Positions 1 through 64,000 of a stretch of 64,000 nt of DNA are shown in pieces. Where the stretch lies: contig CALEZT010000267.1 in NCBI GenBank assembly GCA_937927975.1, positions 62,001 through 126,000 of the forward strand, written 5' to 3'. The number at the start of each line of letters is the position of its first letter. The stretch's first letter is position 1. The DNA comes from an uncultured Phycisphaerales bacterium. Its GTDB lineage: Bacteria > Planctomycetota > Phycisphaerae > Sedimentisphaerales > Anaerobacaceae. Both the position numbers and the translations under genes were made by a program. A model generated the notes under the pieces. The model saw nothing but the letters and a program-made list of their open reading frames with translations. It had not been told where the DNA came from and did not search any database.

Positions 1-2
1 TT

Positions 3-1196
3 GCCTGGCAGGCGGATCTGCCCGGCTGTTCGGGCGCTACGCCCATCATCTGGCGGGATCGGGTGTTCGTGTCCAGCACCGACACGCAGCACAATAGGCT
101 GGTCGCCATCTGCTACGACCGAGCCACCGGCAAACGTCTGTGGCAGGAGGATATCGCCGAGGGGACCCACAGGGACTCGCGCAGCACGTACGCCGAGCCA
201 TCGCCCGTCACCGACGGCAAGATCGTGGTCTTCTTCTACTCCAGCGGACACCTGGTCGGCTTCGATCCCGAGGGCAAGCGCCGCTGGGCCCGCAATCTCC
301 AGGACGACTACGGGCCTTTCGCGTTCCTGTGGACCTTCGCCAGCAGCCCGACCCTGCTGGATGGCCGGCTGTACGTGCAAGTGCTCCAGCGGGACGTGCC
401 GGTGCAGGGTCGCGGTTTGAAGGACCGCGTCAATGAATCCTACCTGCTGGCGATCGACCCCGAGACCGGCAAGACCCTCTGGCGTCACATCCGCCCCAGC
501 GAAGCGCACCAGGAATCGCGGGAGGCGTTCTCGACGCCAATCCCCGTCTGGTTCGAGGGCAAGCCGCAGTTGGTCGTTGTCGGGGGCGACGCGATCACCA
601 GCCACAATCCTCAAACGGGCGAAGAGCTGTGGCGCTGGGGCGACTGGAACCCCCGGCGAATCACCCACTGGCGGCTCGTCCCCTCTCCCGTCGCCGGCGA
701 CGGCATCGTCCTGGCCTGCGCCCCCAAGAGCAGCCCTGTCTACGGCATCCGCCTGGGCGGCGCAGGCAATCTCGACGAGGGCAACGTGGCCTGGATCGGC
801 GGCAGCGAACCCCGGGACGTTTCCTCCGACGTGCCCACCCCCGCCTACTACGATGGCGACTTCTTTGTGCTCAACGACCTGCGCCGACGGCTGTCCCGCG
901 TGGAGGCTCCCACAGGCAAGGTCAAGTGGACCATGACGACCCCAGGGCGGGCCAAGTACGAGGCCTCGCCTCTGGCCGCCGACGGGAGGCTCTACCTGAT
1001 CAACCACGCCGGGGAAGCCGCGGTGATCGACGCCGCCACTGGGGACATCCTGCACGTGATCCCCATGGACAATCCCGCCGGCGGCGAGGTCGTTCGCGCC
1101 TCGATCAGCGCCGCCTATGGCCATCTGGTCCTCCGCACAACGCGAAGCCTGTACTGCATCGGCTCCCCCCGACCGGTCGAAGCCCACAAGCCATAG
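3..1196 (+). CDS. PQQ-binding-like beta-propeller protein (5' partial)
   Basis: The reading frame is open from the window edge, so the N-terminus lies upstream; an internal ATG/GTG should not be taken as the start. The protein is built of repeating blades with the family signature of a sugar-like 'TG' turn followed by W: ATGKRLWQED, ETGKTLWRHI, QTGEELWRWG, TGKVKWTM. This is the PQQ/BamB-like propeller of exported proteins that is abundant in planctomycetes. No enzyme active site is visible, so it may be a scaffold or sugar/quinoprotein-like domain rather than a true dehydrogenase. It ends with TAG at 1194-1196. Family call is firm, function unknown. Confidence 0.85.
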   Translation, partial: AWQADLPGCSGATPIIWRDRVFVSSTDTQHNRLVAICYDRATGKRLWQEDIAEGTHRDSRSTYAEPSPVTDGKIVVFFYSSGHLVGFDPEGKRRWARNLQDDYGPFAFLWTFASSPTLLDGRLYVQVLQRDVPVQGRGLKDRVNESYLLAIDPETGKTLWRHIRPSEAHQESREAFSTPIPVWFEGKPQLVVVGGDAITSHNPQTGEELWRWGDWNPRRITHWRLVPSPVAGDGIVLACAPKSSPVYGIRLGGAGNLDEGNVAWIGGSEPRDVSSDVPTPAYYDGDFFVLNDLRRRLSRVEAPTGKVKWTMTTPGRAKYEASPLAADGRLYLINHAGEAAVIDAATGDILHVIPMDNPAGGEVVRASISAAYGHLVLRTTRSLYCIGSPRPVEAHKP

Positions 1197-1284
1197 TCAT
1201 CGGTCCGGCTTTCCGAAAAGCGGTTTGAGTGATTTGTCCCGCTCTGGGGAATCATGATCGACAGCAGTGCATCTCTGTTGATTC

Positions 1285-1313
1285 TTGCCGCCGGCGACCC
1301 GATTTGCTACAAT
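1285..1313 (+). promoter_or_regulatory. sigma-70-type promoter for the 1364 gene pair
   Basis: TTGCCG at 1285-1290, a 17-bp spacer, and TACAAT at 1308-1313. The predicted start site near 1320 gives a leader of about 45 nt to the ATG at 1364. Seen by eye only. Confidence 0.55.
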
Positions 1314-1363
1314 CAGGATGAACTATACATGCGGTAACGGCGTCTTTTTCCGGAGGGAACACA

Positions 1364-1666
1364 ATGAGACGGCTGTATCCGATCGATGGAATTCTGCCTT
1401 GGGCATTGACGGCGGGCTGCCCGGCCGGCGAAGCGGTTGTGGACGCCAACGGCATCGCTCACCTGCGAATCGCGGACCGATCCGCCGGCTGGTTCGCAGC
1501 AGAACGCAAGGACCCCGAGACGAAGAAGACAATCCGGGGAGAACTCTCATACGATCTCCCCCGCGAAGAAGACGCGAGCAAGAAGTACATGCTGCGTTTG
1601 CCAAGCGGTTCGCCAGAACATGCGATTGAGTCGCAGCACCCTGATGAGAGGATGAAAGATGAATAG
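1364..1666 (+). CDS. small hypothetical protein
   Basis: A 100-residue reading frame with a good ribosome-binding site (CGGAGGGA about 6 nt before the ATG) and a plausible promoter upstream. Its stop overlaps the start of the next gene at 1659 by 8 bases, which suggests translational coupling. There is a short hydrophobic N-terminal stretch (GILPWALTAG) but no clear signal peptide, and the C-terminal half is highly charged. I recognise no family. It is called real because of its ribosome-binding site, spacing and coupling; product unknown. Confidence 0.5.
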   Translation: MRRLYPIDGILPWALTAGCPAGEAVVDANGIAHLRIADRSAGWFAAERKDPETKKTIRGELSYDLPREEDASKKYMLRLPSGSPEHAIESQHPDERMKDE

Positions 1667-3194
1667 ACGTCCGAATCTGGTCGCGGCCCTGCTGGTGTGT
1701 CTTCTGTCTACAGCGTGGTCCCAGACAGACTCGCGGGTTGATCCGCCCATTGACAGCCCCGCCGGTGTGACGATCTCCCTGAGGGACCGCAAGGTCACCG
1801 ACAAGGCTGTCCAAGTGCGATATGAAATCGCAAACCATTCCGGCCGCGACATCTGGATTTGTGAGAGCCTCAATCCAGTCATGGATTACGAGTGCTACAT
1901 TCCGTATGACGAGAACGGGCTCGTGGTGCGAAGGCGGCTCGATGTCCCACCGCATATCGATTGGTATGAGGACTGGGAGCTCATCGGTCGCTACAGGCGG
2001 ATGACTTCAGGTCAATCTCGTGTGGAGAGTCTGTGCCTGAGCATTCCGGTCAAAGCTGCAGTAGTGTACAACAGCCTGATCAAGTTCGACCGAGCCAAGG
2101 CGAACCATCTCACCATCGAGATCGGCTTCTATGATGGCGACCTGCCGAACAACCTCCTCAGAGGGTATCGCACGATAAACGAACCTGATCCGTTTGGCAC
2201 TCCAGGGCTTCCGCCATGGATCCGACCGTGGCGAGGTCACACGATATCGCGTGAGTCCGTCTGGGATAGAGACAACGTAGTGCTTCTCGGCAACACGTAC
2301 CCAAGTGGTCCACGTGACCATGCGTTGCGACTTGAGATCGGTGATTTGTCAATCCCCTACGTTGGCCCATTCGACGAAACACCACGTGAACGGCCCGATC
2401 TGACCCACTGCACACGAATGCGGGTGGCGTATGAGCCTTCCATGCTGGAATACCTCTTCCCTTATGCCGATCAACAGAGTCTTCTGAGTGCAGAGGAAAG
2501 GCGGTTGTTCCAGGAGAAGACAATCGGGGTGGTCCGTGGGGAATCGATCCGGGCTCTTGCTGCGGAAGTGGCCGAGGCCAGAAGCAGCGGGATCTGTCTT
2601 GCTGGGAATTCCGCGCACGTCAAGTGCTACAATGGCGACGCGCCATTGGCCTCCCTCACGATCTATGGAGCCAATCGCCTGCTCGTAGATGGCCGCGAGC
2701 AGTTCGTCCGTCCATCCGGCTTCAAGGCCCTGTGGACATTTCCCGTGTCGATACAGGCATTCGAATCGAGGGTCGGTTGCGCGTGGAATCTGCGAAAGCT
2801 CTGGTATCGGTTGAGACCATACAGCGGTGTCGACAACCCGGGCCCGGCGGACCCGATCTGTGCGGGAGGATGGCCCCCGGCGGCAGAATGGTGCGATGCA
2901 ATCGTGCGGGCCTACGAGAACACCGCACGAGGACGGGTCATCACGGAGCCATTCATATGTCCAACCGCGGGCGAAGGCAGGTGTCACTACGCGATGAATC
3001 CGAATTGCCGGCACGATTCGCCTGGGGACACGGTGTTGTTGTTCGAGACGAAGGCCGGGTGGAATCAGTGCGGCGGACCCGAGCTGTTCAGCGTGGACAA
3101 CCACGACCCTCGCGGCGGATGTGTCCTGCTCAACGACGGCACGGTGAAGTTCGTCCGGACGCCGGAAGAGCTGCGCCGCCTCCGCTGGCAATAG
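1659..3194 (+). CDS. exported hypothetical protein with H-X(10)-DG ending
   Basis: A 511-residue protein. Residues 1-22 look like a Sec signal peptide (charged NRRPN, then LVAALLVCLLSTAWS, cleavage near SQ). The middle shows no domain I recognise. The C-terminus contains VDNHDPRGGCVLLNDGTVKF, close to the H-X9-DG signature found at the end of planctomycete prepilin-type (DUF1559-like) proteins, but here there are ten residues between H and DG. The N-terminal prepilin cleavage motif of that family is absent, so this is a relative of the C-terminal module, not a pseudopilin. It overlaps the preceding small gene by 8 bp. Confidence 0.6.
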   Translation: MNRRPNLVAALLVCLLSTAWSQTDSRVDPPIDSPAGVTISLRDRKVTDKAVQVRYEIANHSGRDIWICESLNPVMDYECYIPYDENGLVVRRRLDVPPHIDWYEDWELIGRYRRMTSGQSRVESLCLSIPVKAAVVYNSLIKFDRAKANHLTIEIGFYDGDLPNNLLRGYRTINEPDPFGTPGLPPWIRPWRGHTISRESVWDRDNVVLLGNTYPSGPRDHALRLEIGDLSIPYVGPFDETPRERPDLTHCTRMRVAYEPSMLEYLFPYADQQSLLSAEERRLFQEKTIGVVRGESIRALAAEVAEARSSGICLAGNSAHVKCYNGDAPLASLTIYGANRLLVDGREQFVRPSGFKALWTFPVSIQAFESRVGCAWNLRKLWYRLRPYSGVDNPGPADPICAGGWPPAAEWCDAIVRAYENTARGRVITEPFICPTAGEGRCHYAMNPNCRHDSPGDTVLLFETKAGWNQCGGPELFSVDNHDPRGGCVLLNDGTVKFVRTPEELRRLRWQ

Positions 3195-3276
3195 GGATGC
3201 CCAGGAGACGCTTTCGGTTGACTTCGGCGGCGGCGGCTTCTATACTCCGGCAAAGAGTTGTTTGGCGGAGATGGGC

Positions 3277-4020
3277 ATGAACTACCAGTTCGACACGGAC
3301 AAGATATCGCAGCACGTGGTCAAGTACGGCGTGGACATGAGACCGCCCGTGCTGCCGGAGCAGGACCGCGCCAAGCTGCAGGACTACGGCAACTGGCTCG
3401 TCGAGCAGTTTCCCGAGGTCTTCGAGACGATGCTGGTGGGTCCGCGCGAGGTGCGGGTGCAGCGGACGTTCTTGCTGCCCAACGCCAAGCGGATCGAGCT
3501 GGCGACGTTCGTCCTGACCAACCGCGGCCCGGTCTTCACGTTCCCCGAGCGGCTGTACATCGACCGGCCGCACGAACTGGCGATCCCCGAGAAGGACAAG
3601 ATCTTCCGCAAGGCCTTCGACGAGCTGCGGTCGCGGTTCGCGGAACGGGCGGTCCCGCGCGTGGGCGTCGTCCATGAGTTCGTCTTCGACACGGAGTTCA
3701 CCGATTCGCTGGAGGTCGTCACCAGTTGCCTCAGGCATGAACTGTGGCGAGAGAAGGCCAAGAATCTCCGCATCGTCCTGGAAGCGCCCACCGACGACAA
3801 GAACGTCAACATCGAGCTTCGACCCACCCACCTGCAGCGGACCGGTCCCTACGACCCGTCCTCGCCCCAGGAGATGAAATTCGGCATCATCGTAAACGTC
3901 GACATCAACAATCGCCAGATCTCAGGCGACCTCACCAAGGCCGAAGTCACCGACATTCTGGCTTTCGCCAGCGATTTCGTCCCGGACGAATTGATCAAGT
4001 TCCTCAACAACGAGGAGTAG
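3277..4020 (+). CDS. conserved hypothetical cytoplasmic protein
   Basis: About 247 residues, no signal peptide or membrane segment, charged and evenly coded. The start is chosen at the ATG at 3277 (MNYQFDTDK) because GGCGGAG at 3264-3270 is 6 nt upstream; the ATG at 3271 abuts the site and a TTG at 3262 precedes it. Two alpha/beta-looking halves are seen (about 40-150 and 150-245) with no recognisable catalytic motif. It is followed by a palindromic repeat. Function unknown. Confidence 0.6.
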   Translation: MNYQFDTDKISQHVVKYGVDMRPPVLPEQDRAKLQDYGNWLVEQFPEVFETMLVGPREVRVQRTFLLPNAKRIELATFVLTNRGPVFTFPERLYIDRPHELAIPEKDKIFRKAFDELRSRFAERAVPRVGVVHEFVFDTEFTDSLEVVTSCLRHELWREKAKNLRIVLEAPTDDKNVNIELRPTHLQRTGPYDPSSPQEMKFGIIVNVDINNRQISGDLTKAEVTDILAFASDFVPDELIKFLNNEE

Positions 4021-4052
4021 TCGTTCGGACTTCGAAAGAGAGGCTCGGCGGC

Positions 4053-4110
4053 AGTCCCATCCGTCCTATCCGTCCCATAGGCCCATAGGACGGATGGGAC
4101 AGATAGGACT
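4053..4110 (+). repeat. palindromic repeat, family A (TCCCATAG type), copy 1
   Basis: A 58-bp imperfect palindrome made of GTCC(C/T)AT units with centre near 4082. A related 66-bp copy lies at 47365-47430 before selB. Such units often translate as Gly-Pro-Ile/Met-rich peptides, which are not real protein. Intergenic, function unknown. Confidence 0.75.
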
Positions 4111-4177
4111 TTGGCGCAGCCTTATACGAGATTCCCAGACAACAAGAGGCTTCCGGGCTCCCTGAGCGCAAAAGAAA

Positions 4178-4230
4178 AACAGGGCTGAGGAGCGGAGGGA
4201 GAGGAAAAGCGAGATAACCCCAGCCCTGTT
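4178..4230 (-). ncRNA. hairpin RNA candidate 1 with pyrimidine-rich loop
   Basis: Perfect 10-bp arms (AACAGGGCTG, 4178-4187; CAGCCCTGTT, 4221-4230) enclose a 33-nt loop. Read on the minus strand the loop is pyrimidine-rich (CCTCTCCCTCC) and the stem runs into TTTTTCTTTT, as in an intrinsic terminator. Both neighbouring genes are on the plus strand, so it does not end a minus-strand gene. TATA-like bases lie just upstream on the minus strand. It is one of three look-alikes around cysK. It could instead be a weak plus-strand terminator. Confidence 0.4.
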
Positions 4231-4483
4231 ATAGTGCTATACCTATCCAGGACTCAATCTGATCTACAAGCTTACACGACTATATCGTCCTCGGTTCACT
4301 TCAGGCAAGCGAAATTCTTTACAAAAATGGGTCAATTCCTGCACGAATGGAATGCGTCAGACAATTCCATCAGGATCTCGCGAGGATGCTTTCCCCAAGA
4401 TCTTGTAGGTTCTTGCCGAGCAGAGCCCCACCGCTGGGGTCCTATTCCCAAATCGCGAGCCATCTGATTGTTCGCAAGGGTCT

Positions 4484-4512
4484 TCTACATTTTGCTCCGC
4501 CGCGGCTATAAT
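4484..4512 (+). promoter_or_regulatory. promoter of cysK
   Basis: TCTACA at 4484-4489, a 17-bp spacer and a perfect TATAAT at 4507-4512. The predicted leader to the ATG at 4591 is about 70 nt. The rest of the 4231-4483 gap shows nothing I can interpret. Confidence 0.5.
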
Positions 4513-4590
4513 GCAATGTTCCTTGAGAGACGCGGCCCGCAAGCCGAAACACTCTCCATGCAGAACCGAATTGCTCACGAGAGGTCGTCT

Positions 4591-5478
4591 ATGCTGACGG
4601 ACAACATTCTCAACCTGATCGGCAACACGCCGCTGGTGCAACTCCGCGGAGAGCGGGTCTTCGCCAAGGCCGAGTTCCTCAACCCCGGCGGCAGCATCAA
4701 GGACCGCATTGCGATGGCCATGCTGGAGGCGGGACGCCGATCGGGAACACTCAAGCCTGGCGCCGTCATCTGCGAACCCACCAGCGGCAACACCGGCATC
4801 GGCCTGGCGCTGGTCGGCCGGCTCATGGGCCACCGCGTGCGGATCGTCATGCCGGAGGGCATGAGCGAAGAGCGGAAGAAACTCATCCGCGGCCTGGGGG
4901 CGGACTTGGTCCTGGTCCCGGACGAAGAAGGGATCGGCGGCGCCGTCCGACGGGTCGAGCAAATGGCTGCGGAGGATGCCGAGGTCTTTGTGCCGCAACA
5001 GTTCAGGAACCCTGCGAATCCGCAGGTGCATTACGAGCACACCGCCCGCGAGCTCTGGCGGCAGATCGACGGGCAGATCGCCTGTTTCGTCGCCGGCGTC
5101 GGCAGCGGCGGCACTCTCCAGGGCGTCGGCAAGTTCCTCAAAGAGCAAGACAAGAACATCCGAATCGTCGCGGTCGAGCCGGAACACTGCTCAGCCCTGC
5201 TGGGCCACGAACCCGGCCTCCATCAGATCCAGGGCATTGGCGACGGTTTCATTCCCGACGTGCTCGACGTGTCCATGGTCGACGAGGTGATCGAGGTCTC
5301 CGACGAGGACGCCATCGAAACGACTCGGCGGCTCAATCGGGACCTGGGCCTGCTGGTCGGAATCAGCTCGGGCGCCAACGTCTGGGCCGCCCGTCGTCTG
5401 GCCGAACGGGTCCAGGGCAACATCACCACCATTTTGCCCGATCGCGCGGAGCGGTACTTCAGCACCGCTTTGATGTGA
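4591..5478 (+). CDS. cysK: cysteine synthase (O-acetylserine sulfhydrylase)
   Basis: A PLP-dependent fold type II enzyme that makes cysteine from O-acetylserine and sulfide. Visible motifs are the PLP-lysine segment NPGGSIKDRIA (about residues 35-45), the substrate loop EPTSGNTGIGLAL, and the glycine-rich phosphate loop GVGSGGTLQGVG. Length 295 aa is slightly below the usual 300-320. The start is ATG 4591 (MLTDNILNLIGNTPLVQL) with GAGAGG 7 nt upstream; earlier in-frame ATGs lack a site and extend beyond the family N-terminus. It could be the CysM or beta-synthase branch; CysK is the simplest reading. It stands alone, flanked by three similar hairpins. Confidence 0.9.
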   Translation: MLTDNILNLIGNTPLVQLRGERVFAKAEFLNPGGSIKDRIAMAMLEAGRRSGTLKPGAVICEPTSGNTGIGLALVGRLMGHRVRIVMPEGMSEERKKLIRGLGADLVLVPDEEGIGGAVRRVEQMAAEDAEVFVPQQFRNPANPQVHYEHTARELWRQIDGQIACFVAGVGSGGTLQGVGKFLKEQDKNIRIVAVEPEHCSALLGHEPGLHQIQGIGDGFIPDVLDVSMVDEVIEVSDEDAIETTRRLNRDLGLLVGISSGANVWAARRLAERVQGNITTILPDRAERYFSTALM

Positions 5479-5510
5479 TCCAGGGCGCATCTTGCCGCGG
5501 GCGCAAGAAA

Positions 5511-5558
5511 AAAGGCTGAGGGAGGAGGAAGGAGGACAGTTTCTGGACCTCAGCCTTT
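5511..5558 (-). ncRNA. hairpin RNA candidate 2 with CCTCC-rich loop
   Basis: Perfect 11-bp arms (5511-5521 and 5548-5558) around a 26-nt loop. On the minus strand the loop contains CCTCCTTCCTCCTCC and the stem is followed by TTTTTTCTTG; a TATAAA box (minus) lies about 12 nt before the stem. On the plus strand it could serve as the cysK terminator, but the T-run is weaker there. The repeated CCTCC resembles the 16S anti-Shine-Dalgarno, as in C-rich-loop small RNAs (inference). Confidence 0.45.
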
Positions 5559-5629
5559 GTGTGCAACCATGCTTTATACGACCCGGCTCAGTCGGTTGTT
5601 CGTCGCGGCAACCGGGCCCAGAGAAGGGC

Positions 5630-5680
5630 CAGGCCGGGGATCGGAGAAAGAGGATGTGAGTGTCAGGAACCCCCGGCCTG
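5630..5680 (-). ncRNA. hairpin RNA candidate 3
   Basis: Perfect 10-bp GC-rich arms (CAGGCCGGGG, 5630-5639; CCCCGGCCTG, 5671-5680) around a 31-nt loop that is pyrimidine-rich on the minus strand (CCTCTTTCTCC). TATACA directly precedes the stem on the minus strand. No T-run follows. Same design as the hairpins at 4178 and 5511. Confidence 0.35.
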
Positions 5681-5917
5681 TATAGGCATTCGCCGCCTGC
5701 ATCCGCGATCCCAGACTGCCCCGCGACGACGTTATCGGCCCCCCAGCCGGTCGGCGCCGCTCTCCGTCGCATGTATGCCGCGGCATGATCGAACCCCCGA
5801 TTTCGTTCTCTGGGGACTCGGTTGCATTCCTGTTGAGAAGTGCCGAACCGCAGCGCCGATGTAACGCGCTTTTTCGGAATTCTCGTATCGATCGGCAATT
5901 ATCAGTTTCCAATTGTG

Positions 5918-5946
5918 TTGACAGACCCAACCTTCACCAGTATCTG
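5918..5946 (+). promoter_or_regulatory. promoter of topA
   Basis: Consensus TTGACA at 5918-5923, a 17-bp spacer, and TATCTG at 5941-5946. The predicted leader to the topA ATG is about 165 nt. This is the only further signal I see in the 5681-6117 gap. Confidence 0.55.
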
Positions 5947-6117
5947 TCCACATCTAAACGTCGCCGGCGGAATAACCGATAGGAACCGCAAGCGCCCCCT
6001 GAGGGTCCGAACAGAAACGCGTCAACCTCAGTACTTAAGCAACATCCGGGGGGCAAAATACCGACGCTTCAACACAGCGCAGGCGAAAATTCGTCTGATA
6101 GCGCAGGAAACAGGCTG

Positions 6118-8493
6118 ATGGCAAAATCGAATTCGCACAAGTCGCTGGTCATCGTCGAGTCGCCGGCCAAGGCCAAGACGATCAATCGCTACCTCGGCCC
6201 GGAATACGAAGTTCAGGCCTCGATGGGCCACGTCCGCGATCTGCCCTCCAAAGGGCTCAACGTGGACATCGAGAAGGACTTCGAGCCCACCTACGACATC
6301 ATGCCGGGCAAGAAGCGCGTGGTCACGCAGCTCAAGGCCGCCGCCAAGAAGTGCGACAAGCTCTACCTGGCGACAGATCTTGACCGCGAGGGCGAGGCGA
6401 TCGCCTGGCACCTCGCGGAGATCCTGGGCGTTCCCGAGGACCGCACTTACCGCGTGATCTTCAACGCGATTACGAAGACCGCGATCCAGGAGGCGTTCTC
6501 CGAGCCCGGCCGGATCAACACCGACAAGGTGATGGCCCAGCAGGCCCGCCGGGTGCTCGATCGCATCGTGGGCTACGAGATCAGCCCCCTGCTGTGGAAG
6601 AAAGTGACGCGGGGCCTGTCCGCCGGACGCGTGCAGTCCGTCGCCGTCAAGATCATCGTCGAACGTGAGCGGGAGATTCGCGCGTTCAAGCCGGAGGAGT
6701 ACTGGCTGATCCCGGCGGTGTTCACCACCGATCTCGACAGCCACTACCAGCAGGCCTGGCTCGACTTCATGGCGCCCAACGGCAAGGACGGCAAAGGCCC
6801 CACCGTCGAGCGGCAGGCCGAGTGGCTGGCTCAGCACAACGCGTTCAAGGCCGAGCTATTCAAGATCGGGGACGCCAAATTCACCGCCGCCAACGAGCAG
6901 GAGGCCCAGAAGGTCTTCGGGGAACTCGCCCACGCGACGTTCACCATCGCGGACATCGAAACGAAGGAATCCTCGTCGAAGGCGTCTCCGCCCTTCATCA
7001 CCTCGACGCTGCAGCAGGCGGCGGCCAATCGCCTGGGCTTCACCGCCAAGCGCACGATGGCGGTCGCGCAGCAGCTCTATGAAGGCATCGACCTGGGCTC
7101 GATGGGATCGCTCGGCTTGATCACCTATATGAGAACCGACAGCACGTTCCTCTCCAGCGAGGCGATCAACGAAGTTCGCGGCTACATCCAGAACCATTTC
7201 GGGCCCAACTACCTGCCCGAGAAGCCGAACTTCTACGCGGACAAGAAATCCGCCCAGCAGGCTCACGAGGCGATCCGTCCCACCGACGTCGATCTGACGC
7301 CGCAGGAGATCCGCCAGCAGCTCAGCGAGGAGCAGTACAAACTCTACGACCTCGTCTGGCGTCGCTTCGTCGCCTGCCAGATGGAGCCGGCCCGCTGGAA
7401 CGTCACGACCTTGAGCATCACCGCGCCGACGAGCGTTGGCGTCGCCACCTACAAGGCCGGCGGACGCAGCCTCATTTTCGACGGCTACAGCAGGGTCTGG
7501 CAGACGTTCTCGACCGAGCAGCAGCTCCCGCCGACGCAGGTGGGCCAGCCGGTCGCGACCGTGGACATCCAGGCAGAGCAGCATTTCACCAAACCGCCGG
7601 CCCGGTACACGGAAGCGTCGCTGGTCAAGGCCCTGGAAAAAGAGGGTATCGGCCGGCCCAGCACGTACGCGCCGATCATCAGCACGATCCAGGATCGCGG
7701 CTACGTCGAACAGAAGGACCGCAAGTTCTACTCCACCGATCTGGGCGAGGTCGTCACGGACAAGCTCAACGAGTTCTTCCCGCAGATCATGGACATCGCC
7801 TTCACCCGGCAGATGGAAGAGCAACTCGACCGAATCGAGGACCAGCATCTCGACTGGGTCCGAGTGTTGAAGGAATTCTACGGCCCGTTCAAGACGAACC
7901 TCACGACCGCGACCGCGGAGATGAAGCACGCCAAGGCCGAATCGACGCCCAGCGAGTACACCTGTCCCGATTGCGGAAAACAACTCCTCTATAAGTTTGG
8001 AAAGAACGGCAAGTTCCTGAGCTGCTCGGCCTATCCCGACTGCAAATTCGCCTCTCCCTGCGACAAGGAAGGCAAGATGATGCAGGACGAGGTCACCGAG
8101 CACAATTGCCCCAAGTGCGGCAAGCCCATGGTCCGCAAGAGCGGCCGGTTCGGGACATTCCTGGGGTGCAGCGATTATCCCGAGTGCAAGACGACGCAGA
8201 AGCTGGACAAGCAGGGCAACCCGCTGCCGCCGAAACCGCCGGCTGAATCAACCGGGATCAAGTGTCACAAGTGCAAGAGCGGAGAGCTGGTCATCCGCCA
8301 GAGCAAGCGGGGCCCGTTCCTCGGCTGCAACAAATTCCCGCGGTGCCGGACGATCGTCAGCGCCAAGGCCATCGAGCGGCTCAAGGAGCTTCAGGCCGAG
8401 GGGCAGTGGCCGCCGAAGGACCTGGGAAAGGCCCAGGAGATCCTCAACGAACTCAAGGGCGAGAAGGCGGAAAAAGCCGGCGCCAAGAAGTAG
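6118..8493 (+). CDS. topA: DNA topoisomerase I
   Basis: Type IA topoisomerase that relaxes negative supercoils by cutting one strand. The Toprim domain at the N-terminus shows VIVESPAKAKTI and the acidic triad region DLDREGEAIAWH. The catalytic Tyr lies in GLITYMRTDST (about residue 337). The C-terminus carries three zinc-ribbon repeats with C-x2-C pairs: CPDCGK...CSAYPDC, CPKCGK...CSDYPEC and CHKC...CNKFPRC. Length 791 aa fits the family. A lysine-rich tail (KGEKAEKAGAKK) follows. Single gene with its own promoter, facing a convergent neighbour. Confidence 0.97.
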   Translation: MAKSNSHKSLVIVESPAKAKTINRYLGPEYEVQASMGHVRDLPSKGLNVDIEKDFEPTYDIMPGKKRVVTQLKAAAKKCDKLYLATDLDREGEAIAWHLAEILGVPEDRTYRVIFNAITKTAIQEAFSEPGRINTDKVMAQQARRVLDRIVGYEISPLLWKKVTRGLSAGRVQSVAVKIIVEREREIRAFKPEEYWLIPAVFTTDLDSHYQQAWLDFMAPNGKDGKGPTVERQAEWLAQHNAFKAELFKIGDAKFTAANEQEAQKVFGELAHATFTIADIETKESSSKASPPFITSTLQQAAANRLGFTAKRTMAVAQQLYEGIDLGSMGSLGLITYMRTDSTFLSSEAINEVRGYIQNHFGPNYLPEKPNFYADKKSAQQAHEAIRPTDVDLTPQEIRQQLSEEQYKLYDLVWRRFVACQMEPARWNVTTLSITAPTSVGVATYKAGGRSLIFDGYSRVWQTFSTEQQLPPTQVGQPVATVDIQAEQHFTKPPARYTEASLVKALEKEGIGRPSTYAPIISTIQDRGYVEQKDRKFYSTDLGEVVTDKLNEFFPQIMDIAFTRQMEEQLDRIEDQHLDWVRVLKEFYGPFKTNLTTATAEMKHAKAESTPSEYTCPDCGKQLLYKFGKNGKFLSCSAYPDCKFASPCDKEGKMMQDEVTEHNCPKCGKPMVRKSGRFGTFLGCSDYPECKTTQKLDKQGNPLPPKPPAESTGIKCHKCKSGELVIRQSKRGPFLGCNKFPRCRTIVSAKAIERLKELQAEGQWPPKDLGKAQEILNELKGEKAEKAGAKK

Positions 8494-8600
8494 CCGAGTC
8501 GGACGTGGATCGAGTGCTCCATGTCGGTCTGTCAGTGTCGGAATCGGTCCGTGCTTGAATCCTGCCCCTCAGCCTTCCGCATGCCCCACGCTTCGACGAT

Positions 8601-8650
8601 AGGGCGGACGAAACGCCAGGTGGATGAAGCGAGTGAAACCTATCCGCCCT
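8601..8650 (+). terminator. inverted repeat between convergent genes
   Basis: 8-bp perfect arms AGGGCGGA (8601-8608) and TCCGCCCT (8643-8650) with a 34-nt interior, between the ends of topA and the ADP-ribosylglycohydrolase-like gene. It could terminate both; there is no strong T-run, so this is tentative. Confidence 0.35.
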
Positions 8651-8713
8651 GGCTTGTTCGACAGGATCGCCTGGCGAACCCTGGCGAAGTCAATTGCCTG
8701 ACAGATCTCCTTG

Positions 8714-10537
8714 TCATCCCTGGTTTGCGACGTCGATGGTCGTTGCATTGGGGTCCTCACAAAGATCGCCTTCGACTTCTAACTCAAGTATCGTCGTAAA
8801 CCGCTTCGAGCCGCCCGGCGTGCCGATGATGCGGATCGCATCGCCGACCGTCGGCGCGAAACGGAAACCAATCGCCTGGTACATCTGGAAGCGGTCGAGA
8901 TCCGCGAGTTGCTGCAGATCCGCCGGCTCACTGTACTGGCCGTCGCGACGGATCTGAACGGTGAGGTCTTCAAAGTAGCCTCCGAGCGGCACGTCATGGC
9001 GATAGTATGTGTTGAGCTTGCTCCACACGACATCGCCTTCGTAGAAGGTCAGGCCCTCGAAGCGAACCGGCTCGGAGAAGCTCACCTCGTACCAGTCCGC
9101 CTGGGACGGCTCGGCAGCGTCCGGGACGTACGTGTAGTAGGGTCTGTGGCCGTTGTGCGTGTTGTCCACGACTCCGTCGATGATCGACGCCAGGTTGTTG
9201 CGGTCCCGATTGGGATCGCGCCTGGCCACAGAGGCATCGACCGCAACCTCAATCCCGGACGCCAGGGCCCTTGCGACCAGGCCGCAAGGTCCGTTGGGGT
9301 TGGGCCGCTCGGGCTCCGCAACGACATTGGGCCCGGGGATCGCGAAGACCAAGTCGAATTCGTCAAACGCGAAGGAGCCGCCGTTTCGCAGGATGTTCTC
9401 CCTGGCCATCAGCAGCATCCTCAGCGCGATGGCTTTGATCGAATCCGTCTGCGGCAGAGCCACCCCAGGGGCGGGAAGTCCGGGACGCGATACATTCAGA
9501 TATGCGTCGCCGCAGACGGACGGATCCGTCAAATCGCTTGGCAGGCCGGAAAAGCCATGGATGATCCCCAGGAGTCCGCCGGCGGTGGCGGGATTGCAGT
9601 CGCAGTCCCACCCGGCCAGGACGGCGATCTGCACGGTCTGTTTGAATTCGCCCTGGCCGTAGAGAAGGGCCAGGACCGTCGCGCCGGCGTTGATCGTGGA
9701 TTCAACCCAATTGTAATAGCGACCGAAGCTCTCGGCGCCCTGATACTTGTCGTAGAGTCTCCGCCGGGCGGCTCTCCAGTCGAGCGAGCCGTCGTTGACG
9801 TCTTCGATGTACCAATTCCTCACGTCTCTGACAACCGCAGCCGTGCGGCTGCCGGCCGGGATCGCCTCCAAACCTCGCAAGACCAGTTCGACCACGTTCG
9901 GTTCGAAGAAGGCGTTCGCATACATCGCAGCGTAGAACTGGGCCGCGTGGACCGGAAAACCCTCGTTGGCGACCCGACCAAACTGGCCGGCCAGGTCGAT
10001 CGCAATCTGAGGCATCCCCGGAGAAATCGCCCCCAGAGACTCGGTGCCGATCTGGGCGTCGATGGAGTACCAGTGTTGGTTGTAGGTGCGACTGCCCGTT
10101 TCGGGAGGCGTGTGGCCGTCGAGCATCAAGCGCCAAGCTTGCCTGTTGGCGACGTAGATCCCATCGGCAGTCATGTGTTCGAGCCAATCGTGGGCGATGT
10201 CGAGGGAATTGCAGTCGAATCCGTGGATCATCAGCGTGTGCAGGGCCAGGTATTCGATGTCGGTGTCGTCGTCGGCGTCCCAGACCTGTTTGATCTGCCA
10301 TGGAACGGATTGGTCCGGGTTGGGCGAAGAGCCGCTGTAGAGCCCTTCACTTGCCCGGCCGGCAGCGTTGCCGATCAGTTGGCCGAGCCACATCCCCCGC
10401 ATCCTGTCGAACAGCTCGAAGGCCGAGATCGCACGATCAGCCCGTGTGACGGGACCTCCAAAGCCAGCAATCAGGAGTGAGGCAAACACAATCACGTGCT
10501 TGCTGTCCAAACGACCCCCCAAAATCACCCTTCTCAA
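8714..10537 (-). CDS. secreted ADP-ribosylglycohydrolase-family protein
   Basis: About 600 aa. A signal peptide is likely (HVIVFASLLIAGFGGPVTRA). The main domain shows ADP-ribosylglycohydrolase (DraG/ARH) features: the N-terminal RGMWLGQLIGNAAG turn, the acidic DADDDTDIEYLALH motif and the late AGWDCDCNPATAGGLLGIIHG motif in place of the usual GGDTDT metal motif. The last 170 residues look like a carbohydrate-binding beta-sandwich (discoidin-like). Export plus a binding domain suggest a glycan or extracellular substrate rather than protein de-ADP-ribosylation (inference). TTG at 10537 is the longest start; the TTG at 10510 follows GGGGGG and may be used. Confidence 0.7.
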   Translation of the reverse strand: MRRVILGGRLDSKHVIVFASLLIAGFGGPVTRADRAISAFELFDRMRGMWLGQLIGNAAGRASEGLYSGSSPNPDQSVPWQIKQVWDADDDTDIEYLALHTLMIHGFDCNSLDIAHDWLEHMTADGIYVANRQAWRLMLDGHTPPETGSRTYNQHWYSIDAQIGTESLGAISPGMPQIAIDLAGQFGRVANEGFPVHAAQFYAAMYANAFFEPNVVELVLRGLEAIPAGSRTAAVVRDVRNWYIEDVNDGSLDWRAARRRLYDKYQGAESFGRYYNWVESTINAGATVLALLYGQGEFKQTVQIAVLAGWDCDCNPATAGGLLGIIHGFSGLPSDLTDPSVCGDAYLNVSRPGLPAPGVALPQTDSIKAIALRMLLMARENILRNGGSFAFDEFDLVFAIPGPNVVAEPERPNPNGPCGLVARALASGIEVAVDASVARRDPNRDRNNLASIIDGVVDNTHNGHRPYYTYVPDAAEPSQADWYEVSFSEPVRFEGLTFYEGDVVWSKLNTYYRHDVPLGGYFEDLTVQIRRDGQYSEPADLQQLADLDRFQMYQAIGFRFAPTVGDAIRIIGTPGGSKRFTTILELEVEGDLCEDPNATTIDVANQG

Positions 10538-10545
10538 CTACCCCT

Positions 10546-10574
10546 ATTGTACCCGTTTTCAACGGACAATCCAA
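10546..10574 (-). promoter_or_regulatory. promoter of the ADP-ribosylglycohydrolase-like gene
   Basis: On the minus strand TTGGAT (10574-10569), 17-bp spacer, TACAAT (10551-10546), immediately upstream of the start region. Confidence 0.5.
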
Positions 10575-10992
10575 GCGGTTTTCCCCTGGATTTCGCCTGG
10601 GTTGCACCAGATTCAACGCACATGCGAGCAGCGGATGTCCCATAATCGCCTTGTGTCCGGTACTGCGACAGGATCTGCGACCCGCAATCTTCCAGCGTGC
10701 AGTCACTTATGTGTGATAAAAGTGCAGCCTGTTAGCCGATGAAAGGGGTATTGTGCCGGCGGATGCGATCGGGGCGAAAGAGATGCCCCGAGAAATGCCC
10801 AGCCGCACCAGCGGATTCTGCACGGATATTTCGTCCTGCCCTGCGTATCCGACGGACACGGAGTGCGCCCAGATTGAGGGTTGCCCCAATCCTGTGAATC
10901 GAGTAATGTCATGCCGTAGCGGTTGGTCCTGTAATCTTTCTTCCCGGCGCCGGGCTTCTTGCTTCGCCGGCGGCAATGGAGAAAACGCCATT
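10575..10992 (+). other. leader/intergenic region before the polysaccharide locus
   Basis: About 420 bases without a supported gene. The only structure I see is a short hairpin with GGGGC (10781-10785) and GCCCC arms. An in-frame extension of the following gene runs through part of it but is poorly coded and lacks the family N-terminus, so I treat it as untranslated. Confidence 0.35.
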
Positions 10993-11961
10993 ATGACCAA
11001 AGCCCTGATCACCGGCGGCGCCGGGTTCATCGGTTCCCATCTGGCCGAGCGGCTGCTCGACAACGGCAGCGAGGTCATCGTCATCGACAACCTCAGCACC
11101 GGCCGGCTCGCCAACCTGGAGAGCTTTCGCCATCGTCCCGGTTTCCAGTTCGTCAAGGGCGACATCCGCGACGTCAGCCTCGTGCAACTGCTGGTCTCGC
11201 AGTGCGACGTGGTATACCATCTGGCGGCCGCGGTCGGAGTGCAGCTCATCGCCGACGCCCCCGTCCACACGATCGAGACGAACATCGCCGGGACGGAGAT
11301 CGTCCTGGAGGCGTCGAACAAGTTCGGCCGCAAGATCCTCCTGGCCTCCAGCAGCGAGGTCTACGGCAAGAGCGAGAAGATCCCCTTCGGCGAGGACGAC
11401 GACTTCGTCCTGGGCGGCACCGCGTTCTCCCGCTGGGCCTATGCGTGCAGCAAAGCGATCGACGAGTTTCTGGGCCAGGCCTTTCATCAGCAGTACGGCC
11501 TGGCGGTCATCAGCGCGCGGTTCTTCAATACGATCGGGCCCCGGCAGACCGGGCGGTACGGCATGGTGGTCCCGCGGTTCGTCCAGTGGGCCCTCAAGAA
11601 CGAGCCCATCCAGATCTACGGCTCGGGCGCGCAGACGCGATGCTTCTGCTACGTCGAGGACCTGGTCGATGCGGTGATCGCGTTGATGGGGTGCGAGCAG
11701 GCGGCTGGGCAGGTCTTCAATATCGGGTCCTCCGAGGAGATCAGCATGGAAGGCCTGGCCGACCGGGTCATCAAGATCACCGGCAGCGGCAGCCCCAAGC
11801 AGTTTGTACCTTATGAGGTCGCCTACGGCCGCCCGATCGAGGACATGATGCGGCGGGTGCCGAGCACCGAGCGAATCCGCAAGACGGTCGGCTGGCAGCC
11901 GAAGACGAGTCTCGACCAGACGCTTCGGATCATCGTTGAGCACTATCGGAAGAGGGGTTAA
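10993..11961 (+). CDS. NAD-dependent nucleotide-sugar epimerase/dehydratase
   Basis: An extended short-chain dehydrogenase of 322 aa. The Rossmann motif GGAGFIGSHLAERLL is at the very N-terminus, which fixes the start at ATG 10993. The catalytic pair is in WAYACSKAIDE (YxxxK, about residue 153), preceded by the ASSSEVYG serine. The closest subgroups are UDP-glucose 4-epimerase and UDP-glucuronate decarboxylase; I cannot choose. It opens the polysaccharide locus. Its stop codon lies in the left end of the inverted-repeat element that starts at 11958. Confidence 0.88.
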   Translation: MTKALITGGAGFIGSHLAERLLDNGSEVIVIDNLSTGRLANLESFRHRPGFQFVKGDIRDVSLVQLLVSQCDVVYHLAAAVGVQLIADAPVHTIETNIAGTEIVLEASNKFGRKILLASSSEVYGKSEKIPFGEDDDFVLGGTAFSRWAYACSKAIDEFLGQAFHQQYGLAVISARFFNTIGPRQTGRYGMVVPRFVQWALKNEPIQIYGSGAQTRCFCYVEDLVDAVIALMGCEQAAGQVFNIGSSEEISMEGLADRVIKITGSGSPKQFVPYEVAYGRPIEDMMRRVPSTERIRKTVGWQPKTSLDQTLRIIVEHYRKRG

Positions 11962-12208
11962 CCGCAGAGGGCGCGGAGAGACGCAGAGAGTGGAAGTAAA
12001 TGAGGTGAGCGGGCAGGTGGTGGATGCCGCCATGAAGGTGCACTCCGTTCTCGGGCCGGGGTTGTTGGAGAACGCTGTTGAGTGGCAAGAAAGTGGGGTT
12101 ATTGATCAATTTCAATGTTGCCCAACTGAAGAACGGCATCAAGCGAATGGTGAATGAGCTATGACTGCGAAGCCAAATACTCCGCGATCTCAGCGTCCTC
12201 TGCGGTTA
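11958..12208 (+). repeat. inverted-repeat (MITE-like) element, family C copy 1
   Basis: About 251 bp bounded by inverted termini: TTAACCGCAGAGG at the left (from 11958) and CCTCTGCGGTTA at the right (to 12208), with similarity continuing inward as GCGCGGAGA and ACGCTGAGA. It carries a decayed GxxExxY gene. It overlaps the stop of the upstream gene and the start of the downstream kinase. The elements at 41056 and 54698 have similar ends (ACCACAGAGACACAGAG). Confidence 0.7.
11990..12164 (+). pseudogene. GxxExxY-family protein, internally deleted
   Basis: The N-terminal part reads VNEVSGQVVDAAMKVHS then VLGPGLLENAVE, the start of the small GxxExxY family (TIGR04256-like, PD-(D/E)XK nuclease-like), although the motif Tyr is Val here. 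After about 50 codons the frame shifts, and the family's C-terminus (VGLLINFNVAQLKNGIKRMV) continues in the next frame to TGA at 12162. The central part with the nuclease core, about 75 codons, is missing. This is therefore a deletion remnant lying inside the inverted-repeat element. Confidence 0.75.
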
Positions 12209-15200
12209 GACTCCGTCTCTGACGCCAAGACCAGGACAGGAGATTGGGATGTTCTGATTGTCACGGCCTCGAACGAGCGGCAGGCCGAGGCGTACGAGGC
12301 GCAACTGAATCTCCGCCGCGAGCTGGGCCTGCTCAGCGACGTTCGCGAGGCGATCGTCGTTGCAGACCCCGGCGGCAGGCGGATCGGCAGCGGCGGCAGC
12401 ACCCTCCATTGCCTGATGGAAGTCCTGCGACTGCGGTTAGGCGATCGACTGGCGGACTCGGACGCACACGACTGGGAGCAGACGCTTGCTGAGCTTCGAA
12501 TCCTGATCGTCCATGCAGGCGGAGACTCCCGCCGGCTCCCGGCCTACGGCCCTTGCGGCAAGATCTTCATCCCCGTCCCCGGCGAGAACGACAGCGCCCT
12601 GTGTCTGAGTCTCTTCGACCGGCAGTTGCCCACGTATCTGGCCCTTCCGGCGCCGACCCAGGGCCGGGGACAGGTCGTGATCGCCTCGGGCGACGTGCTG
12701 CTGCGGTTCGATCCGACCCGCGTGAAATTCACGAAGGAAGGTGTCACCGGCCTGGCCTGCTATGCGCAGCCGGAACAGGCCAGCCGTCACGGGGTCTTCT
12801 GCCAGGGTCAGGACGACGAAGTCCGACTCTATCTGCAGAAACCCTCCATTGCCGAGCAGGAGCGGATGGATGCGATCGACGCCTACGGCCAGTCCTGTCT
12901 GGACATCGGCATCATGCACTTCGACGCGGCCACCGCGGTGCGATTGCTGCAACTGTTCGGCGCCAAGCCATCCGGCGGCAAGCTCGTTCTGAGCGGCACA
13001 CGCGCCGAGGCCGTCATGGATCGCGGGCTGGATTTCTACCGCGAGATCTGCTGCGCGATGGGCCGCCAGGCGACCGTCGAGCACCATATCCGCTCGGCGA
13101 GGGACAGCGGATCGAAATGGACGGCGTCGATGCTGGGCGAACTGTTCAAGGCCCTTTCGGGCATCCCGTTCAACGTGCAATTGCTCACCCACTGCGACTT
13201 TCTCGATTTCGGCGCCAGCCGGGGAATCCTGGCCAGCGGCGCCCGTCTGCTGCAAGAGGATCGCGGCGTCTCGCAACTGCGAACCTTCCTGGACATCAAC
13301 AACGAGATCGCCGAAGGCGGTTCGGTCCATGGTTCCGCAAGCTGGGTCGAGGGGTGCCGCATCCACGCCCCGCTGACTCTGGCCGGTGACAACGTCGTGG
13401 TCGGGGTCGACCTGCACGATCCGATTTCGCTGCCGACCGGCGCGTGTCTGGACGTGCTTGCGGGATATGACCCCGCAGGCCGCGACGTGTGGTTCGTCCG
13501 CTGCTACGGCGTGGACGACAGCTTCAAGGAATCCGCCGAGGCGGGCGCGGTCTTCTGCGGCAGGCGGCTGCTCACCTGGCTTGCCGACGTCGGAGTCGGG
13601 CAGGACGAAGTCTGGGATGACGCGATCCCGTCAAGCGACCGCACGATCTGGAATGCGAGGCTCTTCCCGGCTGTCCCCGAGCATGGGCACTATCGGCGAT
13701 GGCTGTGGATGTTCGACCCGGACGGCGCGTCGGAGACGCAGCGCCAGGCCTGGCGATCCGCATCTCGCTACAGTCTCGAACAGGTCCTGGCGCTGGCCGA
13801 CCACAAAGGCTTCTACGAACGGCGCAGCCTGATCCGGGCCGAACTGATCTGCGGCTCGCTCCATCGTGTGTTCCGGCCGGAGAGCGGCTTGTCCGCTCGC
13901 GAGCTTGCCTGGCTGATGAAGCTGACAGGCCGTCCCGCCGTGTGGGCCGCCGAGATCCTCAAGCAGACCTGCCGATGCGCGGACCATGGGACCGCGGCTC
14001 TGGTCTTTCCTCGCATGATTCACACGCTGGGTTCGGCAATAGCCGATGCCTGCTCCGGCGGCGACGTGCGGCCCACCGCTCTGGCGAAGAGGCTCGATTC
14101 TTCCACCCTCGAACGGCTCAAGTCCCTGGGCCTCGATCCAAACGGCAAGACCCGCCTGTCCAGGTGGACCGAGCGGATGCAGGAAGCTGCGTTCGAAGGC
14201 CTGGAACGGGCGATCGTCGCCAGCGGGCTCGAAGAAGGGGAATCGCCCCGCAGCGTGCTCAGAAGCGACGAGATCGTCTGGGCGCGGGCCCCCGCCCGGC
14301 TGGACATCGGCGGCGGCTGGACCGACACTCCGCCCTATTCCCTGGAATGGGGCGGGTGCGTCACGAACGCCGCCATCGATCTCAACGGCCAGCCGCCGAT
14401 TCAGGCCTATGTCCGCGTGATCGACGAGCCGGTGATTCGGATCGGCTCGATCGACCTGGGAGTGCGGATCGAGATCCGTCAATTCGATGACCTGATGGAC
14501 TATCGACAGGCGACCGGGAGCTTCGCGCTGGCCAAGGCCGCGATCGTCCTGTCGGGCCTGTCGCTGCACAACGGTCGCACAGGCAAGAAGACGCTCAAGA
14601 AGACCCTGGAAGCCTTCGGCGGCGGAATCGAGCTGACCACGCTGGCGGCGATCCCCAAGGGCAGTGGTCTGGGCACATCGAGCATCATGGGCGCCGTGAT
14701 TGTCGCGGCGCTGGGACGAGCCATGGGCAGGCAGTTGTCCCACCGCGAGCTGTTCCACAGCGTGCTGCGTCTGGAGCAGGCCCTCACCACCGGCGGAGGC
14801 TGGCAGGACCAGATCGGCGGCGCCGTCGGGGGCGTCAAGATGATCGTCACCGAGCCCGGCATGGTCCCGGACGCGCACATCCACTATGTGCCCTCGGACA
14901 TCCTGGACCCCAGGTCCAACGCCGGCCAGACCCTGCTGTACTACACCGGGATCACCCGTCTGGCCAAGAACATCCTGCACCAGGTTGTCGGTCGGTACTT
15001 GAACCGCGACCGCGATGCGATGACGACGCTGCGGCACATCGGTTCGGTGGCCAAGGACGTGATGGACGCCTTCATTCGCAAGGACATCGAACGATTCGGC
15101 CGGCTCATGGACGTGGCGTGGCGGCTCAATAAACGCCTGGACCCCAACAGCAGCAACGAAGAGATCGAGGCCCTGTTCGCGCGGGTCGGGTCGCACATCT

Positions 15201-15373
15201 ACGGCGGCAAGCTCCTCGGCGCCGGCGGCGGCGGCTTCATGCTGATGATCTGCAAATCGCTCGAAGACGCCACGGCGGTGCGTCGAATGCTCGAGCGCGA
15301 TCCTCCGAACGATCGGGCCCGCTTCTTCGATTTCGATGTCAGCAACAGAGGATTGATCGTGACTGTCTGCTGA
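12161..15373 (+). CDS. fkp: bifunctional fucokinase / GDP-fucose pyrophosphorylase
   Basis: 1070 aa, matching the two-domain salvage enzyme that converts L-fucose to GDP-L-fucose. The N-terminal nucleotidyltransferase part shows VVADPGGRRIGSGGSTLHC and HAGGDSRRLPAYGPCGKIF. The C-terminal GHMP kinase shows APARLDIGGGWTDTPPYS, the ATP loop PKGSGLGTSSIMGAV, and the GAGGGGFMLMI motif 3. The only usable ATG (12161) lies inside the inverted-repeat element, with no clear ribosome-binding site, so the first 16 or so residues are element-derived and the original start may have been lost. It is followed by gmd and fcl, which make GDP-fucose de novo. Symbol by analogy. Confidence 0.85.
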   Translation: MTAKPNTPRSQRPLRLDSVSDAKTRTGDWDVLIVTASNERQAEAYEAQLNLRRELGLLSDVREAIVVADPGGRRIGSGGSTLHCLMEVLRLRLGDRLADSDAHDWEQTLAELRILIVHAGGDSRRLPAYGPCGKIFIPVPGENDSALCLSLFDRQLPTYLALPAPTQGRGQVVIASGDVLLRFDPTRVKFTKEGVTGLACYAQPEQASRHGVFCQGQDDEVRLYLQKPSIAEQERMDAIDAYGQSCLDIGIMHFDAATAVRLLQLFGAKPSGGKLVLSGTRAEAVMDRGLDFYREICCAMGRQATVEHHIRSARDSGSKWTASMLGELFKALSGIPFNVQLLTHCDFLDFGASRGILASGARLLQEDRGVSQLRTFLDINNEIAEGGSVHGSASWVEGCRIHAPLTLAGDNVVVGVDLHDPISLPTGACLDVLAGYDPAGRDVWFVRCYGVDDSFKESAEAGAVFCGRRLLTWLADVGVGQDEVWDDAIPSSDRTIWNARLFPAVPEHGHYRRWLWMFDPDGASETQRQAWRSASRYSLEQVLALADHKGFYERRSLIRAELICGSLHRVFRPESGLSARELAWLMKLTGRPAVWAAEILKQTCRCADHGTAALVFPRMIHTLGSAIADACSGGDVRPTALAKRLDSSTLERLKSLGLDPNGKTRLSRWTERMQEAAFEGLERAIVASGLEEGESPRSVLRSDEIVWARAPARLDIGGGWTDTPPYSLEWGGCVTNAAIDLNGQPPIQAYVRVIDEPVIRIGSIDLGVRIEIRQFDDLMDYRQATGSFALAKAAIVLSGLSLHNGRTGKKTLKKTLEAFGGGIELTTLAAIPKGSGLGTSSIMGAVIVAALGRAMGRQLSHRELFHSVLRLEQALTTGGGWQDQIGGAVGGVKMIVTEPGMVPDAHIHYVPSDILDPRSNAGQTLLYYTGITRLAKNILHQVVGRYLNRDRDAMTTLRHIGSVAKDVMDAFIRKDIERFGRLMDVAWRLNKRLDPNSSNEEIEALFARVGSHIYGGKLLGAGGGGFMLMICKSLEDATAVRRMLERDPPNDRARFFDFDVSNRGLIVTVC

Positions 15374-15477
15374 GCAGACCGCCGTGGAAACGACAAATGG
15401 AACTGTGGAACCGTACAACGGCGGAGAGCTTCCGAGCCTCCCATCGCTGCTGCGTTCCACCTCTTTAAGGAGGAATC

Positions 15478-17450
<1,973 letters not shown>

Positions 17451-17513
17451 CGAACATCGGACCGGCGTCATCAAAGGACCCATCCCCTGGCAAAGTCCTA
17501 TCTGCTCGTATTC

Positions 17514-18983
17514 GTGGTCGCGGCGATCCTGTACGGGATCAGTTGCGCCCCTGGCGCGGTCTGGCAGGACAGCGGTCTGATCCAGCATCGCGTCTGGCAC
17601 CGGGACATCGAAGGCCGACTCGGCTTGGCTCTCTCACATCCGCTGTACTACCTCGTCGCCATCGGCGCCGCGCGAGTTCCTTTTGGCGAGTTCGGCCACC
17701 GCGTGAATTGCCTTTCGGCCCTGGCGGCGGCGCTGGCGGTGGCGAATCTGTACCTGCTCGTGCGGTTGTGGCTCGGCCGTGCGTTCCCCGCAATGATTGC
17801 GGCCGTGACGCTGGCGCTCTCCCACACGTTCTGGTGGCACGCGAGCGTCGCGGAAACCTACACGTTATGGGCGGCGATATTCTTCGGCGAATTGATCTGC
17901 CTGCTGAAGTACACCAAGACCGGCAAGCGGACCTTCCTCTATCTGCTTGCGCTTCTCAACGGCATGGCTATCGCCGTGCACATGCTGGGTTCGATCCCGT
18001 TGGCCTGCTACGCTGTGTTTGTCGCGATCCTCATGGTCAAGAGAGTCGTCCGTCCCAGACACGCGGCGATGATCGTCCTGCTGTGGATCGTCGGCGCTCT
18101 GCCCTACGAGATCCTGATCGTCAGGAATATCGTTCACAGCGGCGACGTTCTCGGCGTCCTGGCGTCCGCCGCGTTCGGCGATCGCTGGCGGCCCGACGTG
18201 CTCAACGCCAGTCTCTCGTGGAAGATCGTGGGCGAGAACTTCCTGCTGATCCTGCTGAACTTCCCCACGCTGAATGTGTTGCTGTTCTTCGTTGGCTGCT
18301 ACGGCCTGCGCCGCGCCGGGCCCACAATGTTTCGGACTGTGCTTGTGGCGCTGTTGGCCTTGTTCCTGCTGTTCGCGTTTCGCTACACGGTGGCCGATCG
18401 ATATGCCTTCTTCATTCCATTCTACTGCATGGCCGCGATCGTGATCGGCGTGGGAACGCACGAAATCCTGTCGCGGATACAACACCAGGTTGCGACCTGT
18501 GCAGTCACGGTGTTTTCGCTGTTGCCCATCGGAGTGTATGCCATCGCGCCGCAAGCAGCGGCACGGGTGCACTGGCCGATCGGGACAAGACAGGATGTTC
18601 CCTACCGCGACGACTATGAGTACTTCCTTTGCCCCTGGAAAACCGGGTACAGGGGAGCGGAGCGATTCGCCAGGGAGGCGCTCGATGCCGTTGAGAGCGA
18701 CGCCATCGTTTGGGCGGACATCACGACCGCAGCCCCCCTGCTGTACGTTCAGCAGGTGAAAAGCTTTCGGCCGGAGGTGAAGATCGTCTCGGTTATCGCC
18801 TCGACAGAAGCAGCTCCGACCCTCGGCGAACAGACCCTTTTGGCCTGGCTCGCCGACCATCCGGTTTACGTGGTTTCGCGAACGCCGGGATATTGTCCCG
18901 CATTCATTCTTGAGAAACATCGTCTCGTCAGAGCCGGCTTGCTGTGGCGAGTGACACAAGACAGAAAAGACAGCCTGGGCTGA
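17514..18983 (+). CDS. polytopic membrane protein, DUF2723-like (glycosyltransferase C-type)
   Basis: 489 aa with about ten hydrophobic helices and a soluble C-terminal region. The first third resembles DUF2723/protein-O-mannosyltransferase-like proteins: a luminal acidic WQDSG loop, SHPLYYLVAIGAARVPFG, RVNCLSALAAAL and SHTFWWHASVAETYTLW. Such proteins transfer sugars from lipid-linked donors. GTG 17514 is the first conventional start; the frame is open upstream to 17451 and a non-standard CTG at 17487 after AAAGGA would add the rest of the first helix. Part of the polysaccharide operon; substrate unknown. Confidence 0.7.
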   Translation: MVAAILYGISCAPGAVWQDSGLIQHRVWHRDIEGRLGLALSHPLYYLVAIGAARVPFGEFGHRVNCLSALAAALAVANLYLLVRLWLGRAFPAMIAAVTLALSHTFWWHASVAETYTLWAAIFFGELICLLKYTKTGKRTFLYLLALLNGMAIAVHMLGSIPLACYAVFVAILMVKRVVRPRHAAMIVLLWIVGALPYEILIVRNIVHSGDVLGVLASAAFGDRWRPDVLNASLSWKIVGENFLLILLNFPTLNVLLFFVGCYGLRRAGPTMFRTVLVALLALFLLFAFRYTVADRYAFFIPFYCMAAIVIGVGTHEILSRIQHQVATCAVTVFSLLPIGVYAIAPQAAARVHWPIGTRQDVPYRDDYEYFLCPWKTGYRGAERFAREALDAVESDAIVWADITTAAPLLYVQQVKSFRPEVKIVSVIASTEAAPTLGEQTLLAWLADHPVYVVSRTPGYCPAFILEKHRLVRAGLLWRVTQDRKDSLG

Positions 18984-19017
18984 AGCCCATTCCACGGAAC
19001 CCCAGTAAGAACATCGC

Positions 19018-20562
19018 ATGGCCAAGACAGTCACCACTCCTCGGGCGCTGGTCCGCAATACGGTCTTCAACCTCCTGATGTTGATGAGCAACGCCGTCGT
19101 CGCGTTCCTGCTGGTCCCGTTCTTCGTAGGCCAGCTCGGCAAGCCCGCCTACGGCGTCTGGGTGCTGATCGGCTCGGTGTTTCGCTATCGCATTCTGCTG
19201 GGCATGGGCCTCAACAGCGCGATCAACCGGCGAATCCCCATGTACCTGGCCAAGGACGACGAGGACGGCATCCGCAGGACCGTCAGCACAGCCCTGTTCT
19301 TCTTCACGATCGTCGCTCTGGTGCTGGCGGTCCTCACGCTGATCCTGGCCGTGAAGGTGGGCGACTGGTTCGAGATCCCGCCCGATCTGATCCGCACGAC
19401 GAGCGTTCTGGTGCTCGTCGTCGGTTTGGGCTTCGCCGCCTCGACGCCGCTGCAACTGACCACCGCGGTGCTCAGCGGATTACAGCGATACGACATGGTG
19501 AGCATCGTAACGATGATCGTCCTGGTGGTTCGAACCGCACTGACGGTCGTCCTGCTGTTTCGCGGCTTCGGCCTGGTGACGCTGGGCATCATCTACAGCG
19601 TCAGCGAGATCGTCGCGAGGGGCTTGCAGCACATCCTGGCCCGACGGCTGCTGCCCGTCGGCTACGTCTCCTGGCGGAACGTCGATCGCGGGCTGTTGCG
19701 TGAAATGCTCTTCTACGGCATGAACACGTTCCTCTACGCGATGGGCGCCCTGATCATCTACCGCGCCAGCGAGACGATCATCGGCATCTTCCTGGGAACC
19801 GAGGAGATCGCCATCTTCTCGACCGCCGCCGCGGGCGTGCTGCTGCTCTCGGAGTTCCTCCAGGCGTTCACCGTGGCGATCAAGCCCGCGGTCAGCGACC
19901 TCGACGCACGGGACGACCACACCCGCGTCAAGCTGATCGCTTTCCTCACGCAGAAATACAGCCTGTTGGTCCTGATCCCGGCCGCCGCGTTCCTGATCGT
20001 CATGGGCCGAGAGTTTCTGACGATCTGGGTGGGCCGGAGATTCCAGGAGCCAGGACTGATCCCGTCCATGGCGAAGATTCTGTCCATTCTGACGGTGGGC
20101 TACTTCTTCATCATGAGCCAGCACAGCAACTTCCTCGTGCTCGCCGGTCGGGGGGAACATCGCGTCTTCGGCCTGATGACCGCGGTCGAAGCGGTCCTGT
20201 GCGTGTGCACTGCGGTCTTCACCGTGGCGGTGCTCGAATGGGGTCTGACGGGCATTGCCTGGAGCAACCTGGTTCCTATGGCCCTGGTGGCCGGCGTCAT
20301 CATCCCGATCTACTTCAATCGCAAAATGAAGATTCCTGCGAAGGAAAGCCTGACGCAGGTTTGGCTCCCGGCGGCGCTGAGCACGCTCCCCAGTATTTTG
20401 CTGATCGTCGTCTGGGAAAGTCTTATGCCGCCTTCCACCTGGCTGGCCCTCTTCGCAGTTGTGGCTGCGGCGGGGACCGTAACGGTGGTGTCCGCCTGGT
20501 TCTTCGGGATGGGCGCATCGGAGCGCCAACGATTGCTCTCGGTCGTCAGACGCGTCCGTTGA
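19018..20562 (+). CDS. polysaccharide flippase (Wzx/MATE-like)
   Basis: 514 aa with 12-14 predicted membrane helices and the N-terminal pattern of the polysaccharide-biosynthesis/oligosaccharide flippase family (NTVFNLLMLMSNAVVAFLLVP then FFVGQLGKPAYGVWVLIGSV). It is expected to flip lipid-linked repeat units across the inner membrane. Position between the DUF2723-like protein and the pyruvyl transferase fits this role. Confidence 0.85.
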   Translation: MAKTVTTPRALVRNTVFNLLMLMSNAVVAFLLVPFFVGQLGKPAYGVWVLIGSVFRYRILLGMGLNSAINRRIPMYLAKDDEDGIRRTVSTALFFFTIVALVLAVLTLILAVKVGDWFEIPPDLIRTTSVLVLVVGLGFAASTPLQLTTAVLSGLQRYDMVSIVTMIVLVVRTALTVVLLFRGFGLVTLGIIYSVSEIVARGLQHILARRLLPVGYVSWRNVDRGLLREMLFYGMNTFLYAMGALIIYRASETIIGIFLGTEEIAIFSTAAAGVLLLSEFLQAFTVAIKPAVSDLDARDDHTRVKLIAFLTQKYSLLVLIPAAAFLIVMGREFLTIWVGRRFQEPGLIPSMAKILSILTVGYFFIMSQHSNFLVLAGRGEHRVFGLMTAVEAVLCVCTAVFTVAVLEWGLTGIAWSNLVPMALVAGVIIPIYFNRKMKIPAKESLTQVWLPAALSTLPSILLIVVWESLMPPSTWLALFAVVAAAGTVTVVSAWFFGMGASERQRLLSVVRRVR

Positions 20563-20585
20563 ATTCAGATCCACCCGCGATGCGC

Positions 20586-20614
20586 TTGTCCTTTCCAAGA
20601 ACTGCATCTATAAT
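20586..20614 (+). promoter_or_regulatory. promoter inside the polysaccharide locus
   Basis: TTGTCC (20586-20591), 17-bp spacer, perfect TATAAT (20609-20614). The predicted transcript start is near 20621, only about 6 nt before the ATG at 20627, so translation would be close to leaderless. Confidence 0.55.
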
Positions 20615-20626
20615 GGCGACATCTGC

Positions 20627-21913
20627 ATGGATGACGTGCTACATATTCTGATCGCAGACTACGTTCCGATCGCAAACAAAGGGGAGGAGGCCATTGTTCG
20701 CGGAATCGAGGACCTGTTGTCCGAGGGCCCGCCCGTCGCGATCGGTCTCTTCGACGACGTCCGCGACGTGACGGTATGCGGCAATATCACAGCGTTTCCG
20801 CGAGATTGGGTCTTCCGATTCGAGGGCAATTCCGCCCTTTCCGGGCGAAGCCGTGTTCTCATGCAGGCATGGATCGCAGCGAGGCTGCGAGTCGGATCCT
20901 ACGGCTCCTTGAAGAACCTGATTCCCACAGGAAATGAGAAGTACCGGCCTCTCCACGAGTTCTTCGAGCGGGCTCGATACGTGCTCGTGGGACACGATGG
21001 GGTGTTCTGCGTGGAATCCTGCGGCATCCTCCGGCTGGCGAAAAAGCACGACAAGCGGACGGGAATCCTCGGCGCCAGCACGGGAATTGGAGGCGGACGC
21101 TTCTACAAAGCCGGGCTCTACCGCAAGGCGATGGAGGAAAGCGATTTCTGCGTGTTTCGCGAGGAACACTCCCGCCAGAGCATGAAGCACGTCTGCCGCG
21201 ACCCAAACAAGCTCAGGGTGGCCCCAGACCCGGCGTTTGCGATGCGACCCGAGCCGCCTGAAGCCGCGAACGAGATCCTCGAACGAGACGAATGCTATCA
21301 ACGAGCCAGACAGGCGGGCAGATCCCTTGTCGCCGTGACCGTCCTTGAGAAAGGACGCGTGTACGCGGGTTTTCGACCCGACCTTCAGGGGCAAGCCAAA
21401 CAGCAGGCTCACGCTGCATATCTGGCGGCGATCCTCGGCGCCCTGGTCGCCAGATACGGGGTATTCCTGCTGTTCCTGCCGCACTCGGTGGAACAGAACG
21501 GAAACGACATCGTTGCCGCCCGCCATGTGGTCGAGGAGATGAAACCAAGGCCTGACGACTACACGATCCTGGAGCAAGACTGTGGGGCCCGCCTGCTCAA
21601 GAGCATCGTGGGCCGGTGCGATTTCCTGGTGGGCGAACGGACGCATTCGTTGATCGCCGCCGTGTCGATGGGGACGCCGTTCGCCGCGATGACGAATCGA
21701 CGGGACACGCGCACGCATGGCATCATCGGTCAAATGTGTCGCTGCGAGCAGCACATCATCGACATGGACGCGATCGGCCGGACGGAGGCCACGCAGGCAA
21801 TCTGCGGGCTGTTCGAGACGCGGGATTCGATCCGCAGGTCGCTCGAATCGGTTCGAGCGGACCTTGCCTCGCAGATCGACGCCCTCTCGCGAGTGGTCAA
21901 AGGAACATCCTGA
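20627..21913 (+). CDS. polysaccharide pyruvyl transferase family protein
   Basis: 428 aa, PF04230/CsaB-like fold. Visible family features are YVLVGHDGVFC, the GILGASTGIGGGRF loop, DFCVFREEHSRQ, APDPAFAM and the late FLVGERTHSLIAAVSMGTPF motif (hERxHs/lIxA). The family adds pyruvate ketals from PEP to glycans or acts as a GT-B transferase. The start at 20627 (MDDVLHILIADYVP) is the first ATG after the promoter. It is followed 3 bp later by the FrhB-like gene, a pairing common in exopolysaccharide loci. Confidence 0.82.
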   Translation: MDDVLHILIADYVPIANKGEEAIVRGIEDLLSEGPPVAIGLFDDVRDVTVCGNITAFPRDWVFRFEGNSALSGRSRVLMQAWIAARLRVGSYGSLKNLIPTGNEKYRPLHEFFERARYVLVGHDGVFCVESCGILRLAKKHDKRTGILGASTGIGGGRFYKAGLYRKAMEESDFCVFREEHSRQSMKHVCRDPNKLRVAPDPAFAMRPEPPEAANEILERDECYQRARQAGRSLVAVTVLEKGRVYAGFRPDLQGQAKQQAHAAYLAAILGALVARYGVFLLFLPHSVEQNGNDIVAARHVVEEMKPRPDDYTILEQDCGARLLKSIVGRCDFLVGERTHSLIAAVSMGTPFAAMTNRRDTRTHGIIGQMCRCEQHIIDMDAIGRTEATQAICGLFETRDSIRRSLESVRADLASQIDALSRVVKGTS

Positions 21914-21916
21914 GCC

Positions 21917-23239
21917 ATGGAAGACAGACTGACAATCGAACCGGTGGTCAAACGCAAGCTGTGTACAGGTTGCGGCACATGCGCGGGCGTTTGTCCGCAC
22001 GGCGCGATCGAGATGGCGGTGCATCCGGGCAGAGGCTGTTGTCTCCCGCGACTCGACCGCAAGCAATGCACGCGGTGCGGGCTCTGCTACGAGGCCTGTC
22101 CTGGACACAGCGTCGATTTCGAGTCGCTCAACGACGAGCTGTTCCGCGAGATCCCCGAGGACGTCGCGCTCGGCCGGCACCTCGGATGCTACATCGGCCA
22201 CGCTCTCGACGAGGGCATCCGCTACAACTGTTCTTCCGGCGGACTGGTCAGCGCGCTGCTGATCTTTGCGCTCGATGAAGGTCTGATCGACGGCGCTCTG
22301 GTCACCCGGATGCGTCGAGACAATCCGCTTCAGCCGGAGCCCTTTATCGCCAGGACACGGGACGAGATCCTCTCGGCGGCCGGCTCGAAATATTGCCCTG
22401 TCGCAGCCGGCGCCGCGTTGCATGAGATCCTCCGCGTCGAAGGCCGATATGCGGTCGTCGGGCTTCCCTGCCATATCCAGGGCCTCCGCAAAGCCGAGGA
22501 GCGTATGCCCAGCCTGCGGGAGCGAATCCGCTATCGAATCAGTCTTCCGTGCAGTCTGAACTACAGCTTCCGCGGCACCGAACGCGTGCTCCGGAATCTC
22601 GGCGTCTCGTTCGACCAGATCGCGGTTCTCCAGTATCGCGGTCGCGGCTGGCCCGGCAGCATGCTGATCCGGCTCAAGAACGGCATTGAACATGAAATCC
22701 CCCTTGCGCAATATCATCGGGACCTGCGACCCCATTCGCTGCGGCGTTGCACCCTGTGCAGCGACATGCTGGGCGAACTGAGCGATTTGACCTGCGGCGA
22801 CGCCTGGCTTGAGCAGGTGATGCAGGCCGACCAGATCGGGAGTTCGTTCGTGGTGACGCGAACGTCGGAGGCGGAAGAACTCCTGGAGGCCGCGGCTTCG
22901 AAACATGGCGTCGAGTTATCGGAGCTTGCGGTAGACGAGCTGCTGGCTTCACAAGGCCACGCTCTGTTCAAGAAGAGGAAGCTGGCGGCGCGGATCAAGC
23001 TGTTCAGGCGGTTTGGGCAGAGCGTTCCGACGTATCGACAGAAAACGATCGAACCGATCCAGGCGGACCGAGCCGACGCTTTGCTGTTCTATGCGGCCCG
23101 CTACGCCTTGTCCGGCGATCACCCCGTCGCCGGCGGTCTTTTCCGTCTGATGCGCGCCGTGAAGAAAGGCAGATCGCACCGCCAATCGACGCGACCCGAG
23201 ATTCCGGCCCAAGCCAGGGAACACCAGATGTCAGAGTGA
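21917..23239 (+). CDS. FrhB/FdhB-like protein with N-terminal 2[4Fe-4S] ferredoxin domain
   Basis: 440 aa. Two clusters are seen at the N-terminus: CTGCGTCAGVCPHGAI and CTRCGLCYEACPG. Then come domains of the coenzyme F420 hydrogenase/dehydrogenase beta-subunit family: NCSSGGLVSALLIFALDEG, GSKYCPVAAGA, VVGLPCHIQGLRKAEE and the C-terminal RCTLCSDMLGELSDLTCGDAW. Members near pyruvyl transferases in polysaccharide loci are thought to be flavin/iron-sulfur oxidoreductases of unknown substrate. F420 use is not shown here. Confidence 0.85.
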   Translation: MEDRLTIEPVVKRKLCTGCGTCAGVCPHGAIEMAVHPGRGCCLPRLDRKQCTRCGLCYEACPGHSVDFESLNDELFREIPEDVALGRHLGCYIGHALDEGIRYNCSSGGLVSALLIFALDEGLIDGALVTRMRRDNPLQPEPFIARTRDEILSAAGSKYCPVAAGAALHEILRVEGRYAVVGLPCHIQGLRKAEERMPSLRERIRYRISLPCSLNYSFRGTERVLRNLGVSFDQIAVLQYRGRGWPGSMLIRLKNGIEHEIPLAQYHRDLRPHSLRRCTLCSDMLGELSDLTCGDAWLEQVMQADQIGSSFVVTRTSEAEELLEAAASKHGVELSELAVDELLASQGHALFKKRKLAARIKLFRRFGQSVPTYRQKTIEPIQADRADALLFYAARYALSGDHPVAGGLFRLMRAVKKGRSHRQSTRPEIPAQAREHQMSE

Positions 23240-23285
23240 TGGAAGACCGTCACGACCCGGTCCTGTTTGGCCGATATCCCCAACG

Positions 23286-24743
23286 ATGAACTCGACATAC
23301 GTCAACGCACTGATCGAAGAGGATCTGCTCTGCGAGCAGCACGAGCGAACGTCCGATATCCAGCTTTCGCCTGCGATGAATACGATGCTCCTGGCGGCCT
23401 GGCTGGTCGTCTGCGCCATCGGGTTCGCCGTCATCCTGCTGGTCGATAACGCCGTCGCAGGAGCTGCGATGATCGCAATCCCGACCCTTGTCGGCATGGT
23501 CATCAAACCGACGTTCGCCTTGTGTGTTGTCATGCTCGCCCTTCCCACAGGCGCCGGCGTCGGGTATCAGGGGTCGTTCAGTCTCGATCGCGGCATCGGG
23601 TTGGCGCTGGCGACGAGCTTCTTTCTCAACGTCCTGCTGACCCGGCCGCCCCTGCGCGTTCGTCATAAAGCCCTGTGGTTCGCAGCGGGGTTGACCGTCT
23701 GGATCGGCATCTCGTCCCTGACGCAGCCTCAGTTGAGGATGGAGTTGGGACGAGCGTTTACACACTTTCAGCTCCTGGTGCTCGCTCTGATCATCTACTG
23801 GATACTCGAAACCAACCACGAGAACGCATTTCGCTGGGCCCTGCGGTCGTACGTCATCGGCATGGTGGGCTCCATTGTGCTGGCGATCAAGTCCGGCCAG
23901 GCCATCCGCGCGGTGCAGGAGACTCGCGACGCGAGATACGCCGCCACTCTGGGACGGGCCATCGACGCCAACATGCTCTCGGCCTTGATCGCACTGGCGT
24001 TCCTCTCGGCGATCTACCTGTTTGCCCGCGATCGGAGCCTCTTCTGGCGCGCGGTGTATTTCGTCGCCCTGCTGTTTCTGCCTTTGATGATGATGCGGAC
24101 CGGCTCTCGCGGCGGCCTCGTGGCGCTGGCCTTCACGTTGCTTTCGCCTCTGTTGTTCGTGCGACAGGTCCTGTCGCGCCCCGCTTTGACCGCATTGATG
24201 TTGATCGTCGTCATTCTCGCATCGGCTTCGGTCGGCGTGTTGATCCAGCGGCAGGGAATCGAAAGCTCCGTGCTGCACCGTCTGACGGATGTGGGACGCG
24301 CCAAGAACGCGCTGGAGTTCCGCATGGTCCCCATCCGAAATGCGGTGGACACCGTCCTGACATGGCCGCTGGGCGCAGGCTACTGGAGCTGGTTCGAGCG
24401 GTCGGGAAGCCAGATTTGGCCGCACAATGATTTCTTCTTCTCGCTCGGCGTGTACGGCTTCCCCGCAGCAATCCTTTTCGCGGGTCTGGTGATTCTGTCG
24501 ATGATCACCGTGCGGCGGACGCCATTGACGGTCGAGAAGCTGTATGCCCGCGCGGTGCTGACGTTTCTCCTGGTGATGGGCCTCAACATCAAGCAGGTCT
24601 CCGCGAAGTATTACTGGGTGTTCCTGGCCTTTGTCCTGGCAGCCGAGCGAATCGCCTGGTGGTACGCCCAGGTGCGAGAGGAAGAGGCGGACCAAGCCGC
24701 TGAGGGCGAAGAGGTCCAGGAATTGGGTTCTGCGCTGAACTGA
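23286..24743 (+). CDS. O-antigen ligase/polymerase-like membrane protein
   Basis: 485 aa, about 11-12 membrane helices and a charged C-terminal tail. The Wzy/WaaL signature region is visible: MMRTGSRGGLVAL, and a large loop ending WPHNDFFFSLGVYGFPAAI with the typical H-N-x-F. It likely polymerises or ligates the repeat units. The start at 23286 (MNSTYVNALIEEDLL) lacks a good ribosome-binding site; a start further in is possible. Confidence 0.8.
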   Translation: MNSTYVNALIEEDLLCEQHERTSDIQLSPAMNTMLLAAWLVVCAIGFAVILLVDNAVAGAAMIAIPTLVGMVIKPTFALCVVMLALPTGAGVGYQGSFSLDRGIGLALATSFFLNVLLTRPPLRVRHKALWFAAGLTVWIGISSLTQPQLRMELGRAFTHFQLLVLALIIYWILETNHENAFRWALRSYVIGMVGSIVLAIKSGQAIRAVQETRDARYAATLGRAIDANMLSALIALAFLSAIYLFARDRSLFWRAVYFVALLFLPLMMMRTGSRGGLVALAFTLLSPLLFVRQVLSRPALTALMLIVVILASASVGVLIQRQGIESSVLHRLTDVGRAKNALEFRMVPIRNAVDTVLTWPLGAGYWSWFERSGSQIWPHNDFFFSLGVYGFPAAILFAGLVILSMITVRRTPLTVEKLYARAVLTFLLVMGLNIKQVSAKYYWVFLAFVLAAERIAWWYAQVREEEADQAAEGEEVQELGSALN

Positions 24744-24745
24744 CG

Positions 24746-25963
24746 GTGACACCGTTGCGAATCCTGGCGATCAGCCACATGTTTCCCTCTGCCTTGTTCC
24801 AGCGGCACGGGATCTTCATCTGCCGCGAGGCGCAGCATCTCCGCAGGCACGGGATCGAGACGTCGTTCTTGGTGGGCCGGCCCTGGGCTCCGTGGCCCAT
24901 CCACCATGTCCCACGATGGCGGCGATACGGGCCGGCCAATCCGCTCGTTCCACCTGAGGGATTCGAGGCTCAAGGGGTCGCCTATTTTCGCCCGCCCGGA
25001 CTCAGATTCCGTCGATTCGACGGCAGATCGATGGCTCGCAGCCTGTTGCCTGCGGCGAAGGACCTGCATCATCGGGAACCATTCGATCTTGTCCTGGGCG
25101 TCTCGATGCTCCCGGATGCGGAGGCCGCCGCGATCCTCGGCGAGAAGCTCGGACTCCCTGTCGCGAGTCTCGCGGTGGGCAGCGACGTGATGGTGTACCC
25201 GAATCGGATGCCCAGCCTGCAGCGCCGGCTCTGCGAGACGCTCAAGCGAGTCGATCTGCCGGTGGGCGTCAGTCGGTCGATTTGCGAGAGACTGGTCGAG
25301 ACAGGCGCGTGCCGGCGGGAACCGCTGTGCATCTATTTGAGCCGCGACACGAGACGGTTCGCTCCGCCTCAGGACAAGAAGCAGGTCCGTGCGCTGTTGA
25401 ACTGGCCCACAGACGGCATTGTCGGGGTTTATGTGGGCGGATTGGTCGAAACCAAGGGGATGAATGAACTGGCGGAGGCAGCCGAACCTCTGTTGAGAAG
25501 ATGCCTTGGTTTTCGACTCGTCTGTGTAGGGGGTGGGCCTTGTCGCGACAGGATGACCGCCCTTGCCGACCGCGTCGGTCGCAGGGGAGCGGTGGTCCTG
25601 ACGGGAGATGTCACGCCGGAGGATGTGCCTCTCCACTTGCAGGCGTCGGACTTCCTGATTTTGCCCTCACACAGCGAGGGGCTGCCGCAGGCGGTCATCG
25701 AGGCAATGAGTTGCGGATTGGCGGTCGTCGCGACGCGTGTGGGCGGAGTTCCCGAGGCGGTGATCGACGGCCGCACCGGGCTGCTCGTCGAAGCCCGAAA
25801 TGTCGAGCACCTCCGTGCTGCGATGGCGCGGATGGTCGGCGATGAGACGTTCCGCCTTGCCGCCGGACAAGAGGGCCTGGAGCGGGCTCGCGAGGTGTTC
25901 GATTCCGACCGCAACGCGGGTCGATTTGCCGAAGAGCTGAAGCGTTTGGCGGGGACGCGATGA
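24746..25963 (+). CDS. glycosyltransferase family 4
   Basis: 405 aa GT-B enzyme. The acceptor half starts with LAISHMFPSALFQRHG. The donor half shows GVYVGGLVETKGMNELAEA and the nucleotide-sugar site SHSEGLPQAVIEAMSCG (EX7E), then VVATRVGGVPEAV. GTG start 2 bp after the previous stop; its own stop overlaps the next start (ATGA at 25960). Sugar specificity unknown. Confidence 0.87.
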   Translation: MTPLRILAISHMFPSALFQRHGIFICREAQHLRRHGIETSFLVGRPWAPWPIHHVPRWRRYGPANPLVPPEGFEAQGVAYFRPPGLRFRRFDGRSMARSLLPAAKDLHHREPFDLVLGVSMLPDAEAAAILGEKLGLPVASLAVGSDVMVYPNRMPSLQRRLCETLKRVDLPVGVSRSICERLVETGACRREPLCIYLSRDTRRFAPPQDKKQVRALLNWPTDGIVGVYVGGLVETKGMNELAEAAEPLLRRCLGFRLVCVGGGPCRDRMTALADRVGRRGAVVLTGDVTPEDVPLHLQASDFLILPSHSEGLPQAVIEAMSCGLAVVATRVGGVPEAVIDGRTGLLVEARNVEHLRAAMARMVGDETFRLAAGQEGLERAREVFDSDRNAGRFAEELKRLAGTR

Positions 25964-27117
25964 TGGACGCAATGAAGCAACGCCGGGCCAAGGTTTGCAT
26001 GCTGACCTCAGTCCACATTCCCTTCGACGGGCGGGTCTTTCACAAGGAGGCATGCAGCCTCGCGAAGGCCGGGTACGATGTTGTGCTCATCGCCCGCCAC
26101 GACAAGGAGGAGAGCGTTTGCGGAGTGCGGATCGTTCCATTGCCGAAGCCCCGAAATCGGCTGCACCGGATGACGGTTGTCCTCTCGCGGCTCTACCGTC
26201 TGGCGGTTCGCGAGAACGCCGACGTCTACCACTTCCACGATCCGGAGCTCATGATCGTGGGGTTGCTCCTGAAACTGGGCGGCAAGAAGGTGATCTGGGA
26301 CGTTCACGAACACTACCCCAACGCCATCCTGGACAAGTACTACCTCGCGAGACCCCTGCGACGGACCGTCAGCACACTGTTCGATTGGTTCGAGCGGACG
26401 GTGGCTCGGTTCTACGACTATGTGATCTACACGACGCCTTTCGTGGGGGCACGCTATCAGAGAATGAAGGTGCGTTCGGGCCGTATCGAGAACTACCCGA
26501 TCATCGAGCTTTCGAAAGTCTTCGAGCGGAATCCTCAGGACAAGATCATCTATCTCGGCGCCATGTCGAAAATCCGCGGCCTCATCGAAGTGATCGAAGC
26601 CTTCAGTCAGGTGGCGCGACGGCATCCGAGCTGGGAATTGTACCTGGTGGGTTCCTCCCGTCCTCAGACGTTTGAACAGGAAATGAAGGAAGCGGCTGCC
26701 CGCCGGGGTGTTGAGGCGAGTGTGAAGTTCATTGAATGGGTGCCCTACAAGGAGAAGGAACGCCTCTCGTCGCAGGCGTCGATGGGTGTGATTACGTACC
26801 TGCCCTATTCGAACAACACGAGTTGCCTGCCGAACAAGCTGTTCGACTACATGCTCGTGGGCCTGCCGGTGATCGCGTCGGATTTTCCGCTCTACCGGGA
26901 GATCGTCGAACCGAACCGGTGCGGGATACTCGTCGATCCTTCGAAGCCCGAAGAGATCGCCCGCGCGATGGAGTATCTGATCGAGCATCCGCAAGAGGCC
27001 CGACAGATGGGAGACAACGGTCGCAGGGCCGTCTTGGAGAAATACAACTGGGAGAAGGAGACCGAGCGGCTGCTTCACATCTACGATGCGGTCCTTCGTG
27101 CGAAAAGAGATGAGTGA
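25960..27117 (+). CDS. glycosyltransferase family 4
   Basis: 385 aa GT-B protein. VCMLTSVHIPFDGRVFHKEA at the N-terminus is typical of a GT4 branch, followed by VYHFHDPELM and VIWDVHEHYP. The C-terminal site (CLPNKLFDYMLVGLPVIASD) replaces the classical EX7E with the K-L-F-D-Y form seen in this subgroup. Translationally coupled to the upstream glycosyltransferase. Specificity unknown. Confidence 0.86.
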   Translation: MMDAMKQRRAKVCMLTSVHIPFDGRVFHKEACSLAKAGYDVVLIARHDKEESVCGVRIVPLPKPRNRLHRMTVVLSRLYRLAVRENADVYHFHDPELMIVGLLLKLGGKKVIWDVHEHYPNAILDKYYLARPLRRTVSTLFDWFERTVARFYDYVIYTTPFVGARYQRMKVRSGRIENYPIIELSKVFERNPQDKIIYLGAMSKIRGLIEVIEAFSQVARRHPSWELYLVGSSRPQTFEQEMKEAAARRGVEASVKFIEWVPYKEKERLSSQASMGVITYLPYSNNTSCLPNKLFDYMLVGLPVIASDFPLYREIVEPNRCGILVDPSKPEEIARAMEYLIEHPQEARQMGDNGRRAVLEKYNWEKETERLLHIYDAVLRAKRDE

Positions 27118-27225
27118 CATGTCGAGACTTCTGCGGGTCGTCCGGGCGAGCCCCTCGTCGAGGCGGCGTCCACGGCCCGAGTGAAACGTCTGTGCCCACA
27201 CATCCTACTTTGTCGAGCCTACACT

Positions 27226-28479
27226 ATGAGAATCCTCTACATCCATCAGTACTTCGCATCCCGCAAGGGCCGAACCGGGACGAGATCGTACGAGTTCGGC
27301 CGCTATCTGGTCGGCAAAGGCCACGAAGTGACGATGATCACCTCCGGCTTGGACAATGCGGAGTTTCCCTGCCGACCCAAGCAGGCCAGTTGCGAGTATC
27401 AGGCCGACGGCATACGCGTGCTGTCGGTCAACGGCGGGTACAACGATCCCCACGTGGGCACCACGATCGGCGGCTGCCGACGAATGCTCAGATTCTGCAG
27501 GTTCGCCCACATGGCGACAAAAGCGGGCAAGCACCAGATGCCTCCGAGCATCGTTTTCGCCACACACACGCCGTTGACGGTCGGCCTGGCGGGAATGGCC
27601 TTGAGCCGGCATTTCGGCATTCCTTTCGTGTTCGAGGTGCGCGACCTCTGGCCGGAGGCTTTGGTCAATGTGGGGGCGTTGCGGAACCCTGCCATCATTT
27701 GGACGATGCGGAAGATGGCCCATCTGATCTATCGTGCGGCCGATCACATCATCACCCTCTCGCCCGGCATGGAGCAGGGCATCTTGCAGTCCGGCGTCGA
27801 TCCGGAGAAAGTCACAATGATTCCCAACGCCAGCGACTTGGACCTGTTCAATCCCGACCTGGACGGCGCCGCGGCCCGGGAGCGACTGAAACTGGGCAAG
27901 CGATTCGCGGCCATCTATTTCGGCGCGATGGGTCTGGCCAACGGCCTGGAGTACACGATCGAAGCAGCGAAGATCCTGGCTGCGAAGAAGGCGGATGGGA
28001 TCGTGCTGGTCCTCCACGGCAACGGCGGCAAACGACCTGCGCTCGAAGCCATGGTCCGAAAGCACAAGCTGAAGAACGTCGTCTTCAGCGACCTGGTCGC
28101 GGACAAGGGCGAGGTCGCCCGCATCGTGGCCGGGTGCGACGCATGCCTGACGATCTATCGCGCCGCCAAAGAACAGACGTGGTCGCCAAACAAGATGTTC
28201 GATGCCCTGGCAGCGGGCAAACCCGTCCTGATCAACGTCGGCGGCTGGCTCGGAGAGACCGTCGAGAAGAACCGCTGCGGCCTGTGCTTGGACCCCGGGC
28301 GGCCTGAAGCGCTGGCCGAGGCGCTGGTCAAGCTCTCGCAACAGCCGGACCTGTGCCGACAGATGGGCCAGAATGCCAGGGCCCTGGCTGAACGGCAGTT
28401 CGACCGCGTCGCTCTGGCGAGCCAGCTCGAAGAGGTGCTCCTGAACGCTGCCCAGCGAGACTTGGTCCGCGCCGACTGA
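27226..28479 (+). CDS. glycosyltransferase family 4 (WbuB-like)
   Basis: 417 aa. ATG 27226 (MRILYIHQYFAS) matches the family N-terminus; the upstream in-frame start at 27181 adds an unrelated 15 residues. Features are the glycine/arginine loop GRTGTRSYEFGRYL, HTPLTVGLAG, VFEVRDLWPEAL (E/D-RDLWP of WbuB-type transferases), GMEQGILQSGV and the donor site KEQTWSPNKMFDALAAGKPV. Fits transfer of an N-acetylated amino sugar, but that is inference. Confidence 0.85.
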   Translation: MRILYIHQYFASRKGRTGTRSYEFGRYLVGKGHEVTMITSGLDNAEFPCRPKQASCEYQADGIRVLSVNGGYNDPHVGTTIGGCRRMLRFCRFAHMATKAGKHQMPPSIVFATHTPLTVGLAGMALSRHFGIPFVFEVRDLWPEALVNVGALRNPAIIWTMRKMAHLIYRAADHIITLSPGMEQGILQSGVDPEKVTMIPNASDLDLFNPDLDGAAARERLKLGKRFAAIYFGAMGLANGLEYTIEAAKILAAKKADGIVLVLHGNGGKRPALEAMVRKHKLKNVVFSDLVADKGEVARIVAGCDACLTIYRAAKEQTWSPNKMFDALAAGKPVLINVGGWLGETVEKNRCGLCLDPGRPEALAEALVKLSQQPDLCRQMGQNARALAERQFDRVALASQLEEVLLNAAQRDLVRAD

Positions 28480-28627
28480 ACGCGTGCAGGCACACAAAGC
28501 AAGGTTCCCATTTACACGGACAACCTTATCGAGGATGATGTCTTTCTCGGACCCGCCGATGGAGGCGGCGCCACCCCGTGCAGATGACGGGAGCAAATGG
28601 AACCCCTAAGAGTCTGAAGGGACGATC

Positions 28628-29728
28628 ATGGAAGTGCCGTTGTTGGATCTCAAGGCGCAGTATAAGACGATCAAGGACCAGGTTCTCGCGGGCATCTCGG
28701 AGGTGCTCGATTCGCAGGTCTGCATCGGCGGCCCGAAGGTGCAGGAACTTGAGGAGAAGATCGCGGCCGCCAGCGGCTGCCGGTTCGGAGTCGGCATTTC
28801 GAGCGGGACCGACGCGATCCTCAACTGCCTGATGAGCCTGAACATCGGACCGGGCGACGAGGTCATCACGACTCCCTTCACGTTCTTTGCGACCGTCGGC
28901 TGCATCGCTCGCGTGGGGGCCAAGCCCGTCCTGGTCGATATCGACCCCAAGACCTACAACATCGACCCCGAACAGATCGAAACCGCGGTCAGCCGCCGGA
29001 CGCGAGCGATCATTCCGGTTCACCTGTTCGGCCAAATGGCGGACATGGACCCGATCATGGGCGTGGCCAGCCGGTACAAACTGGCGGTCATCGAGGACGC
29101 GGCGCAGTCGATCACGAGCAGCTACAAGGGCCGCAAGGCCGGCAGCATCGGCTCCGCCGGCTGTTTCAGCTTCTTCCCCAGCAAGAACCTCGGCGGCATC
29201 GGCGACGGCGGCATGGTCGTCACCAACGACGAGGCTCTCTACAAGCGGTTGATGCTCATGCGTAATCACGGGATGGACCCGAAGTACTATCATAAGTTCG
29301 TCGGCGCCAACTTCCGACTCGATCCGATCCAGGCGGTCGCCCTGCTGGTGAAGCTGCCGCACCTGAACGACTGGTCCGAGGCCCGCCGGCGCAACGCTGC
29401 GTACTACGACAAGCGATTCGCCGGAAGCGTGGTGCAGACGCCGTACATCGATCCGAACTGCGTGACGATCTACAACCAGTATTGCATCCGCGTGCCGCGG
29501 CGCGACGAGGTCGTGGCGCATCTGAAGGCCAACAAGATCGGCTGCGAAATCTACTATCCTGTGCCCCTGCATTTGCAGGAGTGCTTCTCATACCTGGGCT
29601 ACAGCGAGGGCGATTTCCCGCGCGCCGAGAAGGCGGCCGACGAGATCATGGCGCTGCCGATCTATCCCGAGCTGACGGATGAAATGAAGGACGCGGTCGC
29701 GGACTGCGTTCTCGATTTCCTGAAATAG
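28628..29728 (+). CDS. DegT/DnrJ/EryC1/StrS sugar aminotransferase
   Basis: 366 aa PLP enzyme that aminates a 3- or 4-keto nucleotide sugar. PLP contacts are SGTDAIL, the VIEDAAQSITSSYKG aspartate and the Schiff-base lysine in CFSFFPSKNLGGIGDGGM (about residue 185). N-terminal VPLLDLKAQY is typical. AGGGACG precedes the ATG. It implies an amino sugar in the polymer. Confidence 0.9.
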   Translation: MEVPLLDLKAQYKTIKDQVLAGISEVLDSQVCIGGPKVQELEEKIAAASGCRFGVGISSGTDAILNCLMSLNIGPGDEVITTPFTFFATVGCIARVGAKPVLVDIDPKTYNIDPEQIETAVSRRTRAIIPVHLFGQMADMDPIMGVASRYKLAVIEDAAQSITSSYKGRKAGSIGSAGCFSFFPSKNLGGIGDGGMVVTNDEALYKRLMLMRNHGMDPKYYHKFVGANFRLDPIQAVALLVKLPHLNDWSEARRRNAAYYDKRFAGSVVQTPYIDPNCVTIYNQYCIRVPRRDEVVAHLKANKIGCEIYYPVPLHLQECFSYLGYSEGDFPRAEKAADEIMALPIYPELTDEMKDAVADCVLDFLK

Positions 29729-29747
29729 AATTTCGACAAGGACAAAC

Positions 29748-29795
29748 ACGGACCTTCACGGACATAGCGGTTCGTGGAGGTCCGTCTTCTTTTCT
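29748..29795 (+). terminator. intrinsic terminator-like hairpin
   Basis: A 16-bp stem with mismatches (29748-29763 with 29770-29785) capped by a 6-nt loop and followed by CTTCTTTT. It lies between the aminotransferase and the sugar transferase, so it may end the first polysaccharide transcript or attenuate it. Confidence 0.5.
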
Positions 29796-29805
29796 CCAAA
29801 CCGCA

Positions 29806-30450
29806 ATGTATCGTCTCCTCAAGAGGCTCTTCGACTTCCTGGTTGCCGGCGTACTGCTGTTGATCTTCTGGCCGCTGCTGCTGGCGATCGCGCTGGCGAT
29901 TCGTCTGACCAGTCCCGGCCCAGCGCTGTTCCGCCAGGAGCGGGCCGGAAGGCATGGCACACCGTTCTCGATGCTCAAATTCCGGACTATGCGACTCGAC
30001 GTAGATCCTTTCGGTCCCAGTCCCAAGTCGGGCCAGGACCCCCGCCTCACGCGGGTCGGCAAGTTCTTGCGCGAGTATTCTCTTGACGAATTGCCCCAGT
30101 TGGTTAATATATGTTGGGGTGATATGGCGTTTGTCGGACCGAGGCCGCTGTATATCTCGCAGATCGCGGAGTGGAACGCGCGACAAAGGATTCGGCTCCT
30201 GGTCAAGCCGGGACTGACCGGTTTGGCGCAGATCTCCGGGAGGGGGGAGCTGACTGTTGAAGAAAAACTGGAGCTCGACGTGCGATACGTGGAGCAGGCA
30301 GGCGTGAGGTTGGACGCCCGCATTCTGCTGGCCACGTTTACGCGGGTCTTCGCCGGGCAGGGAATCTACGAAAAACGGTACTCTCGCGCCGAGGACACCC
30401 GCGGACGCACGGGTTCCAGGCGAAACGTGGATTCCAGCCGAATGGAGTGA
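29806..30450 (+). CDS. undecaprenyl-phosphate sugar phosphotransferase
   Basis: 214 aa monotopic phosphoglycosyl transferase (bacterial sugar transferase, PglC-like). One N-terminal membrane hairpin (FLVAGVLLLIFWPLLLAIAL) precedes the catalytic region with FRQERAGRHG, MLKFRTM, GKFLREYSLDELPQL and GPRPLY. It would start repeat-unit assembly on the lipid carrier. The short form lacks the WbaP N-terminal domain. Confidence 0.9.
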   Translation: MYRLLKRLFDFLVAGVLLLIFWPLLLAIALAIRLTSPGPALFRQERAGRHGTPFSMLKFRTMRLDVDPFGPSPKSGQDPRLTRVGKFLREYSLDELPQLVNICWGDMAFVGPRPLYISQIAEWNARQRIRLLVKPGLTGLAQISGRGELTVEEKLELDVRYVEQAGVRLDARILLATFTRVFAGQGIYEKRYSRAEDTRGRTGSRRNVDSSRME

Positions 30451-30454
30451 GCCC

Positions 30455-31567
30455 ATGGTTGCCAGCACAACCAATCCCCGATACCTGACGAGCGTGGACC
30501 AGATCGCGCAACTCACCGACGCTGAGAGAAGCGCGTTGGAAGAGGTTTCGCGGCGATTCGCCTTCCGCAGCAACGATTATTACCTGTCCCTCATCGATTG
30601 GAACGATCCCAACGACCCGATCCGTCGGGCGATCGTGCCCAGCGCAGACGAATTGGACGACTGGGGTCAGCTCGATCCCTCCAACGAGAAGGCATACACT
30701 ATCCTGCCCGGGCTGGAGCACAAGTACCCTTACACGATCCTGCTTCTGGTCAGCGAGGTGTGCGAGGGAATTTGTCGATATTGCTTCCGAAAACGGGTCT
30801 TCATGGGCTCGCGGACCGAGCGTCTCCGCGACGTGCCGGCGGCGATCGACTACATCCGAAGCCAGAAGCAGGTGACCAACGTCCTGCTCACGGGAGGCGA
30901 TCCGCTGGCCCTGGAGACGTCGAAGCTGGCGGACATCATCGGCCGGCTCCGCGAGATCGAGCACGTGCAGATCGTTCGCATCGGATCGCGAATGCCCGCC
31001 TTCAATCCGTATCGGATCCTCGGCGACCCCGACCTGCTGAAAATGATCCGCGAATACAGCACGGCGCACAGGAAGATCTACATCATGACGCATTTCATCC
31101 ATCCGCGGGAGTTGACCGACGTAGCGATTCAGGCGGTGTCGCTCCTGCAGAAGGCCGGCGCCGTCACTGCCAACCAGGCCCCGCTGCTTCGCGGGATCAA
31201 CGACGATCCGACGGTCCTGGCGGAACTGCTGCGAAAACTGTCTTTCATCGGCGACGCGCCCTACTACGTTTTCCAGTGCCGTCCCGCGGTCGGGAATCGG
31301 ATGTATACGGTCCCCATCGAGGAAGGCTACGACATCGTCGAGCAGGCGAAGAGCCTCATCTCCGGCCTGGCCAAGCGGGTCCGTTACGCCATGAGCCATT
31401 CCAGCGGCAAGATCGAAATCGTGGGCAAGTCCGAGGGGCAGGTCTTCTTGAAGTACCACCGCGCCGCCGACGGCAGCGACAATGGGCGGATGCTCGTCTT
31501 TCGGAGCAATCCGAACGCGTGCTGGCTGGACGATTACGAAGAGGCTTCGACAACACCGATATGCTGA
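30455..31567 (+). CDS. KamA-family radical SAM protein (lysine 2,3-aminomutase-like)
   Basis: 370 aa. The radical SAM cysteines are in CEGICRYCFRKRVF (CxxxCxxC). LLTGGDPLAL, RIGSRMPAFNP and MTHFIHPRELT follow the KamA pattern, and PYYVFQCRPAVG matches the end of the barrel. Length is shorter than classical lysine 2,3-aminomutase (about 415-440), resembling EF-P-lysine EpmB-type or unassigned KamA homologs. It starts 4 bp after the sugar transferase and overlaps the next gene by 7 bp, an unexpected place for it. Substrate unknown. Confidence 0.85.
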   Translation: MVASTTNPRYLTSVDQIAQLTDAERSALEEVSRRFAFRSNDYYLSLIDWNDPNDPIRRAIVPSADELDDWGQLDPSNEKAYTILPGLEHKYPYTILLLVSEVCEGICRYCFRKRVFMGSRTERLRDVPAAIDYIRSQKQVTNVLLTGGDPLALETSKLADIIGRLREIEHVQIVRIGSRMPAFNPYRILGDPDLLKMIREYSTAHRKIYIMTHFIHPRELTDVAIQAVSLLQKAGAVTANQAPLLRGINDDPTVLAELLRKLSFIGDAPYYVFQCRPAVGNRMYTVPIEEGYDIVEQAKSLISGLAKRVRYAMSHSSGKIEIVGKSEGQVFLKYHRAADGSDNGRMLVFRSNPNACWLDDYEEASTTPIC

Positions 31568-32799
31568 GAACCCTGGTTGCGATTGGAGTCGTTCTGTCAG
31601 TCTGCGGCCGGCTCGCCGTGGCTCTGGAACCCAACGAGATCCTGCTGATCGCCAACACCGATCAGGCTGCCTCGATGAGGTTGGCGCGCTACTATTGTGA
31701 GAAACGCGGCGTCCCCTCCCGCAACATTATTCCCGTGTCGCTGGGAACACAGCTTCGCGACTCCATCGGTCGGGCCGACTACGAGAAGCGTCTGGCCGGG
31801 CCGATCCGTCGGACGTTCGCGACCCGCAAGGACCTCGGGCACATCGAGTGTCTCGTCACCACGTACGGCGTGCCGTTCAAAGTGGGCCGGCGCGATCCGC
31901 TCAGCGGGTTCGACACGCAGCTTACGCAATTGCGGCAATCGCTCCAGGAGCAGAAGGACGCCGTCGCCCAACTCGAGAAGGATGGACAATCCCAAACCCC
32001 TGCCTGGCAGGAGCGACAGGCTCGCGCGGCGCAGATCCAGATGGAAATCGACCGGATCGAGGGGAAGGAGACGGATGCCTCGGTGGATAGCGAGCTGGCC
32101 ATGGTCCTGTCCGGTCCGTATGAACTCTATCGATGGCAGCCGAACCTTTATCCTGCGCCGGGACCGCATCCATTCAAGACCCTCATGGTCTGCCGATTGG
32201 ACGGACCCAGCTACAGCATCGCAAAGGGATTGATCGACAAGGCCCTGGCGGCCGAGGCCAAGGGATTGACCGGTTGGGCCTGCTTCGACTCCCGCGGGCT
32301 CAAGAGCAACGATCTCTATGGCTACTACGATCAGTCGCTGCGCGACCTTGCGAGGTTGACCCAGCTCTGGACCGGCCTGCCCGTTCGCGAAGAACAGACG
32401 GACGCGTTGTTCGAGCCGGGAAGCTGTCCGGAGACGGCCCTGTATTGCGGCTGGTACAGCCTGCGGAAGTACGTCGATGCGTTCGATTTCGTCGATGGAG
32501 CCATCGGGTATCACATCGCCAGTTTCGAGGCGGCCGCCCTGCGCGACGCCAACAGCCTGCAATGGTGCCCTGCGATGCTCCAGGACGGCATCACCGCCAC
32601 CCTCGGGCCCGTCAACGAGCCGTATCTGTTCGCGTTCCCCGAACCGAGGGCGTTCTTCACGGCGCTCTATGACGGTCGTTGTCTCGTCGAGGCCTACTTT
32701 CTCACGCAACGTTTTACCTCCTGGCAAATGGTCCTGATCGGCGATCCGCTGTACAAGCCCTTCAAGGTCAGGCCGACGAGGACGCTCCAATCCCAATAA
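31561..32799 (+). CDS. TIGR03790-family exported protein
   Basis: 412 aa with an N-terminal signal peptide (LRTLVAIGVVLSVCGRLAVA). The following ALEPNEILLIANTDQAASM, LARYYCEKRGVPSRNII and the paired motif HIECLVTTYGVPFKV match the TIGR03790 proteins known from Planctomycetes, Verrucomicrobia and Acidobacteria, of unknown function. The ATG at 31561 overlaps the KamA stop. A glutamine/acid-rich coil (about 125-165) is inserted in the middle. Confidence 0.8.
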   Translation: MLRTLVAIGVVLSVCGRLAVALEPNEILLIANTDQAASMRLARYYCEKRGVPSRNIIPVSLGTQLRDSIGRADYEKRLAGPIRRTFATRKDLGHIECLVTTYGVPFKVGRRDPLSGFDTQLTQLRQSLQEQKDAVAQLEKDGQSQTPAWQERQARAAQIQMEIDRIEGKETDASVDSELAMVLSGPYELYRWQPNLYPAPGPHPFKTLMVCRLDGPSYSIAKGLIDKALAAEAKGLTGWACFDSRGLKSNDLYGYYDQSLRDLARLTQLWTGLPVREEQTDALFEPGSCPETALYCGWYSLRKYVDAFDFVDGAIGYHIASFEAAALRDANSLQWCPAMLQDGITATLGPVNEPYLFAFPEPRAFFTALYDGRCLVEAYFLTQRFTSWQMVLIGDPLYKPFKVRPTRTLQSQ

Positions 32800-32846
32800 C
32801 GCCAAGTCGAATACTGAGACCGGTTCGGTAAGGCGGATTTGGCGAT

Positions 32847-32875
32847 TTGCCTTGCGGCGCTTCGCGTGCTACAAT
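32847..32875 (+). promoter_or_regulatory. promoter of the DJ-1/PfpI-like gene
   Basis: TTGCCT (32847-32852), 17-bp spacer, TACAAT (32870-32875). Predicted leader to 32916 about 35 nt, with GTGGAGG as ribosome-binding site. Confidence 0.6.
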
Positions 32876-32915
32876 AGGGTCCTTGACTTTCTCGAACGCA
32901 GTGGAGGATTAGACG

Positions 32916-34241
32916 ATGAAACTCCGGTTATTCGCAGGGAAATGTTCCCGGTCGGGAATCGCAAGGGTGCTGCTGGCGTCGCTGTGCATGGCGTCGTTAC
33001 TCGTCGCCGCGGCAGCAGCAGCGGAAAAGCAGGGCCCGTCTCCGTCACAGCCGCAGGGACAGGCAGGTCCTGCACGTCGCGCCCCGGCCCCTCGTCTCCA
33101 GCCCATTCAACTGCCGGAACCGACCACTCGAAGCGCGGTCACGTTCGAGCAGGCGGTGGTCGAGATGCAACGGGTCCAGATCCCGGCCGGCCAGCGGCTC
33201 GATTCAGCCAAAGTCGGTCAGCTTGCCTGGGCGATCCGCAGTTCCATGCCTGCTCCCCCCGCCGCGACCAACCCCAGCCCGAGCGGCGATGAGTCCCCGA
33301 TGAGGGCTTTCTTCGTCCTGCCCGAAGGGCTCTTCGCGTACGAACCGCAGGGCCATACACTGCAGCCCGTCACCGAGGGCGACATCCGCACGACGCTGGC
33401 GGCGGCGCTTATGAAGCAGTCGACCGTCCTGCCCGGCGGATGCCAGATCATCCTGACCGCTTCGACTCGCGACTATACCGCCCGCTTCGGAGCGCGGTCC
33501 CGAATGGTGATGGCCATGCAGGCAGGAAGAGTGGCGCAGACTGTCCAGCTCGAAGCGGTGGCCCAGGGATTGGGATTCATCGCGCTCGACGCGGTGGACG
33601 GCGCCGATGTCCGTCGGGTCGCAAGGATTCCGCGTGGCTATGAGCCGTTGTTTGTGGCGATCGTGGGGTATCCTTCCAGTCAGGTCCCTGAGACGGCGGG
33701 GCAACCCACCTCGACGCAGTCCGGACGAAGAGCCCTGTTGGTCGTTCCGCCCAGGGGATTCCAGGATCAGGAGCTTCTCGAAACCCGGCGAGCCCTGGAG
33801 TTGGGAAGCGTCCAGGTGGCTGTGGCCAGCACACGCGTGGGACCGCTGGTCGGCATGACCGGCGCCGTCGCCCAGGCGGACGTGCTTGTCAACCAGGTGA
33901 ACGTGGACAACTTCGACGCGGTCGTCTTCATCGGAGGGACCGGCGCCGCCGAGTACGTACACAGCCCGATGGTTCAGAATCTGGCGCGTCAGGTTTCTGC
34001 GAGGCGCAAGGTCCTGGCCGCCATCGGCACAGCGCCCACCATTCTCGCCAGCGCCGGCGTCTTGCGGGGCGTTCGAGTCACCGCATACCTCTCGGAGCAG
34101 GAGCGAATCGCTCGGGCCGGTGCCCTCTACACGGGCAACCCGGCCGAGAAGGACGGACTCATCATCACGGCCACCGGTCCTCTGGCGGCGCCGCTCTTCG
34201 CCAGGGCGATTCTTGAAGGAATCGGCGAGGTGAGGCAGTAG
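32916..34241 (+). CDS. exported DJ-1/PfpI-like protein lacking the catalytic Cys
   Basis: 441 aa. A signal peptide (VLLASLCMASLLVAAAAAA) is followed by a Pro/Gln-rich linker, a domain of unknown type (about 60-250), and a C-terminal DJ-1/PfpI fold (about 265-441): RRALLVVPPRGFQDQEL, the FDAVVFIGGTGAAEY strand-turn, and VLAAIGTAPTILASAGVL where the usual nucleophile context AIC(H/G)xP has Gly-Thr instead of Cys. The nucleophile elbow is therefore inactive, suggesting a binding or structural role. Confidence 0.65.
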   Translation: MKLRLFAGKCSRSGIARVLLASLCMASLLVAAAAAAEKQGPSPSQPQGQAGPARRAPAPRLQPIQLPEPTTRSAVTFEQAVVEMQRVQIPAGQRLDSAKVGQLAWAIRSSMPAPPAATNPSPSGDESPMRAFFVLPEGLFAYEPQGHTLQPVTEGDIRTTLAAALMKQSTVLPGGCQIILTASTRDYTARFGARSRMVMAMQAGRVAQTVQLEAVAQGLGFIALDAVDGADVRRVARIPRGYEPLFVAIVGYPSSQVPETAGQPTSTQSGRRALLVVPPRGFQDQELLETRRALELGSVQVAVASTRVGPLVGMTGAVAQADVLVNQVNVDNFDAVVFIGGTGAAEYVHSPMVQNLARQVSARRKVLAAIGTAPTILASAGVLRGVRVTAYLSEQERIARAGALYTGNPAEKDGLIITATGPLAAPLFARAILEGIGEVRQ

Positions 34242-34242
34242 A

Positions 34243-34389
34243 TTACGTGAGCCAGCGGTGGTTGGGGTTCTTCACATAGAGTCTCTGGACGTGGCCGCAA
34301 GCCGTGCACAGGTCCACAAGTAGGCCTTCGATACCGAACAGGACCACCGGCCCGCCCACCCGATATATGAGGATACAACGGAGTCTCAT
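34243..34389 (-). CDS. possible small zinc-ribbon-like protein or fragment
   Basis: A 48-codon frame ending with a convincing zinc-ribbon half: GIEGLLVDLCTACGHVQRLY and then a short tail. The N-terminal half has only one Cys (MRLRC), so a complete CxxC...CxxC pair is missing. It is either a degraded gene or a small protein with a single knuckle. No ribosome-binding site stands out. The rest of the 34242-34494 gap shows nothing else. Confidence 0.25.
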   Translation of the reverse strand: MRLRCILIYRVGGPVVLFGIEGLLVDLCTACGHVQRLYVKNPNHRWLT

Positions 34390-34494
34390 AGAAGTCGTTG
34401 ATGTTTGGGGAATCGGGGAACCAACGCGAATCCGATAAGAGATAGAGGCGAGCAAGAGCAGGGTTCGATAATCCCACGCACCGCCCGCTTGATC

Positions 34495-36087
34495 CTACTG
34501 CTGGTTCTTGAGCTGCTCGTAGAAGACCATGGCCGGCGAGCCCGCGAAGCTGATGCCCATCCAGGCGGCCTCGTCGATCTCCGCATCGGAGAAACCTTTC
34601 TTCCTTGCGTTCGCCAGGTGCATTTTGAGGCACGGCTCGCACCGCAACGCCACCGATAGCGCGATCGCCATCGCCTGCTTGGTGTACGCGTCGAGCCCGC
34701 GCGGCGCATTGGCGGCACCGAGGAACTGCTTGAACGCCGCTCTGACCGAGTCTTCCACCGAACCGCTCTGCCTGGAAGGCGTGACAGCGTCGGCGCAGCA
34801 GGGAATCTCGTCCATCGAGGATGGATGATTTGCGATTGATGATTGTGGCGATTCGATCGCCTTGGCAGGGGCGGCCGACGGGATTGTGCGCCGTCCGGTT
34901 GTTTCGACGTGGATCACGCCTGCGCCCTTGTCCTTGATCCTGCCGATGATCGTCGCCGCACTGACGCCGCGATTGTGAAGAGCTTCGAGCAGATCCCCAG
35001 CACGGGCCTGTTCGATGGCGATCAGGAGTCCGCCGGAAGTCTGCGCGTCGAAACAGATATCGACCATCTCCTGGGGGAGCCGCTCGGAAGCGACCACGCG
35101 GTCGGCGCAGGATTCCTTGTTCCGCTCGATCGCGCCGGGGAGGATGCCCGCCGCCGCGTATTCGAGTACGCCTTCGAACAGAGGCAGATCGTCCCAGACA
35201 AGTTGAACATCAACTCCGCTGGAGCGCGCCATCTCCGCCAGGTGGCCCATGAGACTGAAGCCCGTGACATCGGTGGCTGCGTGAGCGCCGAACCGGATCA
35301 TGAGTTCCGCCGCGGTCTTGTTGAGCGACGTCATCGATGCCGCCGTGGCCTGGACGCTCTCGGGCCTGGCGCGGTCGATCTGGGCTGCGAAGGCCACGAT
35401 GCCGGTGCCCAGCGGTTTGGTCAGAATCAGCACATCTCCCGGTCGGGCGCCGGCGTTGGTGACGACCTGATCCTTTTGGATGATCCCTGTGACGGCGAAC
35501 CCCGCCTTCACCTCCGGGTCGTTGATGCTGTGGCCCCCGATGATGGCGCAGCCGGCCTCCTTCATTTTGTCGATGCCGCCGCGAAGGATCTCGAACATGG
35601 CCTCGTCGGGGATCTTCCGCACGGGGAACCCGATCACCGACAGCGCGGTCAAAGGCGTGCCGCCCATCGCGTAGATATCGCTGACGGAATTGGCGGCCGC
35701 GACCTGGCCGAACGTGTAGGGATCGTCCACCGAAGGCGTGAAGACGTCCACCGTCTGAACGAGGGCCTGGCCGTCGCCCATGTCGTAGATGCCGGCGTCG
35801 TCCCCGGCCGCCATCCCGACCAGTACGCGAGGATCGTCAACAGGAGGCAGATCCTTCAGCACCCTCTTGAGAAACGCCTGATCGATCTTCGACGCGCAGC
35901 CGGCCTTCTCCACGAGCTTGGTCAATTGGATGGGCCCGGTCGGACTATCGAGCCGCTCGCCCGCACAGCCGCAGATGTTCTTCTCCTTGAAGGTCGGACA
36001 GGGACAGGGTTGTTTGGCATCGCAGATGCAGTGGCCCAGCTTGATCGACCGTTGCATCACACGCTTGCGTCTTTCCATGTTGATCAT
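34495..36087 (-). CDS. selD: selenide, water dikinase fused to a C-terminal AhpD/CMD domain
   Basis: SelD makes selenophosphate, the selenium donor for SelA. 530 aa against about 345 usual. Order: a Cys-rich N-terminus (HCICDAKQPCPCP then NICGCAG, about residues 18-42); the SelD core with active-site Cys-Lys in KAGCASKID (Cys form, not Sec), the AGDDAGIYD and DVFTP nucleotide/metal motifs and ATDVTGFSLMGHL; a linker (about 395-430); and a carboxymuconolactone decarboxylase/AhpD-like domain ending RCEPCLKMHLANARKKG, the CxxC-x3-H redox motif. ATG 36087 has TGAGGA 8 nt upstream. Last gene of the minus-strand run that starts at the selenoproteins. Confidence 0.9.
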   Translation of the reverse strand: MINMERRKRVMQRSIKLGHCICDAKQPCPCPTFKEKNICGCAGERLDSPTGPIQLTKLVEKAGCASKIDQAFLKRVLKDLPPVDDPRVLVGMAAGDDAGIYDMGDGQALVQTVDVFTPSVDDPYTFGQVAAANSVSDIYAMGGTPLTALSVIGFPVRKIPDEAMFEILRGGIDKMKEAGCAIIGGHSINDPEVKAGFAVTGIIQKDQVVTNAGARPGDVLILTKPLGTGIVAFAAQIDRARPESVQATAASMTSLNKTAAELMIRFGAHAATDVTGFSLMGHLAEMARSSGVDVQLVWDDLPLFEGVLEYAAAGILPGAIERNKESCADRVVASERLPQEMVDICFDAQTSGGLLIAIEQARAGDLLEALHNRGVSAATIIGRIKDKGAGVIHVETTGRRTIPSAAPAKAIESPQSSIANHPSSMDEIPCCADAVTPSRQSGSVEDSVRAAFKQFLGAANAPRGLDAYTKQAMAIALSVALRCEPCLKMHLANARKKGFSDAEIDEAAWMGISFAGSPAMVFYEQLKNQQ

Positions 36088-36207
36088 GATTGAGTCCTCA
36101 TGAAGGATTGAAGATTCCGCGTTGATCTCAGGGGCTCTGCCCTCGTTATTGAACACATCTTCGTCTTGGGTCCGTTCTCGCCTCGTACGGCGGCTTGCGC
36201 ACGCGCG

Positions 36208-36462
36208 TTGCGTTTAACGCATTTCGGGGTGCCAGCGGAGAGAGGCAGGGCTGGCCTGATCCACGACGTCGGGACCGTCCGTGACGAGAGCCCCCTCGAG
36301 TTCACGCGTGCGAAGGGGAGTTCGCGGCTCGTAGAGGGGCCTTGCGAGATCCTCGCTGGGCCGAGCTTCCCCACGGGCCGGGGCGCCTGGTTGTCCGCCC
36401 GCACGGCGATGATCCGTCTGTGCCCCCTCTCCGCTGGTACCCCGCAAAGCGATAAACGCACA
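36208..36462 (-). repeat. inverted-repeat (MITE-like) element in the selD upstream gap
   Basis: About 255 bp with imperfect inverted ends of about 40 bp: the left end (36208-36247) includes CGGGGTGCCAGCGGAGAG, the right end (36423-36462, read in reverse) CGGGGTACCAGCGGAGAG, and both continue into GCGTTTA. The interior has no coherent gene. The rest of the 36088-36703 gap is non-coding, with two short GGGCTCTGCC-type repeats (near 36132 and 36650). Confidence 0.65.
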
Positions 36463-36703
36463 TTTCGAATTCGTCCGGACATCCTGACGCCGGTGGGACC
36501 GCAGGAAAGGTCATGTCCCCGCTGGTTCGACACGGCATCATGCTGGCCATTCGGCAGAACCAGATGATCTCGCCGCATGAACAGCCCCCGTCTTCTCCCC
36601 ATTTCGTGCTGCTGGCTCAAAGCGGCAAATGCCGGGGGTCTGGGGGCAGAGCCCCCAGGGATGAAGTCACGGGTGACGATACAGATTGTCCTGTCGATGG
36701 CGT

Positions 36704-37489
36704 TCATGATGGGTTCTCACCATAGCGTCGCGCCAACAGCGCAGCTCCGAGGGCGCCGGTCATCTGCGGCTCGGGCGAGATGGCGATGGGTTGGCCCAGG
36801 GCCGTTTGGAGGGCCGTCTCCATGCCCCTGATCCGCGCGACGCCGCCCGTGAAGATGATCGGCGTCTCGACGCTCCGGCCGGCCATCGCGACGATTCGCG
36901 AGGCGATGGCGTTCTGCACGCCTGCGACGATGTCCTCTGCGGGCCGACCGCAGGAGAGCAGGCCGATGATTTCCGTCTCCGCAAAAACCACGCACATACT
37001 GCTGATCGCGGCGGAATTGCTGCTTCGCGAGGCCATGGCGCCCAGGTCGCCGACGAGAATGCCCAGCCTCTCGGCAACCACTTCGAGAAACCGCCCGGTC
37101 CCCGCGGCGCACCGGTCGTTCATTGCGAAGTCCCGCACCTTGCCGTTGCCGTCGAGCCGAACGAGTTTGCTGTCCTGGCCGCCGATGTCGATGATCGTAC
37201 GAACCTCCGGCACGAGGTGACGCACGCCTACCGCGTGACACGTGATTTCTGTGATCGTCGTGTCGGCGATTTCGATCGTGTTGCGGCCGTAGCCGGTCGC
37301 GACGATGCGACGGACGTTGGATCGTTGTACGCCGCTCTCGGCGAGCGTCTTCTCGAACAGCCCGCACGCGAGCTTGCCCTGCTCAATCCCCTGATCGGTC
37401 TGGGCCTTGCCAATGATTCGCGAGCCATCTGCGTCGATCAACACGACCTTGATCGCCCGCGAACCGGCGTCGATTCCAGCATAGATCAT
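36704..37489 (-). CDS. 2-hydroxyacyl-CoA dehydratase activator ATPase (HgdC/BadG-like)
   Basis: 261 aa ASKHA-fold ATPase that drives low-potential electron transfer into dehydratase or double-cubane partners. YAGIDAGSRAIKVVLID is the phosphate-1 motif, TIIDIGGQDSK the phosphate-2 motif, and FTGGVARIRGM the adenosine motif. The subunit-bridging [4Fe-4S] cysteines are in NDRCAAGTGRFLE and SMCVVFAE. The start is the second of two tandem ATGs (37489), which overlaps the TGA of the upstream gene; GGAGAG is 4 nt away. Confidence 0.9.
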   Translation of the reverse strand: MIYAGIDAGSRAIKVVLIDADGSRIIGKAQTDQGIEQGKLACGLFEKTLAESGVQRSNVRRIVATGYGRNTIEIADTTITEITCHAVGVRHLVPEVRTIIDIGGQDSKLVRLDGNGKVRDFAMNDRCAAGTGRFLEVVAERLGILVGDLGAMASRSSNSAAISSMCVVFAETEIIGLLSCGRPAEDIVAGVQNAIASRIVAMAGRSVETPIIFTGGVARIRGMETALQTALGQPIAISPEPQMTGALGAALLARRYGENPS

Positions 37490-38868
37490 CATTCTCTCCG
37501 GTCTTTCACCGTCTCCACAAGGGCTTCCAGCCTGGTACACAAGGTTGCCTTCGCCGCGTCGGTGATCGAGGGCACTTCGATCTCCAACGCAGGCAGGCCG
37601 CATTCCTCCCGAACGATCCGCCCGATGATTTCGCCTTCCAGGGCGCAGTGACTTGCGCCGGGAATGCGAGAGACGATCACCGCCTCGGCCCCAAATCGGC
37701 GGATATCAGCGACGATCCTCGCGGCGCGGTCGAACGACGGCCCGACCATCGGATCGGCCAACGCCATTTGCGCCAACGCCTCCATCGGAGGGAGCGTCGT
37801 CGGGATCGGGTCGAGAGCGTGGGCGAAGAGATACTCAGTGCCGCAGATTCGCCCGCCACAGTCCTCCAACAGGTTCATGGCCTGCAAATCAGCCACGGGG
37901 TTCACCCAGAAGATCCGGGCCGCATCAATCGACAGGTGCCCCACTCCCGCTTCCACCCGCCGTTCAACCTCGGCCAGCAAGTCCGTCAGCACGAGGATCG
38001 TCTCATCCTGGTCCGAACAGAAGTGGATCGCGAGCATCTCCGCAATCAGCATCTCCAGCGCCGGCATCGGACACAAGGGCGCCGTGAACGCAAGATGTCG
38101 AAGCCGGTCCAGCAACTTGCGGACGCGGTTGGCCTTTGCGATGCCGGCAGCGAGCGCTCCATCGTCCAGCGGCCGGCCGGCCAGTTCCTCCAAAGCAACT
38201 CCCACGCGGAGCAATTCAGACTTCACGAATTCGACCTGGCTTCTCAGCGCCTCAAAGCCGCCAGGCAACGTCACGGCCTCTTCGCCGGGCTCGGCTTGCC
38301 GTCGGTGCGGAATCTCCCACCAGAGAATCGGGTGACCCAGGCCGTTCAGTCGCTGCGCGATGGCGGAGAAATCGTCGCAGGTGGCGCCCACGCTGCACGT
38401 CAGCAGATCGGGGAGAGGGAAATGGGCCTCGGTGACGAACGCGCCCAGCATTGCGCGGACCGGGCAGAACGACTCGTCGATCCCGAGCGAATCGGCGATC
38501 TGAAGCAGGCCGGTGTTGAGCTCCATCACGCAGGGAATCCACCACGCGCCGTCGGGGTAGAAGGCGACGAGATTGTCCAGACTGTAGGCTATGACAGGCA
38601 CGGTGCCGAGGTCCTTCATCGCGCCGACGAGCTTCTTGCCCGACTCGCGGGCTGCGCGGAGCCGATCTTCCTCGGTCAAGAGGAAGTTCCATAGCCGCAG
38701 GGCGGCGGGCGAGTTGTCGTAGCGGAGCTTGAGCAGCCGCGTGTCGCCGTCGGCCACGTGCCGGCTGAGCGGTCCGCCGTAGACGGGTTCGGTCAAGCCC
38801 GCGGCTCGCAACCGAGCGTATTCGCGATTCCACTGCTCCAGACTGATTTGTCGCGGCTCGGCGGTCAC
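37489..38868 (-). CDS. 2-hydroxyacyl-CoA dehydratase-family protein (HgdB-like) A
   Basis: 459 aa, HGD-D/BadD superfamily. Seen are the conserved Cys positions SFCPVRAM, LTCSVGATCDDF and the C-terminal SRIPGASHCALEGEIIGRIV followed by PALEIEVPS, as in cluster-binding subunits. Its stop overlaps the activator start and its start overlaps the upstream HgdB-like gene (38865-38868), so the three are one translational unit. Substrate unknown; it need not be a hydroxyacyl-CoA. Confidence 0.82.
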   Translation of the reverse strand: MTAEPRQISLEQWNREYARLRAAGLTEPVYGGPLSRHVADGDTRLLKLRYDNSPAALRLWNFLLTEEDRLRAARESGKKLVGAMKDLGTVPVIAYSLDNLVAFYPDGAWWIPCVMELNTGLLQIADSLGIDESFCPVRAMLGAFVTEAHFPLPDLLTCSVGATCDDFSAIAQRLNGLGHPILWWEIPHRRQAEPGEEAVTLPGGFEALRSQVEFVKSELLRVGVALEELAGRPLDDGALAAGIAKANRVRKLLDRLRHLAFTAPLCPMPALEMLIAEMLAIHFCSDQDETILVLTDLLAEVERRVEAGVGHLSIDAARIFWVNPVADLQAMNLLEDCGGRICGTEYLFAHALDPIPTTLPPMEALAQMALADPMVGPSFDRAARIVADIRRFGAEAVIVSRIPGASHCALEGEIIGRIVREECGLPALEIEVPSITDAAKATLCTRLEALVETVKDRRE

Positions 38869-39782
38869 TCAAGCATCTCCAGAAAAGCGTGGATACGGGT
38901 CCGCAGGCGGGCCACGTTCATCTCGCCGTTGCCGTCGCTGTCCACCCCGAGCACGGGCAGGCCCGCCCATTCCTTCAGTCGGGCAAGCTCCGCCCGCCAC
39001 GCATCGCACCATACGTAATGGTGGAAGACGATTCCTCTTGCCCTGGTCTTCGCCAGTTCATCCTTGAGCCAGGCGTACAGATCGCTGTTGGGCCGGCGGG
39101 AGGCGTCGGGAATGACGAAGTACGCATCGGCGAGTTCCATCAGCGGGTCCTCCGCCATCCGCCTGCGATCGAAGGCCCGCGGCTGCCCTCGCAGGCCGGT
39201 CTCGGTGGCGTCGAGTACGACCCGCCCGCCGGACTCTTCGATGAGATCGAATAGGACGCGATCCCTCTGCATGAAAGGCCCTCCCACCACCGCAACAGGC
39301 ACAAAAAGGGGACATTCTGCTTTTCTCTCGATCGGCCCCACAAGCACAGGAGCATCGGGCACAAAAGCAGAATGTCCCCTTTTCTTCATCACTTGCGCCA
39401 GCGCCTCGTTGGAGGGAGTCTGTCCGCCCAAGCGGACCAAGAAGCGGCCGAGGCGTTTGAGCTCATCCAGATACATCCGTTGAGCGGCAACGGTCTGCCA
39501 GGTCTTCGGTACATTCAGTAGAAACGCCGGTGTGTTGCTCCCACAGACCAACAGATCGTACGCCCGCCGCATCTGGTCGCAAAGGGTCGTGACGATGATC
39601 CCGGCGGCGTCCTCCCCAGCGGCGTCGTTGATAAACGCCCGGGCATACGGACAGAAGCCCTCCACTCGCGGAGCAATAGACGCTCCGTCGGTCGGCAGCG
39701 GAATCAGATGCCGCGGCTGAAAGCCGTGAGCGGCGATCCATTCGGCCGGCACATAGGGACACGTATAGACGATAGTCTTCAT
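38865..39782 (-). CDS. 2-hydroxyacyl-CoA dehydratase-family protein (HgdB-like) B, with in-frame repeat
   Basis: 305 aa. MKTIVYTCPYVPAEWIAAHG at the start, EGFCPYARAF, and C-terminal VLGVDSDGNGEM belong to the HgdB-like superfamily. The ATG at 39782 (AGGGACG just before it) begins 8 bp after the previous stop. Between about residues 133 and 161 the coding sequence is made of a 21-bp perfect inverted repeat (39304-39324 and 39363-39383), read as KKRGHSAFV and KAECPLFVP, which looks like an in-frame insertion in the middle of the protein. Confidence 0.78.
   Translation of the reverse strand: MKTIVYTCPYVPAEWIAAHGFQPRHLIPLPTDGASIAPRVEGFCPYARAFINDAAGEDAAGIIVTTLCDQMRRAYDLLVCGSNTPAFLLNVPKTWQTVAAQRMYLDELKRLGRFLVRLGGQTPSNEALAQVMKKRGHSAFVPDAPVLVGPIERKAECPLFVPVAVVGGPFMQRDRVLFDLIEESGGRVVLDATETGLRGQPRAFDRRRMAEDPLMELADAYFVIPDASRRPNSDLYAWLKDELAKTRARGIVFHHYVWCDAWRAELARLKEWAGLPVLGVDSDGNGEMNVARLRTRIHAFLEMLE
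39304..39383 (-). repeat. 80-bp inverted repeat inside coding sequence
   Basis: Two perfect 21-bp inverted arms (AAAAGGGGACATTCTGCTTTT at one side, core shown without its flanks is AAGGGGACATTCTGC) separated by 38 bp. This GGGGACATTCTGC motif has the look of a REP-type palindrome. It lies fully in frame in the HgdB-like gene. Confidence 0.8.
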
Positions 39783-39790
39783 CGTCCCTC

Positions 39791-41035
39791 TCATGCCTGC
39801 CCACATGCCCTTTGTTGAACGGTTTCGAACAACGCCTCGACCCGCAGCGCGATCCGCGCGGAATCCGAGGGCGAGTAGTCCGTCTCGATCCGCAGGTACG
39901 GCAGGCCGAGATCTTTCTCCGCCAGTTGCTTGACGAAGAACGATTCCACGTCATACGTCAGGCACGCCTGCCAGATCAGATCGATCACGCACTGGGCCCG
40001 GTATTCTCCCGCCAGATCCCGAAGGACGTCAAACCGCCGACTGTTTCGCGTCATGACCGAGCACGGCAGGCGGAAGTACTTCTCCGCGATCGCAACGATC
40101 GGATCGGCCGCGGTTTCGTCCACGTCGTCGAGGATCGGCTTGAGCCCGGTGCAATTGTCCGTGGCGACGACAAGTCCGCCGTGAGACTCGACAAGCTCCA
40201 GTACGCGCTCGGCCCCGTGCGCCATGGGGACGCCCGTCATGAGCACGCGGACCTTCGCATTGCCCTCGGGCTTCTTGCCGGCGTACATTTGCAGCGCCCG
40301 CTCGTATTGTGCGAAATCGGCGCAGATGCCGGAGATGCTGCTCTTGTACTGGAGCAGTTGCCGTCCGGTCAAAGGCGGATGATCCGCCTTCATCAATCCC
40401 GCCAGTTGTCGTCGGAGCGACCGCTCGCGGTTCATCGTCGCGGTCGCCTTGCGGATCTTCTCGTCGGTGATCGTCACGTTGAACGCCTGTTCGAGCTTGG
40501 CCTTGAGCTTGCGAAGCTCGCTGACCCAATGAGCCATCGCGTCGACATCGTCGGGCTTCTGCGGCAACTCCAGCACGTGCATCGGCCGCGTCTGGGCCAT
40601 CAACTCGTACATCTTCTTCTTGCCGTCGCAGGTGGTCTCGGCCACGATCAGGTCCGCCATCTCCAGGAAGGGATTGGCCTTCTGGACGTGGTAACCGTAG
40701 GTGGACTTGATGAGCGGGCACAGGTTGGCCGGCAGGTGCTCTTCCGCCGGGCCGATCGTTTCAGCCGAGCCGCCGCACAGGCAGACGGGCACCGCGCCGG
40801 CCGCCATGATCAGTTCCCGCGGCGTGTACTCGCACATGATGCCGACGATCCGCTTGCCCTTGGCCTTGGCGTCCCTGGCGTACTGAAGACAGTTCGGGAT
40901 CATCTGCTCGAACCAGGCGAGCGGGCAGCCCGGCGTCCCAGACGCCGTCGCCTTCGATCCGCACGACACCTGCGGCGGATGGCACGGATCGGTCGGATCA
41001 ATCTTCACATCGCTGTTGCCACAACACTTTCCCAT
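39791..41035 (-). CDS. double-cubane-type / 2-hydroxyacyl-CoA dehydratase-family reductase
   Basis: 414 aa. MGKCCGNSDVK start at ATG 41035 with AGAGGA 6 nt upstream; the longer frame to 41062 runs into the repeat element. Conserved features: GIMCEYTPRELIMAAGAVPV, the CPLIKSTYGY cysteine, AETTCDGKKKMYELM and the C-terminal QACLTYDVESF with LRIETDYS, matching the double-cubane-cluster/benzoyl-CoA reductase BCR-type superfamily. It would receive electrons from the activator at 36704. An unusual N-terminal Cys-rich stretch (CCGN, CHPP, CGSK) precedes the domain. Confidence 0.85.
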   Translation of the reverse strand: MGKCCGNSDVKIDPTDPCHPPQVSCGSKATASGTPGCPLAWFEQMIPNCLQYARDAKAKGKRIVGIMCEYTPRELIMAAGAVPVCLCGGSAETIGPAEEHLPANLCPLIKSTYGYHVQKANPFLEMADLIVAETTCDGKKKMYELMAQTRPMHVLELPQKPDDVDAMAHWVSELRKLKAKLEQAFNVTITDEKIRKATATMNRERSLRRQLAGLMKADHPPLTGRQLLQYKSSISGICADFAQYERALQMYAGKKPEGNAKVRVLMTGVPMAHGAERVLELVESHGGLVVATDNCTGLKPILDDVDETAADPIVAIAEKYFRLPCSVMTRNSRRFDVLRDLAGEYRAQCVIDLIWQACLTYDVESFFVKQLAEKDLGLPYLRIETDYSPSDSARIALRVEALFETVQQRACGQA

Positions 41036-41053
41036 GACATTCCTCTGATGATG

Positions 41054-41185
<132 letters not shown>

Positions 41186-41194
41186 GCCTCTTTC

Positions 41195-41995
41195 TTAGCT
41201 CTTCTTCGCCACGAACAGGCCCTGGGCGATCTTGCCGGCGCGGGCCAGTTGCTGGATGAACGCCATCTCCGCCGCCATCGCCTGCATGAGGCTCTGGTCG
41301 AAACCTATAAGCTGCAGAGCGTCGTACGTCAACTGCATACCCAGCATGTTGAGATACAGGTCGATGCAGGGCGAGAATCGCCCGGTATCCTTTGCAGCGA
41401 GCATTTCGCAGCCGTTGGCTTTGAGCAGGTCACAATAGCCGTCGATGCTCTCGATGTTCGCGAACTTCATGAATCTTAGGAATCGGTCGGCCTCCGGCTG
41501 CGACAGGCCCTTGCCTTCGACCCAGTCGGTGAACGCGATGACGCCGCCCGGCCGCACGATCCTGGCCGCCTCGGCGATCAGCTTGCTTTTGTCCACGACG
41601 TAGCACCAGGCGTCCTCGCCCCAGATGAAATCGACGCTGTTGCTCACAAGGCCACTATTGCATACGTCGGCCAGGGTGAAGCCGATCTTGTCGGCCAGAC
41701 CCGCTTGTTGGCATCGCTGTTGGCCCAATTCGACCATCGCTTCCGTGGCGTCCACGCCCATCATCGCCGCCACGTCGCGAAAGCGGACGAGGAACCGCAT
41801 CCCTGCGCCGCTGCAGCAGCACAGATCGACGCCCTTGCTCCCGGCCTTGATGCCCGCCTGCTCGGCCAGATCCATCGAGGATGTCAGGCCCCCGATATGG
41901 ATCTGCTCGCCCATGATCAGTTCCCACAGTCGGCCCTCGGCACCGCTGTAGACTCCCTGCACTTGCTTCAATCCGACACCGCTTATGCTCTTCAT
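41195..41995 (-). CDS. class I SAM-dependent methyltransferase
   Basis: 266 aa. The SAM-binding motif I is VDLCCCSGAGMRFLVRF (usual LDLGCGxG), followed by GVDATEAMVELGQQR (motif post-I), SVDFIWGEDAWCYV (motif II) and ARIVRPGGVIAFTDW (motif III). It resembles sarcosine/dimethylglycine- or UbiE-type enzymes acting on small molecules. AGGGAG precedes the ATG; the DUF3034-like stop is 12 bp upstream, so they share a transcript. Substrate unknown; the neighbourhood (selD, selenoproteins) allows a selenium or thiol substrate as speculation. Confidence 0.85.
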   Translation of the reverse strand: MKSISGVGLKQVQGVYSGAEGRLWELIMGEQIHIGGLTSSMDLAEQAGIKAGSKGVDLCCCSGAGMRFLVRFRDVAAMMGVDATEAMVELGQQRCQQAGLADKIGFTLADVCNSGLVSNSVDFIWGEDAWCYVVDKSKLIAEAARIVRPGGVIAFTDWVEGKGLSQPEADRFLRFMKFANIESIDGYCDLLKANGCEMLAAKDTGRFSPCIDLYLNMLGMQLTYDALQLIGFDQSLMQAMAAEMAFIQQLARAGKIAQGLFVAKKS

Positions 41996-42007
41996 GCTCG
42001 ATCTCCC

Positions 42008-42898
42008 TTAGAATTCGTATTTGACCTGGATGGCCCAGACGCTGTCCTCACGGTCGTTCAGGATGTTGCCGAAATTGGCGTATCCGCCGGCCACCGTAAT
42101 ACGGTCGTTGACGATATACCCCAGGCAGATGTCCCACCAGTCGTCCTCGGACTTGACCAGGCCGGGGATCTCGTCGCACAGATCAGGTTTCTGGCGATAC
42201 TCGCCTGCGATCAGGAACTTGTCGGTGAGCAGACAGATCACGCTGCCCTCGACCGTGGTGCGCCGCTCGCCGGCGAAACCGAGCAGGCCGGTGTGGATGG
42301 CGTCGCCGTTGCGAAGACCCGCCGAGACGATCAGCGGACGGGGCAGCAGCTTGGCGATCATCTTGGTGGCTGTGAGGGTGAACTCGACGCCGCTGTCATG
42401 GTCGACGCCGAGCGCCTCGCAGGTTCCGTTCAATTGCTTGTTGATGTCGTCGTGGTCCTGGTTCCATTTGTAGTGTACGCCCAACGACACCGCGGGCATC
42501 CAGGCGTGGTCGAACGCGCCCTCTTTGATCGCCAGGACCCTCGCGTTGAAGTTGTGCAGGTACGCATCGTCCTGGACGCGCAAACCCGTGGCGTCCCGCA
42601 CAAGGCCAGGCCACTCGCCCAGGCCGATGCGTTCGAGCCCATAGCCCAATTCGATCCGCCCCCAGAGGTTCTCCGTGATGACGAACGCCTGGAAGTCCTT
42701 CTTGCCGATGTCGGCGTAGGTGCCTGAGATGCTCGGGCGACCGAAGACCTTGCCCTCCTCCGCCGGATTGGCGAAGTACGCCGTGGGCGTGATGAACACG
42801 CCGCTGTTGCCCTCGACCTGGTGCGTCGGCAAAGGCGGTGCGTCGTCGCCGCAGGCCGCCGCGCCCAGCACAGCCAGAATGATCATCGCCGCTCTCAT
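42008..42898 (-). CDS. DUF3034-like outer-membrane protein
   Basis: 296 aa. ATG 42898 (MRAAMIILAVLGAAACGDD) has GGGAG 5 nt upstream and starts a signal peptide with a loose lipobox. The body alternates short amphipathic strands ending in a C-terminal aromatic residue (IQVKYEF), as in beta-barrels; VEGNSGVFITPTAYFANP and GRIELGYGLERI fit DUF3034. First gene after the selenoprotein terminator; probably co-transcribed with the methyltransferase. Confidence 0.65.
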   Translation of the reverse strand: MRAAMIILAVLGAAACGDDAPPLPTHQVEGNSGVFITPTAYFANPAEEGKVFGRPSISGTYADIGKKDFQAFVITENLWGRIELGYGLERIGLGEWPGLVRDATGLRVQDDAYLHNFNARVLAIKEGAFDHAWMPAVSLGVHYKWNQDHDDINKQLNGTCEALGVDHDSGVEFTLTATKMIAKLLPRPLIVSAGLRNGDAIHTGLLGFAGERRTTVEGSVICLLTDKFLIAGEYRQKPDLCDEIPGLVKSEDDWWDICLGYIVNDRITVAGGYANFGNILNDREDSVWAIQVKYEF

Positions 42899-42961
42899 TG
42901 CTTTCTCCCGCTCACACGATGTCCACATAGCCCAATCTCCAACAGAACATCTCGAACCAAT

Positions 42962-42996
42962 AAAAAAGGCGGGCCAGAGACATCTCTGAACCCGCC
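42962..42996 (-). terminator. intrinsic terminator of the selenoprotein operon
   Basis: On the minus strand GGCGGG-tt-CAGAGA, a 2-nt loop, TCTCTG-g-CCCGCC, then seven T residues. It follows the third selenoprotein gene by 26 bp and marks the end of that operon. Confidence 0.88.
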
Positions 42997-43021
42997 GGTA
43001 CACGCTTTCGCGAAGCTCGTG

Positions 43022-44416
43022 CTATTCGATGGAGTGCCAACTCCTTTCCTGGTGGACTTCGAAGGGCCCCAGGTCCATTTCGATCTGCACCTGGAACTTG
43101 CCCTTGAACCCGTCTGGCACTCGCCACGAGTACCGGCAGATTCCGCCTCAGCCATACTGGAACTTGTCGGCCACGAGCACAGTTCCTTTCTCATCCACGA
43201 TCTTGAACGGGATCGGCGACGGGCGGCCCTGATTCTGTCGAAAAGCCGCAGAGTATGCCTCGCCTGCGCAGCCTATGACGGCGGGACTGATTGACACCCG
43301 CCCGGAACCAGACGTTTGCACATCCGCCTTCACAACGAACGGCGGCCCGATCTTGATGGATGTCGTCTCTCCCTGCTGAATGGTGAAGAACTCAAGCGGT
43401 CCCAACCGGGTAAACGCCGAATCGAGGCCGGATGAAAACACCCACACGTCCCCCGACGCATCTGCCTTTCTCATCACCGCGTAGATCGCTTTGTATTTCC
43501 CGGCCGGCAATCGTTGCTCCCGCTTGAACAGCAAGTGCTGATCCGCGGCGTCGGACCACAGCCGCAACTCCATGTCGATATCATTTGGCTCCACCATGAG
43601 AGTCCCGAGCGCCGGCTCCGTCGGGGAGAGCGCGAGGTCCCTCCCGTCCGGCGCGATATCGAGAGCGTAATAGGTGTCTTCAATTCGCACGAGCCTGCTC
43701 AGCGGCATGACTTCGGATCGCTTATGCTCTGAAATCTCAAAGGTCCCATTGCCATTCAGGTCGATAGCGAAAATGTCACAGGAAGGCACCCGCCACTGGC
43801 GATTCAGAGGCAACGACAGAATCGAGCGGAACCGACCGTCGCAGTCCCCGTCCACGACCGCCACTCGATAGGTTCGGCCGGCCAGGCGGAGTCTGCCGAT
43901 GTAGGAAAAGGCGGAGAACGTCACGACCGCAGCGGGTGCATCCGTCCGATAGCATTTCACATAGAACTCGCCGCCGGTCCTGCTGTCGCCATCGCGGGGA
44001 ACCAGCGAGATCGGGCCGAATTGTTGCGCTTCACTACTCTCGCGGGTTGCCCTGACGGTCTTGGGCGTGAGATAGTGTTCTTCTGAGAGAACACCGTCGC
44101 CGTCAGTGTCCACGCACAGACGCAGACCCGTGGAGGAGAAATCCAAGGCCATGGGAATCAGTTCGTCGGCGCTCTTGATCTGGTAATAGGCGGGTCGGTC
44201 AAAACCGGCAGGCAGGTCCTGCACACTATCCGGCTTTCCATCCAGCGGTTCAATAAAATAGAAGGCCAAGCCCATCAACTGGCTGTTGATGTCCGCCTTC
44301 TTGCGGGCCAGCCTGCACCGGCCTTCCTGGATAGGTTCGCGGGCGAGGAACAGCCACAGCAGTCCTCCGCTAAGGACGGTCACTCCCGCCAGGATGATCC
44401 AGCGTCGTTTCTTCAT
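43022..44416 (-). CDS. selenoprotein A (464 aa, Sec423), membrane-anchored
   Basis: A conventional frame stops at TGA 43150-43148, but the frame continues 41 codons to TAG and the extension (GGICRYSWRVPDGFKGKFQV...) matches the two upstream paralogs. I therefore read TGA as selenocysteine in QYG-U-GGIC. Residues 1-25 form an N-terminal membrane anchor (WIILAGVTVLSGGLLWLFLA). The large middle part, absent from the paralogs, has calcium-loop-like DTDGDGVLSEE and DLNGNGTFEISE motifs. The last 70 residues hold the shared domain. GGAGGT stands 6 nt before the ATG. Function unknown; U-x3-C may be a redox pair. Confidence 0.82.
43116..43134 (-). promoter_or_regulatory. SECIS hairpin of selenoprotein A
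   Basis: GGTACTCG-TGG-CGAGTGCC begins 14 nt after the TGA: an 8-bp stem with one T.G wobble. The apical G/T lies 21-22 nt downstream of the TGA, in the distance range of bacterial SECIS elements. Confidence 0.75.
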
Positions 44417-44458
44417 CGGGAGACCTCCGCATCGTCTCCGCGCCGCTCCGGCGTACTC

Positions 44459-44995
44459 TCAGAGCGAGTGCCACGGTCGCTCGTGCTCGACCTCGAACGG
44501 ACCGAGGTCGATGCCCACCTGGACTTGGAACTGGCCTGAGAAACCCGGTGGTACGCGCCACGCGTACCGGCATGCGCCGCCTCAACCATACTCGAACTGC
44601 CCCTCCGCGATCGTCTTGCCCTGCTTATCGACGACTCGCAGCCACGGGGCCGACAGCGCCCCGTTGTTCTTCTTGACCGTCGGCCGGTAGGTTTCGCCGG
44701 CCCGACCCTCGAGCACAAGCCCGATCGAGACCATGCCGGGATTCACCCGGCGAACATCGGTCTTCACCGCCAGGGGCGATCCCGGCTTGCGGCGGTTCAG
44801 CCAGGAAGGCCCGCCGGCCTGCTGAAGGGCCCAGACATAACCGAGATGATCGGATCGTTTCAAGGTTCCCTGCTCGAACCGCTCTTCGGGCGCCGCAGCC
44901 TCGGCGCCCGGTTCGAGGAACAGCGACGAGACCGGTATACCCGCGGCCCCGAGCGCGACCAGGATGTACAACCAGTATTTTTTCAGCGTTTGCAT
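44459..44995 (-). CDS. selenoprotein B (178 aa, Sec138), membrane-anchored
   Basis: The frame passes TGA 44584-44582 and runs 40 more codons to a second TGA at 44461-44459. The extension GGACRYAWRVPPGFSGQFQV...PWHSL is homologous to selenoproteins A and C. ATG 44995 (MQTLKKYWLYILVALG) is preferred to ATG 45034 because it makes the protein exactly as long as paralog C, although its ribosome-binding site is weak. Residues 1-25 are a membrane anchor. The region before Sec, SIGLVLEGRAGETY...LRVVDKQGKT, is shared with C. Expected to face the periplasm; function unknown. Confidence 0.85.
44550..44568 (-). promoter_or_regulatory. SECIS hairpin of selenoprotein B
   Basis: GGTACGCG-TGG-CGCGTACC, a perfect 8-bp stem starting 14 nt after the TGA. 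Compared with the hairpin of selenoprotein C, one T-A pair is replaced by G-C, a compensatory double change. Confidence 0.8.
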
Positions 44996-45108
44996 CCTGT
45001 TTTTATCGTCCTTCCGGGCGGCCGTCTTGACCATATCGCCGTGTGCGGACTATGGATTTCTCCCTGATCGAAACGGCGACGGGTCCGCGTCCATGCCCAC
45101 TCCGGCGA

Positions 45109-45645
45109 TCAGATCGAATGCCACGGCCGCTCGTGCTCGACCTGGAAGGGTCCGAGGTCGATGTCCACCTGCACCTGGAACTTGCCCTGGAAGTCATTGG
45201 GTACTCGCCACGAGTACCGGCAGGCACCGCCTCAGCCATACCGGAAACTGTCATCGAGCACCACCTTTCCGGCTTCGTCGACGACTCGCAATCGGGGAGC
45301 CGCCCTCGACATCCCGGCCTTCACGACCACGGGACTGTATCTTTGCCCCTCGCGGCCCGCCAGGACCAATCCGATCGACATCTGCCGGTTGCCAACCTGG
45401 AAGACATCCGTCCTGACAACAACGACGGGTTTCGCCTGCACGCCGTTGGCATCCCTGACGACGGATGGCCCGCTGATTTGCGTCAGCACCCATTCGGTCC
45501 CGTCTTCATCCGTCTGGCGGACCGACGAGCGGGAATTGAGCCTGGCCCGACCCGACGGCTCATTGAAGATCCATGACAGGGGAAACGCCAGCAACAGGCC
45601 CAGCACGACGATGCCGCCCACGATGATGAGTTGTCTTCTATCCAT
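45109..45645 (-). CDS. selenoprotein C (178 aa, Sec138), membrane-anchored
   Basis: First gene of the operon, with its own promoter and GAGGGA 8 nt before the ATG. The frame continues through TGA 45234-45232 for 40 codons (GGACRYSWRVPNDFQGKFQV...PWHSI) to TGA 45111-45109. Layout: membrane helix (LIIVGGIVVLGLLLAFPLSWIF), a polar region, a beta-rich segment MSIGLVLAGREGQRYSPVVV, RLRVVDEAGKVVLDDSFRYG, Sec138, Cys142, and a conserved tail DLGPF[QE]VEHERPWHS. Divergent from selA. No family recognised; if the TGA were a stop, a conserved 40-residue domain would be untranslated. Confidence 0.87.
45200..45218 (-). promoter_or_regulatory. SECIS hairpin of selenoprotein C
   Basis: GGTACTCG-TGG-CGAGTACC, a perfect 8-bp stem with a 3-nt loop, starting 14 nt after the in-frame TGA. 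Position and compact stem fit bacterial SECIS elements, which lie within the coding sequence just after the Sec codon. Confidence 0.8.
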
Positions 45646-45669
45646 GATGCAGATCCCTCGTTTCGACCG

Positions 45670-45698
45670 TTTGTACCGCCGGACGAGGCTGTTGTCAA
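45670..45698 (-). promoter_or_regulatory. promoter of the selenoprotein operon
   Basis: Minus-strand TTGACA (45698-45693), exactly 17 bp, then TACAAA (45675-45670). The consensus -35 and spacing predict a strong promoter just upstream of selenoprotein C. Confidence 0.75.
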
Positions 45699-45816
45699 CG
45701 GAGCGATCCGTGAAAAAAGCATCCGCCTACCCCAATAGACGCGGCTGCGGCTCGTTTGTTACCTGATCTTCCCGGGATTTTCGGTGAGCGTCAGCGTGAG
45801 CCGCATTCTCCATGCT

Positions 45817-45884
45817 GGACCTCATTGACCGGATTGACCCCATTGACGCTGAGGTCAGTAACGTCAATCCGGTCAATGAGGTCC
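45817..45884 (+). repeat. palindromic repeat, family B copy 1 (upstream of selA)
   Basis: 68 bp with perfect 22-bp inverted arms built of TTGAC units (GACCTCATTGACCGG ... CCGGTCAATGAGGTC) around a central GACGCTGAGGTCAGTAACGTC. A related copy lies downstream of selB at 49371. Confidence 0.85.
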
Positions 45885-45908
45885 GGCCGGTTGCTCCGGC
45901 AAATCGAC

Positions 45909-45936
45909 TTGTTTGCCTGTCTCCAGGCCGTACAAT
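45909..45936 (+). promoter_or_regulatory. promoter of selA
   Basis: TTGTTT (45909-45914), 16-bp spacer, TACAAT (45931-45936). The transcript would start at or within a base or two of the ATG at 45943, so selA may be leaderless; no ribosome-binding site is seen. Confidence 0.5.
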
Positions 45937-45942
45937 AGCGTC

Positions 45943-47352
45943 ATGGACCCACAGACCCAACAACTCATGCGGAGGGTTCCCTCGGTCGATTCGGTTCTGA
46001 GGGAGCCGGAACTCGAAGCGCTCGCGGCCGAGCACGGCCGAAAACTGGTGGCGGACTCCGTCCGTGAGGTGATTGAGGAGGTCCGCCGGCAACTCGTGGA
46101 TCAGTCGTCTCCTGAAACGGATGAGGCAGCGATCCGTGCCCGCGTCCTGACAGCGGCCAGGCAGCGAGTCACAGCGGTCGCCCGGCCGTTCTATGGTCGG
46201 GCGATCAACGCCACGGGGATCATCCTGCACACGGGGCTCGGACGCGCGGTCCTGCCGGCCAAGGCGATCGAACAGATCCAGGCCACCCTGCAGGGCTATT
46301 CCCTGCTCCAGGTGGACCGCGAGACGGGCAAGCGGTCCCGGCGGGATGAGCGAGTCGAATGGCTCCTCCAGCGTCTCACCGGAACCGAAGCCGCGACCGT
46401 CGTGAACAACAACGCCGCGGCGACCGCGATCGTGCTCAACACGGTGGCCAAGGGCAAGGAGGTGATCGTCTCGCGGGGCCAGCTCGTCGAGATCGGCGGC
46501 TCCTTCCGCCTGCCGGAGGTGATGGCCTTCAGCGGGGCCAGGCTGGTCGAGGTCGGCACGACGAACAAGACGCACCCCCGAGACTACGAGAACGCAATCA
46601 CCGAGAACACCGCCGCGATTCTTCGCGTGCATCCGAGCAACTACAAGATCCAGGGCTTCTCGTCGGAGGTCCCCCTCGACACGCTTGTCGAGATCGCACA
46701 CCGGCACAACCTGGTGATGATCGACGACGTCGGGGCGGGGGCTCTGATCGACTTCTCGCAGTTCGGTTTCGAGCCCGAGCCCACGCTGCCGGACTCGGTC
46801 CGCACAGGGGCCGACATCATCACGTCGAGCGCCGACAAGCTGATCGGGGCCTCGCAGGGCGGCATCATCCTGGGCAGGAAGGCCCTGATCGACAAGGTTC
46901 GCAAGAACCAGTTCGCGCGAATCGTGCGCGTGGACAAGCTCACCATGGCGGTGCTGGAGGCGACGCTGAAGTTGTTCCTCGATAAAACCATCGCGCTGCG
47001 CGAGGTGCCAACGCTCCAGATGCTGCAACGCAGCGCCGAACAGATTAGTGAACATGCGGAGCGACTGGCCGCCGCACTTCGGGATCAGAACGTCCACGTG
47101 GCCACAATCAGCGGGTTCTCGCAAATGGGCAGCGGTTCACTGCCCGCGCAGAATCTGCCGACCACGCTGGTGGCGATCACGCCGGAGGGGATCGGCGCCG
47201 AGATCCTGGCCCAGCGGCTGCGGCTGCACGACACACCGGTCTTTACGAGAATCCAGAACGACCAGGTGCTCCTCGACCCGCGCACGCTGCGGGCCGGCGA
47301 TGACGAGATCGTCATCGAAGCGGTGGCCGCAGCGCTTGCGGCAGGCGAATAG
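45943..47352 (+). CDS. selA: L-seryl-tRNA(Sec) selenium transferase
   Basis: Converts seryl-tRNA(Sec) to selenocysteyl-tRNA(Sec) with selenophosphate. 469 aa, usual size. PLP fold type I: the family N-terminus RRVPSVDSVLREPEL, AINATGIILHTGLGRAVLP, NNNAAATAIVLNTVAKGKEVIVSRGQLVEIGGSFR, VDDV-type IDDVGAGALID, and the PLP lysine in TSSADKLIGASQGG. It is followed by selB and is divergent from the three selenoprotein genes. The start at 45943 matches homologs. Confidence 0.96.
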   Translation: MDPQTQQLMRRVPSVDSVLREPELEALAAEHGRKLVADSVREVIEEVRRQLVDQSSPETDEAAIRARVLTAARQRVTAVARPFYGRAINATGIILHTGLGRAVLPAKAIEQIQATLQGYSLLQVDRETGKRSRRDERVEWLLQRLTGTEAATVVNNNAAATAIVLNTVAKGKEVIVSRGQLVEIGGSFRLPEVMAFSGARLVEVGTTNKTHPRDYENAITENTAAILRVHPSNYKIQGFSSEVPLDTLVEIAHRHNLVMIDDVGAGALIDFSQFGFEPEPTLPDSVRTGADIITSSADKLIGASQGGIILGRKALIDKVRKNQFARIVRVDKLTMAVLEATLKLFLDKTIALREVPTLQMLQRSAEQISEHAERLAAALRDQNVHVATISGFSQMGSGSLPAQNLPTTLVAITPEGIGAEILAQRLRLHDTPVFTRIQNDQVLLDPRTLRAGDDEIVIEAVAAALAAGE

Positions 47353-47364
47353 CGAGAGAACGAC

Positions 47365-47430
47365 GTCCTATGCGTCCCATAGGTCCCATGAGTCCTATGG
47401 GACCTATAGGACAAATGGGACTCATAGGAC
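47365..47430 (+). repeat. palindromic repeat, family A copy 2 (between selA and selB)
   Basis: 66-bp near-palindrome of GTCCTAT/CCCAT units ending 2 bp before the selB ATG. Its right end supplies AGGAC, the only ribosome-binding-like sequence for selB. Related to the copy at 4053. Confidence 0.8.
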
Positions 47431-47432
47431 AC

Positions 47433-49340
47433 ATGACCACCCAACAACACAACATAACCATCGGAACCGCGGGCCACGTCGACCACGGCAAGACCGCGCT
47501 GGTCAAGCTCCTGACCGGCTGCGAGACGGATCGGCTCAAGATCGAGAAGGAACGCGGCATGTCGATCGAACTGGGCTTCGCTCCGTGCGTGATCGCGGAC
47601 CTCGAGGTCGGCATCGTCGATGTCCCGGGCCACGAGAACTTCGTCAAAACGATGGTCGCCGGCGCCAGCGGGATCGACGGTTGTATCCTCGTGGTCGCCG
47701 CCGATGACGGCGTGATGCCCCAGACGCGCGAGCATCTGGACATCCTGACTTTGCTCGGGGTGGGGCACGGAATCGTCGCTTTGACCAAGGTGGACGCGGT
47801 CCCGCCGGAACGGACCACGGCGGCCGCCCAGGAAATCCGGCAATTCGTCACCGGCACGTTCCTGCAGGATGCCCCGATCCTGCCGATCTCCAACATCACC
47901 GGCCAGGGCTTCGAGGAGTTCTACGAGGCTCTCAAGGCCATGGTCGCGGCCATCACGCCCAAGACCGCCGGCGGCGTCTTCCGCGTGCCGGTCGAGCGGG
48001 CGTTCGCCGCAAAGGGCTACGGCACGATCGTGGCGGGGATCCCGACCTGCGGCTCGATCGCCATCGGCGACGAGGTCGAGCTGCTGCCTCAGCAGAAGAA
48101 AGGCCGCGTCCGGTCCGTCCAGGTCTACGGCCGGGACAGCACGCATGCCTTGGCGGGCCAGTGCGCCGCGATCAATATCCCGCAATGGGATCACAAGGAC
48201 GTCGAGCGGGGCAACGTCGTTACCCTCAGCGACTACTTCGCCCCGCGCCAGTGGTACCTGTGCGAGCTCAAGCTGCTGGACTACGAGAAGGCCGACCTCA
48301 AGAACGGCGCCCAGGTCAAGTTCCACACCGGCACTTCCGAGACCACAGCCAGCGTCTATCTCTTCCAGGAAAGCAGCCTCAAGCCCGGCCGCCGGTGCCT
48401 GATCCAGGTCTTCCTGAACCATCCCGTCATCGCGGGTCCGCGGGACCCTTTCATTCTTCGATCGATGTCGCCGACCCGCACGCTCGGCGGCGGCATCATC
48501 GTCGAAGCGATCGAGAGGCGGCTCAAGCGCACGCATTCCGAGGTCCTGGCCGAGGTCGTCGAGCGAGCCAGAGCCGTGACGCAACCGAAGACCTTCGTCG
48601 AGTATTGCGTGAAGACCGCCGAATCCGTCGCAGCCGACGAGAAGCAGGTCTCCCTTCGCACGAAGACGCCCTTGAAGGAGCTTGCGCCCCTGCTGGCGGA
48701 ACTCGTGGGCGAGGGCCGCATCGTGCCGCTGAGCGGCAAGGTCTTCATCCACGTGAATACCGCCAGGCAAGTCCGACAGCATCTGCTCGATGTCATCGGC
48801 GCTTTCCACCGCCAGCGGCCGGAGAGCCCGGGCATCACGCGCGAACAACTCTTGGCGGACTCCGCTGTCCGCAAGGACGTGTTCGACGCAATGACCGAGC
48901 AACTGCGATCCGAGAGCAAACTGGTCGAGAGAAAGGGCTGTCTCGCTCTGCCGGAGCATCGGGAGCAGTTCAAGGATGCCGAACAGCAACTGCTGCAGAA
49001 CGTCGAAACGATGTTCAGGAGCCATCCGTTCGATCCGCCGGGATTGCAGGAGGTCGCGGACAAGATGCGGATCACGCCGCAACAGCTCCAGCGGGTCATC
49101 CGCATTCTCAGCGAGCAGCAGCGACTCGTGCGTGTGGAGCAGGACATGTATTTCCACGCCGAGGCGGTGGCCGTCGCCCGCGAGAGACTGATCGCCTACA
49201 TCAAGGAGCACGGCGGCCTGGAGAGTGTGAAGTTCAAATACGTTCTCGATACGAGCCGCAAGTATGCGATTCCCCTGCTGGACTATTTCGACAAGATCGG
49301 CGTGACCCGCCGGATGGGATACACCCGGCTCTTGAAGTAG
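47433..49340 (+). CDS. selB: selenocysteine-specific elongation factor
   Basis: GTPase that brings Sec-tRNA(Sec) to UGA codons carrying a SECIS. 635 aa. GTP motifs: GTAGHVDHGKTALVK (G1), DVPGHENFVKTM (G3), ALTKVD (G4). Domains II-III follow (KGYGTIVAG, GCxxIP-like), then C-terminal winged-helix repeats (about 450-635) that read the SECIS hairpin, ending TRRMGYTRLLK. ATG 47433 (MTTQQHNITIG) is the family start; the 21 codons upstream are translated repeat sequence. Its partner RNAs are the hairpins at 43116, 44550 and 45200. Confidence 0.96.
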   Translation: MTTQQHNITIGTAGHVDHGKTALVKLLTGCETDRLKIEKERGMSIELGFAPCVIADLEVGIVDVPGHENFVKTMVAGASGIDGCILVVAADDGVMPQTREHLDILTLLGVGHGIVALTKVDAVPPERTTAAAQEIRQFVTGTFLQDAPILPISNITGQGFEEFYEALKAMVAAITPKTAGGVFRVPVERAFAAKGYGTIVAGIPTCGSIAIGDEVELLPQQKKGRVRSVQVYGRDSTHALAGQCAAINIPQWDHKDVERGNVVTLSDYFAPRQWYLCELKLLDYEKADLKNGAQVKFHTGTSETTASVYLFQESSLKPGRRCLIQVFLNHPVIAGPRDPFILRSMSPTRTLGGGIIVEAIERRLKRTHSEVLAEVVERARAVTQPKTFVEYCVKTAESVAADEKQVSLRTKTPLKELAPLLAELVGEGRIVPLSGKVFIHVNTARQVRQHLLDVIGAFHRQRPESPGITREQLLADSAVRKDVFDAMTEQLRSESKLVERKGCLALPEHREQFKDAEQQLLQNVETMFRSHPFDPPGLQEVADKMRITPQQLQRVIRILSEQQRLVRVEQDMYFHAEAVAVARERLIAYIKEHGGLESVKFKYVLDTSRKYAIPLLDYFDKIGVTRRMGYTRLLK

Positions 49341-49370
49341 ATTCTGAGGCTTGGGCGAGGCGGCCCCACG

Positions 49371-49447
49371 GGACCCTATTGACCTGATTGACCCCATTGA
49401 TGCTGAGGTCGGCAACGTCAATGAGGTCAATCCGGTCAATAAGGTCC
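49371..49447 (+). repeat. palindromic repeat, family B copy 2 (downstream of selB)
   Basis: 77 bp, arms of about 30 bp with a few mismatches, same TTGACC units and the same centre (GCTGAGGTC) as the copy at 45817. Together the two copies bracket selA-selB. Confidence 0.82.
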
Positions 49448-49491
49448 CCTCGTCCAATCCGGAGTGTTGATTCGCTACGATCGGATCGCAG

Positions 49492-49519
49492 TTGCCTCGG
49501 CCGACGAACGAGATATAAT
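49492..49519 (+). promoter_or_regulatory. promoter of the Tat isomerase-like gene
   Basis: TTGCCT (49492-49497), 16-bp spacer, TATAAT (49514-49519); leader about 30 nt. Confidence 0.6.
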
Positions 49520-49558
49520 CTCTCCCGTGCGATTCTTCGCCTTTTGCAGGAGACAGCC

Positions 49559-51079
49559 ATGGCCCATGACAGCGTCAATCGCAGGGAGTTCCTCGGCCTG
49601 ACCAGCGCGGGCCTCGCCTCCGGCGTGCTCGGCCTCGACACAGCGTCGTTTGCCGTCCCCAATTCAGAAACCTGGGACCCTGAAAAGCCGTTGCTCTGCA
49701 CCGGCCGACCCCTCGTCGTCCAGCCTGTGCTGATGTACCACGTAGCCCAGAAGCGACCCGCGACGTCGTGGAAATCCTGGGGTGGCGTCCAGAGCGACGA
49801 GGCCGCCGTGACAGAGGCCAGACGAATCGACACGGATCTGCAAGCCCTCTGCTCGACCGCGAGGTTCCCCCTCAAGGTCCTGCCGATCGCCAACGTCAAG
49901 ACCGCCGGCGAAGCCGCGCGAGTTCACGAGGTTGAATATGATGCGGTGATTGTCTACGCCGCCTCGGGTTCGGGCGAACTGCTCAAGGCGTGTTTCACGC
50001 CGAAGAAGGACAAGGATACGATCGTCTTCGTTCGTCGCAGTTCGGACCCGGCGTACTATTGGTTCGAGGCCCTGAGCACGCGGTATCTCAACTGCGCGAG
50101 CGACCGATCCGCTGCCCCTGTGGGTCGCGGCGTCCACGTCGAGGACGTGGTCGTCGACGACGCGGACGAGCTGCTCTGGCGGCTTGGCGCCCTGTACGGA
50201 ATGAAGAACTTCCTGGGGACTCGCATCGTCGCACTGGGCGGTCCTTGGGGTAAATACTCGCCTGAGGCGCCTGACGTGGCCCGCCAGAAATACGGCCTGG
50301 AGATCATCGACGTCTCCTACGAGAATGTTACGCCGCGGATCAAGGCCGCTCTGGCGAACCGCGAACGAGTGGCTGCGGCCGAGGAAGCGACGCGGGCGTA
50401 CCTGGCGATTCCCGGCACGACGTTGGCCACGACGAACGAGTTCGTGGTCAACGCCTTCATCCTCCACAGCGTCTTCAAGGACCTGATGCGCGAGCACAAG
50501 GCTTCCGCATTCACGATCCGCAACTGCATGAGCACGATCATGCCCATCTCGCAGACGACGCCGTGCCTGACCCTGGGTTTGCTCAACGACGAAGGGCTGA
50601 TGGCCTTCTGCGAATCCGACTTCGTGATCATCCCCGCCGGCATTCTGCTGCACTACATCGCAGGCCAACCCGTCTTCCTGCACAATTCGACGTTCCCGCA
50701 CGCCGGACGGGTCACCTGCGCCCACTGCAGCTCGCCCCGCCGATTTGACGGAATCCGCTACGAGCCGGCGCGAATCATGACGCACTATGAATCCGAGTAC
50801 GGGACCGCCACCAAGGTCGAGATCCCGGTCGGGCGGCAGGTCACCTTCATCGATCCTCAGTACAGCACCGGCCGCTGGCTGGGTTTCACCGGGATCGTCC
50901 GCAGCAATCCCGGCTACGAGATCTGCCGATCGCAGCACGACGTCGAGATCCAGGGCCACTGGAAAAAGCTCATCAACGAGGTCCGCGACTCTCATTGGGT
51001 GATGGCCTATGGCGACCACCTCAAGGAATTGGCGTACGCTGCCCGCAAGCTGGGCATTCAGTGGGACGGTCTGACATGA
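49559..51079 (+). CDS. Tat-exported protein, L-fucose/L-arabinose isomerase-like
   Basis: 506 aa. The N-terminus NRREFLGLTSAGLASGVLGL is a twin-arginine signal. AGGAG is 6 nt before the ATG, and the in-frame region upstream is the promoter, so 49559 is the start. The body shows GMKNFLGTRIVALGGPWG, a C-terminal segment with CLTLGLLNDEGLMAFCESD (typical of sugar isomerase C-terminal domains) and THYESEYGTATKVEIPVGRQVTF. Planctomycetes export related proteins; activity is unproven. Confidence 0.6.
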   Translation: MAHDSVNRREFLGLTSAGLASGVLGLDTASFAVPNSETWDPEKPLLCTGRPLVVQPVLMYHVAQKRPATSWKSWGGVQSDEAAVTEARRIDTDLQALCSTARFPLKVLPIANVKTAGEAARVHEVEYDAVIVYAASGSGELLKACFTPKKDKDTIVFVRRSSDPAYYWFEALSTRYLNCASDRSAAPVGRGVHVEDVVVDDADELLWRLGALYGMKNFLGTRIVALGGPWGKYSPEAPDVARQKYGLEIIDVSYENVTPRIKAALANRERVAAAEEATRAYLAIPGTTLATTNEFVVNAFILHSVFKDLMREHKASAFTIRNCMSTIMPISQTTPCLTLGLLNDEGLMAFCESDFVIIPAGILLHYIAGQPVFLHNSTFPHAGRVTCAHCSSPRRFDGIRYEPARIMTHYESEYGTATKVEIPVGRQVTFIDPQYSTGRWLGFTGIVRSNPGYEICRSQHDVEIQGHWKKLINEVRDSHWVMAYGDHLKELAYAARKLGIQWDGLT

Positions 51080-51088
51080 ACGCAGCAA

Positions 51089-51136
51089 TAACAATCCATT
51101 AACGGATTTCTAACGCATTCCTAACACGATTCTAAC
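51089..51136 (+). promoter_or_regulatory. Pho box: five TAAC direct repeats, 11-bp period
   Basis: TAAC occurs at 51089, 51100, 51111, 51122 and 51133, exactly 11 bp apart, each followed by A/T-rich bases. Direct repeats with 11-bp spacing (TTAACA or CTGTCAT) are the known binding pattern of PhoP/PhoB response regulators. The box lies directly upstream of pstS, so phosphate-starvation control is expected. No phoB/phoR is in the window. Confidence 0.8.
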
Positions 51137-51161
51137 AATTGCCGGGTAGGGTTGCGTTTCT

Positions 51162-52244
51162 ATGTTGAGAATGAAGGTCGTTTCGCTTTCGCTGCTTGCT
51201 GCGTCGCTTCTGGCCGGTTGCGCCCAGAGCATCGACCCCAATTCGCCGCAGGGTTTCATCCAGACCAAGGGCTCCGACACGATCGTCAACGCGATGCAGG
51301 AGGTGTCGGAGGAGTTCATGAAGCAGTACCCGCACGTGTTCGTCGCCATCACCGGCGGCGGTTCCGGCGTGGGCATCGCCTCCCTGATCAACAAGACCAC
51401 CGAGATCGCCACCTGTTCGCGGGAGATGAAACCCAAAGAGATCGAGATGGCGGAAAAGCGAGGCGTCCATCCGCACGAGATCGTCATCGCCTACGACGGA
51501 ATCGCGGTTATCGTCAACCACGCCAATCCCATCGACCGGCTGAGCATCGACGAGCTTCACGACATCTTCACAGGCAAGATCACCAACTGGAAATCGCTCG
51601 GCGGGCCGGACCTGCCCCTGGTCACGCTGTCTCGCGAGGTCAGCTCGGGCACGCACATGTACTTCAAAGAGGTGGTCGTCCAACTCAGCAAGAAGGGCAG
51701 CACGGAGGAATTCTCCAAAGAAACGCTCCTGCTGACCAGCTCGCAGGCGATCGTCGAGGAAGTGGCCAACAACGTCGGCGCGATCGGATATCTGGGCATG
51801 GGCTACCTCTCGGACCGAACCAAGGCGCTACTCGTGGGCAAAGTCTCCGGATCGGAAAAAGGCAGATCGGGCCTATATTCTTCAACGAAATCTCCTGGTT
51901 CGATTTCGTTGAAGAATGGACAAGCCGAAGCGCTCGACGCGCGACCAGGGTTTGAGGGGGAAAAATCGAACCAAGAGATTTTTCCCCCTCAGAGTAGGCC
52001 CGATCTGCCTTTTTCCGATCCGGAGCCTGGGACGCAGGCGAACGACGGTTTCTACCCGCCCACCGTGGAGGACGTAATCAATAAGACCTATCCTCTTTCC
52101 AGGCCGCTGTACCTGTACACGGACGGCCAGCCCCAGGGGATTGTCAGGCTGTTCGTGGAGTACGCATTGGGCCCGGTCGGCCAGACGCGATTCACGGCGA
52201 CGGGATTCGTACCGGTAGGAGCGACCCTTGATCAGGAGATTTAG
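51162..52244 (+). CDS. pstS: phosphate-binding lipoprotein of the Pst ABC transporter, with inserted palindrome
   Basis: 360 aa periplasmic binding protein. Lipoprotein signal SLSLLAASLLAGC (Cys20). Phosphate-site segments are TKGSDTIVNAMQE, ITGGGSGVGIASLINKTTEIA, and SREVSSGTHMYFKE. Between VGKVSG (about 228) and NDGFYPPTVEDV (about 287) sits a 60-residue low-similarity stretch encoded by the palindromic element at 51845-52025; the frame is kept and the C-terminus (YPLSRPLYLYTDG) resumes. Starts: ATG 51162 or ATG 51171. It overlaps pstC by 17 bp. Confidence 0.9.
   Translation: MLRMKVVSLSLLAASLLAGCAQSIDPNSPQGFIQTKGSDTIVNAMQEVSEEFMKQYPHVFVAITGGGSGVGIASLINKTTEIATCSREMKPKEIEMAEKRGVHPHEIVIAYDGIAVIVNHANPIDRLSIDELHDIFTGKITNWKSLGGPDLPLVTLSREVSSGTHMYFKEVVVQLSKKGSTEEFSKETLLLTSSQAIVEEVANNVGAIGYLGMGYLSDRTKALLVGKVSGSEKGRSGLYSSTKSPGSISLKNGQAEALDARPGFEGEKSNQEIFPPQSRPDLPFSDPEPGTQANDGFYPPTVEDVINKTYPLSRPLYLYTDGQPQGIVRLFVEYALGPVGQTRFTATGFVPVGATLDQEI
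51845..52025 (+). repeat. composite palindromic element in frame inside pstS
   Basis: 181 bp. Outer arms are a perfect 31-bp inverted repeat (51845-51875 and 51995-52025; starts CTCCGGATCGGAAAAAGG). Inside are two further perfect hairpins: ATTCTTCAACGAAAT with its complement (about 51877-51917) and TGAGGGGGAAAAATC with its complement (about 51953-51992). The folded strand would be a three-armed, cloverleaf-like structure. Confidence 0.9.
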
Positions 52245-53097
52245 CGAACCTGTCATCGAGTGGTGCATCCGCGCCAGCGGCCTGGTGGTCGTTGCCTTCG
52301 TGTTCCTCATTTTCCTGTTCCTTCTGCGCGATTCGCTGTCGCTGTTCCGCGATTTCCCCATTCGCGACGTGCTGCTCGGAAAAGAGTGGCTGCCGATCTC
52401 CGAGCCGCCCAAGTTCGGCATCCTGCCCCTGCTGGTCGGGTCCGTCCTGGTCACCTTCTGGGCGATCGCGATCTGCGTGCCGCTGGGCGTCGCGGCCGCG
52501 ATGTTTATTGCCGAGGTCGCGCCCAGGCCCCTCAAGCACGTCCTCAAGTCGCTGATCGAGATCCTCGCCGCGATCCCCAGCGTCGTGCTGGGCTTCCTGG
52601 GCATCATCTGGCTGGGCCCCTTCCTTCGGAACACGTTCCACCTGTCTACCGGCATGACCGGCCTGACCGGCAGTCTGCTCTTGGCCTTCATGGCGCTGCC
52701 GACGATCATCAGCATCTCCGAGGACGCTTTGGCGGGCGTGCCCAAGGCCTATCGCGAAGCCGCCTTCGGGTTGGGCGCCACGCGATGGCAGACGCTCTGG
52801 CGAGTGATCCTGCCCTCGGCCTCCTCGGGCATCGTCGCGGCGGTCATGCTGGGCATCGGACGGGTCGTCGGCGAAACGATGGTCGTGCTCATGGTCACCG
52901 GCAACGCGCCGGTCATGCCCAAGTCGATCCTCCAGCCGCTCAGGACGCTGACCGCCACCATTGCAGGCGAGATGGGCGAGACGGTCGGCGGTTCCGAGCA
53001 CTACTTCGCGCTGTTCGCGGTCGGACTGGTCCTGTTCGCCATCACGTTCACGATCAACCTCATCGCCGACATGTTCCTGCGGAGGGCCAGGAAATGA
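52228..53097 (+). CDS. pstC: phosphate ABC transporter permease PstC
   Basis: 289 aa, six membrane helices. The ABC-coupling EAA loop is EDALAGVPKAYREAAFGLGATRWQ (split here as VPKAYREAAFGLGAT), preceded by SVVLGFLGIIWLGP. TTG start overlapping pstS by 17 bp; stop overlaps pstA (ATGA). Confidence 0.93.
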   Translation: MIRRFSEPVIEWCIRASGLVVVAFVFLIFLFLLRDSLSLFRDFPIRDVLLGKEWLPISEPPKFGILPLLVGSVLVTFWAIAICVPLGVAAAMFIAEVAPRPLKHVLKSLIEILAAIPSVVLGFLGIIWLGPFLRNTFHLSTGMTGLTGSLLLAFMALPTIISISEDALAGVPKAYREAAFGLGATRWQTLWRVILPSASSGIVAAVMLGIGRVVGETMVVLMVTGNAPVMPKSILQPLRTLTATIAGEMGETVGGSEHYFALFAVGLVLFAITFTINLIADMFLRRARK

Positions 53098-53942
53098 ACG
53101 GAGCCAAGATCCGCCAGCACATCGCGTTCGCGGTCCTGGGCGTTCTGACGCTCGCCATCGTCGTGCCGATCCTGCTGGTGATGGTGTACATCGTCGTCAA
53201 CGGAGCCGGCGCGATCAGTTGGGAGTTCCTGACCGCGGCCCCGCGACAGGGCATGAAGGCCGGCGGCATCTTCCCCGCCATCGTCGGCACGATCCTCCTG
53301 GTCGTCGGCACGATGCTGTTCTCGCTGCCTCTGGGCGTGCTCTCGGCGGTCTACCTCGTCGAGTACGCCCACGACAACCTGTTCACGCGTCTGATCAAGC
53401 TGTCGGTGGTGAACCTCTCGGGCATCCCCTCGATCGTCTATGGCCTCTTCGGCTTCACGATGTTCGTCATCCTGCTGCACTTCGGCACCTCGATCCTGGC
53501 GGGCTCGCTGACGCTGGCGATCATGAGCCTGCCGGTGATTATCACCGCCTCGAAGGAGGCCCTGGAGTCGGTGCCCGACACGTACCGAGAGATCAGCCTC
53601 TCGCTGGGGGCGACCCGCTGGCAGACGGTCCGCTACTGCGTGCTGCCCTACGCCATTCCGGGCATCCTGACCGGGACGGTCCTGAGCCTGAGCCGGGCCG
53701 CGGGCGAGACGGCGCCGATCCTGTTCACCGTCGCGGCGTTCTACCTGCCCAGGCTGCCCCGCGGGGTCTTCGACCAGGTGATGGCGCTGCCCTACCACCT
53801 GTATGTGATCTCGACCCAGGTGCCGAACATTCCGCTGGAGCTGAGCTTCGCGACCGCCCTGGTCCTGGTGGGCCTGGTGTTCCTGATGAACCTCGTGAGC
53901 ATCTTCCTGCGTGCCCACTATCGGAAGAAGAGGCTATGGTAG
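53094..53942 (+). CDS. pstA: phosphate ABC transporter permease PstA
   Basis: 282 aa, six membrane helices. EAA loop: KEALESVPDTYREISLSLGA. NLSGIPSIVYGLFG and RAAGETAPILFT are PstA signatures. AGGAA immediately precedes the ATG, coupled to pstC; its stop overlaps the start of pstB1. Confidence 0.94.
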   Translation: MNGAKIRQHIAFAVLGVLTLAIVVPILLVMVYIVVNGAGAISWEFLTAAPRQGMKAGGIFPAIVGTILLVVGTMLFSLPLGVLSAVYLVEYAHDNLFTRLIKLSVVNLSGIPSIVYGLFGFTMFVILLHFGTSILAGSLTLAIMSLPVIITASKEALESVPDTYREISLSLGATRWQTVRYCVLPYAIPGILTGTVLSLSRAAGETAPILFTVAAFYLPRLPRGVFDQVMALPYHLYVISTQVPNIPLELSFATALVLVGLVFLMNLVSIFLRAHYRKKRLW

Positions 53943-54688
53943 ACGCGATCATCAAGACCACCGGTTTGAACTGCTTCTTCGGGTCCGTCCAGGCCCTCAA
54001 GAGCATCGACCTTGAGGTTCAACGCAACGAGATCCTCGGCGTGATCGGACCCTCCAACAGCGGCAAGACCACCTTTCTGCGGGCCCTGAACCGGCTCAAC
54101 TACCGCGTGCGAAGCTACTCCCAGACGGGCGAAATCCTCCTGGACGGCCAGGACCTCAAGGCAATCCGCGACAACGTCCTTCGCAAGAAGATCGGGATCA
54201 TCTTCGCCCTGCCGCAGGTGCTGCCGGTGACGATCTTCGAGAACGTCGCCTACGGCCCGAAGGTTCACGGCCTCACCCATCGCGAGCAGGTCGACTGGAT
54301 CGTCGAGGAGTCCTTGAAGAAGGCCTCGCTCTGGGACGAGGTCAAGGACCGCCTCAACCAGCCCGCGGTGAAGCTCTCCGGCGGCCAGCAGCAACGTCTG
54401 TGCATCGCACGCACGCTGGCGGTGGGACCCGAGGTGATCCTGTACGACGAGCCCAGTTCGGGCCTGGACCCCATCTCGACCGCCAAGCTCGAGGACACCA
54501 TGCAGCAGCTCAAGGCCGACTACACGCAGATCCTCGTGACCAACAACGTCAAGCAGGCATCACGGGTCAGCGAACGCTGCGCGTTCTTCCTGATGGGCGA
54601 GCTGGTGGAGCTGGGTCAGACCGACCAGATCTTCACCAAGCCCATTGACAGGCGAACGAACGATTATATTACCGGACGTTTCGGGTAG
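53936..54688 (+). CDS. pstB: phosphate ABC transporter ATPase 1, degenerate Q- and H-loops
   Basis: 250 aa. Walker A GPSNSGKTT and Walker B VILYDEPSSGLDP are intact, as is the signature KLSGGQQQRLCIAR. Two catalytic positions are altered against ordinary PstB: the Q-loop FQ(K/R)P is FALPQVLP (Gln replaced by Ala) and the H-loop THNM is TNNV (His replaced by Asn). Family C-terminus DYITGRFG is present. ATG 53936 overlaps the pstA stop. It is expected to pair with PstB2 (54855). Confidence 0.92.
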   Translation: MVDAIIKTTGLNCFFGSVQALKSIDLEVQRNEILGVIGPSNSGKTTFLRALNRLNYRVRSYSQTGEILLDGQDLKAIRDNVLRKKIGIIFALPQVLPVTIFENVAYGPKVHGLTHREQVDWIVEESLKKASLWDEVKDRLNQPAVKLSGGQQQRLCIARTLAVGPEVILYDEPSSGLDPISTAKLEDTMQQLKADYTQILVTNNVKQASRVSERCAFFLMGELVELGQTDQIFTKPIDRRTNDYITGRFG

Positions 54689-54697
54689 AATGGTATG

Positions 54698-54844
54698 CAC
54701 CACAGAGACACAAAGGACACAGAGAAAAATGAAGAAGGGGAAGGCAAGAAGGTGGGAACCCAAGAGGCCAACTGCTGCGGTCTTCTAGACTTCTCACCTT
54801 CGCGTCTTCCCTCTTCTCTGTGTCCTCTGTGTCTCTGTGGTGAG
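54698..54844 (+). repeat. inverted-repeat element, family C copy 3 (inside the pst operon)
   Basis: 147 bp with near-perfect inverted ends: CACCACAGAGACACAAAGGA at the left and, inverted, CACCACAGAGACACAGAGGA at the right. It separates pstB1 from pstB2 and ends 10 bp before the pstB2 ATG, replacing the normal tight coupling; its last bases (GGTGAG) are the only ribosome-binding-like sequence for pstB2. Confidence 0.85.
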
Positions 54845-54854
54845 AATTGGTTTT

Positions 54855-55619
54855 ATGCAAGTTGACGCCAAGATCAAGACCGTTGACCTGAATCTCTACT
54901 ACGGCCCATTCCGCGCCCTGATCGACGTCAACATCGAGATTCCGGCCCGGAACGTCACCGCCATTATCGGCCCGTCCGGCTGCGGAAAATCCACCCTCCT
55001 GCGATGCTTCAACCGGATGAACGACCTGATCGAGCACATCGACATGCGCGGCCGGATCCTGATCGACGGCGAGAACATCCTCGACCGCGACACGGATCTG
55101 ATCGCACTGCGCCGCAAGGTGGGCATGGTCTTCCAGCGCCCCAATCCTTTCTCCCTGTCGGTCTACAATAATCTGAAGTTTGGCCTTCGGATCCACAACA
55201 TGATGAAGAGGAAGGCCGACATCATGCGAACCATCCAGGAGAGCCTGGAACACGTCGGCCTTTGGGACGATCTCAAAGACAAGCTCAACCAGAATGCCCT
55301 GTCGCTGACGCTGGAGCAGCAGCAGCGACTGTGCATCGCCCGCGTGCTCATGCTCCGGCCTGAGATCATCCTCCTGGACGAGCCCTGTTCGACCCTGGAC
55401 CCCATGTCGACGCTGCGGATCGAGGAACTGCTGCGGGTGCTCTGCAAGGAGTACGCCATCGTGATTGTGACCCATAACATGCAGCAGGCGGCCCGCTGTT
55501 CGGACTACAGCGCTCTGATGCACCTCGGTCGGCTCGTCGAGTTCGGCCAAACCGACCAGATTTTTACGAACCCCAAAGAGAAATTGACCGAAGACTATAT
55601 ACGAGGAGCCTTTGGGTAA
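54855..55619 (+). CDS. pstB: phosphate ABC transporter ATPase 2, degenerate signature motif
   Basis: 254 aa. Walker A GPSGCGKST, Q-loop MVFQRPNPF, Walker B IILLDEPCSTLDP and H-loop VTHNMQQAARCSD are canonical, but the signature LSGGQQQRLCIAR is changed to LTLEQQQRLCIAR, losing the Ser-Gly-Gly that contacts the opposite ATP. The start is ATG 54855 (MQVDAKIKTVDLNL) rather than the GTG in the repeat at 54837. The pattern complements PstB1. Confidence 0.93.
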   Translation: MQVDAKIKTVDLNLYYGPFRALIDVNIEIPARNVTAIIGPSGCGKSTLLRCFNRMNDLIEHIDMRGRILIDGENILDRDTDLIALRRKVGMVFQRPNPFSLSVYNNLKFGLRIHNMMKRKADIMRTIQESLEHVGLWDDLKDKLNQNALSLTLEQQQRLCIARVLMLRPEIILLDEPCSTLDPMSTLRIEELLRVLCKEYAIVIVTHNMQQAARCSDYSALMHLGRLVEFGQTDQIFTNPKEKLTEDYIRGAFG

Positions 55620-55718
55620 TTGATTATTTGCGATTTGCTATTTACGATTTGCTGGCAGGGCTTACGCTGAGCGCAAGCCCAAAACGGAAATCGTCAATGG
55701 TAGATCTCGGAGCTGTTC

Positions 55719-56384
55719 ATGGCCAGAGAAGGTTTTCATAATCGGATCAAGGAACTGGAACGCGACGTCCTGCACATGGGCGAGATGGTGATCGAGGCGA
55801 TCAACCGCTCGGTCGAGGCGCTGGGCAACATGGACGCGCGGGCCGCCAGGAAAGTCATCGATAACGACGCCAAGGTCAACCAGTTGCGATGGTCCCTCGA
55901 GGACAAGTGCGTCGATCTGATCGCGCTGCAGCAGCCGGTCGCCTCCGACCTGCGGGAGATCATCGCGACGCTGAGCATCGTCCGCGACCTCGAGCGGATC
56001 GGCGACTACGCCGAGGGCATCGGCAAGATCGTCCTCCTGCACGGCGACCAGCCCCTGGTCCGGCCCCTGATCTACCTGCCTCCTATGGCGGAGAAGGCGG
56101 TCAGCATGCTCCGTCGAAGTCTCGAAGCCTTTATCAATCGCGATGCGGAGAAGGCCCAGCAGATCTGCCTGGAGGACGACGAGGTCGACCGCCTGAACGA
56201 CCAGGCGTACAACGATCTGATCAACCGCATGATCGAGAACCCCTCGGTCATCACGCGGGCGACGTACTTGATCTGGGCGGCACACAACATCGAGCGAATC
56301 GCCGACCGCGCGACGAACATTTCCGAGAGCGTCGTCTACCTCGTCACCGGCGTCCCGGGCGAGATGAACGTCTCTCGCTACTGA
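55719..56384 (+). CDS. phoU: phosphate signalling/transport regulator PhoU
   Basis: 221 aa, all-helical, with two PhoU repeats. Metal-binding signatures are DLERIGDYAEGIGK and HNIERIADRATNISE. It couples Pst activity to the PhoR/PhoB system and closes the operon. The preceding 99 bp hold an A/T-rich stretch of repeated TTTGCGATT/TTTACGATT words (55621-55651). Confidence 0.95.
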   Translation: MAREGFHNRIKELERDVLHMGEMVIEAINRSVEALGNMDARAARKVIDNDAKVNQLRWSLEDKCVDLIALQQPVASDLREIIATLSIVRDLERIGDYAEGIGKIVLLHGDQPLVRPLIYLPPMAEKAVSMLRRSLEAFINRDAEKAQQICLEDDEVDRLNDQAYNDLINRMIENPSVITRATYLIWAAHNIERIADRATNISESVVYLVTGVPGEMNVSRY

Positions 56385-56426
56385 ACGGCAGTTGTGCGAC
56401 CAGAGTCCGTGGCTCCCCAGCGACCT

Positions 56427-56547
56427 CTTGTCATGCTGAACGCAGTGGAGCATCCGGCGTGGGCGTTATGACTTCGTCTGTTCTCTGTGCAGGCCCGATT
56501 CCTTCGGCTCCCATGCCAGATCCTTCGCGGCGCTCAGGATGACAAAG
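56427..56547 (+). repeat. inverted repeat of TGTCAT-CTGA type
   Basis: Ends TTGTCATGCTGAACGCAGTG (left) and, inverted, TTGTCATCCTGAGCGCCGCG (right), about 120 bp apart. A C9 tract sits at 56625-56633. No gene is supported in 56385-56767; AAGGAGA provides the ribosome-binding site of the next gene. Confidence 0.65.
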
Positions 56548-56767
56548 AGCGAAAACGACAAATCCTGCGTTGCCACTGAGATTCTGTCCTGAGCCCTGCT
56601 AAGAGATGCCAGAATGGGGCAGCACCCCCCCCCGCAGAAGCCGTTGCGCCCGACCGCAGGCCGGCCCCTATTTTCCCCTTTGCAGCGCATCTGCGAATCG
56701 GTAAGCTGGGGACACCGGTCCGGTGCGAGCCGGGCTTGCCAAGGCCTGCAAACAAGGAGAATGAGCC

Positions 56768-58297
56768 ATGAAGCCGGATGCCCCCTCTCGAACGAACGCC
56801 CTGGATCGTCGCGAGTTCCTCGCCGCCGCGTCCAGCGCGGCCCTGACCTTCAGCGTCGTGCCCAGTCACGTGTTGGCCGGCGCCAAGAGCGTCCCTCCAA
56901 GCGAGAAGATCAACGTCGCCTATATCGGCGCCGGGACCCAGGGCATCCGCCAGCTCATCGAGGCTTTGCCCAGGCAGGAGCTCAAGATCGTCTCCGTGTG
57001 CGACCCGAACACCGACAGCACCGACTATGTCGAGTGGGGACGCAACGAGATCCGCGACAAGGTCCGCGCGTTTCTCAAGAAGCCCGACTGGGGCCAGGGT
57101 GTCAAAGGCTGCCGCTGCGGGCGCAAGATGGGCCAGGAGATCATCGAAGCCTACTATGGCATGAACTCGCCGACCGGACAGTACCGCGGCTGCTCCGCTC
57201 ATGTCGACTTCCGCGAGTTGCTCGACAAAGAAAAGGACGTCGATGCCCTCTACATCATGACGCCCGAGCACCTGCACGGCACGATCGCGGTGGCCGCGAT
57301 GAACCGAGGCAAGCACGTGATCCAGCACAAGACGCTCGCCAACGTGCTGTATGAAGCCAGGCTCTCCCGCGACACCGCCCGAAAGACCGGCGCCGCCACG
57401 CACATGTTCTGCTCGGCCGGCATCGGCTCGACCGCGACGATTGCCGAGTGGCTCGCGGCCGGTGCGATCGGCGAGGTCCGCGAGGTGCACAACTGGTCGT
57501 CGCGCCCGGTCTGGCCGCAGGGGGCGACGGAACTGCCGAAAGACAGGCCGCCGGTCCCGAAAGGACTCGACTGGGACCTCTGGCTGGGACCCGTCCCACA
57601 GCGCCCCTACCATCCGGACTACACCCACGCGGTCTTCCGAGGCTGGTGCGATTTCGGCAGTGGCGCCCTGGGCGACATGGGCAACTACAGCTTCTTCCAG
57701 ATCTGGAAGATCCTCAAGCTCGGCACACCGACGACGGTCGAGGCGACTGCGAGCCAATATTGGGCTATCATCGACAACCTCTGGCTCAAGCAGGTGAACA
57801 ACGTCTCGTTCCCGCGGGCCAGCACGATCCACTTTGAGTTTCCCGCGAGGGAGGGCATGCCGCCGGTCTCGCTGCATTGGTACGACGGCGGGATTCGGCC
57901 GCCCAAGCCCGCGGAACTCGAGGCAGACGCCCTGGACATGCCCGACGAGGGACTGCTGTTCGTGGGCGACAAGGGCAAACTCCTGTGCGACTTTATGGGC
58001 GGCAATCCGCGTCTGATCCCACAGAAGAGAATGCAGGCGTTCACGAAGCCGCCGCAGACGCTGCCCAGGCCTGTCGGCGAGTTGGACCAGTGGATTCGCG
58101 CCTGTCGCGGCGAGAGGCCTTCCGACGCCAGTTTCGAGAACGTATATCCGTTCGCCGAGACGATCGCGCTGGGCAACGTCGCGCTTCGCGTCGACAAGAA
58201 ACTGCACTGGGATACGGCAAACATGCAGTTCACGAATTCGCCGGAAGCGAATAAGCTCCTGCGTCGCCCCGAGTATCGCAAAGGCTGGGAGATGTAG
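56768..58297 (+). CDS. Tat-exported Gfo/Idh/MocA-family oxidoreductase
   Basis: 509 aa. Twin-arginine signal LDRREFLAAASSAALTFSVV, then the Rossmann motif VAYIGAGTQGIRQLIEAL and the EHLHGTIAVAAMNRGKHVIQHKTL segment (family EKP lysine region reads QHK). Long form with insertions compared with cytoplasmic members (about 350 aa), as is common for exported planctomycete members. Likely uses bound NAD(P) on a sugar derivative. Precedes a truncated Tat gene. Confidence 0.85.
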   Translation: MKPDAPSRTNALDRREFLAAASSAALTFSVVPSHVLAGAKSVPPSEKINVAYIGAGTQGIRQLIEALPRQELKIVSVCDPNTDSTDYVEWGRNEIRDKVRAFLKKPDWGQGVKGCRCGRKMGQEIIEAYYGMNSPTGQYRGCSAHVDFRELLDKEKDVDALYIMTPEHLHGTIAVAAMNRGKHVIQHKTLANVLYEARLSRDTARKTGAATHMFCSAGIGSTATIAEWLAAGAIGEVREVHNWSSRPVWPQGATELPKDRPPVPKGLDWDLWLGPVPQRPYHPDYTHAVFRGWCDFGSGALGDMGNYSFFQIWKILKLGTPTTVEATASQYWAIIDNLWLKQVNNVSFPRASTIHFEFPAREGMPPVSLHWYDGGIRPPKPAELEADALDMPDEGLLFVGDKGKLLCDFMGGNPRLIPQKRMQAFTKPPQTLPRPVGELDQWIRACRGERPSDASFENVYPFAETIALGNVALRVDKKLHWDTANMQFTNSPEANKLLRRPEYRKGWEM

Positions 58298-58341
58298 ATC
58301 TTCACACACGGAGAGGCCGAATGGAAAAGAGCGAACACTGA

Positions 58342-58560
58342 GTGACACGACGCGGCTTCATGAAGGCCATGGGCGCCGCAGCCTTCGTCGTCGGTCCGGC
58401 GAGGGCCGACGACGGCCGGCCGGCGATCGTTGTGGATCCCACGCCGCGATTCGATCTCTCGACTTATCTGTACATGCAGTTCATGGAGCCCCTGGGCACG
58501 ACGGACAGCTCGGTCGCGGCGGCTTCTGTCTCTGCGGTGGAGCTGGACGCAACTGCGTAG
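58342..58560 (+). pseudogene. truncated Tat-exported protein (arabinofuranosidase-like N-terminus)
   Basis: 72 codons from a GTG: twin-arginine signal TRRGFMKAMGAAAFVVG, then VVDPTPRFDLSTYLYMQFME and PLGTTDSSVAA, which resembles the beginning of exported alpha-L-arabinofuranosidase-like proteins. The frame then turns into VSAVELDATA and stops, so only the N-terminus of a several-hundred-residue enzyme is left. Confidence 0.5.
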
Positions 58561-58614
58561 GCATGACGGAGCAGGCCGTAGCGACACCGGGGGACGGGGC
58601 GCCCACCACGCATC

Positions 58615-58643
58615 TTGTGTTCTACGGCGGGTTCTGGTATAAT
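58615..58643 (+). promoter_or_regulatory. promoter of the secreted beta-structure gene
   Basis: TTGTGT (58615-58620), 17-bp spacer, perfect TATAAT (58638-58643); leader about 70 nt. Confidence 0.65.
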
Positions 58644-58721
58644 TCTCTCTGTTGTCGTGGCTGGCAAGGGAGGGTCGGCACGGGTGTTCCCGCCGGAGGA
58701 GAGGTCAGGCGCCGTGTGCAA

Positions 58722-59948
58722 ATGTTGAGTTGGGTCATGTTTGGCAAGAAGTTGATTGCTGTCGCACTCTTGTGTGCTGTGGGCAGCGTACGAGCCGGTT
58801 TGATTGAGTCTCAATGGATCGGTGGGGCCGAGGGCCGATGGGATGCCCCGGAGAATTGGACTCCTGTTGTGGTTCCGGACAACAACGACCTCCTGCAGTT
58901 CATCGTTGTGATTCCCGGCGGAGACGGCCCCTGTGCGATCTCCCTGGCTCGCGATTACCGCGTCAACGCCATGATTTGCCACGGCCAGGTCACCGTCCGG
59001 AGTCAGCACGAACGGCACAAGCTTGTGTTTGACCTCCCCGCTGGGCTGACAAATCAAGGCAGCCTGGAACTCGACGATCTGTCTATCGTCGGCAACGTGG
59101 CCAATGTCGCCGATGCCAATCTGACCTTCGGCACGAAAGGAGTCGCCCTTGCAGGAAATCTCTCGAACGCCAAGGACGCCCTTGTTCAGGTGGATGGCAT
59201 CGTCGAACTGGCCGGGGCAACCGTGACCAACGACGGCGAGATCATCGTGCAGAATCTCGGAACCCTGCGGATCAAGCAGACGGCGCCCGAGTCCACTATG
59301 GTCAACGCCGGAGTGCTCCGCTTCCGGGGCGGTACTTGTGCGGGTTTCCACACGATCGTGAACGCGCCGAAGGCGACTATGGTCGGAACGGGCTTCCTTT
59401 GGGCGCGGACGTCGGTCGTCAACCGGGGCACGATCATGGCGTTCGTCGGGAACCTGCTGGTCGACAGCTACGGGACCATCGTGAACGAAGGCACGATGGC
59501 CAACCTGCCGGGCTCCACACTGAATCTCTACACCAAGGAGAGCGACTTCACGAATACGGGCAGAATCGTGGTTCAACAGGGAGGAGCGGTCGTTTTCACG
59601 AGTCTGCCCGCCAAGACCTGCCTGATCAACGGGCCGAACGGCGTCATTTCGTTGAAGGGCGGCACCGTTTCCGCCTCGCGAATCTCGCAATCCGCTCAGG
59701 CCGATTTCAGCGGCTTCGGCGGAATTGCAGCCGACGTGGCGATCGATCCAAGCGCGAGAATTCGGCTCACCGGCACGACGAACCTTGTCGGCAATCTGAC
59801 CCTCCCCGAGAAAGGCGAATTGACCGTGAACGATGGGACCGTCCTTGTCAGCGGCCAGACCGCCTGCGATGGCACGATCCGGATCGTCAATGGCGAATTC
59901 ATTCCGCAGGGAGGATTCTGGGGCGGCGGCTCGATCCTGTCGGAGTGA
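58722..59948 (+). CDS. secreted beta-solenoid-like protein
   Basis: 408 aa. Signal peptide LIAVALLCAVGSVRA after a short charged start; the start could be ATG 58722 or 58737, as neither has a strong ribosome-binding site. The body opens with WIGGAEGRWDAPENWTPVVVPD, the autotransporter-like 'W-x-D-P-x-N-W' module common in planctomycete extracellular proteins, and continues as short repeats of the form VTNDGEIIVQNLGTL, VNRGTIMAFVGNLLV, VNEGTMANLPGSTL. It ends without a visible PEP-CTERM or anchor. Function unknown. Confidence 0.65.
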   Translation: MLSWVMFGKKLIAVALLCAVGSVRAGLIESQWIGGAEGRWDAPENWTPVVVPDNNDLLQFIVVIPGGDGPCAISLARDYRVNAMICHGQVTVRSQHERHKLVFDLPAGLTNQGSLELDDLSIVGNVANVADANLTFGTKGVALAGNLSNAKDALVQVDGIVELAGATVTNDGEIIVQNLGTLRIKQTAPESTMVNAGVLRFRGGTCAGFHTIVNAPKATMVGTGFLWARTSVVNRGTIMAFVGNLLVDSYGTIVNEGTMANLPGSTLNLYTKESDFTNTGRIVVQQGGAVVFTSLPAKTCLINGPNGVISLKGGTVSASRISQSAQADFSGFGGIAADVAIDPSARIRLTGTTNLVGNLTLPEKGELTVNDGTVLVSGQTACDGTIRIVNGEFIPQGGFWGGGSILSE

Positions 59949-59977
59949 CGCGGTCCACACAGGACTCTGCCATCAAG

Positions 59978-60052
59978 TCGGGGTGACTGGACTCGAACCA
60001 GCGACTTCATGCACCCAAAGCATGCGCTCTAGCCAAACTGAGCTACACCCCG
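59978..60052 (-). tRNA. tRNA-Pro (TGG)
   Basis: On the minus strand CGGGGTG pairs with CACCCCG (7-bp acceptor), the D-arm is GCTC...GAGC, the anticodon arm CATGC-TTTGGGT-GCATG gives anticodon TGG, and the T-arm is CTGG-TTCGAGT-CCAG. Discriminator A. CCA is not encoded. Confidence 0.95.
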
Positions 60053-60549
60053 CGAATCACGAGCCCATTATACCGGCCGGGGCTTCGAACACGCAACAGG
60101 CGAATCGGGGATTCGACGCCTGCGTGTCTGTGCAGGTTCTCGGGCATAAAAAGTCCCGTGGGCTGCACGCCCGAGACGGTCGTGCGAGGGGCATCTTCCC
60201 GCTTTCCGCCAATGACATGAGATGAAGAAAGGCAGAGGGAGCAGGCCCGCTCAGGGCCGTGCGTAGCACGCCTTCCATGCTGCTGGCAAAAGGCGAAAAA
60301 TGCCCGCCGTGAAACGGCGGAATCCGGATCGTTCCGTCGCTTCCTTCGGCGGACGGTGCTCACGGACACGTGAGCGACAGGCCGCCAGTGCGGCTGTAAA
60401 CGCTCATCCTATGAAAACCGATGTCTGAAGGGGCCGGACTCAGTTCTGTTCGCGGGTCGCTTATCGGACGGATCGGGGCTCGCGAGGCGTGGCTTGCCGG
60501 GCTTGGGCCCGCCTGGTCGTGCGGATCGGGCTGTTCGTGGAAAAAAGGA
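60053..60549 (+). other. gene-free region with several hairpins
   Basis: No supported gene. Visible stems include TCGGGC...GCCCGA (near 60140-60175), GCCCGCCGT...ACGGCGG (near 60302-60322) and CGCTCACGTGTCCGTGAGC-type bases (near 60357-60376). I looked for RNase P, tmRNA, SRP and common riboswitch cores on both strands and recognised none. It may hold a structured RNA. Confidence 0.3.
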
Positions 60550-60578
60550 TTGCATAAAGTGCGTGGATGCGGTAAAAT
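60550..60578 (+). promoter_or_regulatory. promoter of the HTH/acidic membrane protein
   Basis: TTGCAT (60550-60555), 17-bp spacer, TAAAAT (60573-60578). Leader of about 108 nt with a GC-rich hairpin region before ATG 60693. Confidence 0.65.
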
Positions 60579-60692
60579 ACAGGCCTTAGGGAACTACGAT
60601 CCGGGGGACCCAGGTCGCCCCGCAACCGCGTTCGGACGGGCCCAAACGCGGCCTTCGCGATTGGGAACTCTGTCGGTGGAGATGGCGAATTT

Positions 60693-62066
60693 ATGGCTGG
60701 CATGTTCTACTCGCTCAAAGAGACGGCGCAACAGCTCGGCAAAACCGAAGACCAGGTCAAGCAACTGGTCAAGGAAGGCAGGCTCCGCGAGTTTCGCGAC
60801 GGCTCCAACCTGCTGTTCAAGATCGACGAAGTGAACAGTCTTCTGTCCGAGGGCGTGGACATGGCCCTGGAGGAGTTCCCGGCGGCGGAAGACGGCGCCC
60901 TGGAGGAACTCGGGCTGGAGGAGGCCCCCCTCGAAGAGGCGGCCCCCCTGCTCGATGAGGACCTGTTCAAGCTCGGTGAAGACGACGCGGCGGCCCTCGA
61001 GCCGACGGCGGAAGTTGAATCCACGTCGGAACTCGGCTTTGCCCCTGAGGAGACCACCGGCGAGGAGATGGCCTTCAGCGAGGAGGCCCCGGCGGGCGAC
61101 GAAGTCGCTGCTGACGATATGCTGTTCCTGGCGGACGAAGAACAGCCGGCCGCGATGGAGGGCGCCGCCGACAGTTCCGCGACCGACCTCGGCGACGGGA
61201 CCGAAGAAGAGATCGCCCTTGCGGGCGAATCGGGCGTCCTGGCCTCCGAGTCCGGGTCCGATATCACCGCGATGGATACTGCGATCGCAGCGGAATCGGG
61301 CGTCAACGTCCTGGGCGAGTCGAGCACGGGTTTTAGCGTGACCGAAGATTCGATGGCCGAGACCGCGGTCGGACCGGCCGGCTCCAGCGGCGAAGCCTCC
61401 CTCGAAGAGATCGAAGACGACGTGAGCCTGGACTCCTTCGGCAGCGGGTCGGGCCTTCTGGACCTGTCCCTGCAGGCCGACGACACCTCGCTCGGCGGCA
61501 TCCTGGACGAGATTTACACCTCCGAAGGCGGCGAAGGCGGCGGCGAAGCCTCCGACGCCGAGCCGGCCGCGGTGGGCGAGGAGGGTTCCTTCGAGGACAT
61601 CACGTCCGAGGCCGAACCGGGGGCCGCAGGCGGTGCTGAAGACGAAGTTCCGATGCCCGAGCCGGTCGCGGCGATGCCCATGATGGTGGGCGCCGCCTAC
61701 GTCGAGGCCGCCCCCGACGCTCAGAGCAATATCCTGGGTATGTTGCTGTTTCTGCCGTTGCTGGCGCTGCTGTACACCGCGATCGTCGCGATCGCAGGCC
61801 TCAAGGGCGTGACCCCGTCGATCCTCTCGGCGGTTCAAGGCCTCATCTGGTACGTTCTGGGCGGCGCGATCGTGGTTTCGCTGATCGTGGTGGCCGCGTC
61901 CTTCATGGCCGGCCGCGATCGTTCCGCGGCCCCGGCCAAGGCTCGCAAGGAGAAGAAGGTCAAGGCCGAGAAGCCCGCCAAAGAGAAGAAGGCCAAAGCG
62001 GAAAAACCCGCCAAGGCCGAGAAGCCGGCGAAAGAAAAGAAGAGCTTCTTCGGCAAGAAGAAGTAA
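60693..62066 (+). CDS. HTH domain / acidic linker / two-TM / Lys-rich tail protein
   Basis: 457 aa in four parts. Residues 1-50 are an excisionase/MerR-like helix-turn-helix (YSLKETAQQLGKTEDQVKQL then VKEGRLREFRDGSNLLFKID). Residues 55-330 are a low-complexity region rich in Glu, Asp, Ala, Ser and Gly. Two membrane helices follow (ILGMLLFLPLLALLYTAIVA; YVLGGAIVVSLIVVAASFMA). The last 40 residues are repeats of EKPAKEKKAK. GGTGGAG precedes ATG 60693. A DNA-binding-like head joined to a membrane segment is unusual; the head may bind protein instead. Confidence 0.75.
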   Translation: MAGMFYSLKETAQQLGKTEDQVKQLVKEGRLREFRDGSNLLFKIDEVNSLLSEGVDMALEEFPAAEDGALEELGLEEAPLEEAAPLLDEDLFKLGEDDAAALEPTAEVESTSELGFAPEETTGEEMAFSEEAPAGDEVAADDMLFLADEEQPAAMEGAADSSATDLGDGTEEEIALAGESGVLASESGSDITAMDTAIAAESGVNVLGESSTGFSVTEDSMAETAVGPAGSSGEASLEEIEDDVSLDSFGSGSGLLDLSLQADDTSLGGILDEIYTSEGGEGGGEASDAEPAAVGEEGSFEDITSEAEPGAAGGAEDEVPMPEPVAAMPMMVGAAYVEAAPDAQSNILGMLLFLPLLALLYTAIVAIAGLKGVTPSILSAVQGLIWYVLGGAIVVSLIVVAASFMAGRDRSAAPAKARKEKKVKAEKPAKEKKAKAEKPAKAEKPAKEKKSFFGKKK

Positions 62067-62093
62067 GAGATATCAGGCAAGAACCGAAACACC

Positions 62094-62131
62094 AGGAGGA
62101 GACGGTCCGGACAACGGACTTGTCTCCTCCT
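62094..62131 (+). terminator. bidirectional terminator between convergent genes
   Basis: 10-bp arms AGGAGGAGAC (62094-62103) and GTCTCCTCCT (62122-62131) with an inner GTCCG/CGGAC pairing, followed by ATTATTT. It lies between convergent stops at 62066 and 62165. Confidence 0.7.
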
Positions 62132-62164
62132 ATTATTTGGGGTCCGTCGATGATTCCCCTGGCG

Positions 62165-64000
62165 TCATGGCACGATGACTCGCGTGTAGATTCGGACATC
62201 GTCGATCCAGCCGGACCAGAAGTTCCCTGCCTCCGCGTTCGGGCCGCCGCCGAGACGCAGGCCCGTTGCACCGCCGGCAAGAGCGGTCTGCGTGTCGCGA
62301 GCCACTTCGACGTCGTCCACGTAGAGGACTCGCGATGCGCCGTCCCAGGTCAGGCCGACGCGGCGCCATTGACCGTCGGTGACAGCCGCGGTCGAGACGA
62401 GATCTTTCCCGCTCCGGCCGGACATCTTGAGCTGCGTCGCCAGACCGCCCGTTGACGAGTCCACGAGAAGCCAGTGTGCGCCGCCGATCTGGGAGAGGAT
62501 CGTCTGGCCGGGCGCGCCCTCTTTGACCCAGGCGAAGACGCTGAACGTGTCCTGTGAAGGATTCAGGATGAATGGCGTCGTGATGCAGTCGTCCACGCCG
62601 TCGAGCTCGATCGCGCCGCTGAGTCGGCCCGCCATCGGTCGCCACATCGCGCCGCCGATGAGCGTCGCGTCGTAGTCGCCGGCGCTGTCGGAGGCGATGA
62701 GACCGCTCGATTCGTCGAGCGTCCAATGGGCGACGAAGGTGAAGTCGCGAGACCAGTCTTCCGAACGAATCGTCTGTCCGGCGGTCAGCACCTTGACGTT
62801 GCACGCGGCCAGCCTGGCGAACTGCTGTGCGTCGGCGATCGAACCGGTTGCGGTGCCCCAGTGGTATGGGATCGCCAACGTCGGCTGAATGAACTTCGTG
62901 GCTTCTGCGGCTTCCGTCGCATCCATCGTGTAGGTGCCGCCGGCGGGGAGGAAGGCCAGGTCGATGTCCGTGAGGGCTTTCATTTCCGGCGTCAAGTCCG
63001 TGTCGCCCGCGCAGTAGATCCGATTGGACCCGATGTTGACGACGAACCCGAGCCAGTTGTTGACCTTGGGATGGTTGGTCTTGGTGATATTGTAAGACGC
63101 GACGCCGTCGATGGTCAGACCGAGGATCGCCACGTTCTGGCCCGGCGCCAGGCTGTTCCCTGCACCCAAGGCCTTGACCACGTCGGGCGGAGCGACGAAC
63201 TGCGTCTGGGCCTTGCGGACTCTTGCGATGTCGGACGGTGAGTAGTGGTCACCATGGCTGTGTGTGATCAGAATGAGATCCGCGTCCTGGGGACTTGCGG
63301 TCAGGCGATAGGGATCGACGTAGACGACGAGACCTTTCCAGGCGATGCGAACGCTCGCATGGCCCTGCCAGGTGACATAGATCGGCTGGGGCACTTCATC
63401 ACAGCCCATGTCCGTCCGACTGCCGATGATCCGCGCGTGACCGTCGATGTCGGTGGTGAGCACCGTCGGGACGAAGGCGGGATCGCCTGCATCGACGCAT
63501 GGTGAATCGGAGAACAGGTGGTAGTTGCCTCTGACCCACACGGCCTGAGGCGTTCGCGGATTGGCCCACTGGCCGGGCTCGACGAATCGCGGAAGTTCGT
63601 CGAGGTTGCCCTCGCCTTCGTATCCGCCTTGCACATTCGAGTAGGTCACAACCGCCCCGCCGTGTATCGGCGGAGTGATGCCGTCGAAGCTGTTGTCCCA
63701 GAGAATGGAGTTGGTCACGATCGGCGAGCCTCCGACGATGGCCAGACGGTTGCCGACGATCGTGCAATGATCGATGACGGCGCTAGCCCCCTCTTCAAGT
63801 TCGATGCCAGACGACGCATTGCCCGCAATGATGCAGTTGACGAGAGTCGGTGCACTACCATTGTTCAGCGCGATCCCAAAACCGGTGTTGTCCACGATCC
63901 GGCAGTTGAAGATGGTTGGCGTCGTGCCACTGCAGAAGATGCCTCGGGCCGCCCCGCTGATCACAAACCCGGCCAGAATGGAGCGGGCGCCTTCCCCGTG
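62165..64000 (-). CDS. beta-helix / metallo-beta-lactamase-fold / LamG protein (5' partial)
   Basis: The frame is open to the window edge, so the N-terminus is missing; at least 611 residues. Order: right-handed parallel beta-helix repeats (NCRIVDNTGFGIALNNG, NCIIAGNASSGIELEEG), a GDP-ending 'SPCVDAGDPAFVPT' motif typical of planctomycete beta-helix proteins, then an UlaG-like metallo-beta-lactamase fold (ILITHSHGDHYSP, YCAGDTDLTPEM, AIPYHWGT), then a concanavalin A/LamG-like domain (VAHWTLDESSG, FSVFAWVKEG, WIDDVRIYTRVI). Likely extracellular. Metal ligands HSHGDH, D and H are present, so hydrolase activity is plausible. Confidence 0.8.
   Translation of the reverse strand, partial: HGEGARSILAGFVISGAARGIFCSGTTPTIFNCRIVDNTGFGIALNNGSAPTLVNCIIAGNASSGIELEEGASAVIDHCTIVGNRLAIVGGSPIVTNSILWDNSFDGITPPIHGGAVVTYSNVQGGYEGEGNLDELPRFVEPGQWANPRTPQAVWVRGNYHLFSDSPCVDAGDPAFVPTVLTTDIDGHARIIGSRTDMGCDEVPQPIYVTWQGHASVRIAWKGLVVYVDPYRLTASPQDADLILITHSHGDHYSPSDIARVRKAQTQFVAPPDVVKALGAGNSLAPGQNVAILGLTIDGVASYNITKTNHPKVNNWLGFVVNIGSNRIYCAGDTDLTPEMKALTDIDLAFLPAGGTYTMDATEAAEATKFIQPTLAIPYHWGTATGSIADAQQFARLAACNVKVLTAGQTIRSEDWSRDFTFVAHWTLDESSGLIASDSAGDYDATLIGGAMWRPMAGRLSGAIELDGVDDCITTPFILNPSQDTFSVFAWVKEGAPGQTILSQIGGAHWLLVDSSTGGLATQLKMSGRSGKDLVSTAAVTDGQWRRVGLTWDGASRVLYVDDVEVARDTQTALAGGATGLRLGGGPNAEAGNFWSGWIDDVRIYTRVIVP

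Follow-up and report, generated by a model that had tools for sequence, protein, structure and literature searches.

The window, the 64-kb stretch of DNA analysed here, carries three consecutive genes on the minus strand, each with exactly one in-frame TGA. The original prediction that the frame stays open beyond this codon is confirmed by coordinates and translation: 40, 40 and 41 sense codons follow in genes 1, 2 and 3, respectively, before a final TGA, TGA and TAG. The genes, the candidate selenocysteine (Sec) codons, the hairpins that follow them and the neighbouring genes for Sec machinery are located as follows.

45109..45645, minus strand: putative selenoprotein gene 1; 178 aa read through, short form 137 aa
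45232..45234, minus strand: candidate Sec codon (TGA) of gene 1, residue 138
45200..45218, minus strand: putative bSECIS hairpin of gene 1; 8-bp stem GGTACTCG/CGAGTACC, loop TGG
44459..45034, minus strand: putative selenoprotein gene 2; 191 aa read through, with an uncertain start codon
44582..44584, minus strand: candidate Sec codon (TGA) of gene 2, residue 151
44550..44568, minus strand: putative bSECIS hairpin of gene 2; stem GGTACGCG/CGCGTACC, loop TGG; differs from genes 1 and 3 by a compensatory change
43022..44416, minus strand: putative selenoprotein gene 3; 464 aa read through, with an extended N-terminal part
43148..43150, minus strand: candidate Sec codon (TGA) of gene 3, residue 423
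43116..43134, minus strand: putative bSECIS hairpin of gene 3; stem GGTACTCG/CGAGTGCC, one G-U pair, loop TGG
45913..47352, plus strand: selA, L-seryl-tRNA(Sec) selenium transferase; TIGR00474, 544 bits, cut-off 268
47370..49340, plus strand: selB, Sec-specific elongation factor; TIGR00475, 357 bits, cut-off 242
34495..36156, minus strand: selD with a C-terminal AhpD-like domain; TIGR00476, 373 bits, and ahpD_dom TIGR00778, 40.5 bits

The three extensions past the TGA (for example FQVQVDIDLGPFQVEHER) align without gaps, as had been noted, and no other part of the proteins is as well conserved. The N-terminal part of gene 3 has Asp-rich EF-hand-like loops that score under the Pfam cut-off. The frame past the TGA is under protein selection: pN/pS is 0.34 there (outside the hairpin) and 0.59 in the 45 codons before the TGA, values that come from 14 close members. 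Loss of the downstream frame was not seen in relatives, the frame being intact in 6/6 loci found with the pre-TGA part alone as query. The TIGRFAM matches bear out the arrangement originally described, with selA and selB facing the trio and selD on the trio's strand. No tRNA-Sec was found in the 64-kb window by ARAGORN or Rfam; that of the close relative G001 scores 78 bits.

The hairpin downstream of the TGA

An 8-bp hairpin with the loop TGG, which the original prediction had not mentioned, begins 13 nt after each TGA, 21 nt separating the TGA from the loop, and the same DNA codes for the peptide RY[SA]WRVP. When up to three mismatches are allowed, the hairpin has three minus-strand matches in the window, all at the three genes (mean in shuffles 0.02), and one extra match, which is the opposite strand of the same palindrome. 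A looser pattern, TGA-N9-TGY-N7-CNTGG, occurs four times in the window against 0.19 expected; its fourth match, at 60832 on the plus strand, is without a hairpin match. The 45-nt hairpin regions have energies of -17.8 to -19.3 kcal/mol, and that of gene 2, taken alone, is no more stable than its shuffles (z -0.31). In PMC13188914, the bSECIS model is given as a loop of 3–9 nt with G in its first two positions on a stem of 4–16 bp, 16–37 nt from the UGA, with an energy of at most -7.5 kcal/mol. The window hairpins agree with this model, as given there, in loop, stem, spacing, G position and energy. An Rfam scan at E 1 gave no SECIS match.

The hairpin recurs widely in the family. In 49 of 59 distinct members the TGA is followed by a stem of 7 bp or more; the same is true of 227 of the 4948 other TGAs (Fisher 1e-53). 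These 59 comprise 26 found through the motif pattern or as first loci, five found by the hairpin scan, which are also profile matches, and 28 picked by the profile alone; of the last, 18/28 have a stem that reaches 7 bp and 25/28 one that reaches 6 bp. Among the 49 stems there are 19 distinct 7-nt 5' arms. Three of the 59 (L045, L049 and L050) have no 6-bp stem by the rule used; by eye, the first two have longer loops and L050 has no convincing hairpin. When 25 members (24 distinct) are aligned in the register of the stem, 96.4% of cells pair, four of the eight pairs change on both sides, and each of five measures is reached by 0–1 of 500 shuffles. Two members, L004:10462 and L003:1681, were excluded from alignment A4; the loop of L003:1681 is TGT.

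The peptide encoded by the hairpin differs by branch (YSWRVP, WASVKP, AVSVP). Inside the hairpin, synonymous sites are restrained (pS 0.26, as against 0.49 outside), and the Arg codon shifts in step with the Ser/Ala/Thr codon; selection in the hairpin therefore acts on the RNA as well as on the protein. The earlier claim of selection on protein, not DNA, thus holds outside the hairpin, where synonymous sites vary, but not inside it.

Relatives in Planctomycetota and the residue at the Sec column

A profile of the family matched 107 of 294 sampled Planctomycetota genomes, and as many as nine copies were detected in a single genome. In the phylum surveys no more than 13, 12 or 4 candidates per genome were scored. 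Among the 150 matches listed, 127 cross the Sec column, 122 with TGA and five with a sense codon. A single TGA is present in 119 of these 122; the others have two TGA, TGA and TAA, or TGA and TAG. Stops other than TGA at the column, which the original prediction had regarded as evidence against it, are near-absent among these matches, at a mean column identity of about 20%. TGA-carrying members are found in at least 73 of the 294 genomes (24.8%, among the matches listed). A match was obtained in 17 of 18 further fetched regions, each time with TGA; the regions were chosen from profile matches, two of them seen earlier, and serve as a check rather than as new counts. The three tandem paralogues are real, but the scale was understated, the trio being one branch of a superfamily of several architectures. 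Viral contigs gave no relative and no exact hairpin, and the 20 plasmid records listed of 110 match inside selA only.

Database homologues end at the Sec column in 94 of 97 cases in a first search (the window's own included), 9 of 11 in a second and 6 of 6 in a third; 92 of the 94 end in [YF]G and two in YT. Gene callers truncate members exactly at the Sec codon, so that the superfamily has gone unseen in a quarter or more of the Planctomycetota genomes sampled.

Genomes with members are enriched in the Sec machinery. The selB cut-off is passed in 66 of the 73 TGA-carrying genomes (matches listed) compared with 189 of 294 overall (P 1e-8, in a test that treats genomes as independent) and in 2 of 14 control genomes; 105 of the 294 are without selB by E-value and 104 by cut-off. 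Of the 39 genomes that the first survey matched, 33 have a tRNA-Sec of at least 64 bits; G002 and G005, two of the first five genomes, have none. We set this line ourselves where the scores leave a gap; at 47 bits, the cut-off of the family itself, 5 of 14 control genomes pass as well. The tRNA-Sec survey covered 43 genomes, and a further search five. In at least 11 genomes a member is found no more than about 12 kb from selB or tRNA-Sec, a raw count with no null. In four TGA carriers (G136, G194, G217 and G276) no selB passes the cut-off and no tRNA-Sec reaches 64 bits.

In 40 diverse members, Sec is the only invariant column. A Cys lies within seven residues after it in 26 and is absent there in 14, so that this Cys is dispensable; the U-G-G-x-C motif originally proposed is not family-wide, and we reject it as an obligate redox pair. 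In one subfamily, most of the fetched members have vicinal Cys and Sec. The search for Cys or Sec at the TGA column, which had been suggested as a check, gave TGA in nearly all the matches listed and a single Cys homologue, L111, with TGC at the column and 39–46% identity to five Sec forms. Several paralogues carry other residues: in alignments read by eye, the sense residues are mostly not Cys but W (as in P0005), R or D, G, A and S, which is unusual for a catalytic Sec.

The window's three proteins have no Pfam or NCBIfam match near a cut-off. Of the 40 diverse members, none matches NCBIfam at E 0.01, and Pfam finds MG2 in two, FlgD_ig in one and nothing else. Of 22 proteins scanned, five have a Pfam domain in frame past the TGA (Laminin_G_3 1e-20, Ank 8e-26, AhpC-TSA 4e-24, Exo_endo_phos 6e-21, TPR 3.5e-6); in L118 this is an AhpC/thioredoxin domain with WCGPC. 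Both models predict an all-beta Ig/macroglobulin-like (MG-like) sandwich around Sec and no thioredoxin fold, and they place Sec in the same turn; residues 141–178 have a pLDDT of 95–97. Fold searches returned only common sandwich folds among the matches listed, and the best match in a PDB sequence search was the S-layer protein Sap (E 0.027). The gene neighbours in G292 (sulfatases, CarboxypepD_reg) suggest no partner.

Proposed mechanism and alternatives

We propose that the trio are, very probably, membrane-anchored selenoproteins of a new superfamily in which UGA is decoded as Sec by means of a bSECIS. The SelA-SelB-SelD system encoded nearby would decode the UGA at residue 138, 151 or 423 under the direction of a bSECIS with an 8-bp stem and a 3-nt loop, which lies inside the coding sequence and also encodes RY[S/A]WRVP. 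Sec would sit in a beta-hairpin turn of the Ig/MG-like sandwich and the residues after it would form the last strands, so that without recoding the domain would be incomplete. This proposal is strongly supported by computation, namely by the protein selection on the frame past the TGA, the covarying hairpin at bSECIS spacing, the near-exclusive TGA, the co-occurrence with Sec machinery and nearness to it, and the one Cys homologue. Judged from sequence, the residue inserted is almost certainly Sec.

What the sequence itself displays is readthrough, and another tRNA, or the hairpin alone, could in principle achieve this without selenocysteine. We regard this as very improbable given the bSECIS-type hairpin at near-constant spacing in most members, the almost exclusive use of TGA, the enrichment with and nearness to selA, selB and tRNA-Sec, and L111. 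That TGA is a Trp codon in this organism is suggested by the in-frame TGA and the Trp of P0005 and by nothing else; genes 1 and 2 terminate at TGA, as do 6 of 14 window ORFs checked, and members typically have one TGA, at one column. The TGA-terminated neighbours lead us to reject this reading, whose probability is negligible. Tandem pseudogenes, a sequencing error or truncation of the genes by an inserted palindromic repeat deserve no more credit, in spite of the palindromic hairpin and the truncated appearance of the short ORFs. Distinct stems do the same job in distant members and the arrangement recurs in many assemblies; the mobile palindrome is rejected on the difference between stems, and pseudogenes on the frame kept in relatives and the protein selection that persists past the TGA.

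As to function, the Sec domain is likely to be outside the cytoplasm. A redox role at the cell surface, in the reduction of peroxides or of disulfides/electrophiles, is suggested by the AhpC/thioredoxin fusion, the vicinal Cys-Sec subfamily and the Cys near Sec in many others; we give it an even chance, and it appears the most likely function. Alternatively, Sec may be inserted mainly as a selenium-dependent translational switch or as a structural or ligand residue (for extracellular soft metals such as Hg, Ag or Cu, for example) rather than for redox catalysis. The invariance of Sec alone, with no second reactive residue conserved, the 14 members without a nearby Cys and the mostly non-Cys residues of non-Sec paralogues favour this, while the retention of TGA despite such low identity, the Cys form L111 and the fusion to an AhpC/thioredoxin domain argue against it; we consider it possible, though rather doubtful. 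As no partner residue is fixed, the chemistry of Sec is a guess.

To return to Sec as the inserted residue, the three genes almost certainly insert it, and the superfamily of selenium proteins to which they belong is large, so far unannotated and probably at the cell surface. We lean towards a broader view in which Planctomycetota carry a portable Sec module: an Ig/MG-like, probably extracytoplasmic domain with Sec as its sole invariant residue, which has been duplicated and joined to segments of membrane, lectin-like, ankyrin, thioredoxin, TPR and nuclease type, whose SECIS helix dictates a conserved peptide, and which may be a main reason for keeping the Sec machinery and implies selenium chemistry at the surface. 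If so, Sec would be present in a non-thioredoxin, probably surface-exposed domain, bacterial selenoproteomes would be larger, many natural bSECIS variants with covariation would be available for tests of SelB recognition, and the chemistry of a Sec that has no fixed partner would be open to direct test. The homology filter of deep-Sep, as described in PMC12013277, relies on Cys or known Sec homologues. Methods of this kind would tend to miss the superfamily, since its Cys forms are rare. By title and start of abstract, none of the papers listed describes it; a prior mention in Haft 2025 or Deng 2026 (groundwater MAGs) is possible.

Comparison with known systems

The predicted fold resembles that of alpha-2-macroglobulin MG domains and Ig-like sandwiches (Pfam MG2; E. 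coli A2M MG1, 4zjh), to which sequence identity is about 10%. These domains are not known to carry Sec or a catalytic residue in the corresponding turn, and the shared sandwich shows no function. SoxY has a GGCGG motif on an Ig-like fold; it too is a sandwich protein with a glycine-flanked reactive residue in a turn or arm, and G-[CU]-G-G resembles the motif here, although that of SoxY is C-terminal and uses Cys. We take this only as a lead. L118 resembles the AhpC/TSA-redoxin-thioredoxin proteins, including UGC-containing TlpA-family selenoproteins, in having such a domain after Sec, whereas its Sec lies in the separate sandwich domain and the other 21 scanned proteins are without one.

According to PMC13188914, the majority of characterised selenoproteins adopt a thioredoxin-like fold and Cys homologues exist for nearly all, in contrast to the predicted Ig/MG-like sandwich and the single Cys homologue found here. 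None of the 119 families and subfamilies in table 1 of that paper matches the trio by name or motif, in line with the original failure to recognise a described family. What the trio share with the bacterial bSECIS selenoproteins described in PMC13188914 is the in-frame UGA, the hairpin 16–37 nt downstream and the G in the first two loop positions, together with selA, selB and selD and, in relatives, tRNA-Sec.

Three tandem genes and their neighbours

The three genes lie consecutively on the minus strand, and each contains a single in-frame TGA (the Sec column of the alignments) followed closely by a hairpin.

Genes 1–3 of the window, with the stem arms of the hairpin after the TGA
Gene 1, 45109-45645 (-): TGA at codon 138, then 40 sense codons to TGA; arms GGTACTCG/CGAGTACC, loop TGG
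Gene 2, 44459-45034 (-): TGA at codon 151, then 40 sense codons to TGA; arms GGTACGCG/CGCGTACC, loop TGG
Gene 3, 43022-44416 (-): TGA at codon 423, then 41 sense codons to TAG; arms GGTACTCG/CGAGTGCC, loop TGG, one G-U pair

These counts bear out the original prediction of three frames open for 40 or 41 codons beyond the TGA. On alignment the extensions again matched without gaps, reading YG-U-GG[AI]CRY[SA]WRVP, then FQVQ, DLGPF and WHS. As had also been described, the trio is faced by selA and selB, with selD on its own strand ~7 kb past it. No Pfam or NCBIfam model reached its cut-off on the three proteins. All three begin with a hydrophobic segment and the predicted model of gene 1 has a helix at residues 3–20, from which we infer an extracytoplasmic location.

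The gap separating selA from the trio has a 34-nt inverted repeat (45814-45887; arms 85% complementary, 6 nt apart), possibly a repeat element or one that regulates in both directions, and the selA–selB junction (47365-47420) contains overlapping 24-nt inverted repeats. SelD (34495-36156) carries an AhpD-like domain at its C-terminus, a seemingly uncommon fusion. Between selD and the trio (36704-41995) are an acyl-CoA dehydratase activase, three more open reading frames that read like 2-hydroxyacyl-CoA dehydratase subunits, and a methyltransferase that matches the DVU_1556 and arsenite-methyltransferase families below threshold. A DUF3034 protein (Pfam 6e-29; 42008-43003) adjoins the trio directly downstream.

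The hairpin and selection past the TGA

The decisive evidence for the selenoprotein reading is the hairpin, which the original prediction did not report. In each gene an 8-bp stem starts 13 nt past the TGA, and the hairpin encodes the peptide RY[SA]WRVP. In the model quoted by a 2026 review (PMC13188914), the bSECIS (the bacterial hairpin bound by SelB) has a small loop with G in its first two positions, 16–37 nt from the UGA; the trio hairpin, with its loop at 21 nt, fits this model. Gene 2 alone was not more stable than its shuffles (z -0.31), but despite this the hairpins are convincing as a set. In 25 aligned members (24 distinct), with the register fixed by the stem, 96.4% of stem cells are paired, both partners change in 4 of the 8 pairs, and each of five stem measures was reached by 0–1 of 500 shuffles. 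Stems of at least 7 bp follow the TGA in 49 of 59 distinct members versus 227 of 4948 other TGAs of the same DNA; among 28 members taken by profile alone, 18 have at least 7 bp and 25 at least 6 bp. Nineteen distinct 7-nt 5′ arms occur among the stems, and distant branches have other stems, such as TGGGCTTC-GGT-GAAGCCCG, encoding WASVKP. Codons linked through the stem pair Ser TCG with Arg CGA, Ala GCG with CGC and Thr ACG with CGT, and this pairing carries the same message as the covariation.

In one subfamily (loci L106, L115, L117 and L118) the hairpin predicted after the TGA closes with the loop CGTGA, its 3′ arm carries a bulged U, and it would be another bSECIS form; in L116 the predicted fold differs despite alike sequence there.

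Wide third-position variation had been taken to show selection on protein, not DNA. Among 14 close members, pN/pS is 0.59 in the 45 codons before the TGA; in the part that follows, it is 0.34 outside the hairpin and 0.17 within it. Since pS falls from 0.49 to 0.26 inside the hairpin, the third-position argument holds outside it only.

Relatives, the Sec column and the Sec machinery

The protein database search gave 97 homologues including the window's own, and 94 terminate right at the Sec column, although such an end does not by itself reveal which stop codon is present; two run on (P0005 and P0044) and P0099 is a fragment. By source name they are Sedimentisphaerales, Phycisphaerales and Phycisphaerae, apart from two entries labelled as Solirubrobacterales. 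A genome scan with only the pre-TGA part as query found six loci, all in Planctomycetota; the stop is TGA in 6/6 and the frame, whose loss in relatives was looked for, continues in 6/6. The five genomes concerned, searched in full, yielded 25 matches, some in far larger proteins, and 23 of the 25 have one TGA. Matches were found in 39 of 294 sampled Planctomycetota genomes with a 24-row profile and in 107 with a 40-row profile. Among the 150 matches listed for the latter, 23 end short of the Sec column, none with a stop, and 127 cross it, with TGA in 122 (73 genomes) and a sense codon in five. Sec is the sole invariant column of the 40-row alignment (mean column identity 20%), and 26 of 40 members have Cys at most 7 residues after it. 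The highest count detected in one genome is nine (G005).

Sense residues at the column in the profile alignments are W (P0005), R or D (P0044), G (L025, P0110), A (L065) and S (L062), Cys being a minority of non-Sec forms. By reading of its DNA, L025 retains the hairpin minus one pair. Cys (TGC), which the original prediction proposed looking for at this column, occurs in L111, a member of a subfamily of ~400-aa proteins whose motifs include GC-U-G[ER]G..P.AVSVP. L111 is 39–46% identical to five Sec forms and 71% to the truncated P0113; judged by sequence, it forms a classical Sec/Cys pair with the Sec forms, in a single instance. A group of mostly ~700-aa stop-free proteins (G050:C42, G090:C34, G114:C14 and others) matches the pre-Sec half of the module only, and is possibly a non-Sec ancestor or sister family.

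The selB cut-off was passed by 190 of 294 Planctomycetota genomes (189 by our own count) versus 2 of 14 controls, and by 66 of the 73 genomes that have a listed match with TGA (hypergeometric 1e-8 against 189/294, genomes treated as independent). Among the seven that fell short, a tRNA-Sec scoring at least 64 bits is present in G013, G286 and G154; G136, G194, G217 and G276, assemblies in many contigs, have neither. This 64-bit line is our own (true-looking scores reach down to 64.9, the next being 58.3); the curated cut-off of 47 bits is also passed by 5 of 14 controls. Organisms lacking tRNA-Sec had been named as contrary evidence: 33 of the 39 genomes of the 24-row survey have one at our line, as do G001, G003 and G004 of the first five, whereas G002 and G005 do not. 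A member and selB or tRNA-Sec share a contig within ~12 kb in G003, G004, G013, G024, G036, G067, G131, G180, G197, G289 and G292 (a plain count, with no null); one strand of G003 carries an uninterrupted series made up of a fragment of selA, selB and additional members.

Architecture, mechanism and known selenoproteins

The Sec module is C-terminal or internal to longer proteins, and in 5 of 22 proteins scanned a Pfam domain follows in frame past the TGA.

Pfam domains past the TGA
Laminin_G_3, 1e-20, plus F5_F8 below threshold
Ankyrin repeats, 8e-26
AhpC-TSA/thioredoxin with WCGPC, 4e-24 (L118; Sec module and this domain together at 502-2085 (-))
Exo_endo_phos, 6e-21
TPR, 3.5e-6

Hydrophobic segments read after Sec in several members are probably transmembrane.

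The protein is under selection past the TGA, the Sec column uses TGA, the hairpin covaries and the machinery lies nearby. In the mechanism we propose, SelB bound to the hairpin would direct decoding of UGA as Sec, the completed domain would lie outside the cytoplasm and the selenol would act in redox reactions; a thioredoxin-like protein may be its partner, because L118 fuses the module to an AhpC/thioredoxin domain. Sec might instead bind soft metals or act as a switch that depends on selenium.

The original prediction recognised no described family, and indeed none of the 119 prokaryotic selenoprotein families tabulated in PMC13188914 matches the module by name or motif, nor did NCBIfam match any of 40 members. 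The parts consulted of a study of the selenoproteins of two planctomycetes (PMC4807772) name other enzymes. UGA recoding is already known; what we regard as new is the Sec superfamily, which has an unusual predicted fold, is deployed as a module and includes few Cys forms.
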